From Terriglobia bacterium (GTDB lineage Bacteria; Acidobacteriota; Terriglobia; Terriglobales; Acidobacteriaceae), in contig JAIQFZ010000059.1 of NCBI GenBank assembly GCA_020073015.1, forward strand, positions 1-40,207: a stretch of DNA of 40,207 bases, written 5' to 3'. A program made the translations under genes and the position numbers. Of this stretch, positions 1 through 40,207 are shown in pieces; position 1 is the first letter of the stretch, and each line of letters starts with the position of its first letter. The notes under the pieces were generated by a model, which saw nothing but the letters and a program-made list of their open reading frames with translations, had not been told where the DNA came from and made no database searches.

Positions 1-300
1 TCCATGCCGGAATGCGTGAAAGCCGCAGCGCTCGATACCCAGCTTGACCATCTCCTGGAGCACCTGCGTGCTGATGTCCGTCATTGGCTTGGACCCCAAG
101 TAGGGGAGGAGATGCCTTCGGATTCGAGACCGGTCGGCGGACCCGGTCGAACGTTTATGTTGTGTCAGAACGTCCCTTTCCCATCTAGTAATGAATTGCT
201 CGAACGTGGCGGTCGGGCGTGCGCGATAGTGCAGGGAATTTACGTCCGACAACCGTTTCTCCAGGGCGCGTTCGGCCAGCCGTCGAGTTTCGTACTTCGC
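1..300 (-). pseudogene. tyrosine recombinase (phage-type integrase) remnant, runs off left edge
   Basis: Reading the minus strand from about base 300 leftward gives an uninterrupted frame. It starts KYETRRLAERALEKRL, then has a core-binding (SAM-like) domain with TFEQFITRWERDVLTQHK, RRHLLPYLGSKPMTDI, and ends at the window edge with GFHAFRHG, the His-x-x-Arg box of the catalytic domain. The order matches phage-type integrases, but only about 20 residues separate the end of the core-binding domain from the His-x-x-Arg box, where the family has over 100. The segment with the first catalytic Arg is therefore missing, apparently through an in-frame deletion near bases 49-57. The N-terminus is also lost: homology stops at about base 297, where a plus-strand serine recombinase begins. 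Domain order is directly visible; the family call is from memory of the motifs. The active site cannot be complete. Confidence 0.72.
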
Positions 301-885
301 GAAGAGGGAGTGAGCGGTACGAAAGACCTGGAGAATCGCCCAGCGCTGCAAGAACTCGTGATTGCGCTCCACTCTAACGGCGTGAGTCTGGTGTTGATCG
401 AAAAGCCAGATCGGCTCGCCCGTGACCTGATGATCCAGGAAAGCATCATCGCAGACATGGAGCGCAACGGGTTCGAGCTACGAAGCGTCGCAGAACCCGA
501 CCTGTGCAGTCACGACCCCAGCCGCACACTTATCAGGCAGATTCTTGGCGCTTTCACGCAGTACGAAAGGTCGACGATCGTGAACAAATTGCGCGGCGCG
601 CGGGCGCGGACGCGCGCCAAACTAGGGCGATGCGAAGGACGAAAACCCTACGGAACACGACCTGGCGAGGCTGAGGTCATTGCCCGCATGAAGCAATTGC
701 GCTCTCAGGGATTTTCTCTGGCAACGATCACGGATACCCTCAACCGCCAGGCCAAACCGCGTACCGGCAAGCAGTTTTACGCTGCCAACGTCGCTCGAAT
801 CCTGAAGGCTGCTGGAGCAGTGGTGCAGGTCTTTATTTTTTCTGCCACTTTGCTGTTCGGCGGTGTGGGCAAAGGTCATTTGTGA
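289..885 (+). pseudogene. serine recombinase/resolvase fragment lacking the catalytic serine
   Basis: Recognisable resolvase-family sequence starts at base 289 with VLREEGVSGTKDLENRP and continues through VLIEKPDRLARDL, the AEPDLCS segment, IRQILGAFTQYERSTIV and GRCEGRKPYG, then a C-terminal recombinase/helix-turn-helix part with TLNRQ and NVARIL. The family's first 40-50 residues, which carry the Tyr-x-Arg-x-Ser nucleophile motif, are absent. The frame stays open back to an ATG at base 4, but those 95 codons are the antisense of the integrase remnant and do not resemble a resolvase. The last 20 residues (from about base 825) are hydrophobic and unlike the family, so the 3' end may be altered too. 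Without the serine it cannot do strand exchange. It marks past transposition or integration. Confidence 0.8.
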
Positions 886-1072
886 TCCTGATTCTCTACA
901 GGTCGTTCCGTCTGCTCAAGCCTCCTGAAGAGATGGGTTAAGACACTTCGGTTTATGCAGGCTCGTGATCCGGTCTGATGGTTCTCTGGGTTTGCGGAGG
1001 CATCTTTCCGAGGGAACAACTGGGAAACATTAACCGTTCCTGCACGGCCTTAGATGTGGTTATGCTTCAGAT

Positions 1073-1092
1073 CATTCCTGAAAACAGGAATG
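1073..1092. repeat. perfect 8-bp inverted repeat with 4-base loop
   Basis: CATTCCTG, AAAA, CAGGAATG form a perfect short palindrome in the otherwise featureless stretch 886-1213 between the recombinase remnant and the next gene. There is no T-run after it on either strand, so it is not a canonical terminator. It could be an operator, a transcript-end hairpin for the minus-strand gene ending at 1214, or chance. I see no gene in 886-1213. Confidence 0.5.
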
Positions 1093-1213
1093 TGCAGGAG
1101 ACCGCGATCGAAAACAGGATGATTAAAATACTTTAGACTGGACGCGGAGTATGAGTATGACTGGAAGCTGGATGTTGGAACCGCGCCGATAATGGCGGGC
1201 AGTCCACTGTTGT

Positions 1214-1453
1214 TCAGGGCTTTTGCGATAATTGCCGGAATGACACCAAGCACCAAGGCCCATCGGGCGATGCCGTTTGCTGCTGCAGGATATACGAATT
1301 GCCATCATCCGCACGAACTTTGTAAAAAGCATCCTCCGGGCCATACCACTGGTCCAACAACTCCTGGACTACATACGGGCGGCCGTCAAGCCAAAAACGA
1401 ACAGGTCTTTCGTCTCCCTTCCGTCCGGAGTAGCAATCTACCTCGATCTTCAT
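1214..1453 (-). CDS. conserved hypothetical protein, 79 aa (RPVRFWLDGR type)
   Basis: A short soluble protein beginning MKIEVDCYSGRKGDERPVRF and containing FWLDGRPYVVQELLDQWYGP and FYKVRADDGNSYIL. I recognise this layout as a small family common in acidobacterial genomes: a basic N-terminal strand, an Arg-Pro-Val-Arg-Phe-x-Leu-Asp-Gly-Arg core, a Trp-Tyr-Gly-Pro turn and a final Asp-Asp-Gly-Asn strand. No function is known to me. There are no membrane segments and only one cysteine. It lies 76 bases downstream of rpoD on the same strand, so it may share its transcript. The last 15 residues are less family-like and may be variable. The ATG at 1451-1453 is the only start that preserves the N-terminal strand. 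Confidence 0.7.
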   Translation of the reverse strand: MKIEVDCYSGRKGDERPVRFWLDGRPYVVQELLDQWYGPEDAFYKVRADDGNSYILQQQTASPDGPWCLVSFRQLSQKP

Positions 1454-1529
1454 AATGCCATTCTCGCCCTACTGCCAGAACTTGTCTGCACGGAACCAGT
1501 TCTCATGTTTCAGTAGCACCCGTGTGGCG

Positions 1530-3245
1530 TCATTCGTGTCGGTGGTCGAGGAATGCTTTGAGCTGGCGAAATGGCGGGGAGTGGCGTAGCTTGCGCAGCG
1601 CCTGCGACTCGATCTGTCGGATGCGCTCACGGGTCACGGCGAAGGACTTACTCACTTCCTCCAGTGTGTGCTCTGTGCCGTCTTCCAGACCAAAGCGCAT
1701 TTTCACCACCTTTTCTTCCCGCGCGGAAAGCGAATGCAGCAATTCTTTCGTCTGTTCCCGTAGCCTTACGTCCGCAACAGCATCGGCGGGCGAAACCACG
1801 GCCCGGTCTTCGATGAATTCGCCGACGTGGGAATCCTCTCCACCGCCGATTGGTGTCTCCAGGGAGATTGGCAGCCGAGAGATCTTGCGCACGTAGCGCA
1901 CCTTAGCTACCGGGATGTCCATGCGCTTGGCGATCTCTTCGCAGCTCGGCTCACGTCCCAACTCCTGTACCAGTTGCTGCGACGAGCGCAGTAGCTTGTT
2001 GATGATCTCGATCATGTGCACCGGAATACGAATCGTGCGTGCGTGGTCGGCAATAGCGCGCGTAATGGCCTGGCGGATCCACCACGTGGCGTAGGTGGAA
2101 AACTTGTACCCGCGGCGATAGTCGAACTTGTCCACCGCCTTCATCAACCCGAGGTTGCCCTCCTGGATCAGGTCGAGGAATGGAAGTCCTCGGTGGTGGT
2201 ATTTTTTGGCGAGAGAAACCACGAGGCGCAGGTTCGCTTCAATCAGATCGTGCTTGGCCTGCTCCTCGTCCATTTCGCCACGGACGATTCCACTCGTGGT
2301 GTGGAGCAGCTTAGGTAGCGTGACACCGGCATCGTTTTCTAAAATTCCGAGCTTGATGCGATGCTGCCGTTGTGCTGCCACGTAGTATTCCTTCAGTTCT
2401 TGTTCGCGCGTCCTCCCGATCTTCTTTTCCAAATCCCTGACCTGGCGATCCAGCATGCCCATCATGTTTGCGGTCCTGTTCACACAACCGACTAAGCGTT
2501 TGCGCGCAGGGCTAGTAAGCCCGAGCTTGCGAATAATGAGCGACATCCGAACGATCTCGCGGGCCAGTATGGACCGGCAACGATCGTATTCGAGTGCCTT
2601 GCTCTTCCCGTGTACTGTTGATAAGCGCCGAGCTAGCTGACCGGCTCTTTTGTAATGCGTCTCCAGTTCGTCGATAGTGCGGGTGGTCTCTTGAAGGCGA
2701 TTGCGCAGGGTCTGGTCGGAAATTTCCTCCTCATCGAAAACCACAATTTCCCTGATCGATCGAATCCCGTACTTCAAATCCGAGCCCATGGTCAAAATCT
2801 GGCGGATTACGATCGGCGACCGTGAAAGCGCTTTCAGTACGCGCAGCTGGCCGCGCTCAATGCGCCTGGCAATCTCCACTTCCGCTTCGCGGTTGAGGAG
2901 AGGCACGCGTCCCATCTCGCGCAGGTAGATACGCACCGGATCGGTAGTTTCCTCGGGAGGGCCTGGGGTGGGTTCGAATTCGAGCTCGTCGGCTGCATCC
3001 ATTTCCTGGATCATCTCGTTCTTGAGCACTGAGGTGGAGGGAGGCAGGTCCGGTTGGCGCTCTAAGATGTCAATACCTCGTGTGCCGACACTGGTCAGCA
3101 GATCGTAAACCTCGTCGGAGGTGGAGACCTCGTGGCGACTCGGGCCTTTCGCACCACCGTAGCTGGGACAGAACTCTTCCTTCCCAGGCTTACTGAGTAT
3201 TGCCCCATCGGCACGGGCACAGCGAAATTGTTTCAACGTCGACAC
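1530..3245 (-). CDS. rpoD: RNA polymerase sigma-70 factor, RpoD type, with reduced region 1.1
   Basis: 571 residues from a GTG start. Region 1.2 is at about 102-135 ([19 protein letters not shown]). A non-conserved insert with coiled segments runs from about 140 to 325. Region 2 is at about 331-405 ([53 protein letters not shown]), region 3 at about 410-480, and region 4 at about 495-560 with the -35-binding helix-turn-helix [19 protein letters not shown]. It is therefore a group 1-like sigma factor recognising -10/-35 promoters. Unusually, region 1.1 is reduced: residues 1-38 resemble nothing, and only the last part ([20 protein letters not shown]) matches it. dnaG is not adjacent. A second, specialised rpoD copy is possible. 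The exact start is uncertain because no good ribosome site precedes the GTG. Confidence 0.93.
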
Positions 3246-3439
3246 ACAAAACTGAGGAAGGGTGGCCAGCCAGCAATCACTTCGCGATCGGCTATCCTGT
3301 CCCAGGATGGGACACAGTGAAGGGGGACCGCCATCTAATTTGCTTCTACAGCAACCTAAACGCCGGCGTCAATGACAAGCCCGAAGAGCGTCTAGGACCG
3401 GAACGTCCCGGTTGCGGCCATGATCCGGGGCACAGATAG

Positions 3440-3670
3440 CTACGCTGCCCAGGTGTCGTCACCGTAGTTCTTGTACACATAGTTGTTCTGGCACGCGGTG
3501 GAGCAGAAGTGCACGGCATTCGGCTCGCTGGCACGCTCCTCGTCCCATTTCCCGAGCAGGGTGATGGTGTATTTCATCACAACGCTCTTCTCTTTCGTGC
3601 CCTCGAAGCCCAGCAGCCAGTCCTTAGCATCACCCCTCCGCTTGCCACAAAAACTACAGAGAAATTCCAT
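3440..3670 (-). CDS. small zinc-finger-like protein, 76 aa
   Basis: Begins MEFLCSFCGKRRGDAKDWLL and ends HFCSTACQNNYVYKNYGDDT. Two Cys pairs (Cys5-x2-Cys8 and Cys56-x3-Cys60) at the two ends, with a basic linker, predict a compact zinc-bound fold of the TRASH/FCS or ClpX-zinc-finger kind, possibly binding protein or nucleic acid. The frame is open to 3973, but the upstream part is low-complexity Arg/Ser-rich sequence, and the family-like sequence starts at this Met. I have seen similar proteins in acidobacteria; function is unknown. It sits between rpoD and a Crp-type regulator, all on the minus strand but with gaps of about 195 and 375 bases, so it is probably transcribed separately. Confidence 0.7.
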   Translation of the reverse strand: MEFLCSFCGKRRGDAKDWLLGFEGTKEKSVVMKYTITLLGKWDEERASEPNAVHFCSTACQNNYVYKNYGDDTWAA

Positions 3671-4044
3671 GCTAGAGGCTGTTCTCAAAGTAGTCATCCC
3701 ACATTCAGTATCGTCCGCAGTGGTCGAAGAGTCTGTGACGCTCCGCGCTTCCCATGTGGGACGGTCCGAAGTAGGCTGAGCGATCAGCCCGGCTGCGTAA
3801 CCCGAAGGGCAACCAAACCTGAAAAAACGGAACGGTCTGCGAGGAGCGGGTGGGCCTTGGAACTGCGAAAGCAGTAACCGCATCAAGGGGGCTGTGACGG
3901 TGCGTGCATCCAGTGGCCGTCTCTCTGAAGTGTCTGCGGCTAGAACGCAACCAATGTTGCGGCCCTTTCTCATCGCCGGCGGAGTGAACTTTCTGGACGC
4001 TGGCGAACTTTTTCTGGCTATCTCTCGCTATTTCGGAATTCCAA

Positions 4045-4767
4045 CTACGCTGCTGCTGCCAAGGCCCGCAGCTTGCGCTCGTCTTCGATAACAAGGGTTG
4101 TGCCGCAGCGGCGAATAAGCTCCTTCCGCTCGAAAGTCGTGAGCAGCCGCGTCACTGTTGCACGGGCAACCCCGACAACTTCGGCGAGCTCCTGGTGGGT
4201 CAGGGGAAATCGAAGACGAGGCTTACCTTTGGACTCATCGTCTTGGTGCATATCCCACCGCACAAGCACTCGAGCAAGCTTTTGGGCTGCGGAGTGTGAC
4301 AGCCCAAATAGTCGCGCGCAGTCGTGCATCTTTCGGACATCATTGCTCAAGGACGTTGCGGCCGCAAAACACGCTGCCGGATCGTTTCGCAAGAGAGCCA
4401 GAAACCGATCGGCTTGGATGATTCTCAGCTGGCAGGGCTCGAGAGTCTCGATTGTCACTTGGTGCGGTTTTCTCGAAATCGCAGCACTCAGACCGAGAAC
4501 CGTTCCCGGCCCGGCAAACCCAAGGCAGATTCTCTTGCCCGTCTCCGATGCTGTGGAGATCTTGACGTGACCTTGGCAAACGATTGATATTTCACGCGCT
4601 GATTGCCCCCTTGCGCTCAGTACTGAGCCTTTAGGGCAGGCCGTTGCGAAGCCGAGAGCCTGGAGCGCATCGAGGCTGCGGGGTGGGAGATCACAAAACA
4701 ATCTTTGTGCTCGCAGTTTGCAGCGCAGGCAACTCTCCACGATCTCAAGGCCGTACGGTGAACGCAT
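4045..4767 (-). CDS. Crp/Fnr-family transcriptional regulator, 240 aa
   Basis: An N-terminal Cys13-x2-Cys16 and Cys25 precede a cyclic-nucleotide-binding-like beta barrel (about 30-130), a dimerisation helix (about 135-165) and a winged helix (about 175-235) with LTHQELAEVVGVARATVTRL. Architecture and length fit Crp/Fnr regulators. The phosphate-binding cassette is not classical: where CRP has Gly-Glu and an Arg, this reads PGTVLGLSAAISRKPHQ, so cAMP binding is doubtful. The N-terminal cysteines recall Fnr but do not make its four-Cys iron-sulfur set. In the recognition helix the CRP glutamate is alanine (ARATVTR). The chosen ATG follows CTGGGAAACGAT; an upstream in-frame extension to 4929 is not family-like. 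A cluster of palindromes lies 180-230 bases upstream. Confidence 0.9.
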   Translation of the reverse strand: MRSPYGLEIVESCLRCKLRAQRLFCDLPPRSLDALQALGFATACPKGSVLSARGQSAREISIVCQGHVKISTASETGKRICLGFAGPGTVLGLSAAISRKPHQVTIETLEPCQLRIIQADRFLALLRNDPAACFAAATSLSNDVRKMHDCARLFGLSHSAAQKLARVLVRWDMHQDDESKGKPRLRFPLTHQELAEVVGVARATVTRLLTTFERKELIRRCGTTLVIEDERKLRALAAAA

Positions 4768-4948
4768 ATCGTTTCCCAGCCGAGATCTGTGTTGGCTCCT
4801 TCCACGGTAGCACGAACGGCCTGTTGCGGCTGAATGGCTTTCGGGGGGAGATGGGACCGATTGTCGACTCAGTCGTGAAATGAACGTCGGTCTGCTGCAG
4901 GACGGCGGTATCGCCTTTGGAGTCTCCAACCCCGCGATGCGAGCTTGT

Positions 4949-4994
4949 CACAATCGACTGTGTTCGCGGTCACCGAGATGGTGATCAGGGTCAC
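4949..4994. promoter_or_regulatory. cluster of three CRP/FNR-like palindromes
   Basis: Within 46 bases there are CACA-N6-TGTG (4949-4962), TCACC-N5-GGTGA (4970-4984) and GTGA-N6-TCAC (4981-4994). The last has exactly the core half-sites and spacing of the classical CRP operator (GTGA, 6 bases, TCAC); the second overlaps it by four bases. They lie in the 388-base gap between the minus-strand Crp-type gene (start 4767) and the plus-strand zinc-ribbon gene (start 5156), an ideal place for autoregulation and divergent control. The pattern is seen directly; binding by the neighbouring regulator is inference. Confidence 0.5.
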
Positions 4995-5155
4995 TGAAAT
5001 CTTGATTCCCCGGGGAAGAACATGGGCAATAAACGCTCAAGCATTCCAAGAGCTGCTTCTCGCCAGCACCTCTGGGGTACACATCGCAAACGCTGGATAC
5101 CCGTGGTCTTCACGGGCGCACAACCTTCTACGATTCAGGAAAGCGCGGACGCGCT

Positions 5156-5443
5156 ATGCTCACCAAGTGCGCCAATCCGGCCTGTCTCGCTAGATTCCAC
5201 TATTTCCACGAGGGAAGACTGTTCACTATTGAGCCTAGGATTGACAGGCCCAAGAGGGGGCCGCCCAGTGATCCCGAATACGCGAGTGGGCCCGACCGTG
5301 TCGAGTATTTCTGGTTGTGCTCCTCGTGCTGTCACGCCATGACGGTCGAATGCGGTGGAAATGGAGGAGTTGCGGTAGTGCGTAAGGAAGGAGTGCAAGT
5401 GAAAACTTTCGTGATGGGGGACGACACTCGAAGAGTCGCGTGA
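5156..5443 (+). CDS. small zinc-ribbon-like protein, 95 aa
   Basis: Starts MLTKCANPACLARFHYFHEG and carries a second pair in FWLCSSCCHAMTV. The two knuckles (Cys5-x4-Cys10 and Cys55-x2-Cys58) with an acidic/basic linker suggest a zinc ribbon. I recognise the N-terminus (MLTKCANP.C...F.Y..EG.LF) as a family repeatedly found in acidobacteria, of unknown role and often next to regulators. The C-terminal tail has a VRKEGVQVKTF strand and no membrane segment. It faces away from the Crp-type gene and shares the palindrome-bearing intergenic region, so it may be controlled by it. AGGAAAG lies about 12 bases before the ATG, an acceptable ribosome site. Confidence 0.72.
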   Translation: MLTKCANPACLARFHYFHEGRLFTIEPRIDRPKRGPPSDPEYASGPDRVEYFWLCSSCCHAMTVECGGNGGVAVVRKEGVQVKTFVMGDDTRRVA

Positions 5444-5465
5444 GGGCCTCCCTCAGGGGGTGTTT

Positions 5466-5837
5466 ATGAGAATCGTTGGGAACACTCTGCAAGTCCTAAG
5501 GAATGAGTTGCGGTTTGTGCAAGGGGGCGGCTACCGGAAGCCGCTCGTATGGAGGGCTCCGCTGGTCTTCGAAGACTCACCAACCTGCGCCAAAGAACAG
5601 TGTTCTGCTTGTCGGGACATGGATTGCGTGCTGATGAGGTTTATTCCGGAAGAATGCCGCCACGAGGCCGTCCCGTGTCGTCACATTTCACTGAATGAAT
5701 TAGGGGAGACGATAGACAGCCTGTACAGGACGGGAACAAACGAAGAGATTGAACTGGCACTACAAACCTGGCTGCGGGAGACCATCCGGCAGCTCGAGGA
5801 GACTTCCGAACAGCCGTTGCTCGTGAAAGCAGCTTAA
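5466..5837 (+). CDS. conserved hypothetical protein, cysteine-rich, 123 aa
   Basis: Start at ATG 5466, five bases after a strong AGGGGG; a GTG two codons earlier is possible. The N-terminus (MRIVGNTLQVLRNELRFVQG) is basic and helical, followed by WRAPLVFEDSPTC, a Cys cluster (CAKEQCSACRDMDCVL), EECRHEAVPCRHI, then DSLYRTGTNEEIELALQTWL and a helical acidic end. About seven cysteines in the middle could bind metal. The closing segment (a GT-x-EE-x-E-x-AL-x-x-WLRE helix) is familiar from acidobacterial hypotheticals; no function is known to me. It follows the zinc-ribbon gene by 22 bases on the same strand, suggesting a two-gene operon. Confidence 0.68.
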   Translation: MRIVGNTLQVLRNELRFVQGGGYRKPLVWRAPLVFEDSPTCAKEQCSACRDMDCVLMRFIPEECRHEAVPCRHISLNELGETIDSLYRTGTNEEIELALQTWLRETIRQLEETSEQPLLVKAA

Positions 5838-6027
5838 GCGCTTACAACGGGATCGCAAAAAACAGGAACATGCGCCGTTCCTTCCCGGGTCCGGTTTAAT
5901 TTCCGAACCGAATTCGAATACCAGAATCGAGCTCAATCAAGGTCGTCAGAGTTCGTCAGGCCAGGCCGTGTCGCGACTCGCCAGGCACGCGGCTGGTCTG
6001 ATTGTTGAAGAGTGGCCAGCGAGGTGA

Positions 6028-6768
6028 ATGGTGCCCTATGTCGAGGTGCAAACCCGTCTTTCTATCGAGAACATATTGCTAGCCGCAGTGTTTTCCGAAC
6101 CTTCAGAAGCGATCCTGTCTTACACAGTCGGTTTCGCCCGCCGGTATGGCTCAAAAATGTCTTTGACAGGCGCGGCCTCTCCCGGAGCGATTTGCGAGAT
6201 CGTCAGGAAATGGCAGGTCGACTTGGTCGTAATCGGCACACAAGCTCAGGAGTCGCCCAAGTCGGACTTGGACACGGCAGTTGCGGAAATTCTGCGCACC
6301 GTGCCGTGTCCCATGCTCATCATAGGCCCGAGGGTCCCACAGATGGAGCTGGCGAAGGGACGCCTTGAGCGAATCGTGTACGTGACTGACTTCACGATTA
6401 GCTCTTTGGACGGCGTGCCGTGCGCACTTGCTTTGGCTCAGGACCATGATGCACAGCTCAGGTTCGTGCATGTTGCTGAGGAAACCGCAATGGGTCCTTT
6501 CCATTGTGGGGACTCCAGGATTGTGGCTTTTCGAAAACGGCTGGACAGCCTAGTTGCACCGGCAAAGGGTCTCTTGCAGGGATCGGAGTTTGTTGTTGGA
6601 GAGGGCGATCGGGCGGAGGGATTAGTTAGGATCGCGGCCAACCTGCATGCGAGCTTGATTGTAATGAGTGCACGAGGGAATCCAGCGCAACTGTTGTGGC
6701 CCGTTGCTAGTCGAGTGGTCTGCCGTGCGCACTGCCCGGTGCTCACAGTGCGGAGGCTTTCCATGTGA
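6028..6768 (+). CDS. universal stress protein, tandem UspA domains, 246 aa
   Basis: The second half is a full Usp fold: LERIVYVTDFTISSLDGVPC, the alpha/beta core with RFVHVAEE, then ASLIVMSARGNP and VVCRAHCPVLTVRRL. The first half has the opening (SIENILLAAVFSEPSEAILS) and closing (VDLVVIGTQAQ, VPCPMLIIGP) of a Usp domain, but the central strand-helix part is only about 30 residues, so this domain looks internally shortened. The nucleotide loop G-x2-G-x9-G(S/T) is not intact in either half, so ATP binding is doubtful. Usp proteins protect during energy or redox stress; the gene neighbours GalT-like and MreB genes. GAGGTG lies very close to the ATG, so the GTG at 6031 may be the true start. 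Confidence 0.85.
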   Translation: MVPYVEVQTRLSIENILLAAVFSEPSEAILSYTVGFARRYGSKMSLTGAASPGAICEIVRKWQVDLVVIGTQAQESPKSDLDTAVAEILRTVPCPMLIIGPRVPQMELAKGRLERIVYVTDFTISSLDGVPCALALAQDHDAQLRFVHVAEETAMGPFHCGDSRIVAFRKRLDSLVAPAKGLLQGSEFVVGEGDRAEGLVRIAANLHASLIVMSARGNPAQLLWPVASRVVCRAHCPVLTVRRLSM

Positions 6769-6882
6769 GGATTCTCGAAAGATGTTTCATGGGTGAGACT
6801 CCCCGGCTAGGCGCGCAAGTTCGCGTTCGATGACTCAAGCAGAGCGAAAACAGCCAAGCCGAGGTTGCAACTGAGGTAGGCG

Positions 6883-7896
6883 ATGTCTCAGTTTCGCAAA
6901 GATATCTTCACGGGACGATGGGTGATCGTGGCCGAAACAGAAGCGGTCCGACCCGGCGACTTCCGCTTCAAGAAATTTACGCGAGGAACCACGTTTTGTC
7001 CCTTCTGCGAAACCCATGAAGCTTCGACACCGCCGGAAATCTTCGCCGTCAGACCTGGCGGCTCGCCGGCAAATGGGCCGGGGTGGAAGGTCCGGGTAGT
7101 TCCCAATTCGCACCTCCGCCTAAAGATTGAAGGGGATCTGGGTCGGCGGCCGGAAGGATTCCACGACGTGATGAATGGCATAGGCGCCGATGAAGTTATC
7201 ATCGAAACGCCAAGACACGACCGCAGTCTACACGAACTGGAAGTGAACGAAGTCGAGGATGTGATCCGCACGTGGATCGCCCGCATCATTGACCTGGAAC
7301 GGGACAAACGCATTCGCTGTGTGTTGATCTTCAAAAACCATGGCGAAGAAGCGGGCGCACATACCATCACTCATTCCATTTCACAGCTGATGGCACTCCC
7401 TGTCACTCCTCGTGTCATTAAAGCCAAGCTAATGGCTGCGCGCGACTACTATGCGCTCAAAGAGCGCTGCCTCTACTGCGACGTGCTGCATCAGGAGCTG
7501 GCCGAGCGGAAGCGCGTCGTTGCCGAAAACGATGACTTCGTGTCGCTGGCGCCCTTCGCTTCACGCTCTCCATTTGAGATAGGTGTGTTTCCGAAATTTC
7601 ACAGCAGTGCCTTCAGCTGGATCAGTTCCGTGCAAGTTAAAAACCTGGCGCAGGTCTTGCGTGATGTCCTGCAGAAACTGGACAAAATCCTGGGTGGACC
7701 ACCCTACAACTTGGCGCTTCAGGACCGGCCGTTCCTGCGTCCTCGCGAAGGCTACTGGAAGACCATCGAAGAGGATTTCCACTGGCATCTGGAGGTCTTG
7801 CCACAAGTGATTGAGCTAACAGGATTCGAACGTGCATCCTGGTTCTTCTACAATCCTGTTCCCCCCGAACTTGCGGCTCGATGCCTCTCTGGCTGA
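6883..7896 (+). CDS. galactose-1-phosphate uridylyltransferase-like protein with altered active-site motif
   Basis: 337 residues after GAGGTAGGCG. Family features: RKDIFTGRWVIVA, Zn-type Cys39-Pro-Phe-Cys42, VRVVPNSHLRLKIEG, a second pair Cys196-x2-Cys199, and FHWHLEVLPQ with His300/His302, then the FYNPVPPELAA ending typical of bacterial GalT. Length is normal. GalT exchanges UMP between UDP-glucose and galactose-1-phosphate through a histidine in His-Pro-His-Ser-Gln. Here that region reads GAHTITHSISQLMALP, so the triplet is His164-Ser-Ile166 and the nucleophilic histidine position is isoleucine, with one extra residue before it. Classical uridylyl transfer should be impaired. It may be a divergent HIT-superfamily nucleotidyltransferase or phosphorylase acting on another sugar nucleotide. 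No galK or galE is adjacent. Confidence 0.85.
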   Translation: MSQFRKDIFTGRWVIVAETEAVRPGDFRFKKFTRGTTFCPFCETHEASTPPEIFAVRPGGSPANGPGWKVRVVPNSHLRLKIEGDLGRRPEGFHDVMNGIGADEVIIETPRHDRSLHELEVNEVEDVIRTWIARIIDLERDKRIRCVLIFKNHGEEAGAHTITHSISQLMALPVTPRVIKAKLMAARDYYALKERCLYCDVLHQELAERKRVVAENDDFVSLAPFASRSPFEIGVFPKFHSSAFSWISSVQVKNLAQVLRDVLQKLDKILGGPPYNLALQDRPFLRPREGYWKTIEEDFHWHLEVLPQVIELTGFERASWFFYNPVPPELAARCLSG

Positions 7897-7979
7897 CAAA
7901 GCCGGAAGCCGTGGTTGGCCGGTATCACCTTCGACCTTCAACCTGTTCCGGCAATCTCTGCACTTCAGTCGGGCCAGGC

Positions 7980-9038
7980 TCAATCGAGCTCGATGCGGCG
8001 CAACAGTTTGAAGTCATCGAGAAGCTTCGCCGTGCCCAGCACCACACTGCACAACGGATCGTCGGCAATGCGGGCTGGCAGGCCGATTTCTTCACGGATC
8101 CGCTTGTCAAGGTTTTTCAGTAACGCGCCGCCCCCGGCGAGCACAAGACCACGGTCGCTGATATCAGCGGAGAGTTCCGGCGGAGTGCGCTCCAGGGCTA
8201 CGCGGATTGCGCTCACAATTGCGGCAACACATTCGTTTAATGCTTCGCGGATCTCGCTATCATCGACGGTGATTGCTTTGGGAATGCCCTCTATGAGGCT
8301 TCTTCCCTTGATCTCCATGGTCACCGGCTTCTCAAAGGGAGCTGCCGATCCAATCTCGATCTTGATCTGTTCTGCCATGCGCTCCCCGATCAGGAGGTTA
8401 TATTTGCGTTTCACATAATTCATGATGGACTCATCCATGTGATTGCCAGCAATGCGCAGCGAGCGCGCATGGACGATCCCTGACATTGATATGAGCGCGA
8501 CGTCAGTCGTGCCGCCGCCGATGTCGACAACCAAATTGCCGACGGGCTTGGTGACGGGCAGACCGGCGCCAATGGCCGCCATCATTGCCTGTTCCACCAG
8601 GTGAACTTCCGCAGCCTTGGCTCGATAGGCCGAGTCCGTCACGGCGCGCCGCTCAACTTGGGTGATTTCCGAGGGGACGCTGATGATCATGCGTGGATGA
8701 ACCAGCGTCCTGCGCTGATGCGCCTTTTGGATGAAGTAGGTCAGCATCTTCTCGGTGACCCTATAATCAGCGATCACCCCGTCTCTTAAGGGCTTGATGA
8801 CCCTGGTCTTGCTCGGTGTGCGGCCGAGCATCTCTTTGGCTTCTTTACCCACCGCCTGCACTTCTCCGGTGCTCTCATCGAGCGCAACCGCTGAGGGCTC
8901 GTTGACAACGACGCCCCGACCGCGGGCATAGACACGGGTGTTGACGGTGCCCAAGTCAATCGCTAGGTCCTCAGACAACAAACTCGCCAGTGGTCGCAGA
9001 TTTGTGAAGGAGATTCGCGTTGTCCACTCAGGGCGCAT
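7980..9038 (-). CDS. mreB: rod-shape-determining actin-like protein MreB
   Basis: 352 residues with the MreB signatures in order: LAIDLGTVNTRVYARG (phosphate 1), VVNEPSAVAL, VGKEAKEMLGRTP, PLRDGVIADYRVTEKML, IISVPSEITQVERRAV, VEQAMMAAIGAGLPV, NLVVDIGGGTTDVALIS (phosphate 2), YNLLIGERMAEQIKIEIGSA, and LVLAGGGALLKNLDKRI (adenosine loop). It is an ATP-dependent actin homologue that forms membrane-bound filaments guiding lateral wall synthesis. The first 20 residues are not family-like but supply no obvious alternative start. It is solitary here: mreC, mreD, pbp2 and rodA do not follow, whereas the main mreB usually leads such an operon. It may therefore be an additional paralogue. It is convergent with the GalT-like gene (83-base gap). 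Confidence 0.95.
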   Translation of the reverse strand: MRPEWTTRISFTNLRPLASLLSEDLAIDLGTVNTRVYARGRGVVVNEPSAVALDESTGEVQAVGKEAKEMLGRTPSKTRVIKPLRDGVIADYRVTEKMLTYFIQKAHQRRTLVHPRMIISVPSEITQVERRAVTDSAYRAKAAEVHLVEQAMMAAIGAGLPVTKPVGNLVVDIGGGTTDVALISMSGIVHARSLRIAGNHMDESIMNYVKRKYNLLIGERMAEQIKIEIGSAAPFEKPVTMEIKGRSLIEGIPKAITVDDSEIREALNECVAAIVSAIRVALERTPPELSADISDRGLVLAGGGALLKNLDKRIREEIGLPARIADDPLCSVVLGTAKLLDDFKLLRRIELD

Positions 9039-9135
9039 AAAACCCGCTCGCGCAATCCTCGCAAAACAGGCGCCGGCTGACGACTTGAACGACGGCGAGT
9101 GCTATAGAGACTCGCCGTTTCGTCGCGGGGTGCCG

Positions 9136-9357
9136 TCAACGTGTGCCAGGACGAGTTTTCCTGACCAAACCACCAACGAGGCTTCCCAGAGACACGATTG
9201 GGAAGCTCCATAGGGCGAGAGACAATGCTGCGTCGGCGGAGATGTCTATCTCTTCGTGGGTGGTGAACAACAAATAGGCCAGAACGTACATTGCCGCCGA
9301 AGCGATCACTGCCAACCCGATGGAGAGAGAAAGACAGGGTCTGAGCGCCGGTTCCAC
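9136..9357 (-). CDS. putative small membrane protein, 73 aa
   Basis: A GTG-initiated frame with two hydrophobic stretches, about 11-31 (LSIGLAVIASAAMYVLAYLLF) and about 45-65 (LSLALWSFPIVSLGSLVGGL), joined by an acidic loop (HEEIDISAD) and ending in a basic tail (RKTRPGTR). This suggests a two-helix inner-membrane protein with both ends inside. GACGGGAC precedes the GTG. I do not recognise the family. It lies upstream of mreB on the same strand with a 97-base gap. Composition and charge pattern support a real gene; homology is untested. Confidence 0.45.
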   Translation of the reverse strand: MEPALRPCLSLSIGLAVIASAAMYVLAYLLFTTHEEIDISADAALSLALWSFPIVSLGSLVGGLVRKTRPGTR

Positions 9358-9640
9358 GATTGTCCCGTCGACCCGGGCCGTGCTTCCTAGCCCGAGTCCT
9401 TGCCTTCTGCAATCTGGGTCTTTGGGCCGTTTTCCTTCTTAGCACAAGAGCTCACAGCCTGCCGTGACCGTGCTCACCAGCCCATGTGAACCGACCAGAG
9501 AAGGTCCACGGTGCCGACAGGATCGGCCACGGGGTCAGGTCATTGCAATTCCGGGGAGAAAGAGAGCCTAATATTAAGCAGGGCATTCTGGGCGGGAGTT
9601 TTCTTGAATGGCATCCGCCGTCATGGGCGAGGTGGCTCTC

Positions 9641-9778
9641 ATGAAGACGCTGATACATCTCAAGAGGCACGGGGGTACTTATTTTCACCTTCATCCGCAG
9701 CATGCAATCTTCTCGCTTGTCGCGAGCTTCCTTTTGGCGGTGCTGGTTGTTTTGATACTGGTTTCATCGGCGAGGTAA
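9641..9778 (+). CDS. single-pass membrane microprotein, 45 aa
   Basis: ATG at 9641 follows GAGGTGGCTCTC, a good ribosome site. The product starts MKTLIHLKRHGGTYFHL, a basic/His-rich amphipathic N-terminus, then has one strongly hydrophobic segment (about residues 22-41, AIFSLVASFLLAVLVVLILV) and ends SSAR. An in-frame ATG six codons earlier is possible but worse placed. There is no recognised family. The clean charge-then-helix layout and the ribosome site are the evidence. It lies in the 600-base space between the small membrane protein and the glycosylase-like gene, which otherwise holds no gene. Confidence 0.45.
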   Translation: MKTLIHLKRHGGTYFHLHPQHAIFSLVASFLLAVLVVLILVSSAR

Positions 9779-9961
9779 ACGAAAGATCGCGCCGCTGATG
9801 TCCCCTCCACTATGGACAGAGGAATCATGTTTCGAGTGGTCTGCCGCTGACCCGCGACGACTGGTATCGGGTCTAGATGCAACCAGACCTAGTCTCCCGG
9901 TGGCGCTGAATGAAGAAAGTATCACTCACGCGTCAGGAGACTGCGATGACGTTTCCAGCCA

Positions 9962-10630
9962 ATGTCTGCGAAGCCGGGAACACTTCGCGGCCACAGACAG
10001 GACGGAAGGAGGATTGCAACGCGAGTCAGCGAATGCGTTGAATGCGAAGCCTTCCCTTGTGCCGACGTAAAGCACAACTGCTACGTCGTACCTGGCATTA
10101 ATCTGAAGCCAGAGGCGGTCTCCGTCGTCATGGTGTCGGAATCTTCGCCCGAAAATCCTGACGACTACTATTACGCAAAGGGCAATCCGTTGTTTCAGCA
10201 AACCACCGTGCAGGCGTTCAATGATGCCAGTTGTAACGTGGCATCAGTGAAGGACATCGTGGCCCGGGGTGTGTATCTCACCACGGCTGTGAAATACGGG
10301 AAGACGGGCTATGGACTGCGGGCGGAAACCATCCGTGAGTGCTCGTGCCTGTTACAGAAGGAACTGGCTTTGTTCCCGAACGTAAGGGTGCTGATGCTGA
10401 TGGGCGACGTCGCCATCAAAGCCCTCAACTTCATAGCACGTCGGGCGGGACAGAAGCGAGTCATCCCGGCGGGCTCCACCTACAAAATTCGCGGCCACAA
10501 ATATTCCTTCAACGGAATACGCATCTTCCCGTCCTACCTGCAAGCTGGCCCCAGTTTCTTCATTGAGAAGAGCAAGCGAAGGATGATCACCGAAGACATC
10601 GCTGCGGCGCTTCGCCTAGCCGGTGCCTGA
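9962..10630 (+). CDS. uracil-DNA glycosylase superfamily protein, divergent
   Basis: 222 residues. After an N-terminal cysteine set (Cys25-x2-Cys28, Cys33, Cys40) come VSVVMVSESSPENPDDYYYA, NPLFQQTTVQAFNDA, GVYLTTAVKYGKTGYGL, RVLMLMGDVAIKALNFI, a VIPAGSTYKIRGHK strand and IFPSYLQAGPSFFIEKSKR. I recognise this as a bacterial family annotated within the uracil-DNA glycosylase fold. The usual motif 1 (GExPG) and motif 2 (HPS) are replaced by SESSPEN and FPSYLQ, so classical uracil excision is not assured. The N-terminal cysteines could hold an iron-sulfur cluster as in family 4/5 enzymes. No good ribosome site is visible; an internal start is possible. The C-terminal half is very well preserved and the gene is intact. 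Confidence 0.75.
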   Translation: MSAKPGTLRGHRQDGRRIATRVSECVECEAFPCADVKHNCYVVPGINLKPEAVSVVMVSESSPENPDDYYYAKGNPLFQQTTVQAFNDASCNVASVKDIVARGVYLTTAVKYGKTGYGLRAETIRECSCLLQKELALFPNVRVLMLMGDVAIKALNFIARRAGQKRVIPAGSTYKIRGHKYSFNGIRIFPSYLQAGPSFFIEKSKRRMITEDIAAALRLAGA

Positions 10631-10764
10631 GCGTAAATACCCACGCGTGGTTCGATGGGGTCGGACTCCGCCACGCCTGTGAGCTTTGCACGGAGCCGAG
10701 ATGTGCGCCAGGCGAAATTGAACTCTCGGTGATCCCCGTCAGCCCTGACGGTGCGGATCGGCCA

Positions 10765-11275
10765 CTACATCTTCGACGATGATCTCCGCGAGCCGTACCA
10801 GATCGTCCCAACCCCTCGCGTGAAGATCCGGGCGGTGACTGGACTGATGTGCTTGAACTCCTGCAGCCGGGCAGAGAGCTCCGAACCACGCGTTGTCTGC
10901 GCGATCAGTTCTGTGATGCTGGCGTAGCGCTCCTTCAGTTCCTGGCACACTTCCAGCAGCTTGGTGGCGGTAGAAAAGTCGTTAACGCACATAGTGTGCT
11001 TCGTCGAGCAGCGCGACGAGTTTGTCCCATCCTGCGCCGAGCACTGCATCGGGGTTCCGCAGCCCGGCAGATACTAGTCGGGTGTATGCCCGCTCGGCGA
11101 TCTCCTGCTGGATCGGCTTGCCCTGGATCGGCTTGCCAAAGAGCAGGCAGGCCAGAAACCACTTGAACAGCTCTCCGTCCTTTCGCGACGACAAATCGAT
11201 CCCCAACTTTGCCACAACCGATGGCATATGCGTTGCTCCGAGGGACTTCACAGCGTAGCCAAAAACTCCTTCCAC
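10765..11275 (-). pseudogene. helix-hairpin-helix DNA-repair-like gene split by a one-base frameshift
   Basis: Two overlapping minus-strand frames make one protein. The first (11275 to 10982) runs from VVAKLGIDLSSRKDGELFKW to GWDKLVALLDEAHYVR and then stops. The second continues DFSTATKLLEVCQELKERY through LQEFKHISPVTARIFTRGV, a helix-hairpin-helix of the endonuclease III/methylase-associated type. Removing one A/T at 10982-10983 turns TAA into TAC and restores R-Y-DFSTATK, which fits the family. A 15-base tandem duplication (11108-11122 and 11123-11137) also repeats GKPIQ. The end after IWYGS looks aberrant. The intact family is a small DNA-binding protein I have seen in acidobacteria and proteobacteria. 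It is a pseudogene or carries an assembly error. Confidence 0.72.
11108..11137. repeat. 15-bp perfect tandem duplication
   Basis: CTGGATCGGCTTGCC occurs twice head to tail at 11108-11122 and 11123-11137. It lies inside the frameshifted helix-hairpin-helix gene and duplicates five codons in frame (GKPIQ twice). Slippage duplication is the simplest origin. Confidence 0.9.
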
Positions 11276-11366
11276 GGGGTCGCAACCAGGAAAATCCTAC
11301 TCTCCTCCTGCGAGGTTGTAGACTAGATAAGAGAGCTCTCCCATCGTTTCGGTCCGGAGGGTGCCC

Positions 11367-11786
11367 ATGGTCCCAGAGAAGATGTCCTCGCCGGAAGGCT
11401 TAGGCGTGAAGAGCGCTGCTGCAATCATGCATGAGCTCCGTTGGAGGCAGAAAATCCTTCTGGTTGGCGGACACGAGTTTAGGAAAAGCCTGCGGGCAAG
11501 CATATTACGCGCTCATGGACTTCAAGTAGACGTGGCCCGGAGCTTGGCCGATAGTCGTTCTCTTTGGCAACGAAACACCTACGACTGGGTCTTGCTGGAT
11601 GTTCACTCTCACCTCCCGGGAGAAGTGATGGATTTCTGCGAACAGCTGAGGCGTACAGCACCGCAACAGCGAATTGCGTTTTTCGTTGGACCTCCCACTT
11701 ATGTCTCGGTCAAATGGCCGAGGGAAGAGATAATTGAAGACAAAGGGAAGGAGCGGCGTGGAGCAGAGCTCAAAGCAGCTGCTTGA
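11367..11786 (+). CDS. receiver-like protein, atypical response regulator, 139 aa
   Basis: Begins at an ATG after GGAGGGTGCCC; an alternative ATG is at 11427, just before the conserved core. The core is RWRQKILLVGGHEFRKSLRA, then LQVDVARSLADSRSLW, YDWVLLDVHSHLPGE and RIAFFVGPP. It resembles a CheY-like receiver: the Asp in VLLDV could be the phospho-acceptor, but the acidic pair after strand 1 is Gly-Gly-His and the switch Lys is not evident, so Mg-dependent phosphorylation is doubtful. Small stand-alone proteins of this kind are numerous in acidobacteria. No kinase lies nearby. The C-terminus (DKGKERRGAELKAAA) is charged and probably disordered. Confidence 0.72.
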   Translation: MVPEKMSSPEGLGVKSAAAIMHELRWRQKILLVGGHEFRKSLRASILRAHGLQVDVARSLADSRSLWQRNTYDWVLLDVHSHLPGEVMDFCEQLRRTAPQQRIAFFVGPPTYVSVKWPREEIIEDKGKERRGAELKAAA

Positions 11787-11849
11787 ACTCGGGCTATCGT
11801 TGTCCGAATGCAGTCCCACGTTGATCTGAGGGATCTTCGGCCTTTTGCC

Positions 11850-12290
11850 TCAGGCCTCCACCATCGCGTCGGTCACAAATCGGAACTTGAGAAAGGCGTG
11901 TCCATCAGGAGTGAGCACCACATTGCAGCCATGCCACGAGATCAGCTGCGTCTCCTCTAGGAACTGAAGCCACGGAACGAAACCACAGCCCTCGTAAATC
12001 TCGGGAAAACGAGCAGCGGCTTCCTCATAAATTGGTCGCAATCCCGCAGCGGGAATGCCGGACGTTCCCGCAGAGTCCATGAGTTTCAAAGCCGCAACGG
12101 GTGCTTCCCAAAGAATTGAATAGATGGGATCGAATGCTTCGGGAATCGAAAGGAGAGCCAGCGAATTCGCTAACGTAAGGTTTCTCTTTTGACGAATGGC
12201 GCGCGATTCGAGTAGATCCGCGATCAACAGGAGGACCACAATCGCAACGAAAACCAGAAATGAGGCAATGGCCAAAATCAGCACTGGCAT
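11850..12290 (-). CDS. membrane-anchored conserved hypothetical protein, 146 aa
   Basis: ATG after GAGGTGGGCC. An N-terminal membrane helix (about 2-26, LILAIASFLVFVAIVVLLLIA) is followed by DLLESRAIRQKRN and a soluble cytoplasmic-type domain with SIPEAFDPIYSILWEAPVAA, AGLRPIYEEAAARFPEIYEG, FVPWLQFLEETQLISW and VVLTPDGHAFLKF. The final part looks like a winged-helix-like ending (a VxLTPxGxxFL strand pattern is common in such domains), but I do not recognise the family. It lies 10 bases beyond the end of the Mut7-C gene on the same strand and is likely co-transcribed with it. Confidence 0.68.
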   Translation of the reverse strand: MPVLILAIASFLVFVAIVVLLLIADLLESRAIRQKRNLTLANSLALLSIPEAFDPIYSILWEAPVAALKLMDSAGTSGIPAAGLRPIYEEAAARFPEIYEGCGFVPWLQFLEETQLISWHGCNVVLTPDGHAFLKFRFVTDAMVEA

Positions 12291-12299
12291 GGCCCACCT

Positions 12300-13076
12300 C
12301 TACCCGGATGTTCCCCGGTCGGAGCAACCCGGTTCACCCGATTGAATCATACGCTCGATAAGCCTCGTCATGCGTTGATAGTGCGATCCCTTCCAGTAGA
12401 CCCGATCACACTCCGGGCAAAGATGGAACTGGTGGTAACGCTGCCTCGTGTCTGGGAGCAGGCGGTCGTTGATCAGCTCTTTCGCGACGGGCTGCAATAG
12501 AGCGTTGCAGTGGAGACACCGCCGAAAAGGAGCAATCAGACTCGAGAGGTTGTAACGGCTCACTACTTCAATAAGTTGTAGCTCTGGTTGCGCTTCACGC
12601 ACCAGGTATCCGTGAGTCACTATGCTGCGCTTTAGCAACCCGCGATCCCTGCTCAATAGAGTCCGTTGCTGGCTGCTGGAGATATACGCGAGCTCCTCAT
12701 CCTCACAGTCATTACGATACAAACTGTCGAAGCCCAGCATTCGCAGATGAGCCGCCAACTTGCCAAGATGCGTGTCGAGCACGAAACGTATTTCGCCTTC
12801 GCGCCGAGGCGGCAGATGTGTGAGCGGACTAGGATTGAGCGAACGAAAAACTGGATACACGCTGATTCTGTCTCCGTCTCGCAAGAGGTAGGAAAAAGCA
12901 GCGGGCTCGTCGTTCGCCAGGATGAAATCGACCTCAGTGTGCGGCACCCCGAACGCTTCGATTGCATCCTTCACCGATGTAGTGGTTTCAAAAGCATGAG
13001 AAAGGGTCTGTCCTCTTCTTGGCAGTGGGAGCAAGTCATTCAGCTCCGCGTAGAATCGAAAATACGCTTCCTTCAT
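12300..13076 (-). CDS. Mut7-C RNase-domain protein with N-terminal ubiquitin-like domain, 258 aa
   Basis: The N-terminal 75 residues (EAYFRFYAELNDLLP, VKDAIEAFGVPHTEVDFILA, RDGDRISVYPVF) form a beta-grasp ubiquitin/ThiS-like domain. The remainder is a Mut7-C domain: RFVLDTHLGKLAAHLRMLGF, EELAYISSSQQRTLLSRDRGLLK, GYLVR, then a zinc ribbon with RRCLHCNALLQPV and HLCPECDRVYWKGSHYQRM. The Asp in VLDTHLGKLA and the LLSRDRGLL acidic site match the PIN-like active site. The family is inferred to act on RNA; biochemistry is scarce. A TTG eight codons upstream (13100) is possible, but this ATG directly precedes the domain. It is followed at 10 bases by a membrane-anchored protein. Confidence 0.88.
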   Translation of the reverse strand: MKEAYFRFYAELNDLLPLPRRGQTLSHAFETTTSVKDAIEAFGVPHTEVDFILANDEPAAFSYLLRDGDRISVYPVFRSLNPSPLTHLPPRREGEIRFVLDTHLGKLAAHLRMLGFDSLYRNDCEDEELAYISSSQQRTLLSRDRGLLKRSIVTHGYLVREAQPELQLIEVVSRYNLSSLIAPFRRCLHCNALLQPVAKELINDRLLPDTRQRYHQFHLCPECDRVYWKGSHYQRMTRLIERMIQSGEPGCSDRGTSG

Positions 13077-13128
13077 TTGCTTAGCGCCGGCCGATTCCAA
13101 CGGAATACGGGCTGCCCGTGAGTCCGCG

Positions 13129-13491
13129 TTACGATCTGAACGCTGGAGGGCGCGGGTCGTAATAAGTAAGGACAGTGATCCTAGCGACGCCCTTTGTCTG
13201 TGGCCTGCCCCTGCTCGTTGCAGTTATGTGATACACACCCTGAATCTTTGGTGCAGTATACAGACCCGAATCTGTAATGGTCCCGCCGTTTTCCTCCTCC
13301 ACAGCCCAATTCACAGTTTTGTCGCGGATCCCAACTACCGTTGCTACAAAGGTCTGCATTTCGCCCGCAAAGAGGGTCGCCTTCGCAGGGTCTATCGTCA
13401 CTGTTACGTTCGCCAACGGGCGAACGCTGGCTTGGCCATACAAGAGGTCAGCGCAGGCGAGCACTATACCGGCGAACAGAAGGGGGAGCAT
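13129..13491 (-). CDS. secreted Ig-like (BIG2-type) domain protein, 120 aa
   Basis: ATG after AGGTGTGAAG. A signal peptide (MLPLLFAGIVLACADLLYGQ, probable cleavage after YGQA) is followed by one bacterial Ig-like domain: VTVTIDPAKATLFAGEMQTF, VNWAVEEENGGTITDSGLYT, APKIQGVYHITATS and a closing VARITVL strand. The pattern 'T-L-x-A-G-x-x-x-x-F ... G-x-I-x-x-x-G-x-Y-x-A-P' is the one seen in repeats of acidobacterial cell-surface proteins. It is short for the family, which usually has several repeats, so it may be a stand-alone adhesin-like unit or a remnant. The frame opens further upstream (13542), but the signal peptide fixes this start. Confidence 0.75.
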   Translation of the reverse strand: MLPLLFAGIVLACADLLYGQASVRPLANVTVTIDPAKATLFAGEMQTFVATVVGIRDKTVNWAVEEENGGTITDSGLYTAPKIQGVYHITATSRGRPQTKGVARITVLTYYDPRPPAFRS

Positions 13492-13869
13492 CTTCACACC
13501 TGAGACGCTGGCTTTTCGTCGATCCTTATCGTCAACCAGCACATACGCCCTTGTCTGTGATCACGGCTACCAGTGCTCACAATTCCCGGCTATGAGGCGC
13601 ATCGGAGTCGCGAGTGAAAGTGGAGTCAGGATCAGCTCGTCTCTGACAGCCAATTCCGCTGGGGTCTTGGGACTCTTGGAACAAGTCTTGTTGACGATTG
13701 AGTGTTGGCTTGCGTCGGCCTAAAATAGCCCTAGATGCGAAAAGAGTTCGTCGGCTGACCGAATCTCGACTCGAGATCCGAGCCTGCCTTGTCCATTTGA
13801 TCCAGTTCTGGACCTCGTTCTTCACAAAGACCGCCTTGGTCTCTCCTGGTCCACGAGGAGGTGCAGGGT

Positions 13870-14223
13870 ATGCTGGGAATGAACTTGCTTTCCTTTCTGA
13901 TTCTCACTCTCATCGGGGCAGTTGTTGCTGTTGCCTACCACTACGTTATTCGCTATCGGTTTCTTGACGGCAGTGATGCTCTGGTCGGGAAGCTGATCGT
14001 TGGTTGGCTTGGAGCCTGGCTAGGTTCCCCGATCCTTGGGCACTGGCTCTGGAAGGTTGAGAACGTGTACATCGTGCCCGCCATCTTGGGCGCGATCGCA
14101 GCCATCCATTTGACTGTTTTGATGGGGAAGGCGTTTGCCAAACTTGCAAGCATGCGGCCGGCAGTGACGGAAGAAAAGAAGAAGGAGGAGATCCGCCCTG
14201 GCAAGCCGGCAGTAGCGGCATAA
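13870..14223 (+). CDS. small integral membrane protein, GlsB/YeaQ/YmgE-like, 117 aa
   Basis: ATG at 13870 sits eight bases after AGGAGG, better placed than the GTG at 13861. Three hydrophobic segments: NLLSFLILTLIGAVVAVAYH, a Gly-rich one with LIVGWLGAWLGSPILGHWL, and VYIVPAILGAIAAIHLTVLM, then a Lys/Glu-rich cytoplasmic tail (EEKKKEEIRPGK). The middle helix pattern resembles transglycosylase-associated/GlsB-type proteins, though the family is usually about 85 residues and lacks this tail. Function is unknown, with a possible role in envelope stress. The next gene on the same strand starts 78 bases later. Confidence 0.68.
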   Translation: MLGMNLLSFLILTLIGAVVAVAYHYVIRYRFLDGSDALVGKLIVGWLGAWLGSPILGHWLWKVENVYIVPAILGAIAAIHLTVLMGKAFAKLASMRPAVTEEKKKEEIRPGKPAVAA

Positions 14224-14301
14224 GAAGTTGCTACTCGGCAAGCAAAGCGCTGACCAGTTGTGGGACTGAAGAGACCGGCCACGTGCCGAGGAAGGGTTTG
14301 T

Positions 14302-14676
14302 ATGCCTAGCCCAAAGATTCTGTGCGTTTCTTTCGATCGAGTTGTTTCAGAGAGCCGGAGTAGCAGTCTCAAAGAAGCTGGTTACGACGTGACGGCGACG
14401 ACCAACATTAAGGAGGGGTTGGGGCTGCTGAAGCGCGATCGATTTGACGCCGTGATTGTCGGTCACCGATTTTCAGCGGAAGAAAAATATCTTTTGGCAG
14501 TCGGTGCCAAAGAGAAGTCGAACACGCCTCTTGTCCTAGTTTGCGGCGCCACTCAGGATTCCGAGATTCCTGCGGCCAGCCGAGTCTATGCTCTCGAGGG
14601 CAACACCGGTCTGCTGTCCGCGCTGTCTCGATTGTTTCCCGCTGAGTCCGCAGCTCGGCCGCAGGCGGCAGCCTGA
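14302..14676 (+). CDS. pseudo-receiver protein, 124 aa
   Basis: ATG after GGAAGGGTTTGT. The fold reads as a receiver: PSPKILCVSFDRVVSESRSS, LKEAGYDVTATTNIKEGLGL, RFDAVIVGHRFSAEE, TPLVLVCGAT and a final helix ending LLSALSRLFPAE. The phospho-acceptor Asp after strand 3 is replaced (VIVGHR) and strand 1 ends Ser-Phe-Asp, so phosphorylation is not expected. Proteins with Val-Ile-Val-x-His instead of Asp are a recurring acidobacterial type. It may act as a protein-interaction module. It is the second such protein in the window (see 11367), and no histidine kinase is present. Confidence 0.75.
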   Translation: MPSPKILCVSFDRVVSESRSSSLKEAGYDVTATTNIKEGLGLLKRDRFDAVIVGHRFSAEEKYLLAVGAKEKSNTPLVLVCGATQDSEIPAASRVYALEGNTGLLSALSRLFPAESAARPQAAA

Positions 14677-14846
14677 GGCCTCGCGGCGGTCTTCAAGATT
14701 GCGTGAGTTGACCGGCCATGGCTGGTAGTACGGCGTGGAAGGTTCACGAAGCCAGCGGGAACAACTCAGCAGTCGAAGAGAAAGCAACCAAAACGAGATG
14801 AAGACATCCCACCGCTTCTGTAGCGTGTGCTAAGGGAGGGTTTGAT

Positions 14847-15311
14847 ATGCGATCGAGTGCGAAGAAGCATTCCGGAAGCACGAGAAGTAGAGTGCAGCCC
14901 ACCGTTCGGAGGAGTCGGAAAGTTAATGCCGATCCCACGATCCGCCAAATCGGCAATGATTGGGCTCGCCATTGGAATGCAGGAGAGTTGGACGAAGTGG
15001 TAGCTGCTTATGCTGCCGACGCCGTTTACCTTCCGCCACATCACGAAGCCGTTCACGGGCGCGATGCCATTCGGGAGTATTTGAAAGCGCCGCTCAGCCA
15101 TGGCGTGTCTGACCTGGCCTTTGAAGTTACCTACATTAAGCAACAGGGGCCCGTTGCCTGGGATGTGGGAACGTACCGCATGACCATTCCTCAGAATGAC
15201 GGTACGAAAAAGGAGGATCACGGCAAATACCTCACCGTGTGGAGGCGGGTCGGCAAGGCTTGGCTGATCGCAGCAGACGCTTGGTCGAGCGATTTGCCCG
15301 CTTCAGCGTGA
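14847..15311 (+). CDS. SnoaL-like/NTF2-fold (DUF4440-type) protein, 154 aa
   Basis: ATG after GGGAGGGTTTGAT. A 30-residue basic, Ser/Arg-rich N-terminus precedes an NTF2-like domain: IRQIGNDWARHWNAGELDEV, AYAADAVYLPPHHEAVHGRD, IREYLKAP, EVTYIKQQGPVAWDVGTYRM, HGKYLTVWRRVGKAWLIAAD. The 'A-D-A-V-Y-L-P-P ... G-R-D-A-I' pattern and the W-R-x-x-G-x-W-x-I end are characteristic of DUF4440/SnoaL-like proteins, which include isomerases, hydratases and non-enzymatic binding proteins. The basic N-terminal extension is unusual and no signal peptide is evident. Substrate cannot be inferred. Confidence 0.85.
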   Translation: MRSSAKKHSGSTRSRVQPTVRRSRKVNADPTIRQIGNDWARHWNAGELDEVVAAYAADAVYLPPHHEAVHGRDAIREYLKAPLSHGVSDLAFEVTYIKQQGPVAWDVGTYRMTIPQNDGTKKEDHGKYLTVWRRVGKAWLIAADAWSSDLPASA

Positions 15312-15409
15312 CACTTCGACTTTGTGCGTTTTTTTCGCCTGTCCGCTAGACGCAAGCGTGGTCTTGATCAGTGAACATCGGATGCTAAGCCGTTCGTTCA
15401 GGAGAAATT

Positions 15410-15604
15410 ATGGAGTTCCTACTAAGCACCGAAGAACATCAACTCTTGTTGGACATTCTTGAGCAGCGTCATCGCGAACTATTGAAAGAGATCTCGCACA
15501 CGGACCACCATGAATTCAAGCAAGCCCTGCGCAAAAATGAGAAGCTGCTCGAGTCCATCTTGACTCGCTTGCGGGGAGCGTCAGTTCAAGAGCTTCGTAC
15601 TTAA
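15410..15604 (+). CDS. small helical conserved hypothetical protein, 64 aa
   Basis: ATG after AGGAGAAATT, an excellent ribosome site. The product (start MEFLLSTEEHQLLLDILEQR) is almost entirely helical with heptad-like hydrophobics (LLLDILEQRHRELLKEI, FKQALRKNEKLLESILTRL), suggesting a two-helix coiled coil. I have seen short proteins with this opening in acidobacteria. Function is unknown. It is encoded 37 bases ahead of archease and may be part of that transcript. Confidence 0.7.
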   Translation: MEFLLSTEEHQLLLDILEQRHRELLKEISHTDHHEFKQALRKNEKLLESILTRLRGASVQELRT

Positions 15605-15640
15605 GACCTGTCTGGTTACCGAAAGCTCTGGGTGATCCAA

Positions 15641-16045
15641 ATGATGAGTTTTGAGGAAATCGAGCACACGGCCGACCGAGCTTTTCGCGTCACCGGCCAC
15701 GACATGGCAGACTTGCTGGAAAATGCTGCCCATGCAATGCAAGCGCTGGACGGACCGCGACCTCCAGGGGAACCATCGGCAACACGAGAGATTGAAGTCG
15801 AAGGAGTTGACTGCGAGTCGCTGCTGGTGAACTGGCTGAATGAAGTCCTGTATCTGGAACAGGCACATCAGCTGGTCTGTGAGCAGTTCCACATTGATGA
15901 GCTCAAGAATCATCGTCTACGCGCGCGAGTCGAAACCCGGGAGTGCGACCGAAGCTATACACACATCAAAGCGGTGACATTTCACAACTTGAAAATACGC
16001 GAGACTTCCGAAGGCCTTGAAGCCGAGGTTGTTCTGGATGTTTAG
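15641..16045 (+). CDS. archease, RtcB activating protein, 134 aa
   Basis: Opens [20 protein letters not shown], the archease signature with its metal-binding Asp in His-Thr-Ala-Asp, followed by [48 protein letters not shown] and a C-terminal EAEVVLDV strand with the final Asp. Archease promotes guanylylation and turnover of the RNA ligase RtcB. The downstream rtcB starts 20 bases after this stop, a strong functional pairing. The Met chosen follows GGGTGATCCAA; a GTG at 15632 and the next Met (15644) are alternatives. Length is typical. Confidence 0.9.
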
Positions 16046-16064
16046 CATTCCCGCAGGGGCCGCC

Positions 16065-17516
16065 ATGCTTAGCAAGAAACATATTGAGCGTGTGGCCGAA
16101 CATGTGTGGGAGATTCCCAAAACTTTTCGCGACGATATGCGTGTGCCGGCGCGTCTTTATGCCGATGAAGACCTGCTGGATGCGGCTCTCTTGGACAACT
16201 CGATCGTGCAGCTCGTGAACGCAGCTACGCTGCCGGGAGTAATCAAACACGCCATCGCTATGCCCGATATTCACCAGGGCTATGGCTTCCCGATCGGGGG
16301 AGTGGTGGCGACACGTTTGCCGGAAGGAGTGATCTCCCCCGGCGGCGTCGGCTATGACATCAACTGTGGGGTGCGCCTTCTAGTATCGCAAGTGTCGGTT
16401 GAGGAGATCAGGCCTTACCTTGAGGACATCGCCTCTCGCTTGTACGCGAATTGCCCGAGCGGAGTGGGTTCTCATGGACATTTGCGTTTGAGCAACACGG
16501 AGCTGGAACGAGTTCTGCACGAAGGTTCGTGCTGGATGCTGGACAAGGGATATGCGTCGCCTGAAGACCTGGATCGCACCGAGGAGTTCGGTCGAATCCC
16601 CGCCGCCGACGCTGCTTTCGTTTCTGACCGAGCACGCGAACGCGGACGAAACCAGCTCGGGACCCTGGGTGCCGGAAACCACTTCATCGAGGTGGACAGA
16701 GTCGCTGAAGTTTACGATCAGGCGACCGCCGCACGCCTCGGCATTTACTCAGGCAATGTCGCAGTCCAGATTCACTGCGGTTCTCGCGGCCTTGGCCATC
16801 AGATTTGCGAAGACTACGTAAGCCGATTCCAGAAGACCGCGCGAGATTACGGCATCGAATTGCCAGACCGCGAATTGGTTTGTGCACCATTCGTTTCCAA
16901 GGAAGGGCAGGAGTACTTCCATGCCATGGCATGCGCCGCGAACTTCGCATTCGCCAACCGGCAGCTCCTGGCACACATGATCCGGCAGAGTTTCCACGAT
17001 GTACTGGGGAATAAGATCAAGCATTTCGAGCTGTGCCAGGTATACGACATCACGCACAACATGGCCAAGATCGAGGAGCACGAAGTTGGCGACCGCTCAA
17101 TGCGGGTTTGCGTACACCGCAAAGGCGCGACTCGGGCATTCGGACCCGGATCGAGCGTTCTCCCGGACGATCTACGCGATCTCGGCCAACCCGTGCTCAT
17201 ACCAGGTTCGATGGGGACAGCCTCGTATGTCCTGATGGGCACGAGGGAAGCCATGCAACAAACTTTCGGTTCCACGTGTCATGGAGCGGGTCGAGTCATG
17301 AGCCGAGCCAAAGCCAAGAAGATGGTCCGTGGCACAGAACTGCGTGAGCAGTTGAGATCCCGAGGAATTTTGATTTGTGCCGGATCTATGAGCGGGTTGG
17401 CGGAAGAGGCTCCGGCGGCCTACAAGGACGTGTCGCGTGTGGTTGAAGTGGTCCACAAGCTGGGAATCGGTAGGAAAATTGCCAGACTGGAGCCTCTCGC
17501 CGTGATCAAGGGGTAG
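16065..17516 (+). CDS. rtcB: RNA-splicing ligase RtcB (3'-phosphate/5'-hydroxyl), 483 aa
   Basis: Contains the RtcB blocks: [31 protein letters not shown] with metal ligands Asp98 and Cys101, [56 protein letters not shown], and [15 protein letters not shown] with His406, the residue position that is guanylylated in the family. Length matches the long archaeal/eukaryal-type RtcB (about 480) rather than the short E. coli form. It joins 2',3'-cyclic phosphate or 3'-phosphate RNA ends to 5'-OH ends in tRNA or mRNA repair, needing GTP and Mn(II). The Met at 16065 follows GCAGGGGCCGCC; an upstream ATG at 16038 overlaps the archease stop. The active site is complete, so this should be a working enzyme. 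Confidence 0.97.
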
Positions 17517-17725
17517 CAGGACTAGCTTCAACCCGACCTGTCGGACGGAGTCAATTGATTTGCACTTATCTGACAGCCAGTTTGCGGAAAAAGTCAACTT
17601 CAGTATTGGCGACGATCCGTTTCCTATCGCTTCGCTGGAGCTGGAGGGGCTCGAACCAGGCCGACAGCGGGTAACGCCCTGGTTCAGAGCAGCGCGAGGC
17701 GCCGTCCACTCCAAACCGGTTTGTG

Positions 17726-18052
17726 TTACTTCTGCGCTGTGGGTGGTGGGAAATGGTCCAGCTGTGCCAAGGCAGAAAGATTGTCCCACGTCACCCACAA
17801 CTCCGCGAGCTTGCCGTCACGGATCCGGAAAACGCCGCTGACGTCGAGCTGCATCCTCTTGTGTGATGGGGGAAAGGGACCCATTTGACCTTCCTGCGTC
17901 CCTTCGTACTTGACCCAGAACGCCACCAGGTCCCCTTCCGCCACAAGGTGCTGCATCGTCTGGCGCGAATCTGGAATGACCGCAGCGTCGGCCTTCAGGT
18001 ATTGGAGGAACTGCTCACAGTTCTGGACGACGACCCCGGAGTGGCTTGGCAA
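17726..18052 (-). pseudogene. SnoaL-like domain, continuation of the SRPBCC gene in a shifted frame
   Basis: The frame gives VVVQNCEQFLQYLKADAAVI, LVAEGDLVAFWVKYEGTQEG, PSHKRMQLDVSGVFRIRDGK and LAELWVTWDNL, which are strands 2 to 6 of a SnoaL-like polyketide-cyclase/ester-hydrolase NTF2 fold. The first part of the same fold (NKAIVNRFGEASNAKNFDAI, APAFVRHCQATPG) is in the other frame, at the end of the SRPBCC gene. Adding one C to the CCCC run at 18034-18037 would join them. A TTG at 18050-18052 could start it alone, but would leave out the first helix, so independent function is unlikely. Confidence 0.7.
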
Positions 18053-18624
18053 TGACGAACGAAGGCCGGAGCGAGGAGTTCTCGGATTGCGTCGAAGTTC
18101 TTGGCGTTCGAGGCTTCTCCGAAACGATTCACAATCGCTTTGTTCTCCCGCTCAACCAACGCACTCTCGTTCCGTGGCAAGATCTGCCGTTTCTCGAAGT
18201 GAAGCTTGAGGTTCTGGAGGGAATTCTCAAGGCGTCGACGCCACCCGGGCCGCATGAGGAGAGAGTCCAGCAGGGCACCCACCAGCGGTACGGGGAGGCT
18301 GTACTCCAGCACATAAGTAAGGCGTGTCAAGTTGCCCTTGGCCTCGAAGACCCATTGGGTTGTGTGCGGTGGGCCCTTAATGACTAAACCCCTCCAGCCG
18401 ACGTTCTCCACAAAGTCGTGGATCTCCGTCTCAAGGTTGAGAGTCACGCCCGCTACCCAGGCCTTGTACGCGTATCGTGTGCCGTTGCCTCGCGTCAACT
18501 CGGTTGTCGGCCTGAAGTTGGAGACACCCTCCCACCAATCCTCCCATCGCCCCCAGTCCGAGGCGAATTCGAACACTTCCGCAACCGGCGCGTTGATTTC
18601 AACGCTTGCCTCAACTCGCGTCAT
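17995..18624 (-). CDS. SRPBCC (START/Bet v 1-like) domain protein fused to a truncated SnoaL domain
   Basis: ATG after AAGGGGGGTGT. Residues about 1-145 form an SRPBCC fold: RVEASVEINAPVAEVFEFAS, DWGRWEDWWEGVSNFRP, GTRYAYKAWVAGVTL, TQWVFEAKGNLTRLTYVLEY, then a long C-terminal helix (PGWRRRLENSLQNLKLHFEK). Such proteins bind hydrophobic ligands or act as cyclases. Residues after about 160 (ENKAIVNRFGEASNAKNFDA, LLAPAFVRHC) begin a SnoaL-like domain that breaks at a CCCC run (18034-18037) and runs out as serine-rich sequence (RTVSSSSNT). A fusion of the two ligand-binding folds was probably intact before a one-base deletion. The SRPBCC part may still work. Confidence 0.75.
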   Translation of the reverse strand: MTRVEASVEINAPVAEVFEFASDWGRWEDWWEGVSNFRPTTELTRGNGTRYAYKAWVAGVTLNLETEIHDFVENVGWRGLVIKGPPHTTQWVFEAKGNLTRLTYVLEYSLPVPLVGALLDSLLMRPGWRRRLENSLQNLKLHFEKRQILPRNESALVERENKAIVNRFGEASNAKNFDAIRELLAPAFVRHCQATPGSSSRTVSSSSNT

Positions 18625-18834
18625 ACACCCCCCTTCAACCACCAGGGTGTCTAACTCTTGTTTGGCGAGCCGCCCTCGCTTTCCGTTCGGGCAATGGCGA
18701 CCCGCCCGAAATCACCACTGGTGAGGACCCGTTCGAGACACGTTGGTCGGGAAAATTCTGCGACTTGCGGGGGCCGGGTGTCAGTGACGCTCTGCGCCCC
18801 CGGTGATCGGTGGCCAAATCGCGTCAACCAGAGC

Positions 18835-18850
18835 CACATTCCCTAATGTG
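18835..18850. repeat. short palindrome CACATT-N4-AATGTG
   Basis: CACATT, CCCT, AATGTG forms a perfect 6-bp inverted repeat in the 325-base gap between the SRPBCC gene (start 18624) and the CBS gene (end 18950), both minus strand. CCACATTCC recurs about 50 bases downstream (around 18885). It could be an operator for the SRPBCC gene or a transcript-end hairpin for the CBS gene; there is no T-run. Otherwise the gap holds nothing I can identify. Confidence 0.35.
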
Positions 18851-18949
18851 AGTCTACCCCTCATAAGTGGAGTGCCACATTCCGGCGAAGTCGGATTGCA
18901 AGTCTCGGCTATCATATCCCCAGAATCGTCTTCCGCGAAATAACAGTGA

Positions 18950-19423
18950 TCAAGCGGCGGTAATGATCCTTTCAATGCGCTGTTTACCTGCGTGCACAGG
19001 CTCGCAGATGCTCTGCAGGGTCGCCGCAATCACGCTCGCTTCGACGCCAGCCTTGCGCACCAGATCGCCAAGGGACAACATGCCCGCGACCTCGTGTTTT
19101 TCGTTCACCACCGGCAGACGCCGGATCTGATGCGTTTTCATTAGATCGAGGGCGCGGGAAACGTCATCCTGCTCGCTGCAGCAAACCGGATCCCGTGTCA
19201 TACATCCATCGACCCATGTAGATGAGGGGGCCCTGTCGGCGGCGACCACGTGCAAGCAAAGGTCGCGATCGGTTACCACGCCCACCAGTATCGGAGTGAA
19301 AGGATCCTGGATCACGGGCACAACTCCAGTATCGGTCTCCTGCATAAGCAGGGCAGCCGAGAGCGTCGAGCTGGACGGCCAACAACACACAGGGTTTTTG
19401 GTCATGATCTCGCTGACTTTCAT
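18950..19423 (-). CDS. CBS-domain pair protein, 157 aa
   Basis: ATG after GGGAGGCCACC. It starts MKVSEIMTKNPVCCWPSSST and has two CBS motifs (about 8-60 and 75-130): DTGVVPVIQD...VGVVTDRDLCL and IRRLPVVNEKHEVAGMLSLG. This forms one Bateman module that typically senses adenine nucleotides or S-adenosylmethionine. The stand-alone form has no fused effector, so it would act by protein interaction or as a nucleotide buffer. It lies 36 bases downstream of the cytochrome c gene on the same strand, suggesting co-transcription under redox or energy stress, in line with the USP and the Crp-type regulator elsewhere in the window. Confidence 0.93.
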   Translation of the reverse strand: MKVSEIMTKNPVCCWPSSSTLSAALLMQETDTGVVPVIQDPFTPILVGVVTDRDLCLHVVAADRAPSSTWVDGCMTRDPVCCSEQDDVSRALDLMKTHQIRRLPVVNEKHEVAGMLSLGDLVRKAGVEASVIAATLQSICEPVHAGKQRIERIITAA

Positions 19424-19459
19424 GGTGGCCTCCCAAATCGGGCAGGCGAAAGGTCGCGG

Positions 19460-19885
19460 TCATTTCGCCTGCAACGATTCGATGTACTCGTTCAAGTTGC
19501 TGACCCGGAACTGCACTTCGGAGCTGTGTCCCTGGCTCATGCGCCAGAACACGTCGCCCCAAACCGGCATTTCCTTTGGGCCGTGTGCCAAGCGCACGTC
19601 ACCCTCAATAACGGTTCTGACATGGTCGGACGGATACTTGCCGCCATTCGTCCTGGCAAGTGCGGTCAGATCTGGCGGCGGTACCTTGAGGGCCTCGGCG
19701 GCCGTGCCGTTGCCCTTGGCGTTGGTGCCGTGGCAGACGGCACAGTAAGCGGTGTACATTTGTCGGCCAGAAACAGGTGAGATCGACCTGGCCGGAATAT
19801 GCTTAATTTGCTTTTGCTGTAGTTCGCCAGACGCGGCGAGACAAAGCATGAGTCCAACGAGTACAGACATGCTGCGAATGAGCAT
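19460..19885 (-). CDS. periplasmic c-type cytochrome, monohaem, 141 aa
   Basis: ATG after AAGGAGGACTCT, an ideal ribosome site; the upstream in-frame extension is not signal-like. A signal peptide (LIRSMSVLVGLMLCLAASGE) leads to a class I cytochrome fold: GRQMYTAYCAVCHGTNAKGN with the Cys-Ala-Val-Cys-His haem-binding motif, PPPDLTALARTNGGKYP, EGDVRLAHGPKEMPVWGDVF with the probable distal ligand Met in Lys-Glu-Met-Pro, and a final helix (NLNEYIESLQ). It is a single-haem electron carrier of the kind seen with terminal oxidases or dehydrogenases, but no such partner is nearby. A sigma-70-like promoter lies about 90-120 bases upstream. Confidence 0.93.
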   Translation of the reverse strand: MLIRSMSVLVGLMLCLAASGELQQKQIKHIPARSISPVSGRQMYTAYCAVCHGTNAKGNGTAAEALKVPPPDLTALARTNGGKYPSDHVRTVIEGDVRLAHGPKEMPVWGDVFWRMSQGHSSEVQFRVSNLNEYIESLQAK

Positions 19886-19975
19886 AGAGTCCTCCTTGCG
19901 CAGCACAAACCAGGTATAGCCGCTGAGCTTCAAGTCCGCGACTTTCTTGGAGAACGTTCTATTCGCTTATACCTA

Positions 19976-20004
19976 ATTATCTGCCTCTCGGGAGTCAGCG
20001 GCAA
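19976..20004 (-). promoter_or_regulatory. putative sigma-70 promoter for cytochrome c/CBS transcript
   Basis: On the minus strand TTGCCG (20004-19999) and GATAAT (19981-19976) are separated by exactly 17 bases, matching the -35/-10 pattern at 4 and 5 of 6 positions. It lies about 90 bases before the cytochrome c start (19885). The 378-base stretch 19886-20263 contains no other feature I recognise. Confidence 0.4.
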
Positions 20005-20263
20005 CGTGTTCTGGTGGTCAGGAAGTGTGAATTGAGTTGAAGAAGAGATTCGCCGCCGAGTCTATGCACAGCCGTGGCCGGGAAGACGATCATGACCTCG
20101 ATGATTATTTCCACGCCGGAGCGGAGCTAACTGCCCAAGCCACACTCTCCACATTGCCAGTGGTCTGGCGTTGATTGCAGCTCATCTCGCCGTCTGGCCG
20201 TGCAGATTGAACCCTGTTCAAGCGGGGTCTAGAATTGCTTTGTGGTGCAGGAGGGCCAGATTC

Positions 20264-20506
20264 ATGCCCCAGTACGAGTTCTTCTGCCACGCCTGCAATA
20301 GACCTTTCTCAAAGACGCTGGCTCCTACTGAACTCAAGGAAAGCAAGGTTGTCTGTCCGCGCTGTGGCAGCGAGGAAGTGGCGCAGAGATGGTTCTATCC
20401 CGTCACCGCCAGACAGAGCGCGTTAGCAATTCGACATGTCCCAACCGGCTTTTGTGGCGCTCTATTTATCGCAGGGATAGTCCCGACGGACGCTCTGGGA
20501 GGATGA
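20264..20506 (+). CDS. FmdB-family zinc-ribbon protein, 80 aa
   Basis: Starts MPQYEFFCHACNRPFSKTL, the FmdB-type beginning (Met-Pro-x-Tyr-Glu-Phe-x-Cys-x-x-Cys), with a second pair in KVVCPRCGSEEVAQRW. The four cysteines make a zinc ribbon. Members are regulatory-type proteins of unclear function. After the ribbon, residues from about 52 on (TARQSALAIRHVP, then FCGALFIAGIVPTDALGG) do not look like the usual Ser/Lys-rich tail and may reflect an altered 3' end. The frame is open further upstream (20171), but this Met is the family start. Confidence 0.75.
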   Translation: MPQYEFFCHACNRPFSKTLAPTELKESKVVCPRCGSEEVAQRWFYPVTARQSALAIRHVPTGFCGALFIAGIVPTDALGG

Positions 20507-20613
20507 GGAGATTGAGAATGCTCACAGCGCCACCGAGAAACGAGAGCGTTTGAGCAGGACACGAGTCCCGCGGGCCACTGCCTGCCCCAGCGACCTGCAG
20601 CATGGAGGTCGCT

Positions 20614-21111
20614 ATGCCAGCAAAGAGATTACGAGAATTTCTCGACGGTCAAGGTATTCCGTACGTGGCCATCTCTCACCCGGTTGCATATACCACTAGA
20701 GAAATCGCAGCACTTACGCACATCTCAAACAAAGAGTTGGCGAAGACGGTCATCGTAAAGATCGACAGCGAGTTGGCGATGGCTGTTCTTCCCGCTTCCT
20801 ACGAGGTTGATCTCTCGTTGTTGCGGGCAGCAACCGGAGCAAGAGGCGTGAGTCTCGCTAAAGAATCAGAATTCAAAGACCGGTTCCCAGAGTGTGAGAT
20901 CGGTGCCATGCCGCCCTTTGGGAATCTCTATGGGATGGCTGTCTATGTTGAGGAGAGCCTTACCAAAGACAAGGACATTGCATTCAATGCTGGCTCCCAC
21001 CACGAGTTGCTTCAAGTCTCTTACGCAGACTTCGAACGGCTGGTGAATCCAAAGGTCCTGAAATTCTCAGGCCTACCGGATGTCGGGTCACTTGGAGGGT
21101 GGCACCTTTGA
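20614..21111 (+). CDS. YbaK/EbsC-type aminoacyl-tRNA deacylase, 165 aa
   Basis: ATG after GGAGGTCGCT. Residues show the YbaK/ProX fold: KRLREFLDGQGIPYVAISHP, AYTTREIAALTHISNKELAK, TVIVKIDSELAMAVLPASYE, FPECEIGAMPPFGNLYGMAV and a final AFNAGSHHELLQVSYADF. Conserved features of prolyl-tRNA-editing-domain proteins include the Lys in LAKTVIVK, the Gly-x-x-Pro-Pro-Phe-Gly loop and the Ala-Gly-x-His strand. Such enzymes hydrolyse mischarged aminoacyl-tRNAs in trans. It is a stand-alone gene with no neighbouring tRNA synthetase. The fold is intact and of typical length; which tRNA it edits cannot be read from the sequence. Confidence 0.88.
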   Translation: MPAKRLREFLDGQGIPYVAISHPVAYTTREIAALTHISNKELAKTVIVKIDSELAMAVLPASYEVDLSLLRAATGARGVSLAKESEFKDRFPECEIGAMPPFGNLYGMAVYVEESLTKDKDIAFNAGSHHELLQVSYADFERLVNPKVLKFSGLPDVGSLGGWHL

Positions 21112-21618
21112 GGTTTGAAAGCCTTCTTTTGGCGAATGTGCTGTAGCGGCCAGTGCGCCCCAATCCGTTGATTAAGCAGACTGTATGCCAGCACTTCCGG
21201 TAGTCCCTGATCGGCTGCCCAGCAACTCGGCGGAATCGATGGGCTTGGTCACGATCTCGTCGGCCTTTTCCCAGCGGCTTTCGCGTGCCGGCCGTCCAGA
21301 TTGCGTGTCCGGTCAGCAGTCAGTTTCCTATCAGCGGGAACAGTGTCGTCGCCGGCGGTGTCCATATGCACGGGGTACTCTTGGACGACTCGGAAGAGAC
21401 CTCGCTACTTCTCCGGGCTTGTCACAGTGACACTGCAACCGGCACTCGCGGAAGGTTGCGGAGGTCGACGGAAGAGGAAGTTCGCGCCTGACCGTTCGCT
21501 GAGTATGCAGACCGCCGCCAGAAGGCATCTAAACCCACAGTCCTGTTCACGCTTGATGGTTCTAAGCGTACGGAGGTACGCCTAACTCGGGCCCGCGCAA
21601 GAACGGCTCCGGCGCGCG

Positions 21619-21640
21619 TTCTCTTAGTTGAACGAGAACG
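21619..21640. repeat. GTTCTC-N10-GAGAAC inverted repeat upstream of A2M gene
   Basis: A 6-bp inverted repeat (GTTCTC 21619-21624, GAGAAC 21635-21640) about 47 bases before the alpha-2-macroglobulin ATG at 21687. It could be an operator or a leader hairpin. The rest of the 575-base gap 21112-21686 holds no convincing gene or RNA. Confidence 0.35.
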
Positions 21641-21686
21641 GCAAGGGACTAGCGACAGAGTATCTTCGTATCTTCACGGAGACAGC

Positions 21687-24600
21687 ATGGACAACGGAAA
21701 CCAACACAGAAACCCAGTAAGATTCGTCATTTTCATCCTCACCGTAACACTAACGATCGTCGCATTTGTCGCCCTGCAGCCATTCCAGGCGGCCGGAGGC
21801 GCATCTTCTGCCGTCGCAACCTATTCCCATGGCGTGCTGCACCTGACCATTCCCTACCATGCGGCTCGCGCCGGAGCCGGACAGTTGACGATGGAAGTCC
21901 TGGATCCGGAAGACAACGTGCTGGGCCACGCCGAGCGGCACGTTGAGGTAGCCCGGGGACAAGGACGGTGGCAAGACGAGATCAAGCTGGAGAAGCCGCT
22001 GCCGCTGGACGATCTGGTGTGGCATCGCGTTCACTACCGCTTCGAATATGACGATCATAAAACTGCGGGGTTGGAGGGTGCGGAGTCGATCTCGCAGGTC
22101 CTGCGCACGCCCGTGATTCACATTCTGGGACAGCAGGCTTACTTGACCGGCGGCCTGGCGGCGGTGCGCGTGATCGTCACCGACTCGAGAAATGAAGTCA
22201 TTGCCGGCCGTGGCGCGGTACGCATTGAATTTCTCGCTGCCGCCGACAAACCCCGGCTCCTTTTTACGGGCCAGCTGAATCGCAGGGGGACGACCGAGGC
22301 TCAGTTCCGGTTTCCTGCCGGCTTGGTGGGCAGTTACCAGCTGCGCTATGTTGTGGATACTCCGATCGGTTCCACCGAGTTTACCCAGGCAGTGCGGTTG
22401 GAAGACAAGGTTTCCATCCTTCTTACGGCTGAGAAGCCAATCTACCAGCCGGGCCAAACGATCCACGCGCGCGCGCTGGCACTCGACCGTTCCGACCACG
22501 AGGCGGCGGCCAACCACAAGCTCACTTTCGAACTCGAAGATTCCCGCGGTAACAAGGTGTTCAAAAAAGCGACTGCGACGGACCAGTTCGGAGTTGCATC
22601 GGCAGAATTTGGACTGGCCGATGAGGTAAACCTTGGCACCTACCACCTGCGCGCGCTGATGGGCGACGCCGAGTCGCCTACGAATACGGCGGAGATCGCC
22701 CTCAACGTCGAACGATATGTTCTGCCGAAGTTCAAGGTGGCTGTCGAATTCAGCGAGAACGGCAAGACGCAGAAACGTGGCTACCAGCCTGGTGATCACG
22801 TCACCGGCACGGTGCGCGCCCACTACTTTTTTGGAAAGCCGGTGGATGGCGCCGAAATCAGCATCAAGGCCTCGGCAATGGACGTAGAAGTGTCTGAGGT
22901 GGCGTCCGCCCAGGGAAAGACGGACACCGATGGTTCCTATCGATTCGATCTCCACTTGCCGAAATACTTTGCCGGGCGGCCTCTTAGCCACGGCGCCGCT
23001 CGCGTGCTGATTGAGGCCACGGTGAAAGATTCCGCCGGTCATGCGGAAACTCGCGGCGAACCGATCACGGTCAGCGAATCGCCGCTGCTGATTACGGCGG
23101 TTCCCGAGGGCGGTACCCTGGTCCCCAATCTGGAGAACCAGGTGTTTGTCCTGACATCTTATCCTGATGGGACTCCCGCGAAGGCTGACTTGCTCATCCA
23201 CGCCCGCGGGAATACCGATCAACGCGTGGCCTCTGATGATGGTGGCGTTGCGGTGGCTCGCATAAAACCGGGCGACGGCACCGAAACCTTAGAGATTGAG
23301 GCGACCGATCAAGAAGGGAACCACGCGTCGAGCAACGTTCAACTGCAAGCTCGCGAGGGCGAGGATCAGATTCTGCTGCGCACCGAACGCGCCGTGTACC
23401 GCGCCGGTGATCGCATCGAACTGAAGGTCTTTTCCACCAAAACACGCGGGGCCGCGTACGTGGACATCGTCAAAGAAGGACAAACGGTGCTGACGCGTGA
23501 CCTGGAAATCAAAAATGGTCAGGCGAAACTTTCCCTGACGGCCACGCCGGAGATGGCGGGGACGGTGGATTTCAGCGCGTACCTCTTCGGTCGGGACGCA
23601 CGTCCCGTCGGGGATCATCGCCTGATCTTCGTGCAACCCGCGGACGAATTGAAGATTGAGGCGGTGGCGGATGCGGCCGTCTACAAGCCGGGCGGCGAGG
23701 CGCGCATCCGCTTCCGCGTGACCAACTCGCACGGCGAGGGTGTCCACGCCGCGCTCGGCCTGCAAGTGGTGGACGAAGCTGTGTTCGCTCTGGCGGAGAA
23801 GCAGCCGGGTTTCGCCAAGGTCTTCTTCTATCTCGAGCAGGAGGTGATGAAGCCGCGCTATGAGATCCACTCGATCGGCATGCCGGACATCGTGGAGCCG
23901 GTTGAGAAGTCGCAGGTCGAACAGCGTGACCGGGCGGCGCGGGCTTTGTTTTCGGCGACAGAAATCGTGAGCCCAAACAAGTTTGAAGCGGAATTCGGAA
24001 AAGATGTGCCGATGGCCAAGTATGGCGTGTATGCGCAGCGTTACCAGGCGCGTTTTCAAAAACAGGCGAATGATTTAGCAAAGAAACTCAGTCAAGCGTA
24101 CGCGGAGAATCCGAAGGCGGTCGACCCGCCTCGAATTTATGCGAAGCTCGCGCAATCAGGCGGGGCCGAGTTTCGGGACGCCTGGGGCACGAGTCTCACG
24201 CTTGAACACGTGTCTTGGGATGCCAAGAAAACTTACTACCTTTTGCGCAGCGCCGGTCCGGACCGGCAACTTAACACCAGCGATGACATGCAGACTTATT
24301 TGCTGTTTCAACGCAAATGGGTCGCCGGTCCCCCGGGTCCGGGGTCGACCAAGATCAGCGTCAACATTGAGCACGATCGTGGACCCTTCAATGGCCGCAC
24401 GGAGATCGTCGGAACCGTTACCGATCCCTCCGGCGCAATGGTTGTGGGAGCCAGCGTCGAGTTGCGTAACGTCTCCAGCGGAAAGATCCGCAGTGCGATA
24501 ACCAATGCCGCCGGGCAATTCAGTCTGTCGGCTGTGCCCGCCGGTGACTACGTGGTTCAAGTGTCCATGGCTGGATTCAAGATCGCTTCGGGAGAATTCA

Positions 24601-25061
24601 CTCTTCACGCACGCGATCGCGCCGCGCTCTCCGCAACTTTATCCGTTGGCCAAGTTTCCGAAGCGATTGCGGTCGCTGGTGCGAGTGTGATGGTTGAGAC
24701 TGAAAGTGCGATGCTTGCTCGTGCCCCGATGCCTGCTGGTGTTCCCGGCGGTGTGGTCGGCGGCGTGATTGGCGGCATTGGTACTGGTGCAAGTGCGGGG
24801 ATGAAGGAACTGCCGCTCAATGGCCGCAACGTCATGGATCTTAAAGCGGTTAACGGCGCGATCCTGGCGAAAGACGAGTCCGGATCGCCCTCCGCACACG
24901 TGCGCTCCTATTTCCCCGAGGCGCTCTACATCAATCCCGAGATCATTACCGATAAGGACGGGCGCGCCAGCATTGTGATTCCGATGGCCGATTCCATCAC
25001 CACGTGGCGCATGGCGATGATTGCGTCCACGCAGCACGGCGCGCTGGGAACGTCCACTTGA
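21687..25061 (+). CDS. alpha-2-macroglobulin-like protein, N-terminal fragment with TonB-receptor-like insert
   Basis: 1124 residues after CGGAGACAGC, ending at a premature TGA. A signal anchor (about 12-32, VRFVIFILTVTLTIVAFVAL) precedes macroglobulin-type beta domains (HILGQQAYLTGGLAAVRV; MG2 at about 245-340 with LTAEKPIYQPGQTIHARALA; YVLPKFKVAVEFSENGK; later APG-like MG domains to about 900). Residues 905-985 are a carboxypeptidase-regulatory (CNA-B-like) domain (GTVTDPSGAMVVGASVEL, FSLSAVPAGDYVVQVSMAGF), followed by a Gly-rich stretch and KELPLNGRNVMDL (about 1039), as in acidobacterial TonB-dependent receptors. Then MG sequence resumes (YFPEALYINPEIITDKDGRA, ADSITTWRMAMIASTQHG). A2M proteins trap proteases. 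The thioester half is cut off by a frameshift at 25057-25061. Confidence 0.85.
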   Translation: MDNGNQHRNPVRFVIFILTVTLTIVAFVALQPFQAAGGASSAVATYSHGVLHLTIPYHAARAGAGQLTMEVLDPEDNVLGHAERHVEVARGQGRWQDEIKLEKPLPLDDLVWHRVHYRFEYDDHKTAGLEGAESISQVLRTPVIHILGQQAYLTGGLAAVRVIVTDSRNEVIAGRGAVRIEFLAAADKPRLLFTGQLNRRGTTEAQFRFPAGLVGSYQLRYVVDTPIGSTEFTQAVRLEDKVSILLTAEKPIYQPGQTIHARALALDRSDHEAAANHKLTFELEDSRGNKVFKKATATDQFGVASAEFGLADEVNLGTYHLRALMGDAESPTNTAEIALNVERYVLPKFKVAVEFSENGKTQKRGYQPGDHVTGTVRAHYFFGKPVDGAEISIKASAMDVEVSEVASAQGKTDTDGSYRFDLHLPKYFAGRPLSHGAARVLIEATVKDSAGHAETRGEPITVSESPLLITAVPEGGTLVPNLENQVFVLTSYPDGTPAKADLLIHARGNTDQRVASDDGGVAVARIKPGDGTETLEIEATDQEGNHASSNVQLQAREGEDQILLRTERAVYRAGDRIELKVFSTKTRGAAYVDIVKEGQTVLTRDLEIKNGQAKLSLTATPEMAGTVDFSAYLFGRDARPVGDHRLIFVQPADELKIEAVADAAVYKPGGEARIRFRVTNSHGEGVHAALGLQVVDEAVFALAEKQPGFAKVFFYLEQEVMKPRYEIHSIGMPDIVEPVEKSQVEQRDRAARALFSATEIVSPNKFEAEFGKDVPMAKYGVYAQRYQARFQKQANDLAKKLSQAYAENPKAVDPPRIYAKLAQSGGAEFRDAWGTSLTLEHVSWDAKKTYYLLRSAGPDRQLNTSDDMQTYLLFQRKWVAGPPGPGSTKISVNIEHDRGPFNGRTEIVGTVTDPSGAMVVGASVELRNVSSGKIRSAITNAAGQFSLSAVPAGDYVVQVSMAGFKIASGEFTLHARDRAALSATLSVGQVSEAIAVAGASVMVETESAMLARAPMPAGVPGGVVGGVIGGIGTGASAGMKELPLNGRNVMDLKAVNGAILAKDESGSPSAHVRSYFPEALYINPEIITDKDGRASIVIPMADSITTWRMAMIASTQHGALGTST

Positions 25062-26886
25062 GGCGGACAACTGGTTCTCGCTGATCGATGACGTTGCCGA
25101 AAAGTCGATGACGGTAGAGTCGTCCCGTGTCGGAGGCTCACAGTTCACGCTCGAAGCCAAGCGCATCGGGAAGTTTAAGCTAACGCTTTCCGCTCGCATG
25201 AAAGGCCGAGCCGATCGTGCCGACATCGTGGTTCGGGAGATTGAAGTCATCCCCAACGGCCGAGAGCAGAATCTGGTATTCAACGGCCGCCTGGAAAACA
25301 CGGTACAGCATGAAGTCAGCTTCCCGGCGACCTCCATTCCAGACGCCAGCAAGATTTTCGTCCGGCTCTATCCCGGCCCCATGAGCCAGGTCGTCGAAGG
25401 CATGGACAGTATTCTGCGCATGCCGGGCGGTTGCTTTGAGCAGACTTCTTCGAGCACGTACCCCAACGTGCTGGCGCTGGACTACATGAAGCGCACCAAG
25501 AAGCTCACTCCAGAAGTGCACGCCAAAGCTGAGGGATACATTGCGAACGGCTATCAGCGGTTGCTGACGTTCGAGGTTCCCGGCGGCGGATTCTCGTGGT
25601 TCGGCAGCGCGCCGGCAAACAAAATTCTCACTGCTTACGGCCTGATGGAGTTCTACGACATGTCAAAGGTCTACGACGTAGACGCGAAACTCATCCTGCG
25701 AACGCAGCAGTGGCTCGCCAGTCAGCAGCAGGAGGATGGCAGCTGGAAACCCGACATCTCCTTTATTAATGAAGGCGCCACCAACCGCTACAACTCAAAC
25801 GTACTGCGGATCACGGCATACATCGCCTGGTCGCTCGGCAACACGGGATACCAGGGAACGGCCGTCGAACGAGCCAAGCAGTATGTCGAAAAACACATGA
25901 GCGCAAAATTGGACGCCTACACCCTGGCGGTGGTGGCTAACTTCGCGGTCGATTACGGCAAAGATCGAGAATTCACGCGGCAAGCGATCCAACTTCTGCT
26001 GGATGCACGCACTGAGAAAGACGAACAGGTTTGGTGGAACGCGGACGAGACGAGCGTCTATGCCACTGGGCAGAGCGCCAGCGTGGAGACTACAGGACTG
26101 GCGGTGCAGGCTCTGCTTCGCTCGGGGGAGGCGCCGGGGACGGCACGCAAGGCTCTCAGTTACCTCGCTTCGAAGAAAGACGCGTACGGAACGTGGGGAA
26201 CTACCCAGGCGACGATCATGGCGCTGCGTGCTCTGCTCACCGCCACCGAGAAGGGCGCGGCCGACGTTCGCGGCACGCTGCTAGTCTTGCTCAACGGTAA
26301 GCCAGTTGAAAAGCTCGTCCTGACGCCGGAGAACAACGATCTGCTCCATCAGTTCGTGTTCAAGGACATCGATTCACAAAGTGCCAACACGGTTGAAATC
26401 CGGTTCGAGGGCAAGGGCGGCCTCGCTTACCAGGTCGTGGGGACCTACTTCCTCCCCTGGGATCAGAAGCCGGCGGGCGAACCTCTCTCCATCGATGTCG
26501 CATACGACCGCACCCACCTCGCGCAGGACGACATTGCCACGGCGAGCGCGACGGTCAGGAACAATATGGACAAGACCGCCAACATGGTAATGGTGGATCT
26601 TGGCATACCGCCCGGTTTTGACCTGCTCAGCGAAGATTTGCAGACATACCAGGAGAAGAGCTCGGGCCTGAAGAGTGGCCACTTGTCGAAGTTCAGCCTT
26701 ACGGCGACCCAGGCCATTCTCTACTTCGATTCGTTCGCCGCGGGGGATACGGTCACAGTGAAGTTCCGTCTGCGGGCCAAGTATCCCATCCGCGCGCGGA
26801 CATTCAAGTCGCGAGTCTACGAGTACTATAATCCCGAGGTCAGCTCGATCGCGCGGCCCGTGCAACTGGAGGTGCGCAAGCGCTAG
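25057..26886 (+). pseudogene. alpha-2-macroglobulin-like protein, C-terminal thioester half in shifted frame
   Basis: Frame shifted relative to the upstream fragment; family-like sequence starts at LEADNWFSLIDDVAEKS near 25057. It contains the thioester site GGCFEQTSSSTYPNVLALDY (Cys at 25432-25434, Gln at 25441-25443; the typical form is Gly-Cys-Gly-Glu-Gln), the alpha-toroid terpenoid-like domain (WLASQQQEDGSWKPDISFIN, YVEKHMSAKLDAYTLAVVAN, SASVETTGLAVQALL, TQATIMALRALLT) and the receptor-binding-type C-terminal beta domain (VTVKFRLRAKYPIRARTFKS, YEYYNPEVSSIARPVQLEV). Between the two fragments the expected linker strand (about 40 residues by memory of the family) is missing, so this is a deletion as well as a frameshift. 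A TTG at 25021 could start it, but with no signal peptide the product would stay in the cytoplasm. Confidence 0.82.
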
Positions 26887-27173
26887 CGGGCCGTGGTAAA
26901 CCAGCGCTCCAGGGAAACTCCGCCTGAAGACGCTCTCGTGAGGCGTTCCCCCCACGCGACTTCTGAACCGCCGTACATCGAAAATCGTAGTCCTGCCGTT
27001 GCGATCGAGAGGGTGTACCATAACACTCGAGGAGTCTACCCGGATACTTCCCCCCAGATATTTCTCCCTGGACAACTCCAAGGTCTAACCTGAGGGTGCA
27101 TCGGTACGCGGTCGCGGACACTTGCTTGCTGCGGAGCCTGGCTCCGGCGGGTTAACCACGCGGAGGCAATCTT

Positions 27174-28097
27174 ATGGATAACATGGGAAATCTCGTTCTC
27201 AACTTGACCAATGCGGAAGGCAATCCTGCCGAGGAGCCGAACTGCAGGGTTGAGGTTGTGCGGCTTGACCAGGTGACCATCGCTCGTGCCGACCACTTGC
27301 AGTTTCCACCTCAACATCGATTCACCCTGCCCGCATTTCCGCAAGCGCAAAACCTGCACTGCGTGATTACGCCGTCTCGGTACCGGCTTGTGCAGTCAAG
27401 CTTTTTCACTCTCACCGATGGCCAGGAGATGAAGCAAACAGCCAGCGTCATGCGCGACCCAGGCCAGTGGCAGCCCAAATTTGCGGGCTGGAACTCCCTG
27501 TCGGGCCAGTTCGATCCGCTGAGTTCGCCCGCGCTTTTGCTGGCCAAGATGGCCCTGCTGAATCTCTTTGCGGTATTGCGCACTCAGCCGGACCCGGTCA
27601 GCACCGAGCCCTGGTTCAACTTCGTGAAGCAAATTCTGGTTCTTGACCAGGAGCGCTTTGTGGCCATCGTCAGCGCTGACCTGTTCGAGAGCATCGACCA
27701 CATCGTCAACCACCTGGGCGACTTCCGGAAGCAGGGTTTCTTCCCTGGCGATGTCTCCCTGCATTTCGACAACATTCCCAGCGAGTTCCAGATCACGGCG
27801 CCCATGATCAGCGTGAAGCGTGCCTATGAGCAGGGTAACGTCCAGTTCACCCTGGGGAAGGCCACCAACCAACAGGGCGACTGCGTTCTGCTGGACTGCG
27901 ATATGGACGAAAACAGCAACTTGTTCGGGCACGCGGCTGATTTCTTCACGCACCTGTTCACCGGAGGCAACATCGTGCACCAGCAGAAGGGAGTCGACCT
28001 GGGGTACGAGTTGCGCCCGCGCGACGAAGGGCTGGCACCCATAGCCGTAGCCTCACCGAAGAGGACTTCGCGTTTGCGTTCCGTCAAACGCGCGTGA
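27174..28097 (+). CDS. conserved hypothetical protein, 307 aa
   Basis: ATG after GGAGGCAATCTT, a strong ribosome site. The N-terminal 90 residues are beta-rich (NLVLNLTNAEGNPAEEPNC, RFTLPAFPQAQNLHCVITPS, RLVQSSFFTLTDGQEM). The middle is helical (LLLAKMALLNLFAVLRTQ, WFNFVKQILVLDQERFVAIV, ADLFESIDHIVNHLGDF) and the last third again beta-like (ITAPMISVKRAYEQGNVQFT, CVLLDCDMDENSNLFGHAAD, FFTHLFTGGNIVHQQKGVDL). There is no signal peptide, no membrane helix and no motif I can name. It lies 287 bases after the A2M locus and ahead of bactofilin, on the same strand. Directly after its stop (28105-28121) GAGCGC-N5-GCGCTC can fold. Confidence 0.6.
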   Translation: MDNMGNLVLNLTNAEGNPAEEPNCRVEVVRLDQVTIARADHLQFPPQHRFTLPAFPQAQNLHCVITPSRYRLVQSSFFTLTDGQEMKQTASVMRDPGQWQPKFAGWNSLSGQFDPLSSPALLLAKMALLNLFAVLRTQPDPVSTEPWFNFVKQILVLDQERFVAIVSADLFESIDHIVNHLGDFRKQGFFPGDVSLHFDNIPSEFQITAPMISVKRAYEQGNVQFTLGKATNQQGDCVLLDCDMDENSNLFGHAADFFTHLFTGGNIVHQQKGVDLGYELRPRDEGLAPIAVASPKRTSRLRSVKRA

Positions 28098-28104
28098 GGG
28101 GGTT

Positions 28105-28121
28105 GAGCGCTCCGCGCGCTC
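28105..28121 (+). terminator. possible transcript-end hairpin GAGCGC-N5-GCGCTC
   Basis: A GC-rich 6-bp stem begins 8 bases after the TGA of the 307-residue protein. No U-run follows, so it is only terminator-like. A weaker inverted repeat GAAAC-N6-GTTTC lies at 28145-28160. Confidence 0.35.
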
Positions 28122-28351
28122 GAGTTCAAAAATTAGGCAGCTGTGAAACGCCAGTGTTTCCGGGGCCTGTGGGAGGTCTCTTACGCTGCAGGCCCGTGAA
28201 ATCTGGCTCCTGCCTTGGTAGTACAGCCCCTTCGGTAACCTGTCGTTGTACGTCCTTTCGTGCGATTCTCGAGTTGCCGTTTGAAGCCCATCGACCGCGA
28301 CCGCAGGGCCAACTCTCCGTTGGGGCTGCGGAACTCAAGTGAGGAACAATC

Positions 28352-28852
28352 ATGCTGCAGTCTCCGGAACCGAAGTATTCTCCAGCCACGGCCCCCTCGA
28401 ATAGTTACACACCGGTCAAGCCCGCGACCTCTCCAATGGATCAAGCTAACATCGGACGCTCGCTGGTGATCAAAGGTGAAGTCAGCGGGGCAGAATCGCT
28501 TTTCATTGACGGACGCATCGAAGGCACGATCAGTTTTCCGGATAACCGCGTTACCATCGGCCGCCACGGAAACGTCGCGGCAAACATTAACGCCAAAGAA
28601 GTCGTCATCATGGGAAAGGTCCAGGGCAACGTGGAATGCGCCGACCGTCTGGACATTCGCAGCGAGGGCGTGCTGGCGGGGGATGTGATCACGCACCGCA
28701 TCAGCGTGGAAGAAGGCGCCATCCTGAAGGGCGGCGTTGAGGTGCGCAATCCGGAGAAGAAAGATCAGAAGGCGCAGAACCAGTCGGTGCAGAACCAGCC
28801 CAAGCCGGTTGAGCCGCCGAAGGCGCTGGCTGCGACTGCCGGCAACGCGTAA
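28352..28852 (+). CDS. bactofilin family protein, 166 aa
   Basis: ATG after GAGGAACAATC. A Pro/Ser-rich N-terminal tail (about 1-35) precedes the bactofilin right-handed beta-helix: IGRSLVIKGEVSGAESLFID, GRIEGTISFPDNRVTIGRHG, VAANINAKEVVIMGKVQGNV, ADRLDIRSEGVLAGDVITHR and ISVEEGAILKGGVEV, followed by a Gln/Lys-rich C-terminal tail (QKAQNQSVQNQPKPVEPP). Bactofilins polymerise without nucleotides into membrane-associated filaments that position cell-wall enzymes or other machinery. There is no M23 peptidase neighbour here. The preceding hypothetical gene is on the same strand, 254 bases away. The tails are typical low-complexity ends. Confidence 0.93.
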   Translation: MLQSPEPKYSPATAPSNSYTPVKPATSPMDQANIGRSLVIKGEVSGAESLFIDGRIEGTISFPDNRVTIGRHGNVAANINAKEVVIMGKVQGNVECADRLDIRSEGVLAGDVITHRISVEEGAILKGGVEVRNPEKKDQKAQNQSVQNQPKPVEPPKALAATAGNA

Positions 28853-28862
28853 GATCCGTGTA

Positions 28863-28884
28863 GCGCGGACACTCTTGTCCGCGC
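28863..28884. repeat. dispersed palindromic repeat, copy 1
   Basis: GCGCGGAC, ACTCTT, GTCCGCGC: a perfect 8-bp inverted repeat just after the bactofilin stop. Nearly the same sequence recurs in reverse orientation at 28911-28931 and 36696-36716, indicating a REP-like intergenic element family. Confidence 0.7.
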
Positions 28885-28910
28885 CTGCATGCAATGCGGT
28901 ACTGCCGACA

Positions 28911-28931
28911 CGCGGACAGGAGTGATCCGCG
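28911..28931. repeat. dispersed palindromic repeat, copy 2 (reverse orientation)
   Basis: CGCGGA-N9-TCCGCG. Its reverse complement differs from copy 1 by one inserted T and one T-to-C change. Copies 1 and 2 face each other between bactofilin and msrB and could fold into one large cruciform or bidirectional hairpin. Confidence 0.68.
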
Positions 28932-28964
28932 CCACACGCCCGGCGCTCCATCGTTTTTGCTTGC

Positions 28965-29375
28965 TCACTTCTTGGGCTTGAAGTCGAGGGCGGCCGAGTT
29001 CATGCAGTAGCGCAGGCCGGTTGGACGCGGGCCATCCGGGAACACGTGGCCCAGATGGGCATCGCAACGAGCGCAGCGCGCTTCCGTGCGGGTCATGCCG
29101 TAGCTCCGGTCGGTGTGTTCGGTGATGTTCTGGCGATCGGCGGCGGCATAGAAGCTGGGCCAGCCGCTGCCGGAATCAAACTTGGTTTCCGAACCAAACA
29201 GCAGCGCGCCACAGCAGACGCAGTGGTACGTCCCGTCATCGTGTTTGTTCCAGTACTGGCCAGTGAAGGCGGGCTCAGTCCCGCACTGGCGGGCAACCTG
29301 GTATTGCTCGGGCGTTAACTGCTGCTGCCACTCCTGGTCCGTCTTCTGGATCTTATCGGTTAGTTTTTCAGTCAT
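28965..29375 (-). CDS. msrB: peptide-methionine (R)-S-oxide reductase MsrB, 136 aa
   Basis: Begins at the Met of [16 protein letters not shown]; a Met six codons upstream is less likely. MsrB blocks: [20 protein letters not shown], a Zn-binding [10 protein letters not shown] (Cys52, Cys55) and [12 protein letters not shown] (Cys101, Cys104), [28 protein letters not shown] with the catalytic Cys124 in Arg-Tyr-Cys. The usual Ile after the Cys is Met here (Tyr-Cys-Met-Asn-Ser), a mild change. It reduces methionine-R-sulfoxide in proteins using thioredoxin and repairs oxidative damage. It has no signal peptide, so it is cytoplasmic. It is convergent with bactofilin across the palindrome pair. Confidence 0.95.
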
Positions 29376-29529
29376 AAGTCTGTCTCCAAACATGAGATGC
29401 GCAGTCCTCCCAAAAGTCGCAGCCGAGGACTCATTACGTTTCCGACAATAACAACAATAAGATTTACGTCTACAGCACCGCAGGCGCTCTGTTGACGGTC
29501 ATTCATAAACGATCGCACTCTAACCACAC

Positions 29530-29554
29530 GGCGGGCCTGATTCCCCGGCCCGCC
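29530..29554 (-). terminator. hairpin downstream of the M24 remnant
   Basis: GGCGGGCC (29530-29537) and GGCCCGCC (29547-29554) with a 9-base loop make a perfect 8-bp stem between the M24 remnant (minus strand, ends 29604) and msrB. It lacks a U-run, so it may be a factor-dependent or stability hairpin. Confidence 0.4.
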
Positions 29555-29603
29555 TCTAGCTCATGAGTCTAGTCTTCGCAGCCCGGTCGGGAGATCGCAC
29601 ATT

Positions 29604-29987
29604 TCAGATCTCGATGATCATGTCTTCAAGCCGGGTCGGATAAGAATTCAAGACTTCCCCTTTGTCTTTTCGCACGACCACCGTGTCGGAGTGACGGAAG
29701 CCACCCCAGTCGGGATCGTAGACTCCGGGATCGCAGCTGAACGTCATGCCTGATTTCAGAACGGTCTTATCGCCCTCGGCGATCCACGGAGATTCGTGGC
29801 CTTCCAGACCAATGCCGTGTCCCGTGCGATGTTTCAAGAACTTCTCGAATCCGGCTTTGCGGATCTGGTCGAGGCTTTTCTGGTCGACGTCTTCGGCAAT
29901 GGCGCCCTCTCTCAGGTTTTCCACGCCCGCGTCATGCGCGGCCAGCATGGCGTCATAGAGGCGCTTGGCATAATCTGTCGGCTTCAT
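29604..29987 (-). pseudogene. C-terminal remnant of M24 Xaa-Pro peptidase/creatinase family
   Basis: 127 residues covering only the last third of a pita-bread peptidase: KPTDYAKRLYDAMLAAHDAG, FEKFLKHRTGHGIGLEGHES, VLKSGMTFSCDPGVYDPDWG, FRHSDTVVVRKDKGEV. His57 of the metal site is present, but the Glu of Cys-Glu-Pro-Gly is Asp86 and the last metal Glu position reads Ser100 (His-Ser-Asp-Thr); both Asp ligands would be in the missing upstream part. The frame upstream meets a stop after about 12 non-matching codons. Catalysis is not possible. An active aminopeptidase P/prolidase copy may exist elsewhere. Whole length in the family is about 350-450. Confidence 0.8.
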
Positions 29988-30179
29988 AGCAACTCCAAGA
30001 CGTGGGATGGAAGGCGAACCATGTTAGCGCAAGGGCAGGGAATTGTCCGGCAATCGCAAAACCGACCAAAGATGGAGTGATCGCGCTCACAGCAAGGCGG
30101 GCTCTTCTTCCTGTTTCATGGGCTGATGGGATTGACAACATCATTGACAGGCGAGAGCCGACAGGTGTGGGGGACCGCC

Positions 30180-30626
30180 ATGGGCGATTTGAGCGTACAT
30201 TTTTCCAAGGCAGAGTTTACCTGCCGCTGCTGCGGCGAACTGATCCTCGACCAGCAGCTCATTGACGCGTTGGAACAACTGCGCACCCTGGCTGGCAAAC
30301 CACTCCGGATTCACGATGGATATCGTTGTCCCGCGCACAACCAGGAAGTGGGCGGCGTGACCGACAGCGAACACACCCGCGGCTTGGCGGCCGACGTTGA
30401 AATTCCCGGCCTCTCGTTGCAGGAAATGTATGAGCTGGTCCTGCAGATCCCAGCTTTCACGCGGGGTGGAATTGGCGCCTATGACGGCGGCTTTCTACAT
30501 TTGGACGTTCGTCCCCACGCGGCTCGCTGGGCGCGGGTGCGGGGACAATATGTCGGGATCCAACATTTGGTGAAGCAGCCCCTGACCCTGCTGGCGAAAG
30601 TGCAGACCGGTTCGCAACCCGGATAG
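30180..30626 (+). CDS. M15-family peptidase (D-Ala-D-Ala carboxypeptidase-like), 148 aa
   Basis: Starts MGDLSVHFSKAEFTCRCCGE after GTGGGGGACCGCC; upstream in-frame codons are not conserved. It has the M15_3 motifs: LRIHDGYRCPAHNQEVGGVT, DSEHTRGLAADVEI with the first His and Asp metal ligands, and GGIGAYDGGFLHLDVRPHAARW with the His-x-Asp ligand pair. Cys pairs (CRCCG and RC) may be structural. It is a zinc carboxypeptidase-like fold acting on peptidoglycan-type peptides or serving as an endolysin-like domain. No signal peptide is visible, unusual for a wall enzyme; a phage-like origin is possible. The last 25 residues lack the expected end and may be altered. Confidence 0.85.
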   Translation: MGDLSVHFSKAEFTCRCCGELILDQQLIDALEQLRTLAGKPLRIHDGYRCPAHNQEVGGVTDSEHTRGLAADVEIPGLSLQEMYELVLQIPAFTRGGIGAYDGGFLHLDVRPHAARWARVRGQYVGIQHLVKQPLTLLAKVQTGSQPG

Positions 30627-30924
30627 CTCAGACGTTATCGGCGCTCGAGTTTCTTCTTCCAGGCCCCAAGTCGCAAGTGCAGGGAACCTCTGTTTCCATC
30701 CAGCCGAGTCAAGGCCCAAGCTCCGGTCTGGACCGCACTCTGGTAACCGCCAGACCGTTACTCATAAAGTGCAGTTGCTTGCATCCGGCCGCCTCACCGA
30801 AATCCGCATTTGCTGCTTAAGTCGCGCACCCACAGTGACTTGCAGTGTGCGCTTCATATGGATTGGCAGGTGCACTGAAGAGGGCGAGTTTGGCGAGGTT
30901 ATCGGGCCAACTTCGGGGTGAACT

Positions 30925-31341
30925 TTGACCGTCATTTACACCACGCAGAGCGAACCTCCTCGAAAGACATCCCGGACGGCGCTGCTTCCGCTGCTGATCG
31001 TTCTGTTCCTGGTGTCGTACGCGATTCTGACGATGCTGGTCCTCGAGCAGGGCCAGACGATTGAATCGCAGCGGACGTTGTTGCGCGAGATGCTGAAAGA
31101 CAGCAACCAGCTGGCGGCCCTGAAAAACAAGCTGGCCAATGCCGAGGCCAAGCGCTCGCCGGACAAGGCGGCCGCCGCGGCAGAGCAGAAGGAACCGGAT
31201 ACTGGAAGTTCCGCGGCCGCGCCCAAGCGATCCGAAAAAGACGCAAAGCGCTCCAGCAAGTCGTCCCGCTCCCTGAAAGAGATTCCGCAAAAGCCGGCAT
31301 CGGACTTGGAAGACGTACGCCGGTCGACCCGGGTGATCTAG
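30925..31341 (+). CDS. membrane-anchored coiled-coil protein, 138 aa
   Basis: TTG start after GGGGTGAAC. A short cytoplasmic basic part (SEPPRKTSRT), one membrane helix (about 20-42, ALLPLLIVLFLVSYAILTML) and a coiled coil (about 43-75, EQGQTIESQRTLLREMLKDS) precede a Lys/Ala/Ser-rich low-complexity tail (KAAAAAEQKEPDTGSSAAAP, SSKSSRSLKE). I have seen acidobacterial homologues in memory only and no function is known. No start with a better ribosome site is visible. It is followed by a small secreted protein 78 bases later on the same strand. Confidence 0.62.
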   Translation: MTVIYTTQSEPPRKTSRTALLPLLIVLFLVSYAILTMLVLEQGQTIESQRTLLREMLKDSNQLAALKNKLANAEAKRSPDKAAAAAEQKEPDTGSSAAAPKRSEKDAKRSSKSSRSLKEIPQKPASDLEDVRRSTRVI

Positions 31342-31418
31342 CCGGCTCCGGAAACGCACGGTTCTGTAGAGAACCAGACCCGGCCTTGGTAGGAGGCCGT
31401 GAACCAGAAAGAAGCTCT

Positions 31419-31667
31419 ATGAAGGCTCTGACCCTAGCCTTGATACTGTCCCTTCCCGTCCCCAGACTTTTGCCCCCAGCCCAGCCTTCCCTCGTCTCGA
31501 ACCATCAGCCGGCAAAACCCAAGGGAGGGCGCTGGTACTTCGCTGCCAACGGGCATGCCGTGTATTGCTACGGACCCGTCATGACCATGCCGCAGGGCCA
31601 AGGCGGATTACTGAAGGTGGCGACGTTCTGCCGGGGCGACCAGACGATGGTCCCGCTGAAGGACTAG
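31419..31667 (+). CDS. small secreted hypothetical protein, 82 aa
   Basis: ATG after AAAGAAGCTCT. A signal peptide (MKALTLALILSLPVPRLLPP) is followed by a mature part with RWYFAANGHAVYCYGPVM and VATFCRGDQTMVPLKD. The two cysteines may form a disulfide. The frame opens 11 codons earlier but only this Met gives a signal sequence. No family is known to me. It is followed at 20 bases by an intrinsic terminator, which marks the end of the transcript and supports the gene being expressed. Confidence 0.62.
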   Translation: MKALTLALILSLPVPRLLPPAQPSLVSNHQPAKPKGGRWYFAANGHAVYCYGPVMTMPQGQGGLLKVATFCRGDQTMVPLKD

Positions 31668-31686
31668 AAAGAACCGCGATTTGTTG

Positions 31687-31715
31687 AAAGCCTGTTCCTC
31701 GGAGCGGGCTTTTTT
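31687..31715 (+). terminator. Rho-independent terminator
   Basis: AAAGCCTGTTC, loop CTCG, GAGCGGGCTTT forms an 11-bp stem (with G-U pairs) running into TTTC. This is a strong intrinsic terminator for the small secreted protein gene, placed just before tRNA-Arg. Confidence 0.85.
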
Positions 31716-31730
31716 CTTTGCGTCTTCCCC

Positions 31731-31736
31731 TATAAT
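31731..31736 (+). promoter_or_regulatory. TATAAT -10 box of the tRNA-Arg promoter
   Basis: A perfect TATAAT lies 23 bases before the mature 5' end of the tRNA, giving an expected start near 31743 and a short leader. The matching -35 would fall in the terminator's T-run and is not convincing. Confidence 0.5.
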
Positions 31737-31758
31737 CTTCGAAGAGAACCTTCTCGCT

Positions 31759-31835
31759 GGGCCCGTAGCTCAAGCGGATAGAGCATCGGATTTCTAATCC
31801 GAGGGTTGCAGGTTCGACTCCTGCCGGGCCTACCA
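31759..31835 (+). tRNA. tRNA-Arg (anticodon TCT)
   Basis: A 77-base cloverleaf: acceptor GGGCCCG/CGGGCCT (first pair G-U), D stem GCTC/GAGC, anticodon stem TCGGA/TCCGA with loop TTTCTAA and anticodon TCT at 31793-31795, T stem GCAGG/CCTGC with loop TTCGACT, and an encoded 3' CCA at 31833-31835. It reads AGA (and AGG by wobble). It is transcribed after a terminator and TATAAT. Its 3' end is copied into the tandem duplication that follows, a common signature at tRNA integration sites. Confidence 0.97.
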
Positions 31836-31978
31836 CCTCAACAACAGCTGCGTGGCGAGGAGGTGTCGGAAGTCATCCCGCTCTGTGAGCCGCACGCGAC
31901 TCCTGCCGGGCCTACCACCTCAACAACAGCTGCGTGGCGAGGAGGTGTCGGAAGTCATCCCGCTCTGTGAGCCGCACG
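31815..31978. repeat. 82-bp tandem direct duplication overlapping the 3' end of tRNA-Arg
   Basis: An 82-base unit (31815-31896) is repeated at once (31897-31978) without a mismatch that I can see. It includes the last 21 bases of the tRNA (CGACTCC to CTACCA), so a second tRNA 3' end lies at 31897-31917. Around 31979-32263 I see no gene. The pattern could be replication slippage or a tRNA-attachment-type duplication left by element loss. Confidence 0.92.
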
Positions 31979-32263
31979 CCCAACTTCTTGACTGGGCAGG
32001 CCGCGAGTGAAGGATTCAAGTGCGTCGCGGATCACGTTGTGGCGACGGTCACAACAGAAAAGGAGGCTGAGGTAGTCGACCTCTAGTAACAGATCACACT
32101 CAGCCTCTCCGATTCATCGCAGGAGCCACCTCGCGAACCTGCCAACTTCGAGTGCGAAGCACCCGAAGACAAGCACCCGGAGGATGACCCATTCACACTT
32201 AGCGAAGAACCCGTCGATGCGGCGTTCAAATTCGTGGTTATCCTTTCCGGCCATGTCGGGTTC

Positions 32264-32839
32264 CTACTTCTTGCCCGAGGGGCCGTTCAGGTTGACGGTC
32301 AAAGCCAATTCTTGCGCGAATCTGACCTTCTTCGTGATCTCCGACGCTACCTCGCTCGACCTTTTGACCAGGGCCTCCAGCAACGCCGGGATTTTATCTA
32401 CGACCTTGATCCGAAACTCGCGTGGGGCGTCTTTGAACGGCCAAGTTTCCCGTTCGCCCTGGTCAGGGTTGCGGACATCCTCGCGGAATTCGTCAACGAG
32501 GAAGCCCCACTTACCGCTGGATTTGCCATAAATGAGCTGAAGCCCGTGAGTGTACGTGCCGTCATCGGACGAATCGAGGGTGACGGCGTTGACATATGCC
32601 CATATGCCAAGGTTCAGCCTGTTCAGCGCAGTCTCAATATCTGTGACTTCTTTCGTCAACTGGTCCGAGAGTTCGTTCAGGGTCTGGGCGGCTGTCGAAA
32701 GCCGAGAGAGGTGCTCGATCATGGCGACCGAGGACAGGCTGGATACGACTTGCTCGGCCGCCGTGCGAGCAGTTGTTACAGCGTTGCTTACTCTGAGAGG
32801 CTTGAGTGGAGAGGGAAGACTATCGGCGTTAGACATCAT
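32264..32839 (-). CDS. hypothetical protein near tRNA-Arg, 191 aa
   Basis: ATG at 32839 (a second Met at 32836). The N-terminal half is helical (TTARTAAEQVVSSLSSVAMI, LNELSDQLTKEVTDIETALN) and the second half has IWAYVNAVTLDSSDDGTYTH, LQLIYGKSSGKWGFLVDEFR and helical RIKVVDKIPALLEALVKRSS. There is no signal peptide, membrane helix or motif known to me. A long plus-strand open frame covers the same bases (32234-33058), but its protein is Arg/Gly-rich with no order, so the minus strand is preferred. The location just beyond a tRNA and an irregular duplication suggests accessory or transferred DNA. Confidence 0.5.
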   Translation of the reverse strand: MMSNADSLPSPLKPLRVSNAVTTARTAAEQVVSSLSSVAMIEHLSRLSTAAQTLNELSDQLTKEVTDIETALNRLNLGIWAYVNAVTLDSSDDGTYTHGLQLIYGKSSGKWGFLVDEFREDVRNPDQGERETWPFKDAPREFRIKVVDKIPALLEALVKRSSEVASEITKKVRFAQELALTVNLNGPSGKK

Positions 32840-33113
32840 TGTGTTCCATTCTCAGGTCCGTCAAGACCTGCGCTGCTCGGCGCCTGCCGAGGGTTGAGAG
32901 AAACTCGGGATCCCACCCGAGGGCGTTCGGTCTTCCAACCGATTCTTAGTACTCTGCCTGGACGAACCTTCCGATTCGTCCCTCGTTTAATCTCACTCCC
33001 GCCTCAGCGTCTTTTGAACGAGAAAAAAAGGAACCAACCATGCGGTCCCAGCCAGTAGCCGAGGATGGTTCCTAAAGCGCCGTAGTCCAATGCTTGTCTT
33101 GGAAAAGAACCGT

Positions 33114-33959
33114 TCAGTTCCTCTTCTTCGGCTTCATCATTTCCCATTCCTTTTCGCTCAACTGACGCCCGAAGGCGGTGAATTCTCCCGCGCCCTGGAG
33201 CCATTCTCCGCCATCCATGGTGACCACTTCGCCGTTGATATACCCGGAACCGTCGCTCACCAGAAACGCGGCCAGATTCGCAAACTCTTCAACCGTGCCA
33301 AAGCGTCCGAGTGGATTGCGCTCTTTCGCCGCTTGCTCCAACTCCGGACGCGGCAACAGGCGCGAAAACGCTCCCTCAGTCCGAATCGGTCCGGGTGCAA
33401 TCGCGTTCATGCGAATTCCGCGATTCCCCCACTCGACCGCCAGGCTCCGCATCAGAGCCTGCACTCCCGCCTTGGCCACCGCCGACGGCACCACATACGC
33501 CGATCCGGTCGTGGTGTAGGTAGTCGTCACACTGAGCACGTTGCCGCCGCGTCCAGCCGCCAGCCACCGCCGCCCGCAGGCCAGTGTGGTGTGCAGCGAG
33601 CCCATCAGGACGATGCCAATCACCGACTGAAACGCGCCCAGCGAAAGGTCCTCAGTCCGCGCCAGGAAATTTCCAGCCGCGTTATTGACCAGGACGTCGA
33701 GTGCCCCGTCGGCCCAGATGCCGCCCATCATTTCTTCGACCGCGGCCGCATCGCGCACATCACACCGCCGCCAGTGAATCGGTCCGCCCGTGCGCGCGCG
33801 CAACTCCTGCTCCGTCGCCGCCAGAACTTCCTCGCGGCGCCCGCAGATGTAAACTTCCGCGCCCAGTTCAAGAAACCGCCCGGCCGCAGCTTTGCCAAGT
33901 CCGGTGCCGCCGCCCGTAATCAGAATGCGCTTGCTGCGCAACAGATCGCTTTGAAACAT
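33114..33959 (-). CDS. SDR-family oxidoreductase, 2,4-dienoyl-CoA reductase-like, 281 aa
   Basis: A Rossmann protein: LRSKRILITGGGTGLGKAAA (NAD(P) loop, residues about 8-27), VYICGRREEVL, CDVRDAAAVEEM, VNNAAGNFLARTEDLS, and LSVTTTYTTTGSAYVVPSAV followed by AKAGVQALMRSLAVEW with the Lys of the active site, then PGPIRTEGAFSRL, FLVSDGSGYINGEVVTMDGG. NNAAGNF and the missing usual Tyr-x-x-x-Lys spacing fit the 2,4-dienoyl-CoA reductase branch, which reduces 2,4-dienoyl-CoA with NADPH in unsaturated fatty-acid breakdown. No other beta-oxidation gene is near. The C-terminal part ends in a basic MKPKKRN. A 607-residue frame on the other strand here is a shadow. Confidence 0.9.
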   Translation of the reverse strand: MFQSDLLRSKRILITGGGTGLGKAAAGRFLELGAEVYICGRREEVLAATEQELRARTGGPIHWRRCDVRDAAAVEEMMGGIWADGALDVLVNNAAGNFLARTEDLSLGAFQSVIGIVLMGSLHTTLACGRRWLAAGRGGNVLSVTTTYTTTGSAYVVPSAVAKAGVQALMRSLAVEWGNRGIRMNAIAPGPIRTEGAFSRLLPRPELEQAAKERNPLGRFGTVEEFANLAAFLVSDGSGYINGEVVTMDGGEWLQGAGEFTAFGRQLSEKEWEMMKPKKRN

Positions 33960-34001
33960 AAATCTCGGTCCTCAGTTCAGCTCAGACTCGATTCCACACC
34001 A

Positions 34002-35984
34002 TTAGGGGGAACTGACAACCGGCAGCTCAATAAAGCTTGCCTTGTCGGGCGTGTGATAGACGCGCTGCTCGGCCTTGCGGTAATCAGCTGGCTTGGCCCA
34101 GAAGATGTTGGGAACGAACGTCTGCGGATTACGGTCATAGAGCGGGAACCAACTCGACTGGATTTGGACCATGATCCGGTGGCTGGGCAAGAAGACATGG
34201 TTCGCAGTGGGCAGGGCGAAGCGGTATGGGAGGGGCATGTCGGGCGCGATCGATTTCGCCGTTTCCAAGCTCTCGCGATAGCGGCCGCGGAAAATGTCGG
34301 CCGAGATCATCAGCTGATATCCGCCCATCGCCGCTTGGCCAGCCACTTCGTCAGGGTAAACATCAATCAGCTTTACTACCCAGTCAGAGTCGGTGCCGCT
34401 GGTGGAGGCGATCAGATTAGCCACCGGCTGCCCGCTGATTTTCAGCGGCGTGGTCAAGACGTCGGAGACGAACGCCACCACATCGGGGCGGCCGGATGCT
34501 TCGCGCTGGTCGTCCACCAGCCACCTCGACCACGACTCATCATCAATGGGGCGGGCGCGGAAGGGCACGGGTTTGGACGGATCGGAGACATATTCGTCGA
34601 ATGCCGAATCGCCCGGAGCGGGCGCCGCAAAGCTCAATTTCAGACCCGCATCCAGATAGAGCGGCGTTGGCTTTATTTCGCAGTGGGCTACACATCCCAC
34701 CGGCCAGGCTGGCAGGCGCAGCCACTGGTTCGTGCCGGTCTCGAAGGCGGAGACCGGCGCGACGTCGGCTTTCGGCGCTCCGTCTTTCAGATAATGATCC
34801 AGAAATGGCCGAAGAATTTCGCGACGGAAGTAGAGCGCGGTATCGCTTCCGAATTTCAAGGGGCCGAGCGTGCTGCCGTCACGGATTTCCTGGGCGTGAT
34901 GCCAAGGACCTAGCACCAGGAACACCTTATCGTTCCTTGTGTCCTTGGGCTTGATCGCTTTGTACACCGCGATGGCGCCATAGATATCTTCCTGGTCCCA
35001 GAGGCTGTGCACCAGCATGACCGGCACATTGAGCGGCTGCGCCGCGAGAATGCGGTCGACGGCTTGGTCCCGCCAAAAGGCATCGTAGCCGGGGTGCTCC
35101 AGAATCTTCCGCCAGAAGCCGACCTGCTCCAACCCGTGGAGACGCCCGAGTTCGCCCGCCGATCCCGCTTGCATGAACATGTCGTAGTCGTCAAAGTAGC
35201 TCTTCCACCACTTGACGTCGGACCGGCGCGTCGCCTCCTGCTCATAGATGTAGGGCATGCCCTGTTCGCGGAAGGCGCCGTTGTGAAACCAGTCGTCACC
35301 GATCCAGCCGTCCACCATCGGGTTCATCGGCACGGCAACTTTGAGTGCTGGGTGCGGGTTGACGAGCGCCATTAGAGGGAGAAAGCCGTCGTAAGAAATG
35401 CCGAGGATGCCAACCTTGCCATTCGTTTCGGGAACGTTCTTCACCAGCCAGTCGATGGTGTCGTAGGTGTCCGTGGCGTGATCGACGGGCGTGGGGTTTT
35501 GCGGGCCATGCAGGGGACGAGTCATCACATAATCCCCCTCGGAGCCGTATTTGCCGCGCACGTCCTGGACAACGCGAATATAACCGCCTTCGACGATCAC
35601 CTCTGTGGCATTGTCGTAGCCGTCCAGGATGGGACCGAGATGCGAGCTCTGAGCGTGACTCGTGAGTCCGCTCGCATCGTACGGAGTGCGCGTTAAGAGG
35701 ATGGGCGCGCTTTTGGCTCCCTTGGGCACGAGAATGACCGTGTGCAGCTTGACGCCGTCACGCATGGCGATCATGACCTCGCGCTTGGTGTAATCGAAAC
35801 GGTCGGTGAGCGGCTCGATTTTGGCCGGCGTTTCACTGGGCAAGGCCGGGTACTTGTCTGTCGGCGGGCTGTTCTGCGCCGCCAGACACCTTACGAACCA
35901 GCAGACGCCGAGAGCTAGGAGCAGGAAACTCGTGGCCCGCGGAGGTTGGACCCCAACTACTAGAAGCCTGCGTGACGCTACCAT
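34002..35984 (-). CDS. CocE/NonD-family serine hydrolase (X-Pro dipeptidyl-peptidase-like), 660 aa
   Basis: ATG after GAGGTGAATTC; upstream in-frame extension lacks conservation. A signal peptide (PRATSFLLLALGVCWFVRCL) leads to the CocE/NonD type: KREVMIAMRDGVKLHTVILV, TRTPYDASGL, VVQDVRGKYGSEGDY, the nucleophile elbow GILGISYDGFLPLMALV, MNPMVDGWIGDDWFHNGAFR, PVMLVHSLWDQEDIYGAIAV and VLGPWHHAQ with the catalytic Asp/His region, then a beta-jelly-roll C-terminus (ADIFRGRYRESLETAK, MVQIQSSWFPLYDRNP). It is a secreted hydrolase acting on acyl, peptide or ester bonds; substrate is not deducible. Family size about 600-650 is matched. The gene is intact. Confidence 0.93.
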   Translation of the reverse strand: MVASRRLLVVGVQPPRATSFLLLALGVCWFVRCLAAQNSPPTDKYPALPSETPAKIEPLTDRFDYTKREVMIAMRDGVKLHTVILVPKGAKSAPILLTRTPYDASGLTSHAQSSHLGPILDGYDNATEVIVEGGYIRVVQDVRGKYGSEGDYVMTRPLHGPQNPTPVDHATDTYDTIDWLVKNVPETNGKVGILGISYDGFLPLMALVNPHPALKVAVPMNPMVDGWIGDDWFHNGAFREQGMPYIYEQEATRRSDVKWWKSYFDDYDMFMQAGSAGELGRLHGLEQVGFWRKILEHPGYDAFWRDQAVDRILAAQPLNVPVMLVHSLWDQEDIYGAIAVYKAIKPKDTRNDKVFLVLGPWHHAQEIRDGSTLGPLKFGSDTALYFRREILRPFLDHYLKDGAPKADVAPVSAFETGTNQWLRLPAWPVGCVAHCEIKPTPLYLDAGLKLSFAAPAPGDSAFDEYVSDPSKPVPFRARPIDDESWSRWLVDDQREASGRPDVVAFVSDVLTTPLKISGQPVANLIASTSGTDSDWVVKLIDVYPDEVAGQAAMGGYQLMISADIFRGRYRESLETAKSIAPDMPLPYRFALPTANHVFLPSHRIMVQIQSSWFPLYDRNPQTFVPNIFWAKPADYRKAEQRVYHTPDKASFIELPVVSSP

Positions 35985-36112
35985 GAATTCACCTCGTGTC
36001 CCCCGAAGTGTATTACACAACCGGCCCTGGGCCCTGGAACTTGGCGGTTGGCCAACCCTTCCATCTCCATCTTCCGACCGCGGGTTTTCGGATAAGATTC
36101 TCGTCCCTTGCT

Positions 36113-36601
36113 TCACATAGTGTCGCGATGTCCGATTTCTGGCGGGGTGCCCAGATCCATGAAGCGCAAGTCCCGCTGCTCTTCCTGGACGGAACTGAGT
36201 GCAGCCATGACTTCGCGGAGGTAATACAAGGTCCCGGCCAGCAGGCAGATCATGGCCGCGACAAAGACGATTACCGCCGCCAGCGCCGCGCCGTTTACGT
36301 AAAGCCCCAGCCCCAGCAGCAGGCAGGAGGAGATGGTCCCCGCCAGAGAGATCAGCGCCAGCAGAAAACTGCGGCGGATCATCTCGGCGCGCTTTTCAAT
36401 CGATGCGATCTGCGCGGTGTAGGCTTCGGCCTCCTGCTGGCGCCCGCTCTTGGTCGCGTCGTACTTGGCGTGCACGAAGTGTCGCAAGCGGCTGACGATC
36501 CCCATCAGCCGCACATTGATGGAAAGAATCAACAGCGCCGTGGCCGAAACGAAAATGGCCGGAGCCAGAAAAGCCTGAAACAGACGAGCGATATCACTCA
36601 T
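36113..36601 (-). CDS. DUF2721-type membrane protein, 162 aa
   Basis: MSDIARLFQAFLAPAIFVSA begins a helix (about 10-33, FLAPAIFVSATALLILSINV). RLMGIVSRLRHFVHAKYD is followed by a helix pair about 82-133 (FLLALISLAGTISSCLLLGL and LAAVIVFVAAMICLLAGTLY), then LREVMAALSSVQEEQRDLRF. The order of an N-terminal helix, a basic helical linker and two closing helices with a charged tail matches the DUF2721 family of inner-membrane proteins of unknown function. It is upstream of the CocE gene on the same strand. No strong ribosome site is visible before the ATG. Confidence 0.82.
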   Translation of the reverse strand: MSDIARLFQAFLAPAIFVSATALLILSINVRLMGIVSRLRHFVHAKYDATKSGRQQEAEAYTAQIASIEKRAEMIRRSFLLALISLAGTISSCLLLGLGLYVNGAALAAVIVFVAAMICLLAGTLYYLREVMAALSSVQEEQRDLRFMDLGTPPEIGHRDTM

Positions 36602-36695
36602 GGCAGTGTTTCCGATCTCAACGAGCAGGATACAGCCAGCGGACGCTGCGACGAAATGAATGTCCCGGAAAGGGAATCCACCCTTGTCCTACCCT

Positions 36696-36716
36696 GCGCG
36701 GATAGAGTGTCCGCGC
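36696..36716. repeat. dispersed palindromic repeat, copy 3
   Basis: GCGCGGA, TAGAGTG, TCCGCGC lies between two minus-strand genes. Its reverse complement resembles copy 1 (28863-28884) with an AT change in the loop. It shows the same family about 7.8 kb away. Confidence 0.62.
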
Positions 36717-36737
36717 TCCATGTTCCGTCGAACTTGA

Positions 36738-37718
36738 TCAGTGCGCAACAAAGTCGCGGACCGCTTTCAGGAACTGCTCGGGCTGATCCACAAACGTCAT
36801 GTGCCCACTGTTGGGCAGGATGACCAGTTGTGATCCGGCGATCTTCTCGTGCATCTCCTGCGACATCTTCGGATCACTCTCGTCGTGATCGCCCACGAGG
36901 ATCAGGGTCGGGACTTTGATCTGCGAAAGCTGGCCGACGTACTCGACCTCCTTCAGATTGCCGTCGATGACGAACTCACCATCCGAGCCCCACATCTCGC
37001 GATAGACGTCCCAGGCAGTGCCGGTATTGGAACTGAGAGGGTCGTAATTGGGATCCGGACGGTTCTGGTAGACATACGGGAAATAACCTTTGCCCCAGGC
37101 GAACTTGGCGTACTCCTCAGGATAGCGTCCGTGCTCCCAGATTTCGCCCTTGCCGAACAAGCCGGCGGCTTCGAGAGCGTTCACCCGCTCGCGTTCCTTG
37201 GGATCCATCTCGGCCTTCATTTTTGCGAGCGCCTGGTTGAGTTCCTTGGTGCTGGCGAACGTGCTGCCGAGAATAAGATGAGAGAGATTCTTCTGGTACT
37301 TGAACGCGTAGGCCTGCACCAACGCGCCCCCGAAGGAATGGCCGAGAAGACTGATCTTGCCAAGGCCGAGGGACTGGCGGACGGCCTCAATGTCCTCAAC
37401 CATGTTCGCGATGGTGTACTGCTTGGGATCCTCAAGCTTCGATGACTTGCCCGAACCGCGCTCGTCAATGAACACAAGCCGGCTGGTGCGCATGAGAGGT
37501 AACAAGTAAGGAAGAAAGTAATCGTGCGAAGCTCCGGGCCCGCCGTGGACGATCATCAACGGCGCCCCCTGTCCCATAGACTGGTAGTAGATTAGAGCGC
37601 CATGGCTGTCCACGAAGCCGTCCTGGATGGGAAACAGGTTCGAGGACACGGAAGTTTGGGCAGAACAAGCCAGACACGCAACGCCCATGAAGAGGATGAC
37701 AAACAAGCGGATTCGCAT
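36738..37718 (-). CDS. alpha/beta hydrolase, prolyl aminopeptidase-like (S33), 326 aa
   Basis: An N-terminal signal (MRIRLFVILFMGVACLACSA) with cysteines near the cleavage site, not a clean lipobox. Then APLMIVHGGPGASHDYFLPY (oxyanion His-Gly-Gly-Pro-Gly), RLVFIDERGSGKSSKL, ISLLGHSFGGALVQAYAFKY (nucleophile Ser in Gly-His-Ser-Phe-Gly), PTLILVGDHDESDPKMSQ (Asp) and LVILPNSGHMTFVDQP (His). HGGPG and DERGSG are typical of proline iminopeptidases of family S33, although other secreted hydrolases share them. It probably trims peptides in the periplasm. It is 136 bases from the DUF2721 gene, with a palindromic repeat copy between. Confidence 0.9.
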   Translation of the reverse strand: MRIRLFVILFMGVACLACSAQTSVSSNLFPIQDGFVDSHGALIYYQSMGQGAPLMIVHGGPGASHDYFLPYLLPLMRTSRLVFIDERGSGKSSKLEDPKQYTIANMVEDIEAVRQSLGLGKISLLGHSFGGALVQAYAFKYQKNLSHLILGSTFASTKELNQALAKMKAEMDPKERERVNALEAAGLFGKGEIWEHGRYPEEYAKFAWGKGYFPYVYQNRPDPNYDPLSSNTGTAWDVYREMWGSDGEFVIDGNLKEVEYVGQLSQIKVPTLILVGDHDESDPKMSQEMHEKIAGSQLVILPNSGHMTFVDQPEQFLKAVRDFVAH

Positions 37719-37825
37719 GTGGAGATGCTAGCACGACGGACCCACGAACCCCTCTGATTGCTTCGGGAGAACGGCCCGGCGTGAGCGCGAGACTGGGATT
37801 GACAGTGGCCATCCGCGGGCGAACA

Positions 37826-38323
37826 ATGGCTGCCGTGAACACGCGGGTCGCAGCGCTGCTGAAGACGGCGGTCTTTACCGTTCTAGTGCCAGGGACGGTG
37901 GCCGGCTACGTGCCGTGGCGGCTGCGCGAGACTTCCATTGTGCAGGTAGGCGGCGGTCAGCGGTGGGCAGCGTGCGCGGTCATCGCTCTCGGCACCGCGA
38001 TTTATCTGCACACGGCCTTTTGGGGATTTGCCATGATCGGAGGCGGAACGCCCGCCCCCATCGCTCCTCCGAAAACGCTGGTTGTCGAAGGACTGCACCG
38101 CTTCGTGCGGAACCCGATGTACCTCGGAGTTCTGCTCATCATCGCAGGTCAGGCATGGCTGTTCTGGTCAAAGGCATTGTGCGTCTACGGTGTGCTGCTC
38201 TGGCTGGGGTTTCATCTGTTCGTGATGATTTACGAAGAACCGACTCTGCGAAAACAGTTTGGGGAGAGTTACGAGCGCTATCGCACCGCAGTGCCGAGAT
38301 GGATTCCGAAAATCACGCGTTAG
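37826..38323 (+). CDS. isoprenylcysteine carboxyl methyltransferase-family membrane protein, 165 aa
   Basis: Hydrophobic segments LLKTAVFTVLVPGTVAGYVP, WAACAVIALGTAIYLHTAFW and LLIIAGQAWLFWSKALCVYG plus VLLWLGFHLFVMIYEEPTLR. The SAM-site pattern of ICMT/phospholipid methyltransferases is clear: LVVEGLHRFVRNPMYLGVLL (Arg-x-Pro-Met-Tyr-x-Gly) and EEPTLRKQFGESYERYRTAV-PRWIP (Glu-Glu, Arg-Tyr). It methylates a small lipid or lipid-linked substrate with SAM; substrate is unknown. The Met chosen (37826) is next to the first helix; an upstream GTG (37781) is also in frame. Ends about 430 bases before the next gene. Confidence 0.88.
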   Translation: MAAVNTRVAALLKTAVFTVLVPGTVAGYVPWRLRETSIVQVGGGQRWAACAVIALGTAIYLHTAFWGFAMIGGGTPAPIAPPKTLVVEGLHRFVRNPMYLGVLLIIAGQAWLFWSKALCVYGVLLWLGFHLFVMIYEEPTLRKQFGESYERYRTAVPRWIPKITR

Positions 38324-38753
38324 GCTTGCGGTTTTGCGATCACATTTGTGCGTATCAACCGTCACATTCAATTGTCCCCCGCAAGATCAACAATGTATTC
38401 CTCTCAGTGGTAGAGACCTAAGGCCACCGCTGCGACGGGTATCTCGGTTGGCAGACGCTTAGTTTGGGGGAACGAAGCGGGCGGTGGAACACCTTCGCCA
38501 AGAGAGAGTCCGCTGGGAGGGAACGAACACAATGGGCCAGGGGGACGCAGGGAGGCGCTAGCAGAAGACGGCGGCGTACGGGAGAATGCCGACGTGATGC
38601 GACGCGTTTGCTTGTGGCGCGTTCCCCTTTTACACAAGAATGTTATCTTGGCGCGTGCGAAACGCCATACCCCGCACAACGACTGATCCTACTTCTCCGT
38701 AACCGCAGGCGAATGCTTCTTCGCTTTCCTGTTTTTCTTCTGTCCCACCGTTC
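38324..38753. other. intergenic stretch without a supported gene
   Basis: About 430 bases between the methyltransferase stop and the end of the propeller gene. There are open frames on both strands, but their composition is Arg/Pro-rich and no domain, ribosome site or start supports them. A weak foldable segment (GGCGGTGGAACACC and CGCC near 38483) is too short to call an RNA gene. No RNase P, tmRNA, SRP or 6S RNA hallmark was found. Confidence 0.5.
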
Positions 38754-39914
38754 CTACCGCACGGGCTTGGTCAGCAGGAAGGACTTCACCACGATCTGAT
38801 TGGGCTGCATGCCGACCGGGATGATGGTCAGCAGCGAGTATTCCGAAGGCTCGAACTTCTTCTTCGGGATGCGTTTCTGGATCACGGCGAGGTCTCCGGA
38901 GCCCGAGTCCAGCACCAGCAGATAGTTCTGATTCTGCGAGAGCGCGAGCGCGTCGGGACGGGTCCCAACCGGCAGGTACGCGATGACCTTGCCGAGGTCG
39001 ATGTCGTAGACCGCAATATTGTTGGACCCGAAGTTGGAAATGTAGAGGCGCGAGTTATCCAGCGAAACCACGCCGCGCGTGGGCTGGCTCCCGACCACAT
39101 AACTGCCCAGGACTTCGTTGGGCGTGGTCTCGATGATCGAAATGCTGCCGGCGTCGAAGTTGAAGGCCACCAGTTCTCCGCCGTCGGGCTTCAGCGCAAG
39201 ACTCACCGGAGATTTGCCGACATCGAGAAGCGCGAGCAGTTTGTCGGTCCTCAGGTCGACGCTGGCGACTTGTCCTGATCCCGAGCAGGAAATGAAGGCC
39301 TTCGACGAATCGGGCAGGATGGCGACGTCTTCGGGATTGATACAGACGTTGATGGCAGAGCGGACTGCCAGGCGCCCGGTGTCGATGAGCGAAACGGTGT
39401 TGTCGGTGCGGTTGGTGACGACGACGGTTGCGCCGTCGGGCGAAACGCGGGCCAGGCCGGGGTTGCCGCCGACTCGGAGAGTGGCGGTGACAGTGCGATG
39501 GTCGAGATCAAGCACCGACACGTTGGCCGAGGCGGAGTTGGCCACGTAGGCGCGGTGGCCGTCGGGGGAGACGTCGATGAAGTACGGGCGGCCGTGCACG
39601 CCGATGGTGGCGACGACCTTGTTTTGCTCGGCGTCGATTACGCTGACGTTTGAGGAACCGGAATTGACGACGTAGATTTCATTTTTCTTGGGATTAGCGT
39701 CGATTCCCGTGGGCTCGGCGCCCACCTGCAGCGTGCGAATGGGACGAAAGATGCGCAGGTCGATGACAGTGACGGTGTTGCTCTTGCCGTTGGTGACGTA
39801 AGCGTACTCGCGGTAGAGCGGTCCATAGGCGGGTAGGGTGCGCTCATGGAAGTAGTACCATCCGACAGCGGCCAGGAGCGGAAGCACGACTGCGAGTAGA
39901 AGGAATTTTCTCAA
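38754..39914 (-). CDS. YVTN-type beta-propeller repeat protein, secreted/anchored, 386 aa
   Basis: TTG start giving MRKFLLLAVVLPLLAAVGWY, a signal anchor. Then repeats of the kind YAYVTNGKSNTVTVIDLRIF, EIYVVNSGSSNVSVIDAEQN, RAYVANSASANVSVLDLDHR, VVVTNRTDNTVSLIDTGRLA and further units to the end, each about 40-43 residues and making a seven-bladed propeller. The motif is Tyr-Val-x-Asn-x-x-x-x-x-x-Val-x-Val-x-Asp. Such proteins are surface or periplasmic scaffolds that often accompany other extracytoplasmic systems. It ends at 38754 and is followed, across 430 bases with no gene, by a plus-strand methyltransferase (convergent). A TonB-like gene lies upstream. Confidence 0.92.
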   Translation of the reverse strand: MRKFLLLAVVLPLLAAVGWYYFHERTLPAYGPLYREYAYVTNGKSNTVTVIDLRIFRPIRTLQVGAEPTGIDANPKKNEIYVVNSGSSNVSVIDAEQNKVVATIGVHGRPYFIDVSPDGHRAYVANSASANVSVLDLDHRTVTATLRVGGNPGLARVSPDGATVVVTNRTDNTVSLIDTGRLAVRSAINVCINPEDVAILPDSSKAFISCSGSGQVASVDLRTDKLLALLDVGKSPVSLALKPDGGELVAFNFDAGSISIIETTPNEVLGSYVVGSQPTRGVVSLDNSRLYISNFGSNNIAVYDIDLGKVIAYLPVGTRPDALALSQNQNYLLVLDSGSGDLAVIQKRIPKKKFEPSEYSLLTIIPVGMQPNQIVVKSFLLTKPVR

Positions 39915-39966
39915 GGACGCGTTGGCCTCGCTGAAGGCAAGAGATTATCAGAGATGACGATTATCC

Positions 39967-40207
39967 CTAGGGTTTGACTGGGAGTTCGATGTTAATCCGA
40001 ACTGCGACAGCCTTGCCGTCTAGGGTCGCTGGTCGGAATTTCCATTTTTTCACAGCTTCTATCGCTGCCTGATCCACGTTTGGTGCCAGGGGCCGCGCTA
40101 CCTTGATGTCGCGCGGTACGCCATCACTGCCCACCACAATGAAGAGAACAACCTTCTCATCCTTAAAACGTTGGCTCGCTTCCCTCGGATATTCTGGGTC
40201 GGGAGAG
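39967..40207 (-). CDS. TonB C-terminal domain protein, partial (5' end beyond right edge)
   Basis: The minus strand reads SPDPEYPREASQRFKDEKVV, LFIVVGSDGVPRDIKVARPL, VDQAAIEAVKKWKFRPATLD, GKAVAVRINIEL and then stops. This is the C-terminal domain of TonB-like energy transducers, which contacts outer-membrane receptors and passes proton-motive energy. The conserved Gly-x-Asp-Gly-x-x-x-x-x-x-Val and Ala-Val-x-x-Trp-x-Phe-x-Pro-Ala patterns are present. About 80 codons are visible; the rest lies beyond the window. No ExbB/ExbD is seen. Confidence 0.9.
   Translation of the reverse strand, partial: SPDPEYPREASQRFKDEKVVLFIVVGSDGVPRDIKVARPLAPNVDQAAIEAVKKWKFRPATLDGKAVAVRINIELPVKP

Follow-up and report, generated by a model that had tools for sequence, protein, structure and literature searches.

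The macroglobulin gene and its insert

The window (i.e., the whole 40,207-nucleotide stretch analyzed, from contig JAIQFZ010000059.1 of a Terriglobia bacterium) carries an alpha-2-macroglobulin (A2M) gene on its forward strand, split into two open fragments, with the following features.

21687..25061, +: first open fragment of the A2M gene (1,124 aa), with a signal-like helix, MG domains, the bait region, and the start of the MG7/A2M domain
22419..22952, +: MG2 and MG3 domains (residues 245 to 335 and 343 to 422; Pfam PF01835 and PF17791)
23376..23792, +: A2M_BRD (residues 564 to 702; Pfam PF07703, E = 1.5e-15), last residues VDEAVF by motif position
23907..24305, +: inserted domain with remote similarity to pseudopilins (T2SSG; residues 741 to 873; a helix plus strands, RDAWG...SAGPDxxxxTxDD)
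24405..24641, +: CarboxypepD_reg, i.e., the N-terminal extension (NTE) fold of TonB-dependent transporters (residues 907 to 985; Pfam and fold match)
24651..24941, +: hypervariable stretch predicted to be disordered (residues 989 to 1085, reaching into the start of MG7; pLDDT and column entropy), presumably the bait proper
24657..24680, +: Ton-box-like octapeptide SEAIAVAG (residues 991 to 998; column comparison with receptors and placement behind the NTE)
24744..24776, +: PGGVVGGVIGG, a Gly/Val linker of the TonB type (motif comparison)
24810..24830, +: LPLNGRN, the plug-start motif of receptors (weight matrix and motif position)
24900..24920, +: VRSYFPE, start of the MG7/A2M domain (the orthologue L054 aligns here with VRKYFPE of human A2M)
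25057..25062, +: junction without 133 bp that the orthologues L054 and L033 have, the frame being broken (aligned coordinates)
25021..26886, +: second open fragment, with the thioester domain and A2M_recep (receptor-binding; ORF and Pfam)
25429..25443, +: thioester motif GCFEQ (motif position)

The gene bears the marks of the A2M superfamily (i.e., MG domains, A2M_BRD, and a thioester domain with CxEQ; E = 1.9e-46 for the thioester domain [TED] in a profile search of the second fragment). The start of the A2M domain at residue 1084 fell just under its cut-off (E = 4e-4), because the frame of the first fragment ends there. The first-pass annotation had described an A2M with CarboxypepD_reg, a Gly/Val segment, and LPLNGRN in that order, and Pfam and motif positions confirmed this arrangement. 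CarboxypepD_reg was detected in ORF 21687-25061 with a whole-protein E value of 2.7e-23 (best stretch, residues 907 to 985), and the other two elements both lie between it and VRSYFPE. In the window protein, no NCBIfam profile exceeded its cut-off, the plug domain PF07715 gave no match up to an E value of 1, and Pfam searches found neither a beta-barrel family nor a TonB C-terminal domain.

The insert had also been placed roughly where a protease bait region would lie. The alignment of L054 with human A2M (E = 1.5e-45) bears this out: the insert precedes the end of the human bait region, the limits of which we take to be residues 690 to 728. The AF2 model, a check proposed at the outset, predicts disorder across residues 989 to 1085 (pLDDT of <50; 25 to 31 over residues 991 to 1080), with the NTE and pseudopilin-like blocks ahead. 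The latter block (pLDDT, 72 to 92) lies on the N-terminal side of the NTE. Its similarity to T2SSG is remote: Pfam T2SSG exceeded the cut-off only in the deep relative L018 (23.3 bits versus 21), with L019 and L026 below it, and did so in none of 40 sequences (i.e., the window and 39 relatives). GspG (1t92) matched the L019 segment at an E value of 0.64, ranked below two unrelated chains; a search of the window genome for a GspG to compare gave only a subthreshold T2SSG match; and no GspG was among the matches listed in the fold search with the insert, where the NTE filled the lists.

The 133 bp absent at about position 25058 amount to 44 codons plus one base, hence the frame shift from one fragment to the other. 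A search of the rest of the genome did not recover the missing piece. As assembled, the window gene has no intact reading frame, and this copy may be a pseudogene or the product of an assembly error. Among the congeners with the gene, 4 of 6 have open frames of 1,675 to 1,891 aa; other broken copies are those of G328 and, through stops or shifts, of L043, L052, and L081. The 133-bp loss, the pseudopilin-like domain, the TonB-type linker, and an anti-sigma-like neighbor in relatives are observations additional to the first-pass annotation.

Spread of the insert and its receptor-like and TonB-like parts

Dozens of other genome records, among them that of Granulicella rosea DSM 18704, contain orthologues with the same order of parts; across 150 residues of the 24350-24860 stretch, L054 and the window share 57% identity. 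These orthologues support continuity across that stretch, and the possibility raised earlier, that the insert is confined to this genome at an assembly joint, was rejected. That a receptor-like piece was joined to an A2M by assembly or annotation is consequently extremely improbable, even though the window gene is truly interrupted some 140 bp past VRSYFPE.

A survey of A2Ms for the same insert, likewise proposed at the outset, found the NTE domain in 53 of 62 nonredundant A2Ms, and CarboxypepD_reg was present in all 40 sequences of the window and its 39 relatives. Within the genus, 7 of 24 genomes have the gene (the window genome counted). The interval from VDEA to the MG7 motif spans 351 to 420 residues in the members measured, the exceptions being L065 (286; NTE lost), L129 (250), L130 (216), and four short ones. 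These four A2Ms (three of family f53 and one of f72) present an empty site: only 106 to 109 residues separate VDES/VDQS from the MG7 motif, and the inserted domains are absent. L129, of family f41, has a plug start and no recognized NTE or Ton box.

In a fold search, the NTE of SusCdex (9hfj) matched that of the insert (Z = 10.1; 30% identity), and the order expected of receptors, NTE (CarboxypepD_reg) followed by a Ton box, is present by sequence in the window protein. The TonB-box consensus of Escherichia coli receptors is general background here. Of the two Ton-box columns, one holds valine or isoleucine in 51 of 53 A2Ms and 59 of 61 receptors, and the other holds valine in 47 of 53 A2Ms and 57 of 61 receptors. 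They are among the most conserved columns of the disordered stretch: V994 and V996 are kept while their neighbors are hypervariable. According to excerpts of PMC7782687, Bt1763 has its Ton box behind an NTE, the same placement as that of SEAIAVAG, and the NTE is termed a domain of unknown function.

Plug starts were sought with a weight matrix of 19 LPLNGRN-type sites from receptors of the window genome, chosen by eye from 36 rows. One was placed in 29 of 65 A2M linkers (a set with a few duplicate records) at p < 0.01 relative to shuffled versions of the same linkers, where 0.65 was expected; chance occurrence of LPLNGRN was thus rejected, and the motif went unrecognized at this threshold in 36 linkers. 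Plug starts were recognizable in divergent A2M clades. That of the A2M of G071 is of an unusual IGHN type, like that of a receptor of G071, which matched it best of the 76 receptor modules compared. The IGHN motif (family f41), together with the f21 and f70 domains that fall among receptors in the NTE tree, suggests that the module may have been captured repeatedly and independently, or perhaps only once. The tree is poorly resolved, and the candidate donors are a receptor, an anti-sigma protein, or an A2M. CarboxypepD_reg itself is common, with about 30 other loci in the window genome.

The Gly/Val part resembles a class of TonB linkers. Linkers of this type (GGVPGG..GGVIGG) occur in 22 of 62 A2Ms versus 5 of 2,055 other frames, recur in the deep member L128, and are found in 16 of 23 TonB frames of relatives and in only 1 of 25 frames at TonB_C loci of the window genome, a set with several doubtful picks (two further loci yielded no frame). 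GGNV[QR] was also seen in 3 of 62 A2Ms. The first-pass annotation had likened the whole insert to the start of acidobacterial TonB-dependent receptors; this stands for the domain, the Ton box, and the plug start, in order, and is incomplete for the Gly/Val part, with its likeness to TonB.

An anti-sigma-like neighbor in relatives

Of 50 loci, 12 have, immediately upstream of the A2M gene, a gene for an anti-sigma-like protein that combines a zinc finger with an NTE and a Ton box of its own. At L037 this protein has a zf-HC2 finger, and an overlapping upstream frame contains Sigma70_r4, which establishes a directly upstream sigma gene at this locus. Pfam also detected zf-HC2 in L075; L137 was below the cut-off, and the other loci were assigned by a Cys/His motif only. 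L075 is the locus of G. rosea DSM 18704, a cultured, non-pathogenic isolate in which an intact A2M frame follows the anti-sigma-like gene. In the window genome (L120), the anti-sigma protein is not linked to the A2M. An exclusive tie between the two was rejected, since 2 of 6 homologues with matches along most of the protein had no adjacent A2M; the 11.5 to 12 kb fetched for G384 and for G130 showed no A2M frame on the anti-sigma strand.

The hypervariable stalk of the anti-sigma protein scored higher against the A2M linker of the same operon than against those of other operons, a score that 0 of 400 shuffles reached. The match was carried by two to five operons (mainly L037 and L075, then L059, L137, and L073), with nothing in 6 of 12 pairs. 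Reversed linkers also gave p = 0.029; therefore, composition contributes to it. The NTE domains of the two proteins showed no own-operon match (p = 0.2). The stalk-linker match suggests that trap and sensor-like neighbor may be baited alike. Recent DNA exchange between the two genes was not seen for L037, L075, L061, L059, and L073, whose best alignments did not exceed 50 codon shuffles; that of L081 was slightly above them (30 versus 26).

Comparison with known systems and possible functions

Metazoan A2M, CD109, TEP, and complement C3 are the closest solved relatives and share the MG domains, the bait position, a TED with GCxEQ, and the C-terminal receptor-binding domain; complement and A2M-family chains fill the 50 best matches listed in the whole-chain fold search. 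Relative to them, the acidobacterial members add folded domains and Ton-system-like motifs in a longer VDEA-MG7 interval. The enterobacterial type I A2Ms (YfhM/ECAM and Salmonella SaA2M) are likewise bacterial and thioester bearing with a disordered bait region, disorder being a feature of known bait regions according to excerpts of PMC4498604, in which TonB is not mentioned. The sequence match to them reaches only an E value of 5e-5, and they are lipoproteins by PDB entry names. Type I genes share an operon with PBP1c (PMC5764988, in part), whereas the genes linked to the acidobacterial A2Ms, where present, are sigma/anti-sigma-like. Oar/SusC-class receptors have in common with the insert the order NTE (PF13620), Ton box, and LPLNGRN-type plug start, but the A2M module is internal rather than N-terminal, includes only the start of the plug, and is not followed by a beta-barrel. 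The TonB energy transducer shares the Gly/Val linker type, although the A2Ms lack its C-terminal domain. The zf-HC2 anti-sigma-like neighbor of relatives shares with the A2M the NTE, the Ton box, and, in some operons, the linker, but is encoded by a separate gene. No such insert in an A2M was described in the titles and abstract openings of literature on A2M with TonB, Acidobacteria, carboxypeptidase-regulatory domains, or anti-sigma factors.

Sequence comparison and the structural model established the domain order, bait position, predicted disorder, family conservation, and likeness to receptors and TonB. We tentatively favor the reading that the family comprises secreted or periplasmic protease traps of soil Acidobacteriota, with a bait region enlarged by a module mimicking Ton-system proteins. 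This module consists of the pseudopilin-like domain, the NTE, and a linker of about 90 residues, predicted to be disordered, with a Ton-box-like strand, to which many members add the TonB-like Gly/Val stretch and the plug start. A protease able to cut the exposed Ton-system proteins of the cell would cut the look-alike linker instead, whereupon the trap would close and the thioester would capture the protease. In some relatives, a putative sigma/anti-sigma pair precedes the trap, in some cases with a stalk matching the linker; cutting of the stalk would free the sigma factor, and more trap would be made. We favor this reading because of the domains and thioester, the bait position, the predicted disorder, the plug start, the Ton-box columns, the TonB-type linker, the IGHN match in G071, the empty-site A2Ms, and the own-operon stalk match. 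Counted against it are the 36 of 65 linkers without a plug start, the commonness of CarboxypepD_reg, the single TonB frame among 25, the poorly resolved NTE tree, the broken copies, the presence in only 7 of 24 genomes, the few operons behind the stalk match, and the unlinked anti-sigma homologues. An extended version seems quite unlikely: in it, an anti-sigma protein in the membrane and a macroglobulin outside it form a sensor-trap pair with covarying copies of one Ton-system-like bait, so that a single protease cut would both switch the trap on and spring it. Such a bait would copy the TonB receptors and the TonB of the cell and be renewed from them.

The module might instead serve docking, the TonB C-terminal domain gripping the retained Ton box and anchoring the trap or opening it mechanically under the Ton complex. 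The conservation of the Ton-box columns fits this, as do the role of NTE plus Ton box as the unit ahead of the plug in SusC (PMC7782687, in part) and the binding of TonB by the NTE-plus-plug part of Oar in two-hybrid tests (excerpts of PMC6434023). However, the two valines may merely lengthen the last NTE strand, L129 combines a plug start with no recognized NTE or Ton box, and Oar without its NTE still supports PopC secretion (same excerpts). We rate docking as unlikely. Much the same holds for a neutral spacer, i.e., a receptor N-terminal module captured by recombination, with the NTE as a generic beta-sandwich and the Ton box, Gly linker, and plug start as decaying, functionless relics. The linker is indeed hypervariable in sequence and length (column entropy), more than half of the linkers lack a recognized plug start, L065 has lost its NTE, and the domain is widespread in the genome. 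Such decay is harder to reconcile with the two conserved valines, the plug starts across divergent clades, the TonB-type stretches of L128, and an operon-specific stalk match in which DNA identity was not above codon shuffles (50 each) in 5 of 6 pairs.

The bait region of a macroglobulin determines which proteases are caught. If the trap reading is true, a bait assembled from recognizable parts of the TonB machinery of the cell itself would point to likely targets, give the NTE domain a testable setting, and place trap production under a sigma/anti-sigma system. Matched baits, if real, would mean that a sensor and an effector in bacteria respond to one and the same protease.

Organization of the alpha-2-macroglobulin gene

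The alpha-2-macroglobulin (A2M) of the window is encoded in two overlapping frames, the features of which are as follows.

Features of the A2M gene (window coordinates)
21687-25061: first A2M frame, overlapping the second; Pfam MG2, MG3, A2M_BRD, CarboxypepD_reg, and the start of the A2M domain
23907-24305: putative pseudopilin-like domain in the bait region; a helix, then RDAWG...SAGPDxxxxTxDD (Asp-rich loop)
25021-26886: second A2M frame; Pfam thioester domain and A2M_recep
25057-25062 (approximately 25058): break in the frame; 133 bp absent relative to orthologues L054 and L033 (aligned coordinates)

The CarboxypepD_reg domain of the first frame (best stretch, residues 907 to 985; E = 2.7e-23), i.e., the N-terminal extension (NTE) domain of TonB-dependent transporters, is followed C-terminally by SEAIAVAG, PGGVVGGVIGG, and LPLNGRN, and then by VRSYFPE; the first-pass annotation had thus read the letters of this receptor-like insert correctly. 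It had placed the insert at only the approximate site of a bait region, and that position is now exact. The C-terminal half of orthologue L054 aligned with human A2M (E = 1.5e-45; E. coli YfhM, only 5e-5) from HVRSYFPE versus TVRKYFPE, at residue 730 of the full-length human chain, the bait region of which we take to end at 728. In an AlphaFold2 prediction (41 sequences), the NTE (block pLDDT, 76 to 85) and a helix-plus-strands domain at residues 741 to 873 (72 to 92) are folded, while residues 989 to 1085 have pLDDT values of <50 (mostly 25 to 31). Known A2M bait regions are largely disordered, according to a section of one report (PMC4498604).

The domain ahead of the NTE is termed pseudopilin-like here and is not assigned to the family. 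Pfam T2SSG scored 23.3 bits (cutoff, 21) in the deep relative L018 and slightly under the cutoff in L019 and L026; it was absent from the families shown for 40 A2M sequences (the window and 39 relatives), and a GspG structure was matched only at an E value of 0.64.

The window and L054 are 94 to 95% identical on each side of the 133-bp gap, the size of which was taken from alignment coordinates (the two aligned pieces share 6 to 7 bases). Since 133 bp corresponds to 44 codons plus one base, the loss shifts the frame. A search of the rest of the genome for the missing piece found none, and the break reflects either a pseudogene or an assembly error. The gene is present in 7 of 24 genomes of the genus (including that of the window), and four of the six other congeners carrying it have open frames of 1675 to 1891 aa. 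The remaining two encode a 1539-aa protein at a contig edge (G301) and a gene that is split as well (G328; L267, G328:C19:13000-22165, 888-6196, minus strand; overlapping frames of 998 and 801 aa). A2M frames are also broken at L043, L052, and L081.

Distribution, components, and origin of the insert

A scan of genome contigs yielded 50 loci, most of which match nearly the whole first A2M fragment, insert included (titles include Acidobacteriaceae, Bryobacterales, Candidatus Sulfotelmatobacter, and Granulicella rosea), and 22 of 297 genomes in a phylum sample matched at an E value of ≤1e-40. Both sources together provided 62 nonredundant A2Ms, 53 of which carry the NTE by domain profile; Pfam detected CarboxypepD_reg in all 40 sequences submitted (the window and 39 relatives). 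An assembly joint, the artifact considered in the first-pass annotation, is therefore ruled out as the source of the insert by its occurrence in orthologues of many other genomes. The nine A2Ms without an NTE are L065 (main clade), both L128 copies, L129, L130, and four short proteins (L021, L138, and L024 of family f53; L025 of f72). The short proteins lack all of the inserted domains and have 106 to 109 residues from VDES/VDQS to the MG7 motif, versus 351 to 420 in the other A2Ms measured (except L065, L129, and L130); they represent a natural empty site.

A fold search with the NTE (VIA-align) ranked carboxypeptidase transthyretin-like domains highest (2nsm, Z = 11.4; 5aq0, Z = 11.1). The fold is common, and the identity to the NTE of a TonB-dependent transporter (SusCdex, 9hfj; Z = 10.1; RMSD, 2.2; 80 aligned residues; 30%) was the highest among the matches listed. 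The octapeptide directly after the NTE has V/I and V at its key columns in 51 and 47 of 53 A2Ms, in 59 and 57 of 61 receptors, and in 13 and 13 of 13 anti-sigma proteins; column entropy is 0.38 bits at residue 994 and 0.17 at 996 (most neighbors, approximately 2 to 3). The Ton box of Bt1763 (DEVVVTG) likewise lies behind this domain and is flexible, as described in part of one source (PMC7782687). An 18-residue plug-start matrix built from 19 LPLNGRN sites in own-genome receptors scored 29 of 65 A2M linkers (i.e., the disordered, hypervariable stretches between NTE and MG7 motif) at P < 0.01 and 35 at P < 0.05. The 7-residue core scored 22 and 30, and the nine residues past it only 1 and 7. 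The A2M of G071 (f41) reads MPVIGHNFQNILTLSPGVTD, and the best of 76 receptor modules (four from G071 itself) belongs to a same-genome receptor reading LPIIGHNYQDILTLTPGVTD.

The linker of the own-genome TonB protein L172 (G000:C235:24221-24445) reads GGVPGGVPGGSMGGVIGG, a type also found in A2M baits; that of the L062 A2M reads GGVPGGSMGGVIGG. Of 23 TonB frames read from the top-scoring loci in 25 related genomes, 16 contain the Gly/Val motif; at the TonB_C loci of the own genome, just 1 of 25 frames does, several of these frames being doubtful picks. Among the A2Ms, 22 of 62 have the motif, versus 5 of 2055 other frames of >150 aa (from the loci then collected, spurious frames included and TonB loci excluded). 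GGNV[QR], as in TonBs of relatives, occurs in 3 of 62 A2Ms. Genome G063 has tandem A2M genes (L128, 2719-13966), each encoding a long Gly/Val-rich linker. At L041, the A2M gene is directly followed by that of a TonB-dependent receptor (12476-15811); at L049, a neighbor of the A2M gene encodes a BlaR1-type M56 peptidase fused with CarboxypepD_reg and TonB_C (6332-8434, minus strand). A TonB_C match lies at the window edge (39988-40200, minus strand).

In a midpoint-rooted backbone tree (long branches flagged), the four short A2Ms stand apart, followed by f21/f70 (with NTE and plug start) and f41/f12 (without NTE); next come a six-member group and the main clade, which has 45 members. The NTE tree, which is based on a short alignment and weakly supported, unites main-clade A2Ms with the deep ones and with a subset of the anti-sigma proteins, and it places f21/f70 A2Ms among receptors; it may be compatible with a single origin of the insert. 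The f21 insert of G105 is nearer to other A2M inserts (45 to 49%) than to receptors (≤42% among stronger matches). When the G149 insert was compared with a set lacking both G105 and G173, it was as near to receptors (up to 43%) as to other A2Ms (38 to 42%).

The linked anti-sigma-like protein

At 12 of 50 loci (L037, L056, L059, L061, L063, L064, L070, L071, L073, L075, L076, and L081), several of the others reaching little or no DNA upstream of A2M, A2M is immediately preceded by a gene whose product contains an NTE and an N-terminal zinc finger, the latter identified by motif (at L056, the two lie in overlapping frames). Pfam zf-HC2 was found in both proteins tested (L037 and L075) and fell below the cutoff in L137 (G241); some of these proteins contain LPxNGRN. 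At L037, the gene starts within a frame that encodes sigma-70 region 4. Homologues matching most of the L037 protein occur in six genomes; A2M follows in four (G308, G328, G241, and G202), and none was seen nearby on the same strand in G384 and G130. The own genome has a zf-HC2 relative without an NTE that is unlinked to A2M (L120; G000:C114:45000-47200, 223-1626). This protein has a strand resembling a Ton box and LPVTARQ and LPLNGRN in tandem, and it ends in BNR/Vps10-like sequence. Its DLPLNGRNMSEL... aligns with ELPLNGRNVMDL... of the window over approximately 30 residues (score, 69), a likeness that is not specific because the window ties for rank 4 among 62 A2M linkers.

We compared all stalks (i.e., the hypervariable part of the anti-sigma-like protein) with all A2M linkers from 12 operons (L064 excluded, L137 added). 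Mean alignment scores were 57.8 for own pairs versus 38.7 for others (permutation P = 1e-5), and 49.2 versus 35.1 with the Ton box and NTE removed (P = 5e-5; own pair top in 5 of 12 rows and 6 of 12 columns); P was 0.005 with the three strongest pairs dropped. No own-operon match was found for NTE domains alone (P = 0.2) or the bait part ahead of the NTE (P = 0.47), and the anti-sigma finger plus membrane part gave a P value of 0.097. Composition accounts for part of the match, since reversed linkers gave a P value of 0.029. The own-pair excess was 14.1, versus a maximum of 7.1 in 400 composition-keeping shuffles. Per operon, these shuffles gave P values of 0.0025 (the floor; L037 and L075), 0.0075 (L059), 0.03 (L137), 0.04 (L073), and 0.06 (L070), and no match in the remaining six. 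For five of the six pairs compared at the DNA level, stalk and linker were no more identical than after codon shuffling. Therefore, some operons have linkers matched at the protein level, through either selection or old exchange.

Putative function of the insert

The insert-bearing A2M is classified here as a variant of the A2M kind; in the open literature (subscription papers being mostly outside the search), no title or abstract start describes such an insert. The best-supported reading, which we hold tentatively, is that of a macroglobulin trap with a putative disordered bait resembling Ton-system proteins: proteases threatening those proteins would cut the look-alike bait and thereby be caught. 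That A2M instead docks on TonB via its Ton box seems rather unlikely, and we doubt that the insert is a neutral spacer. A bolder reading of the sequences would make a pair of the A2M trap and an anti-sigma-like sensor with matched linkers. Myxococcus Oar, a receptor of this NTE class, is needed for secretion of the protease PopC, its NTE being dispensable, according to part of one report (PMC6434023); Oar and PopC thus represent another meeting point of proteases and such receptors.
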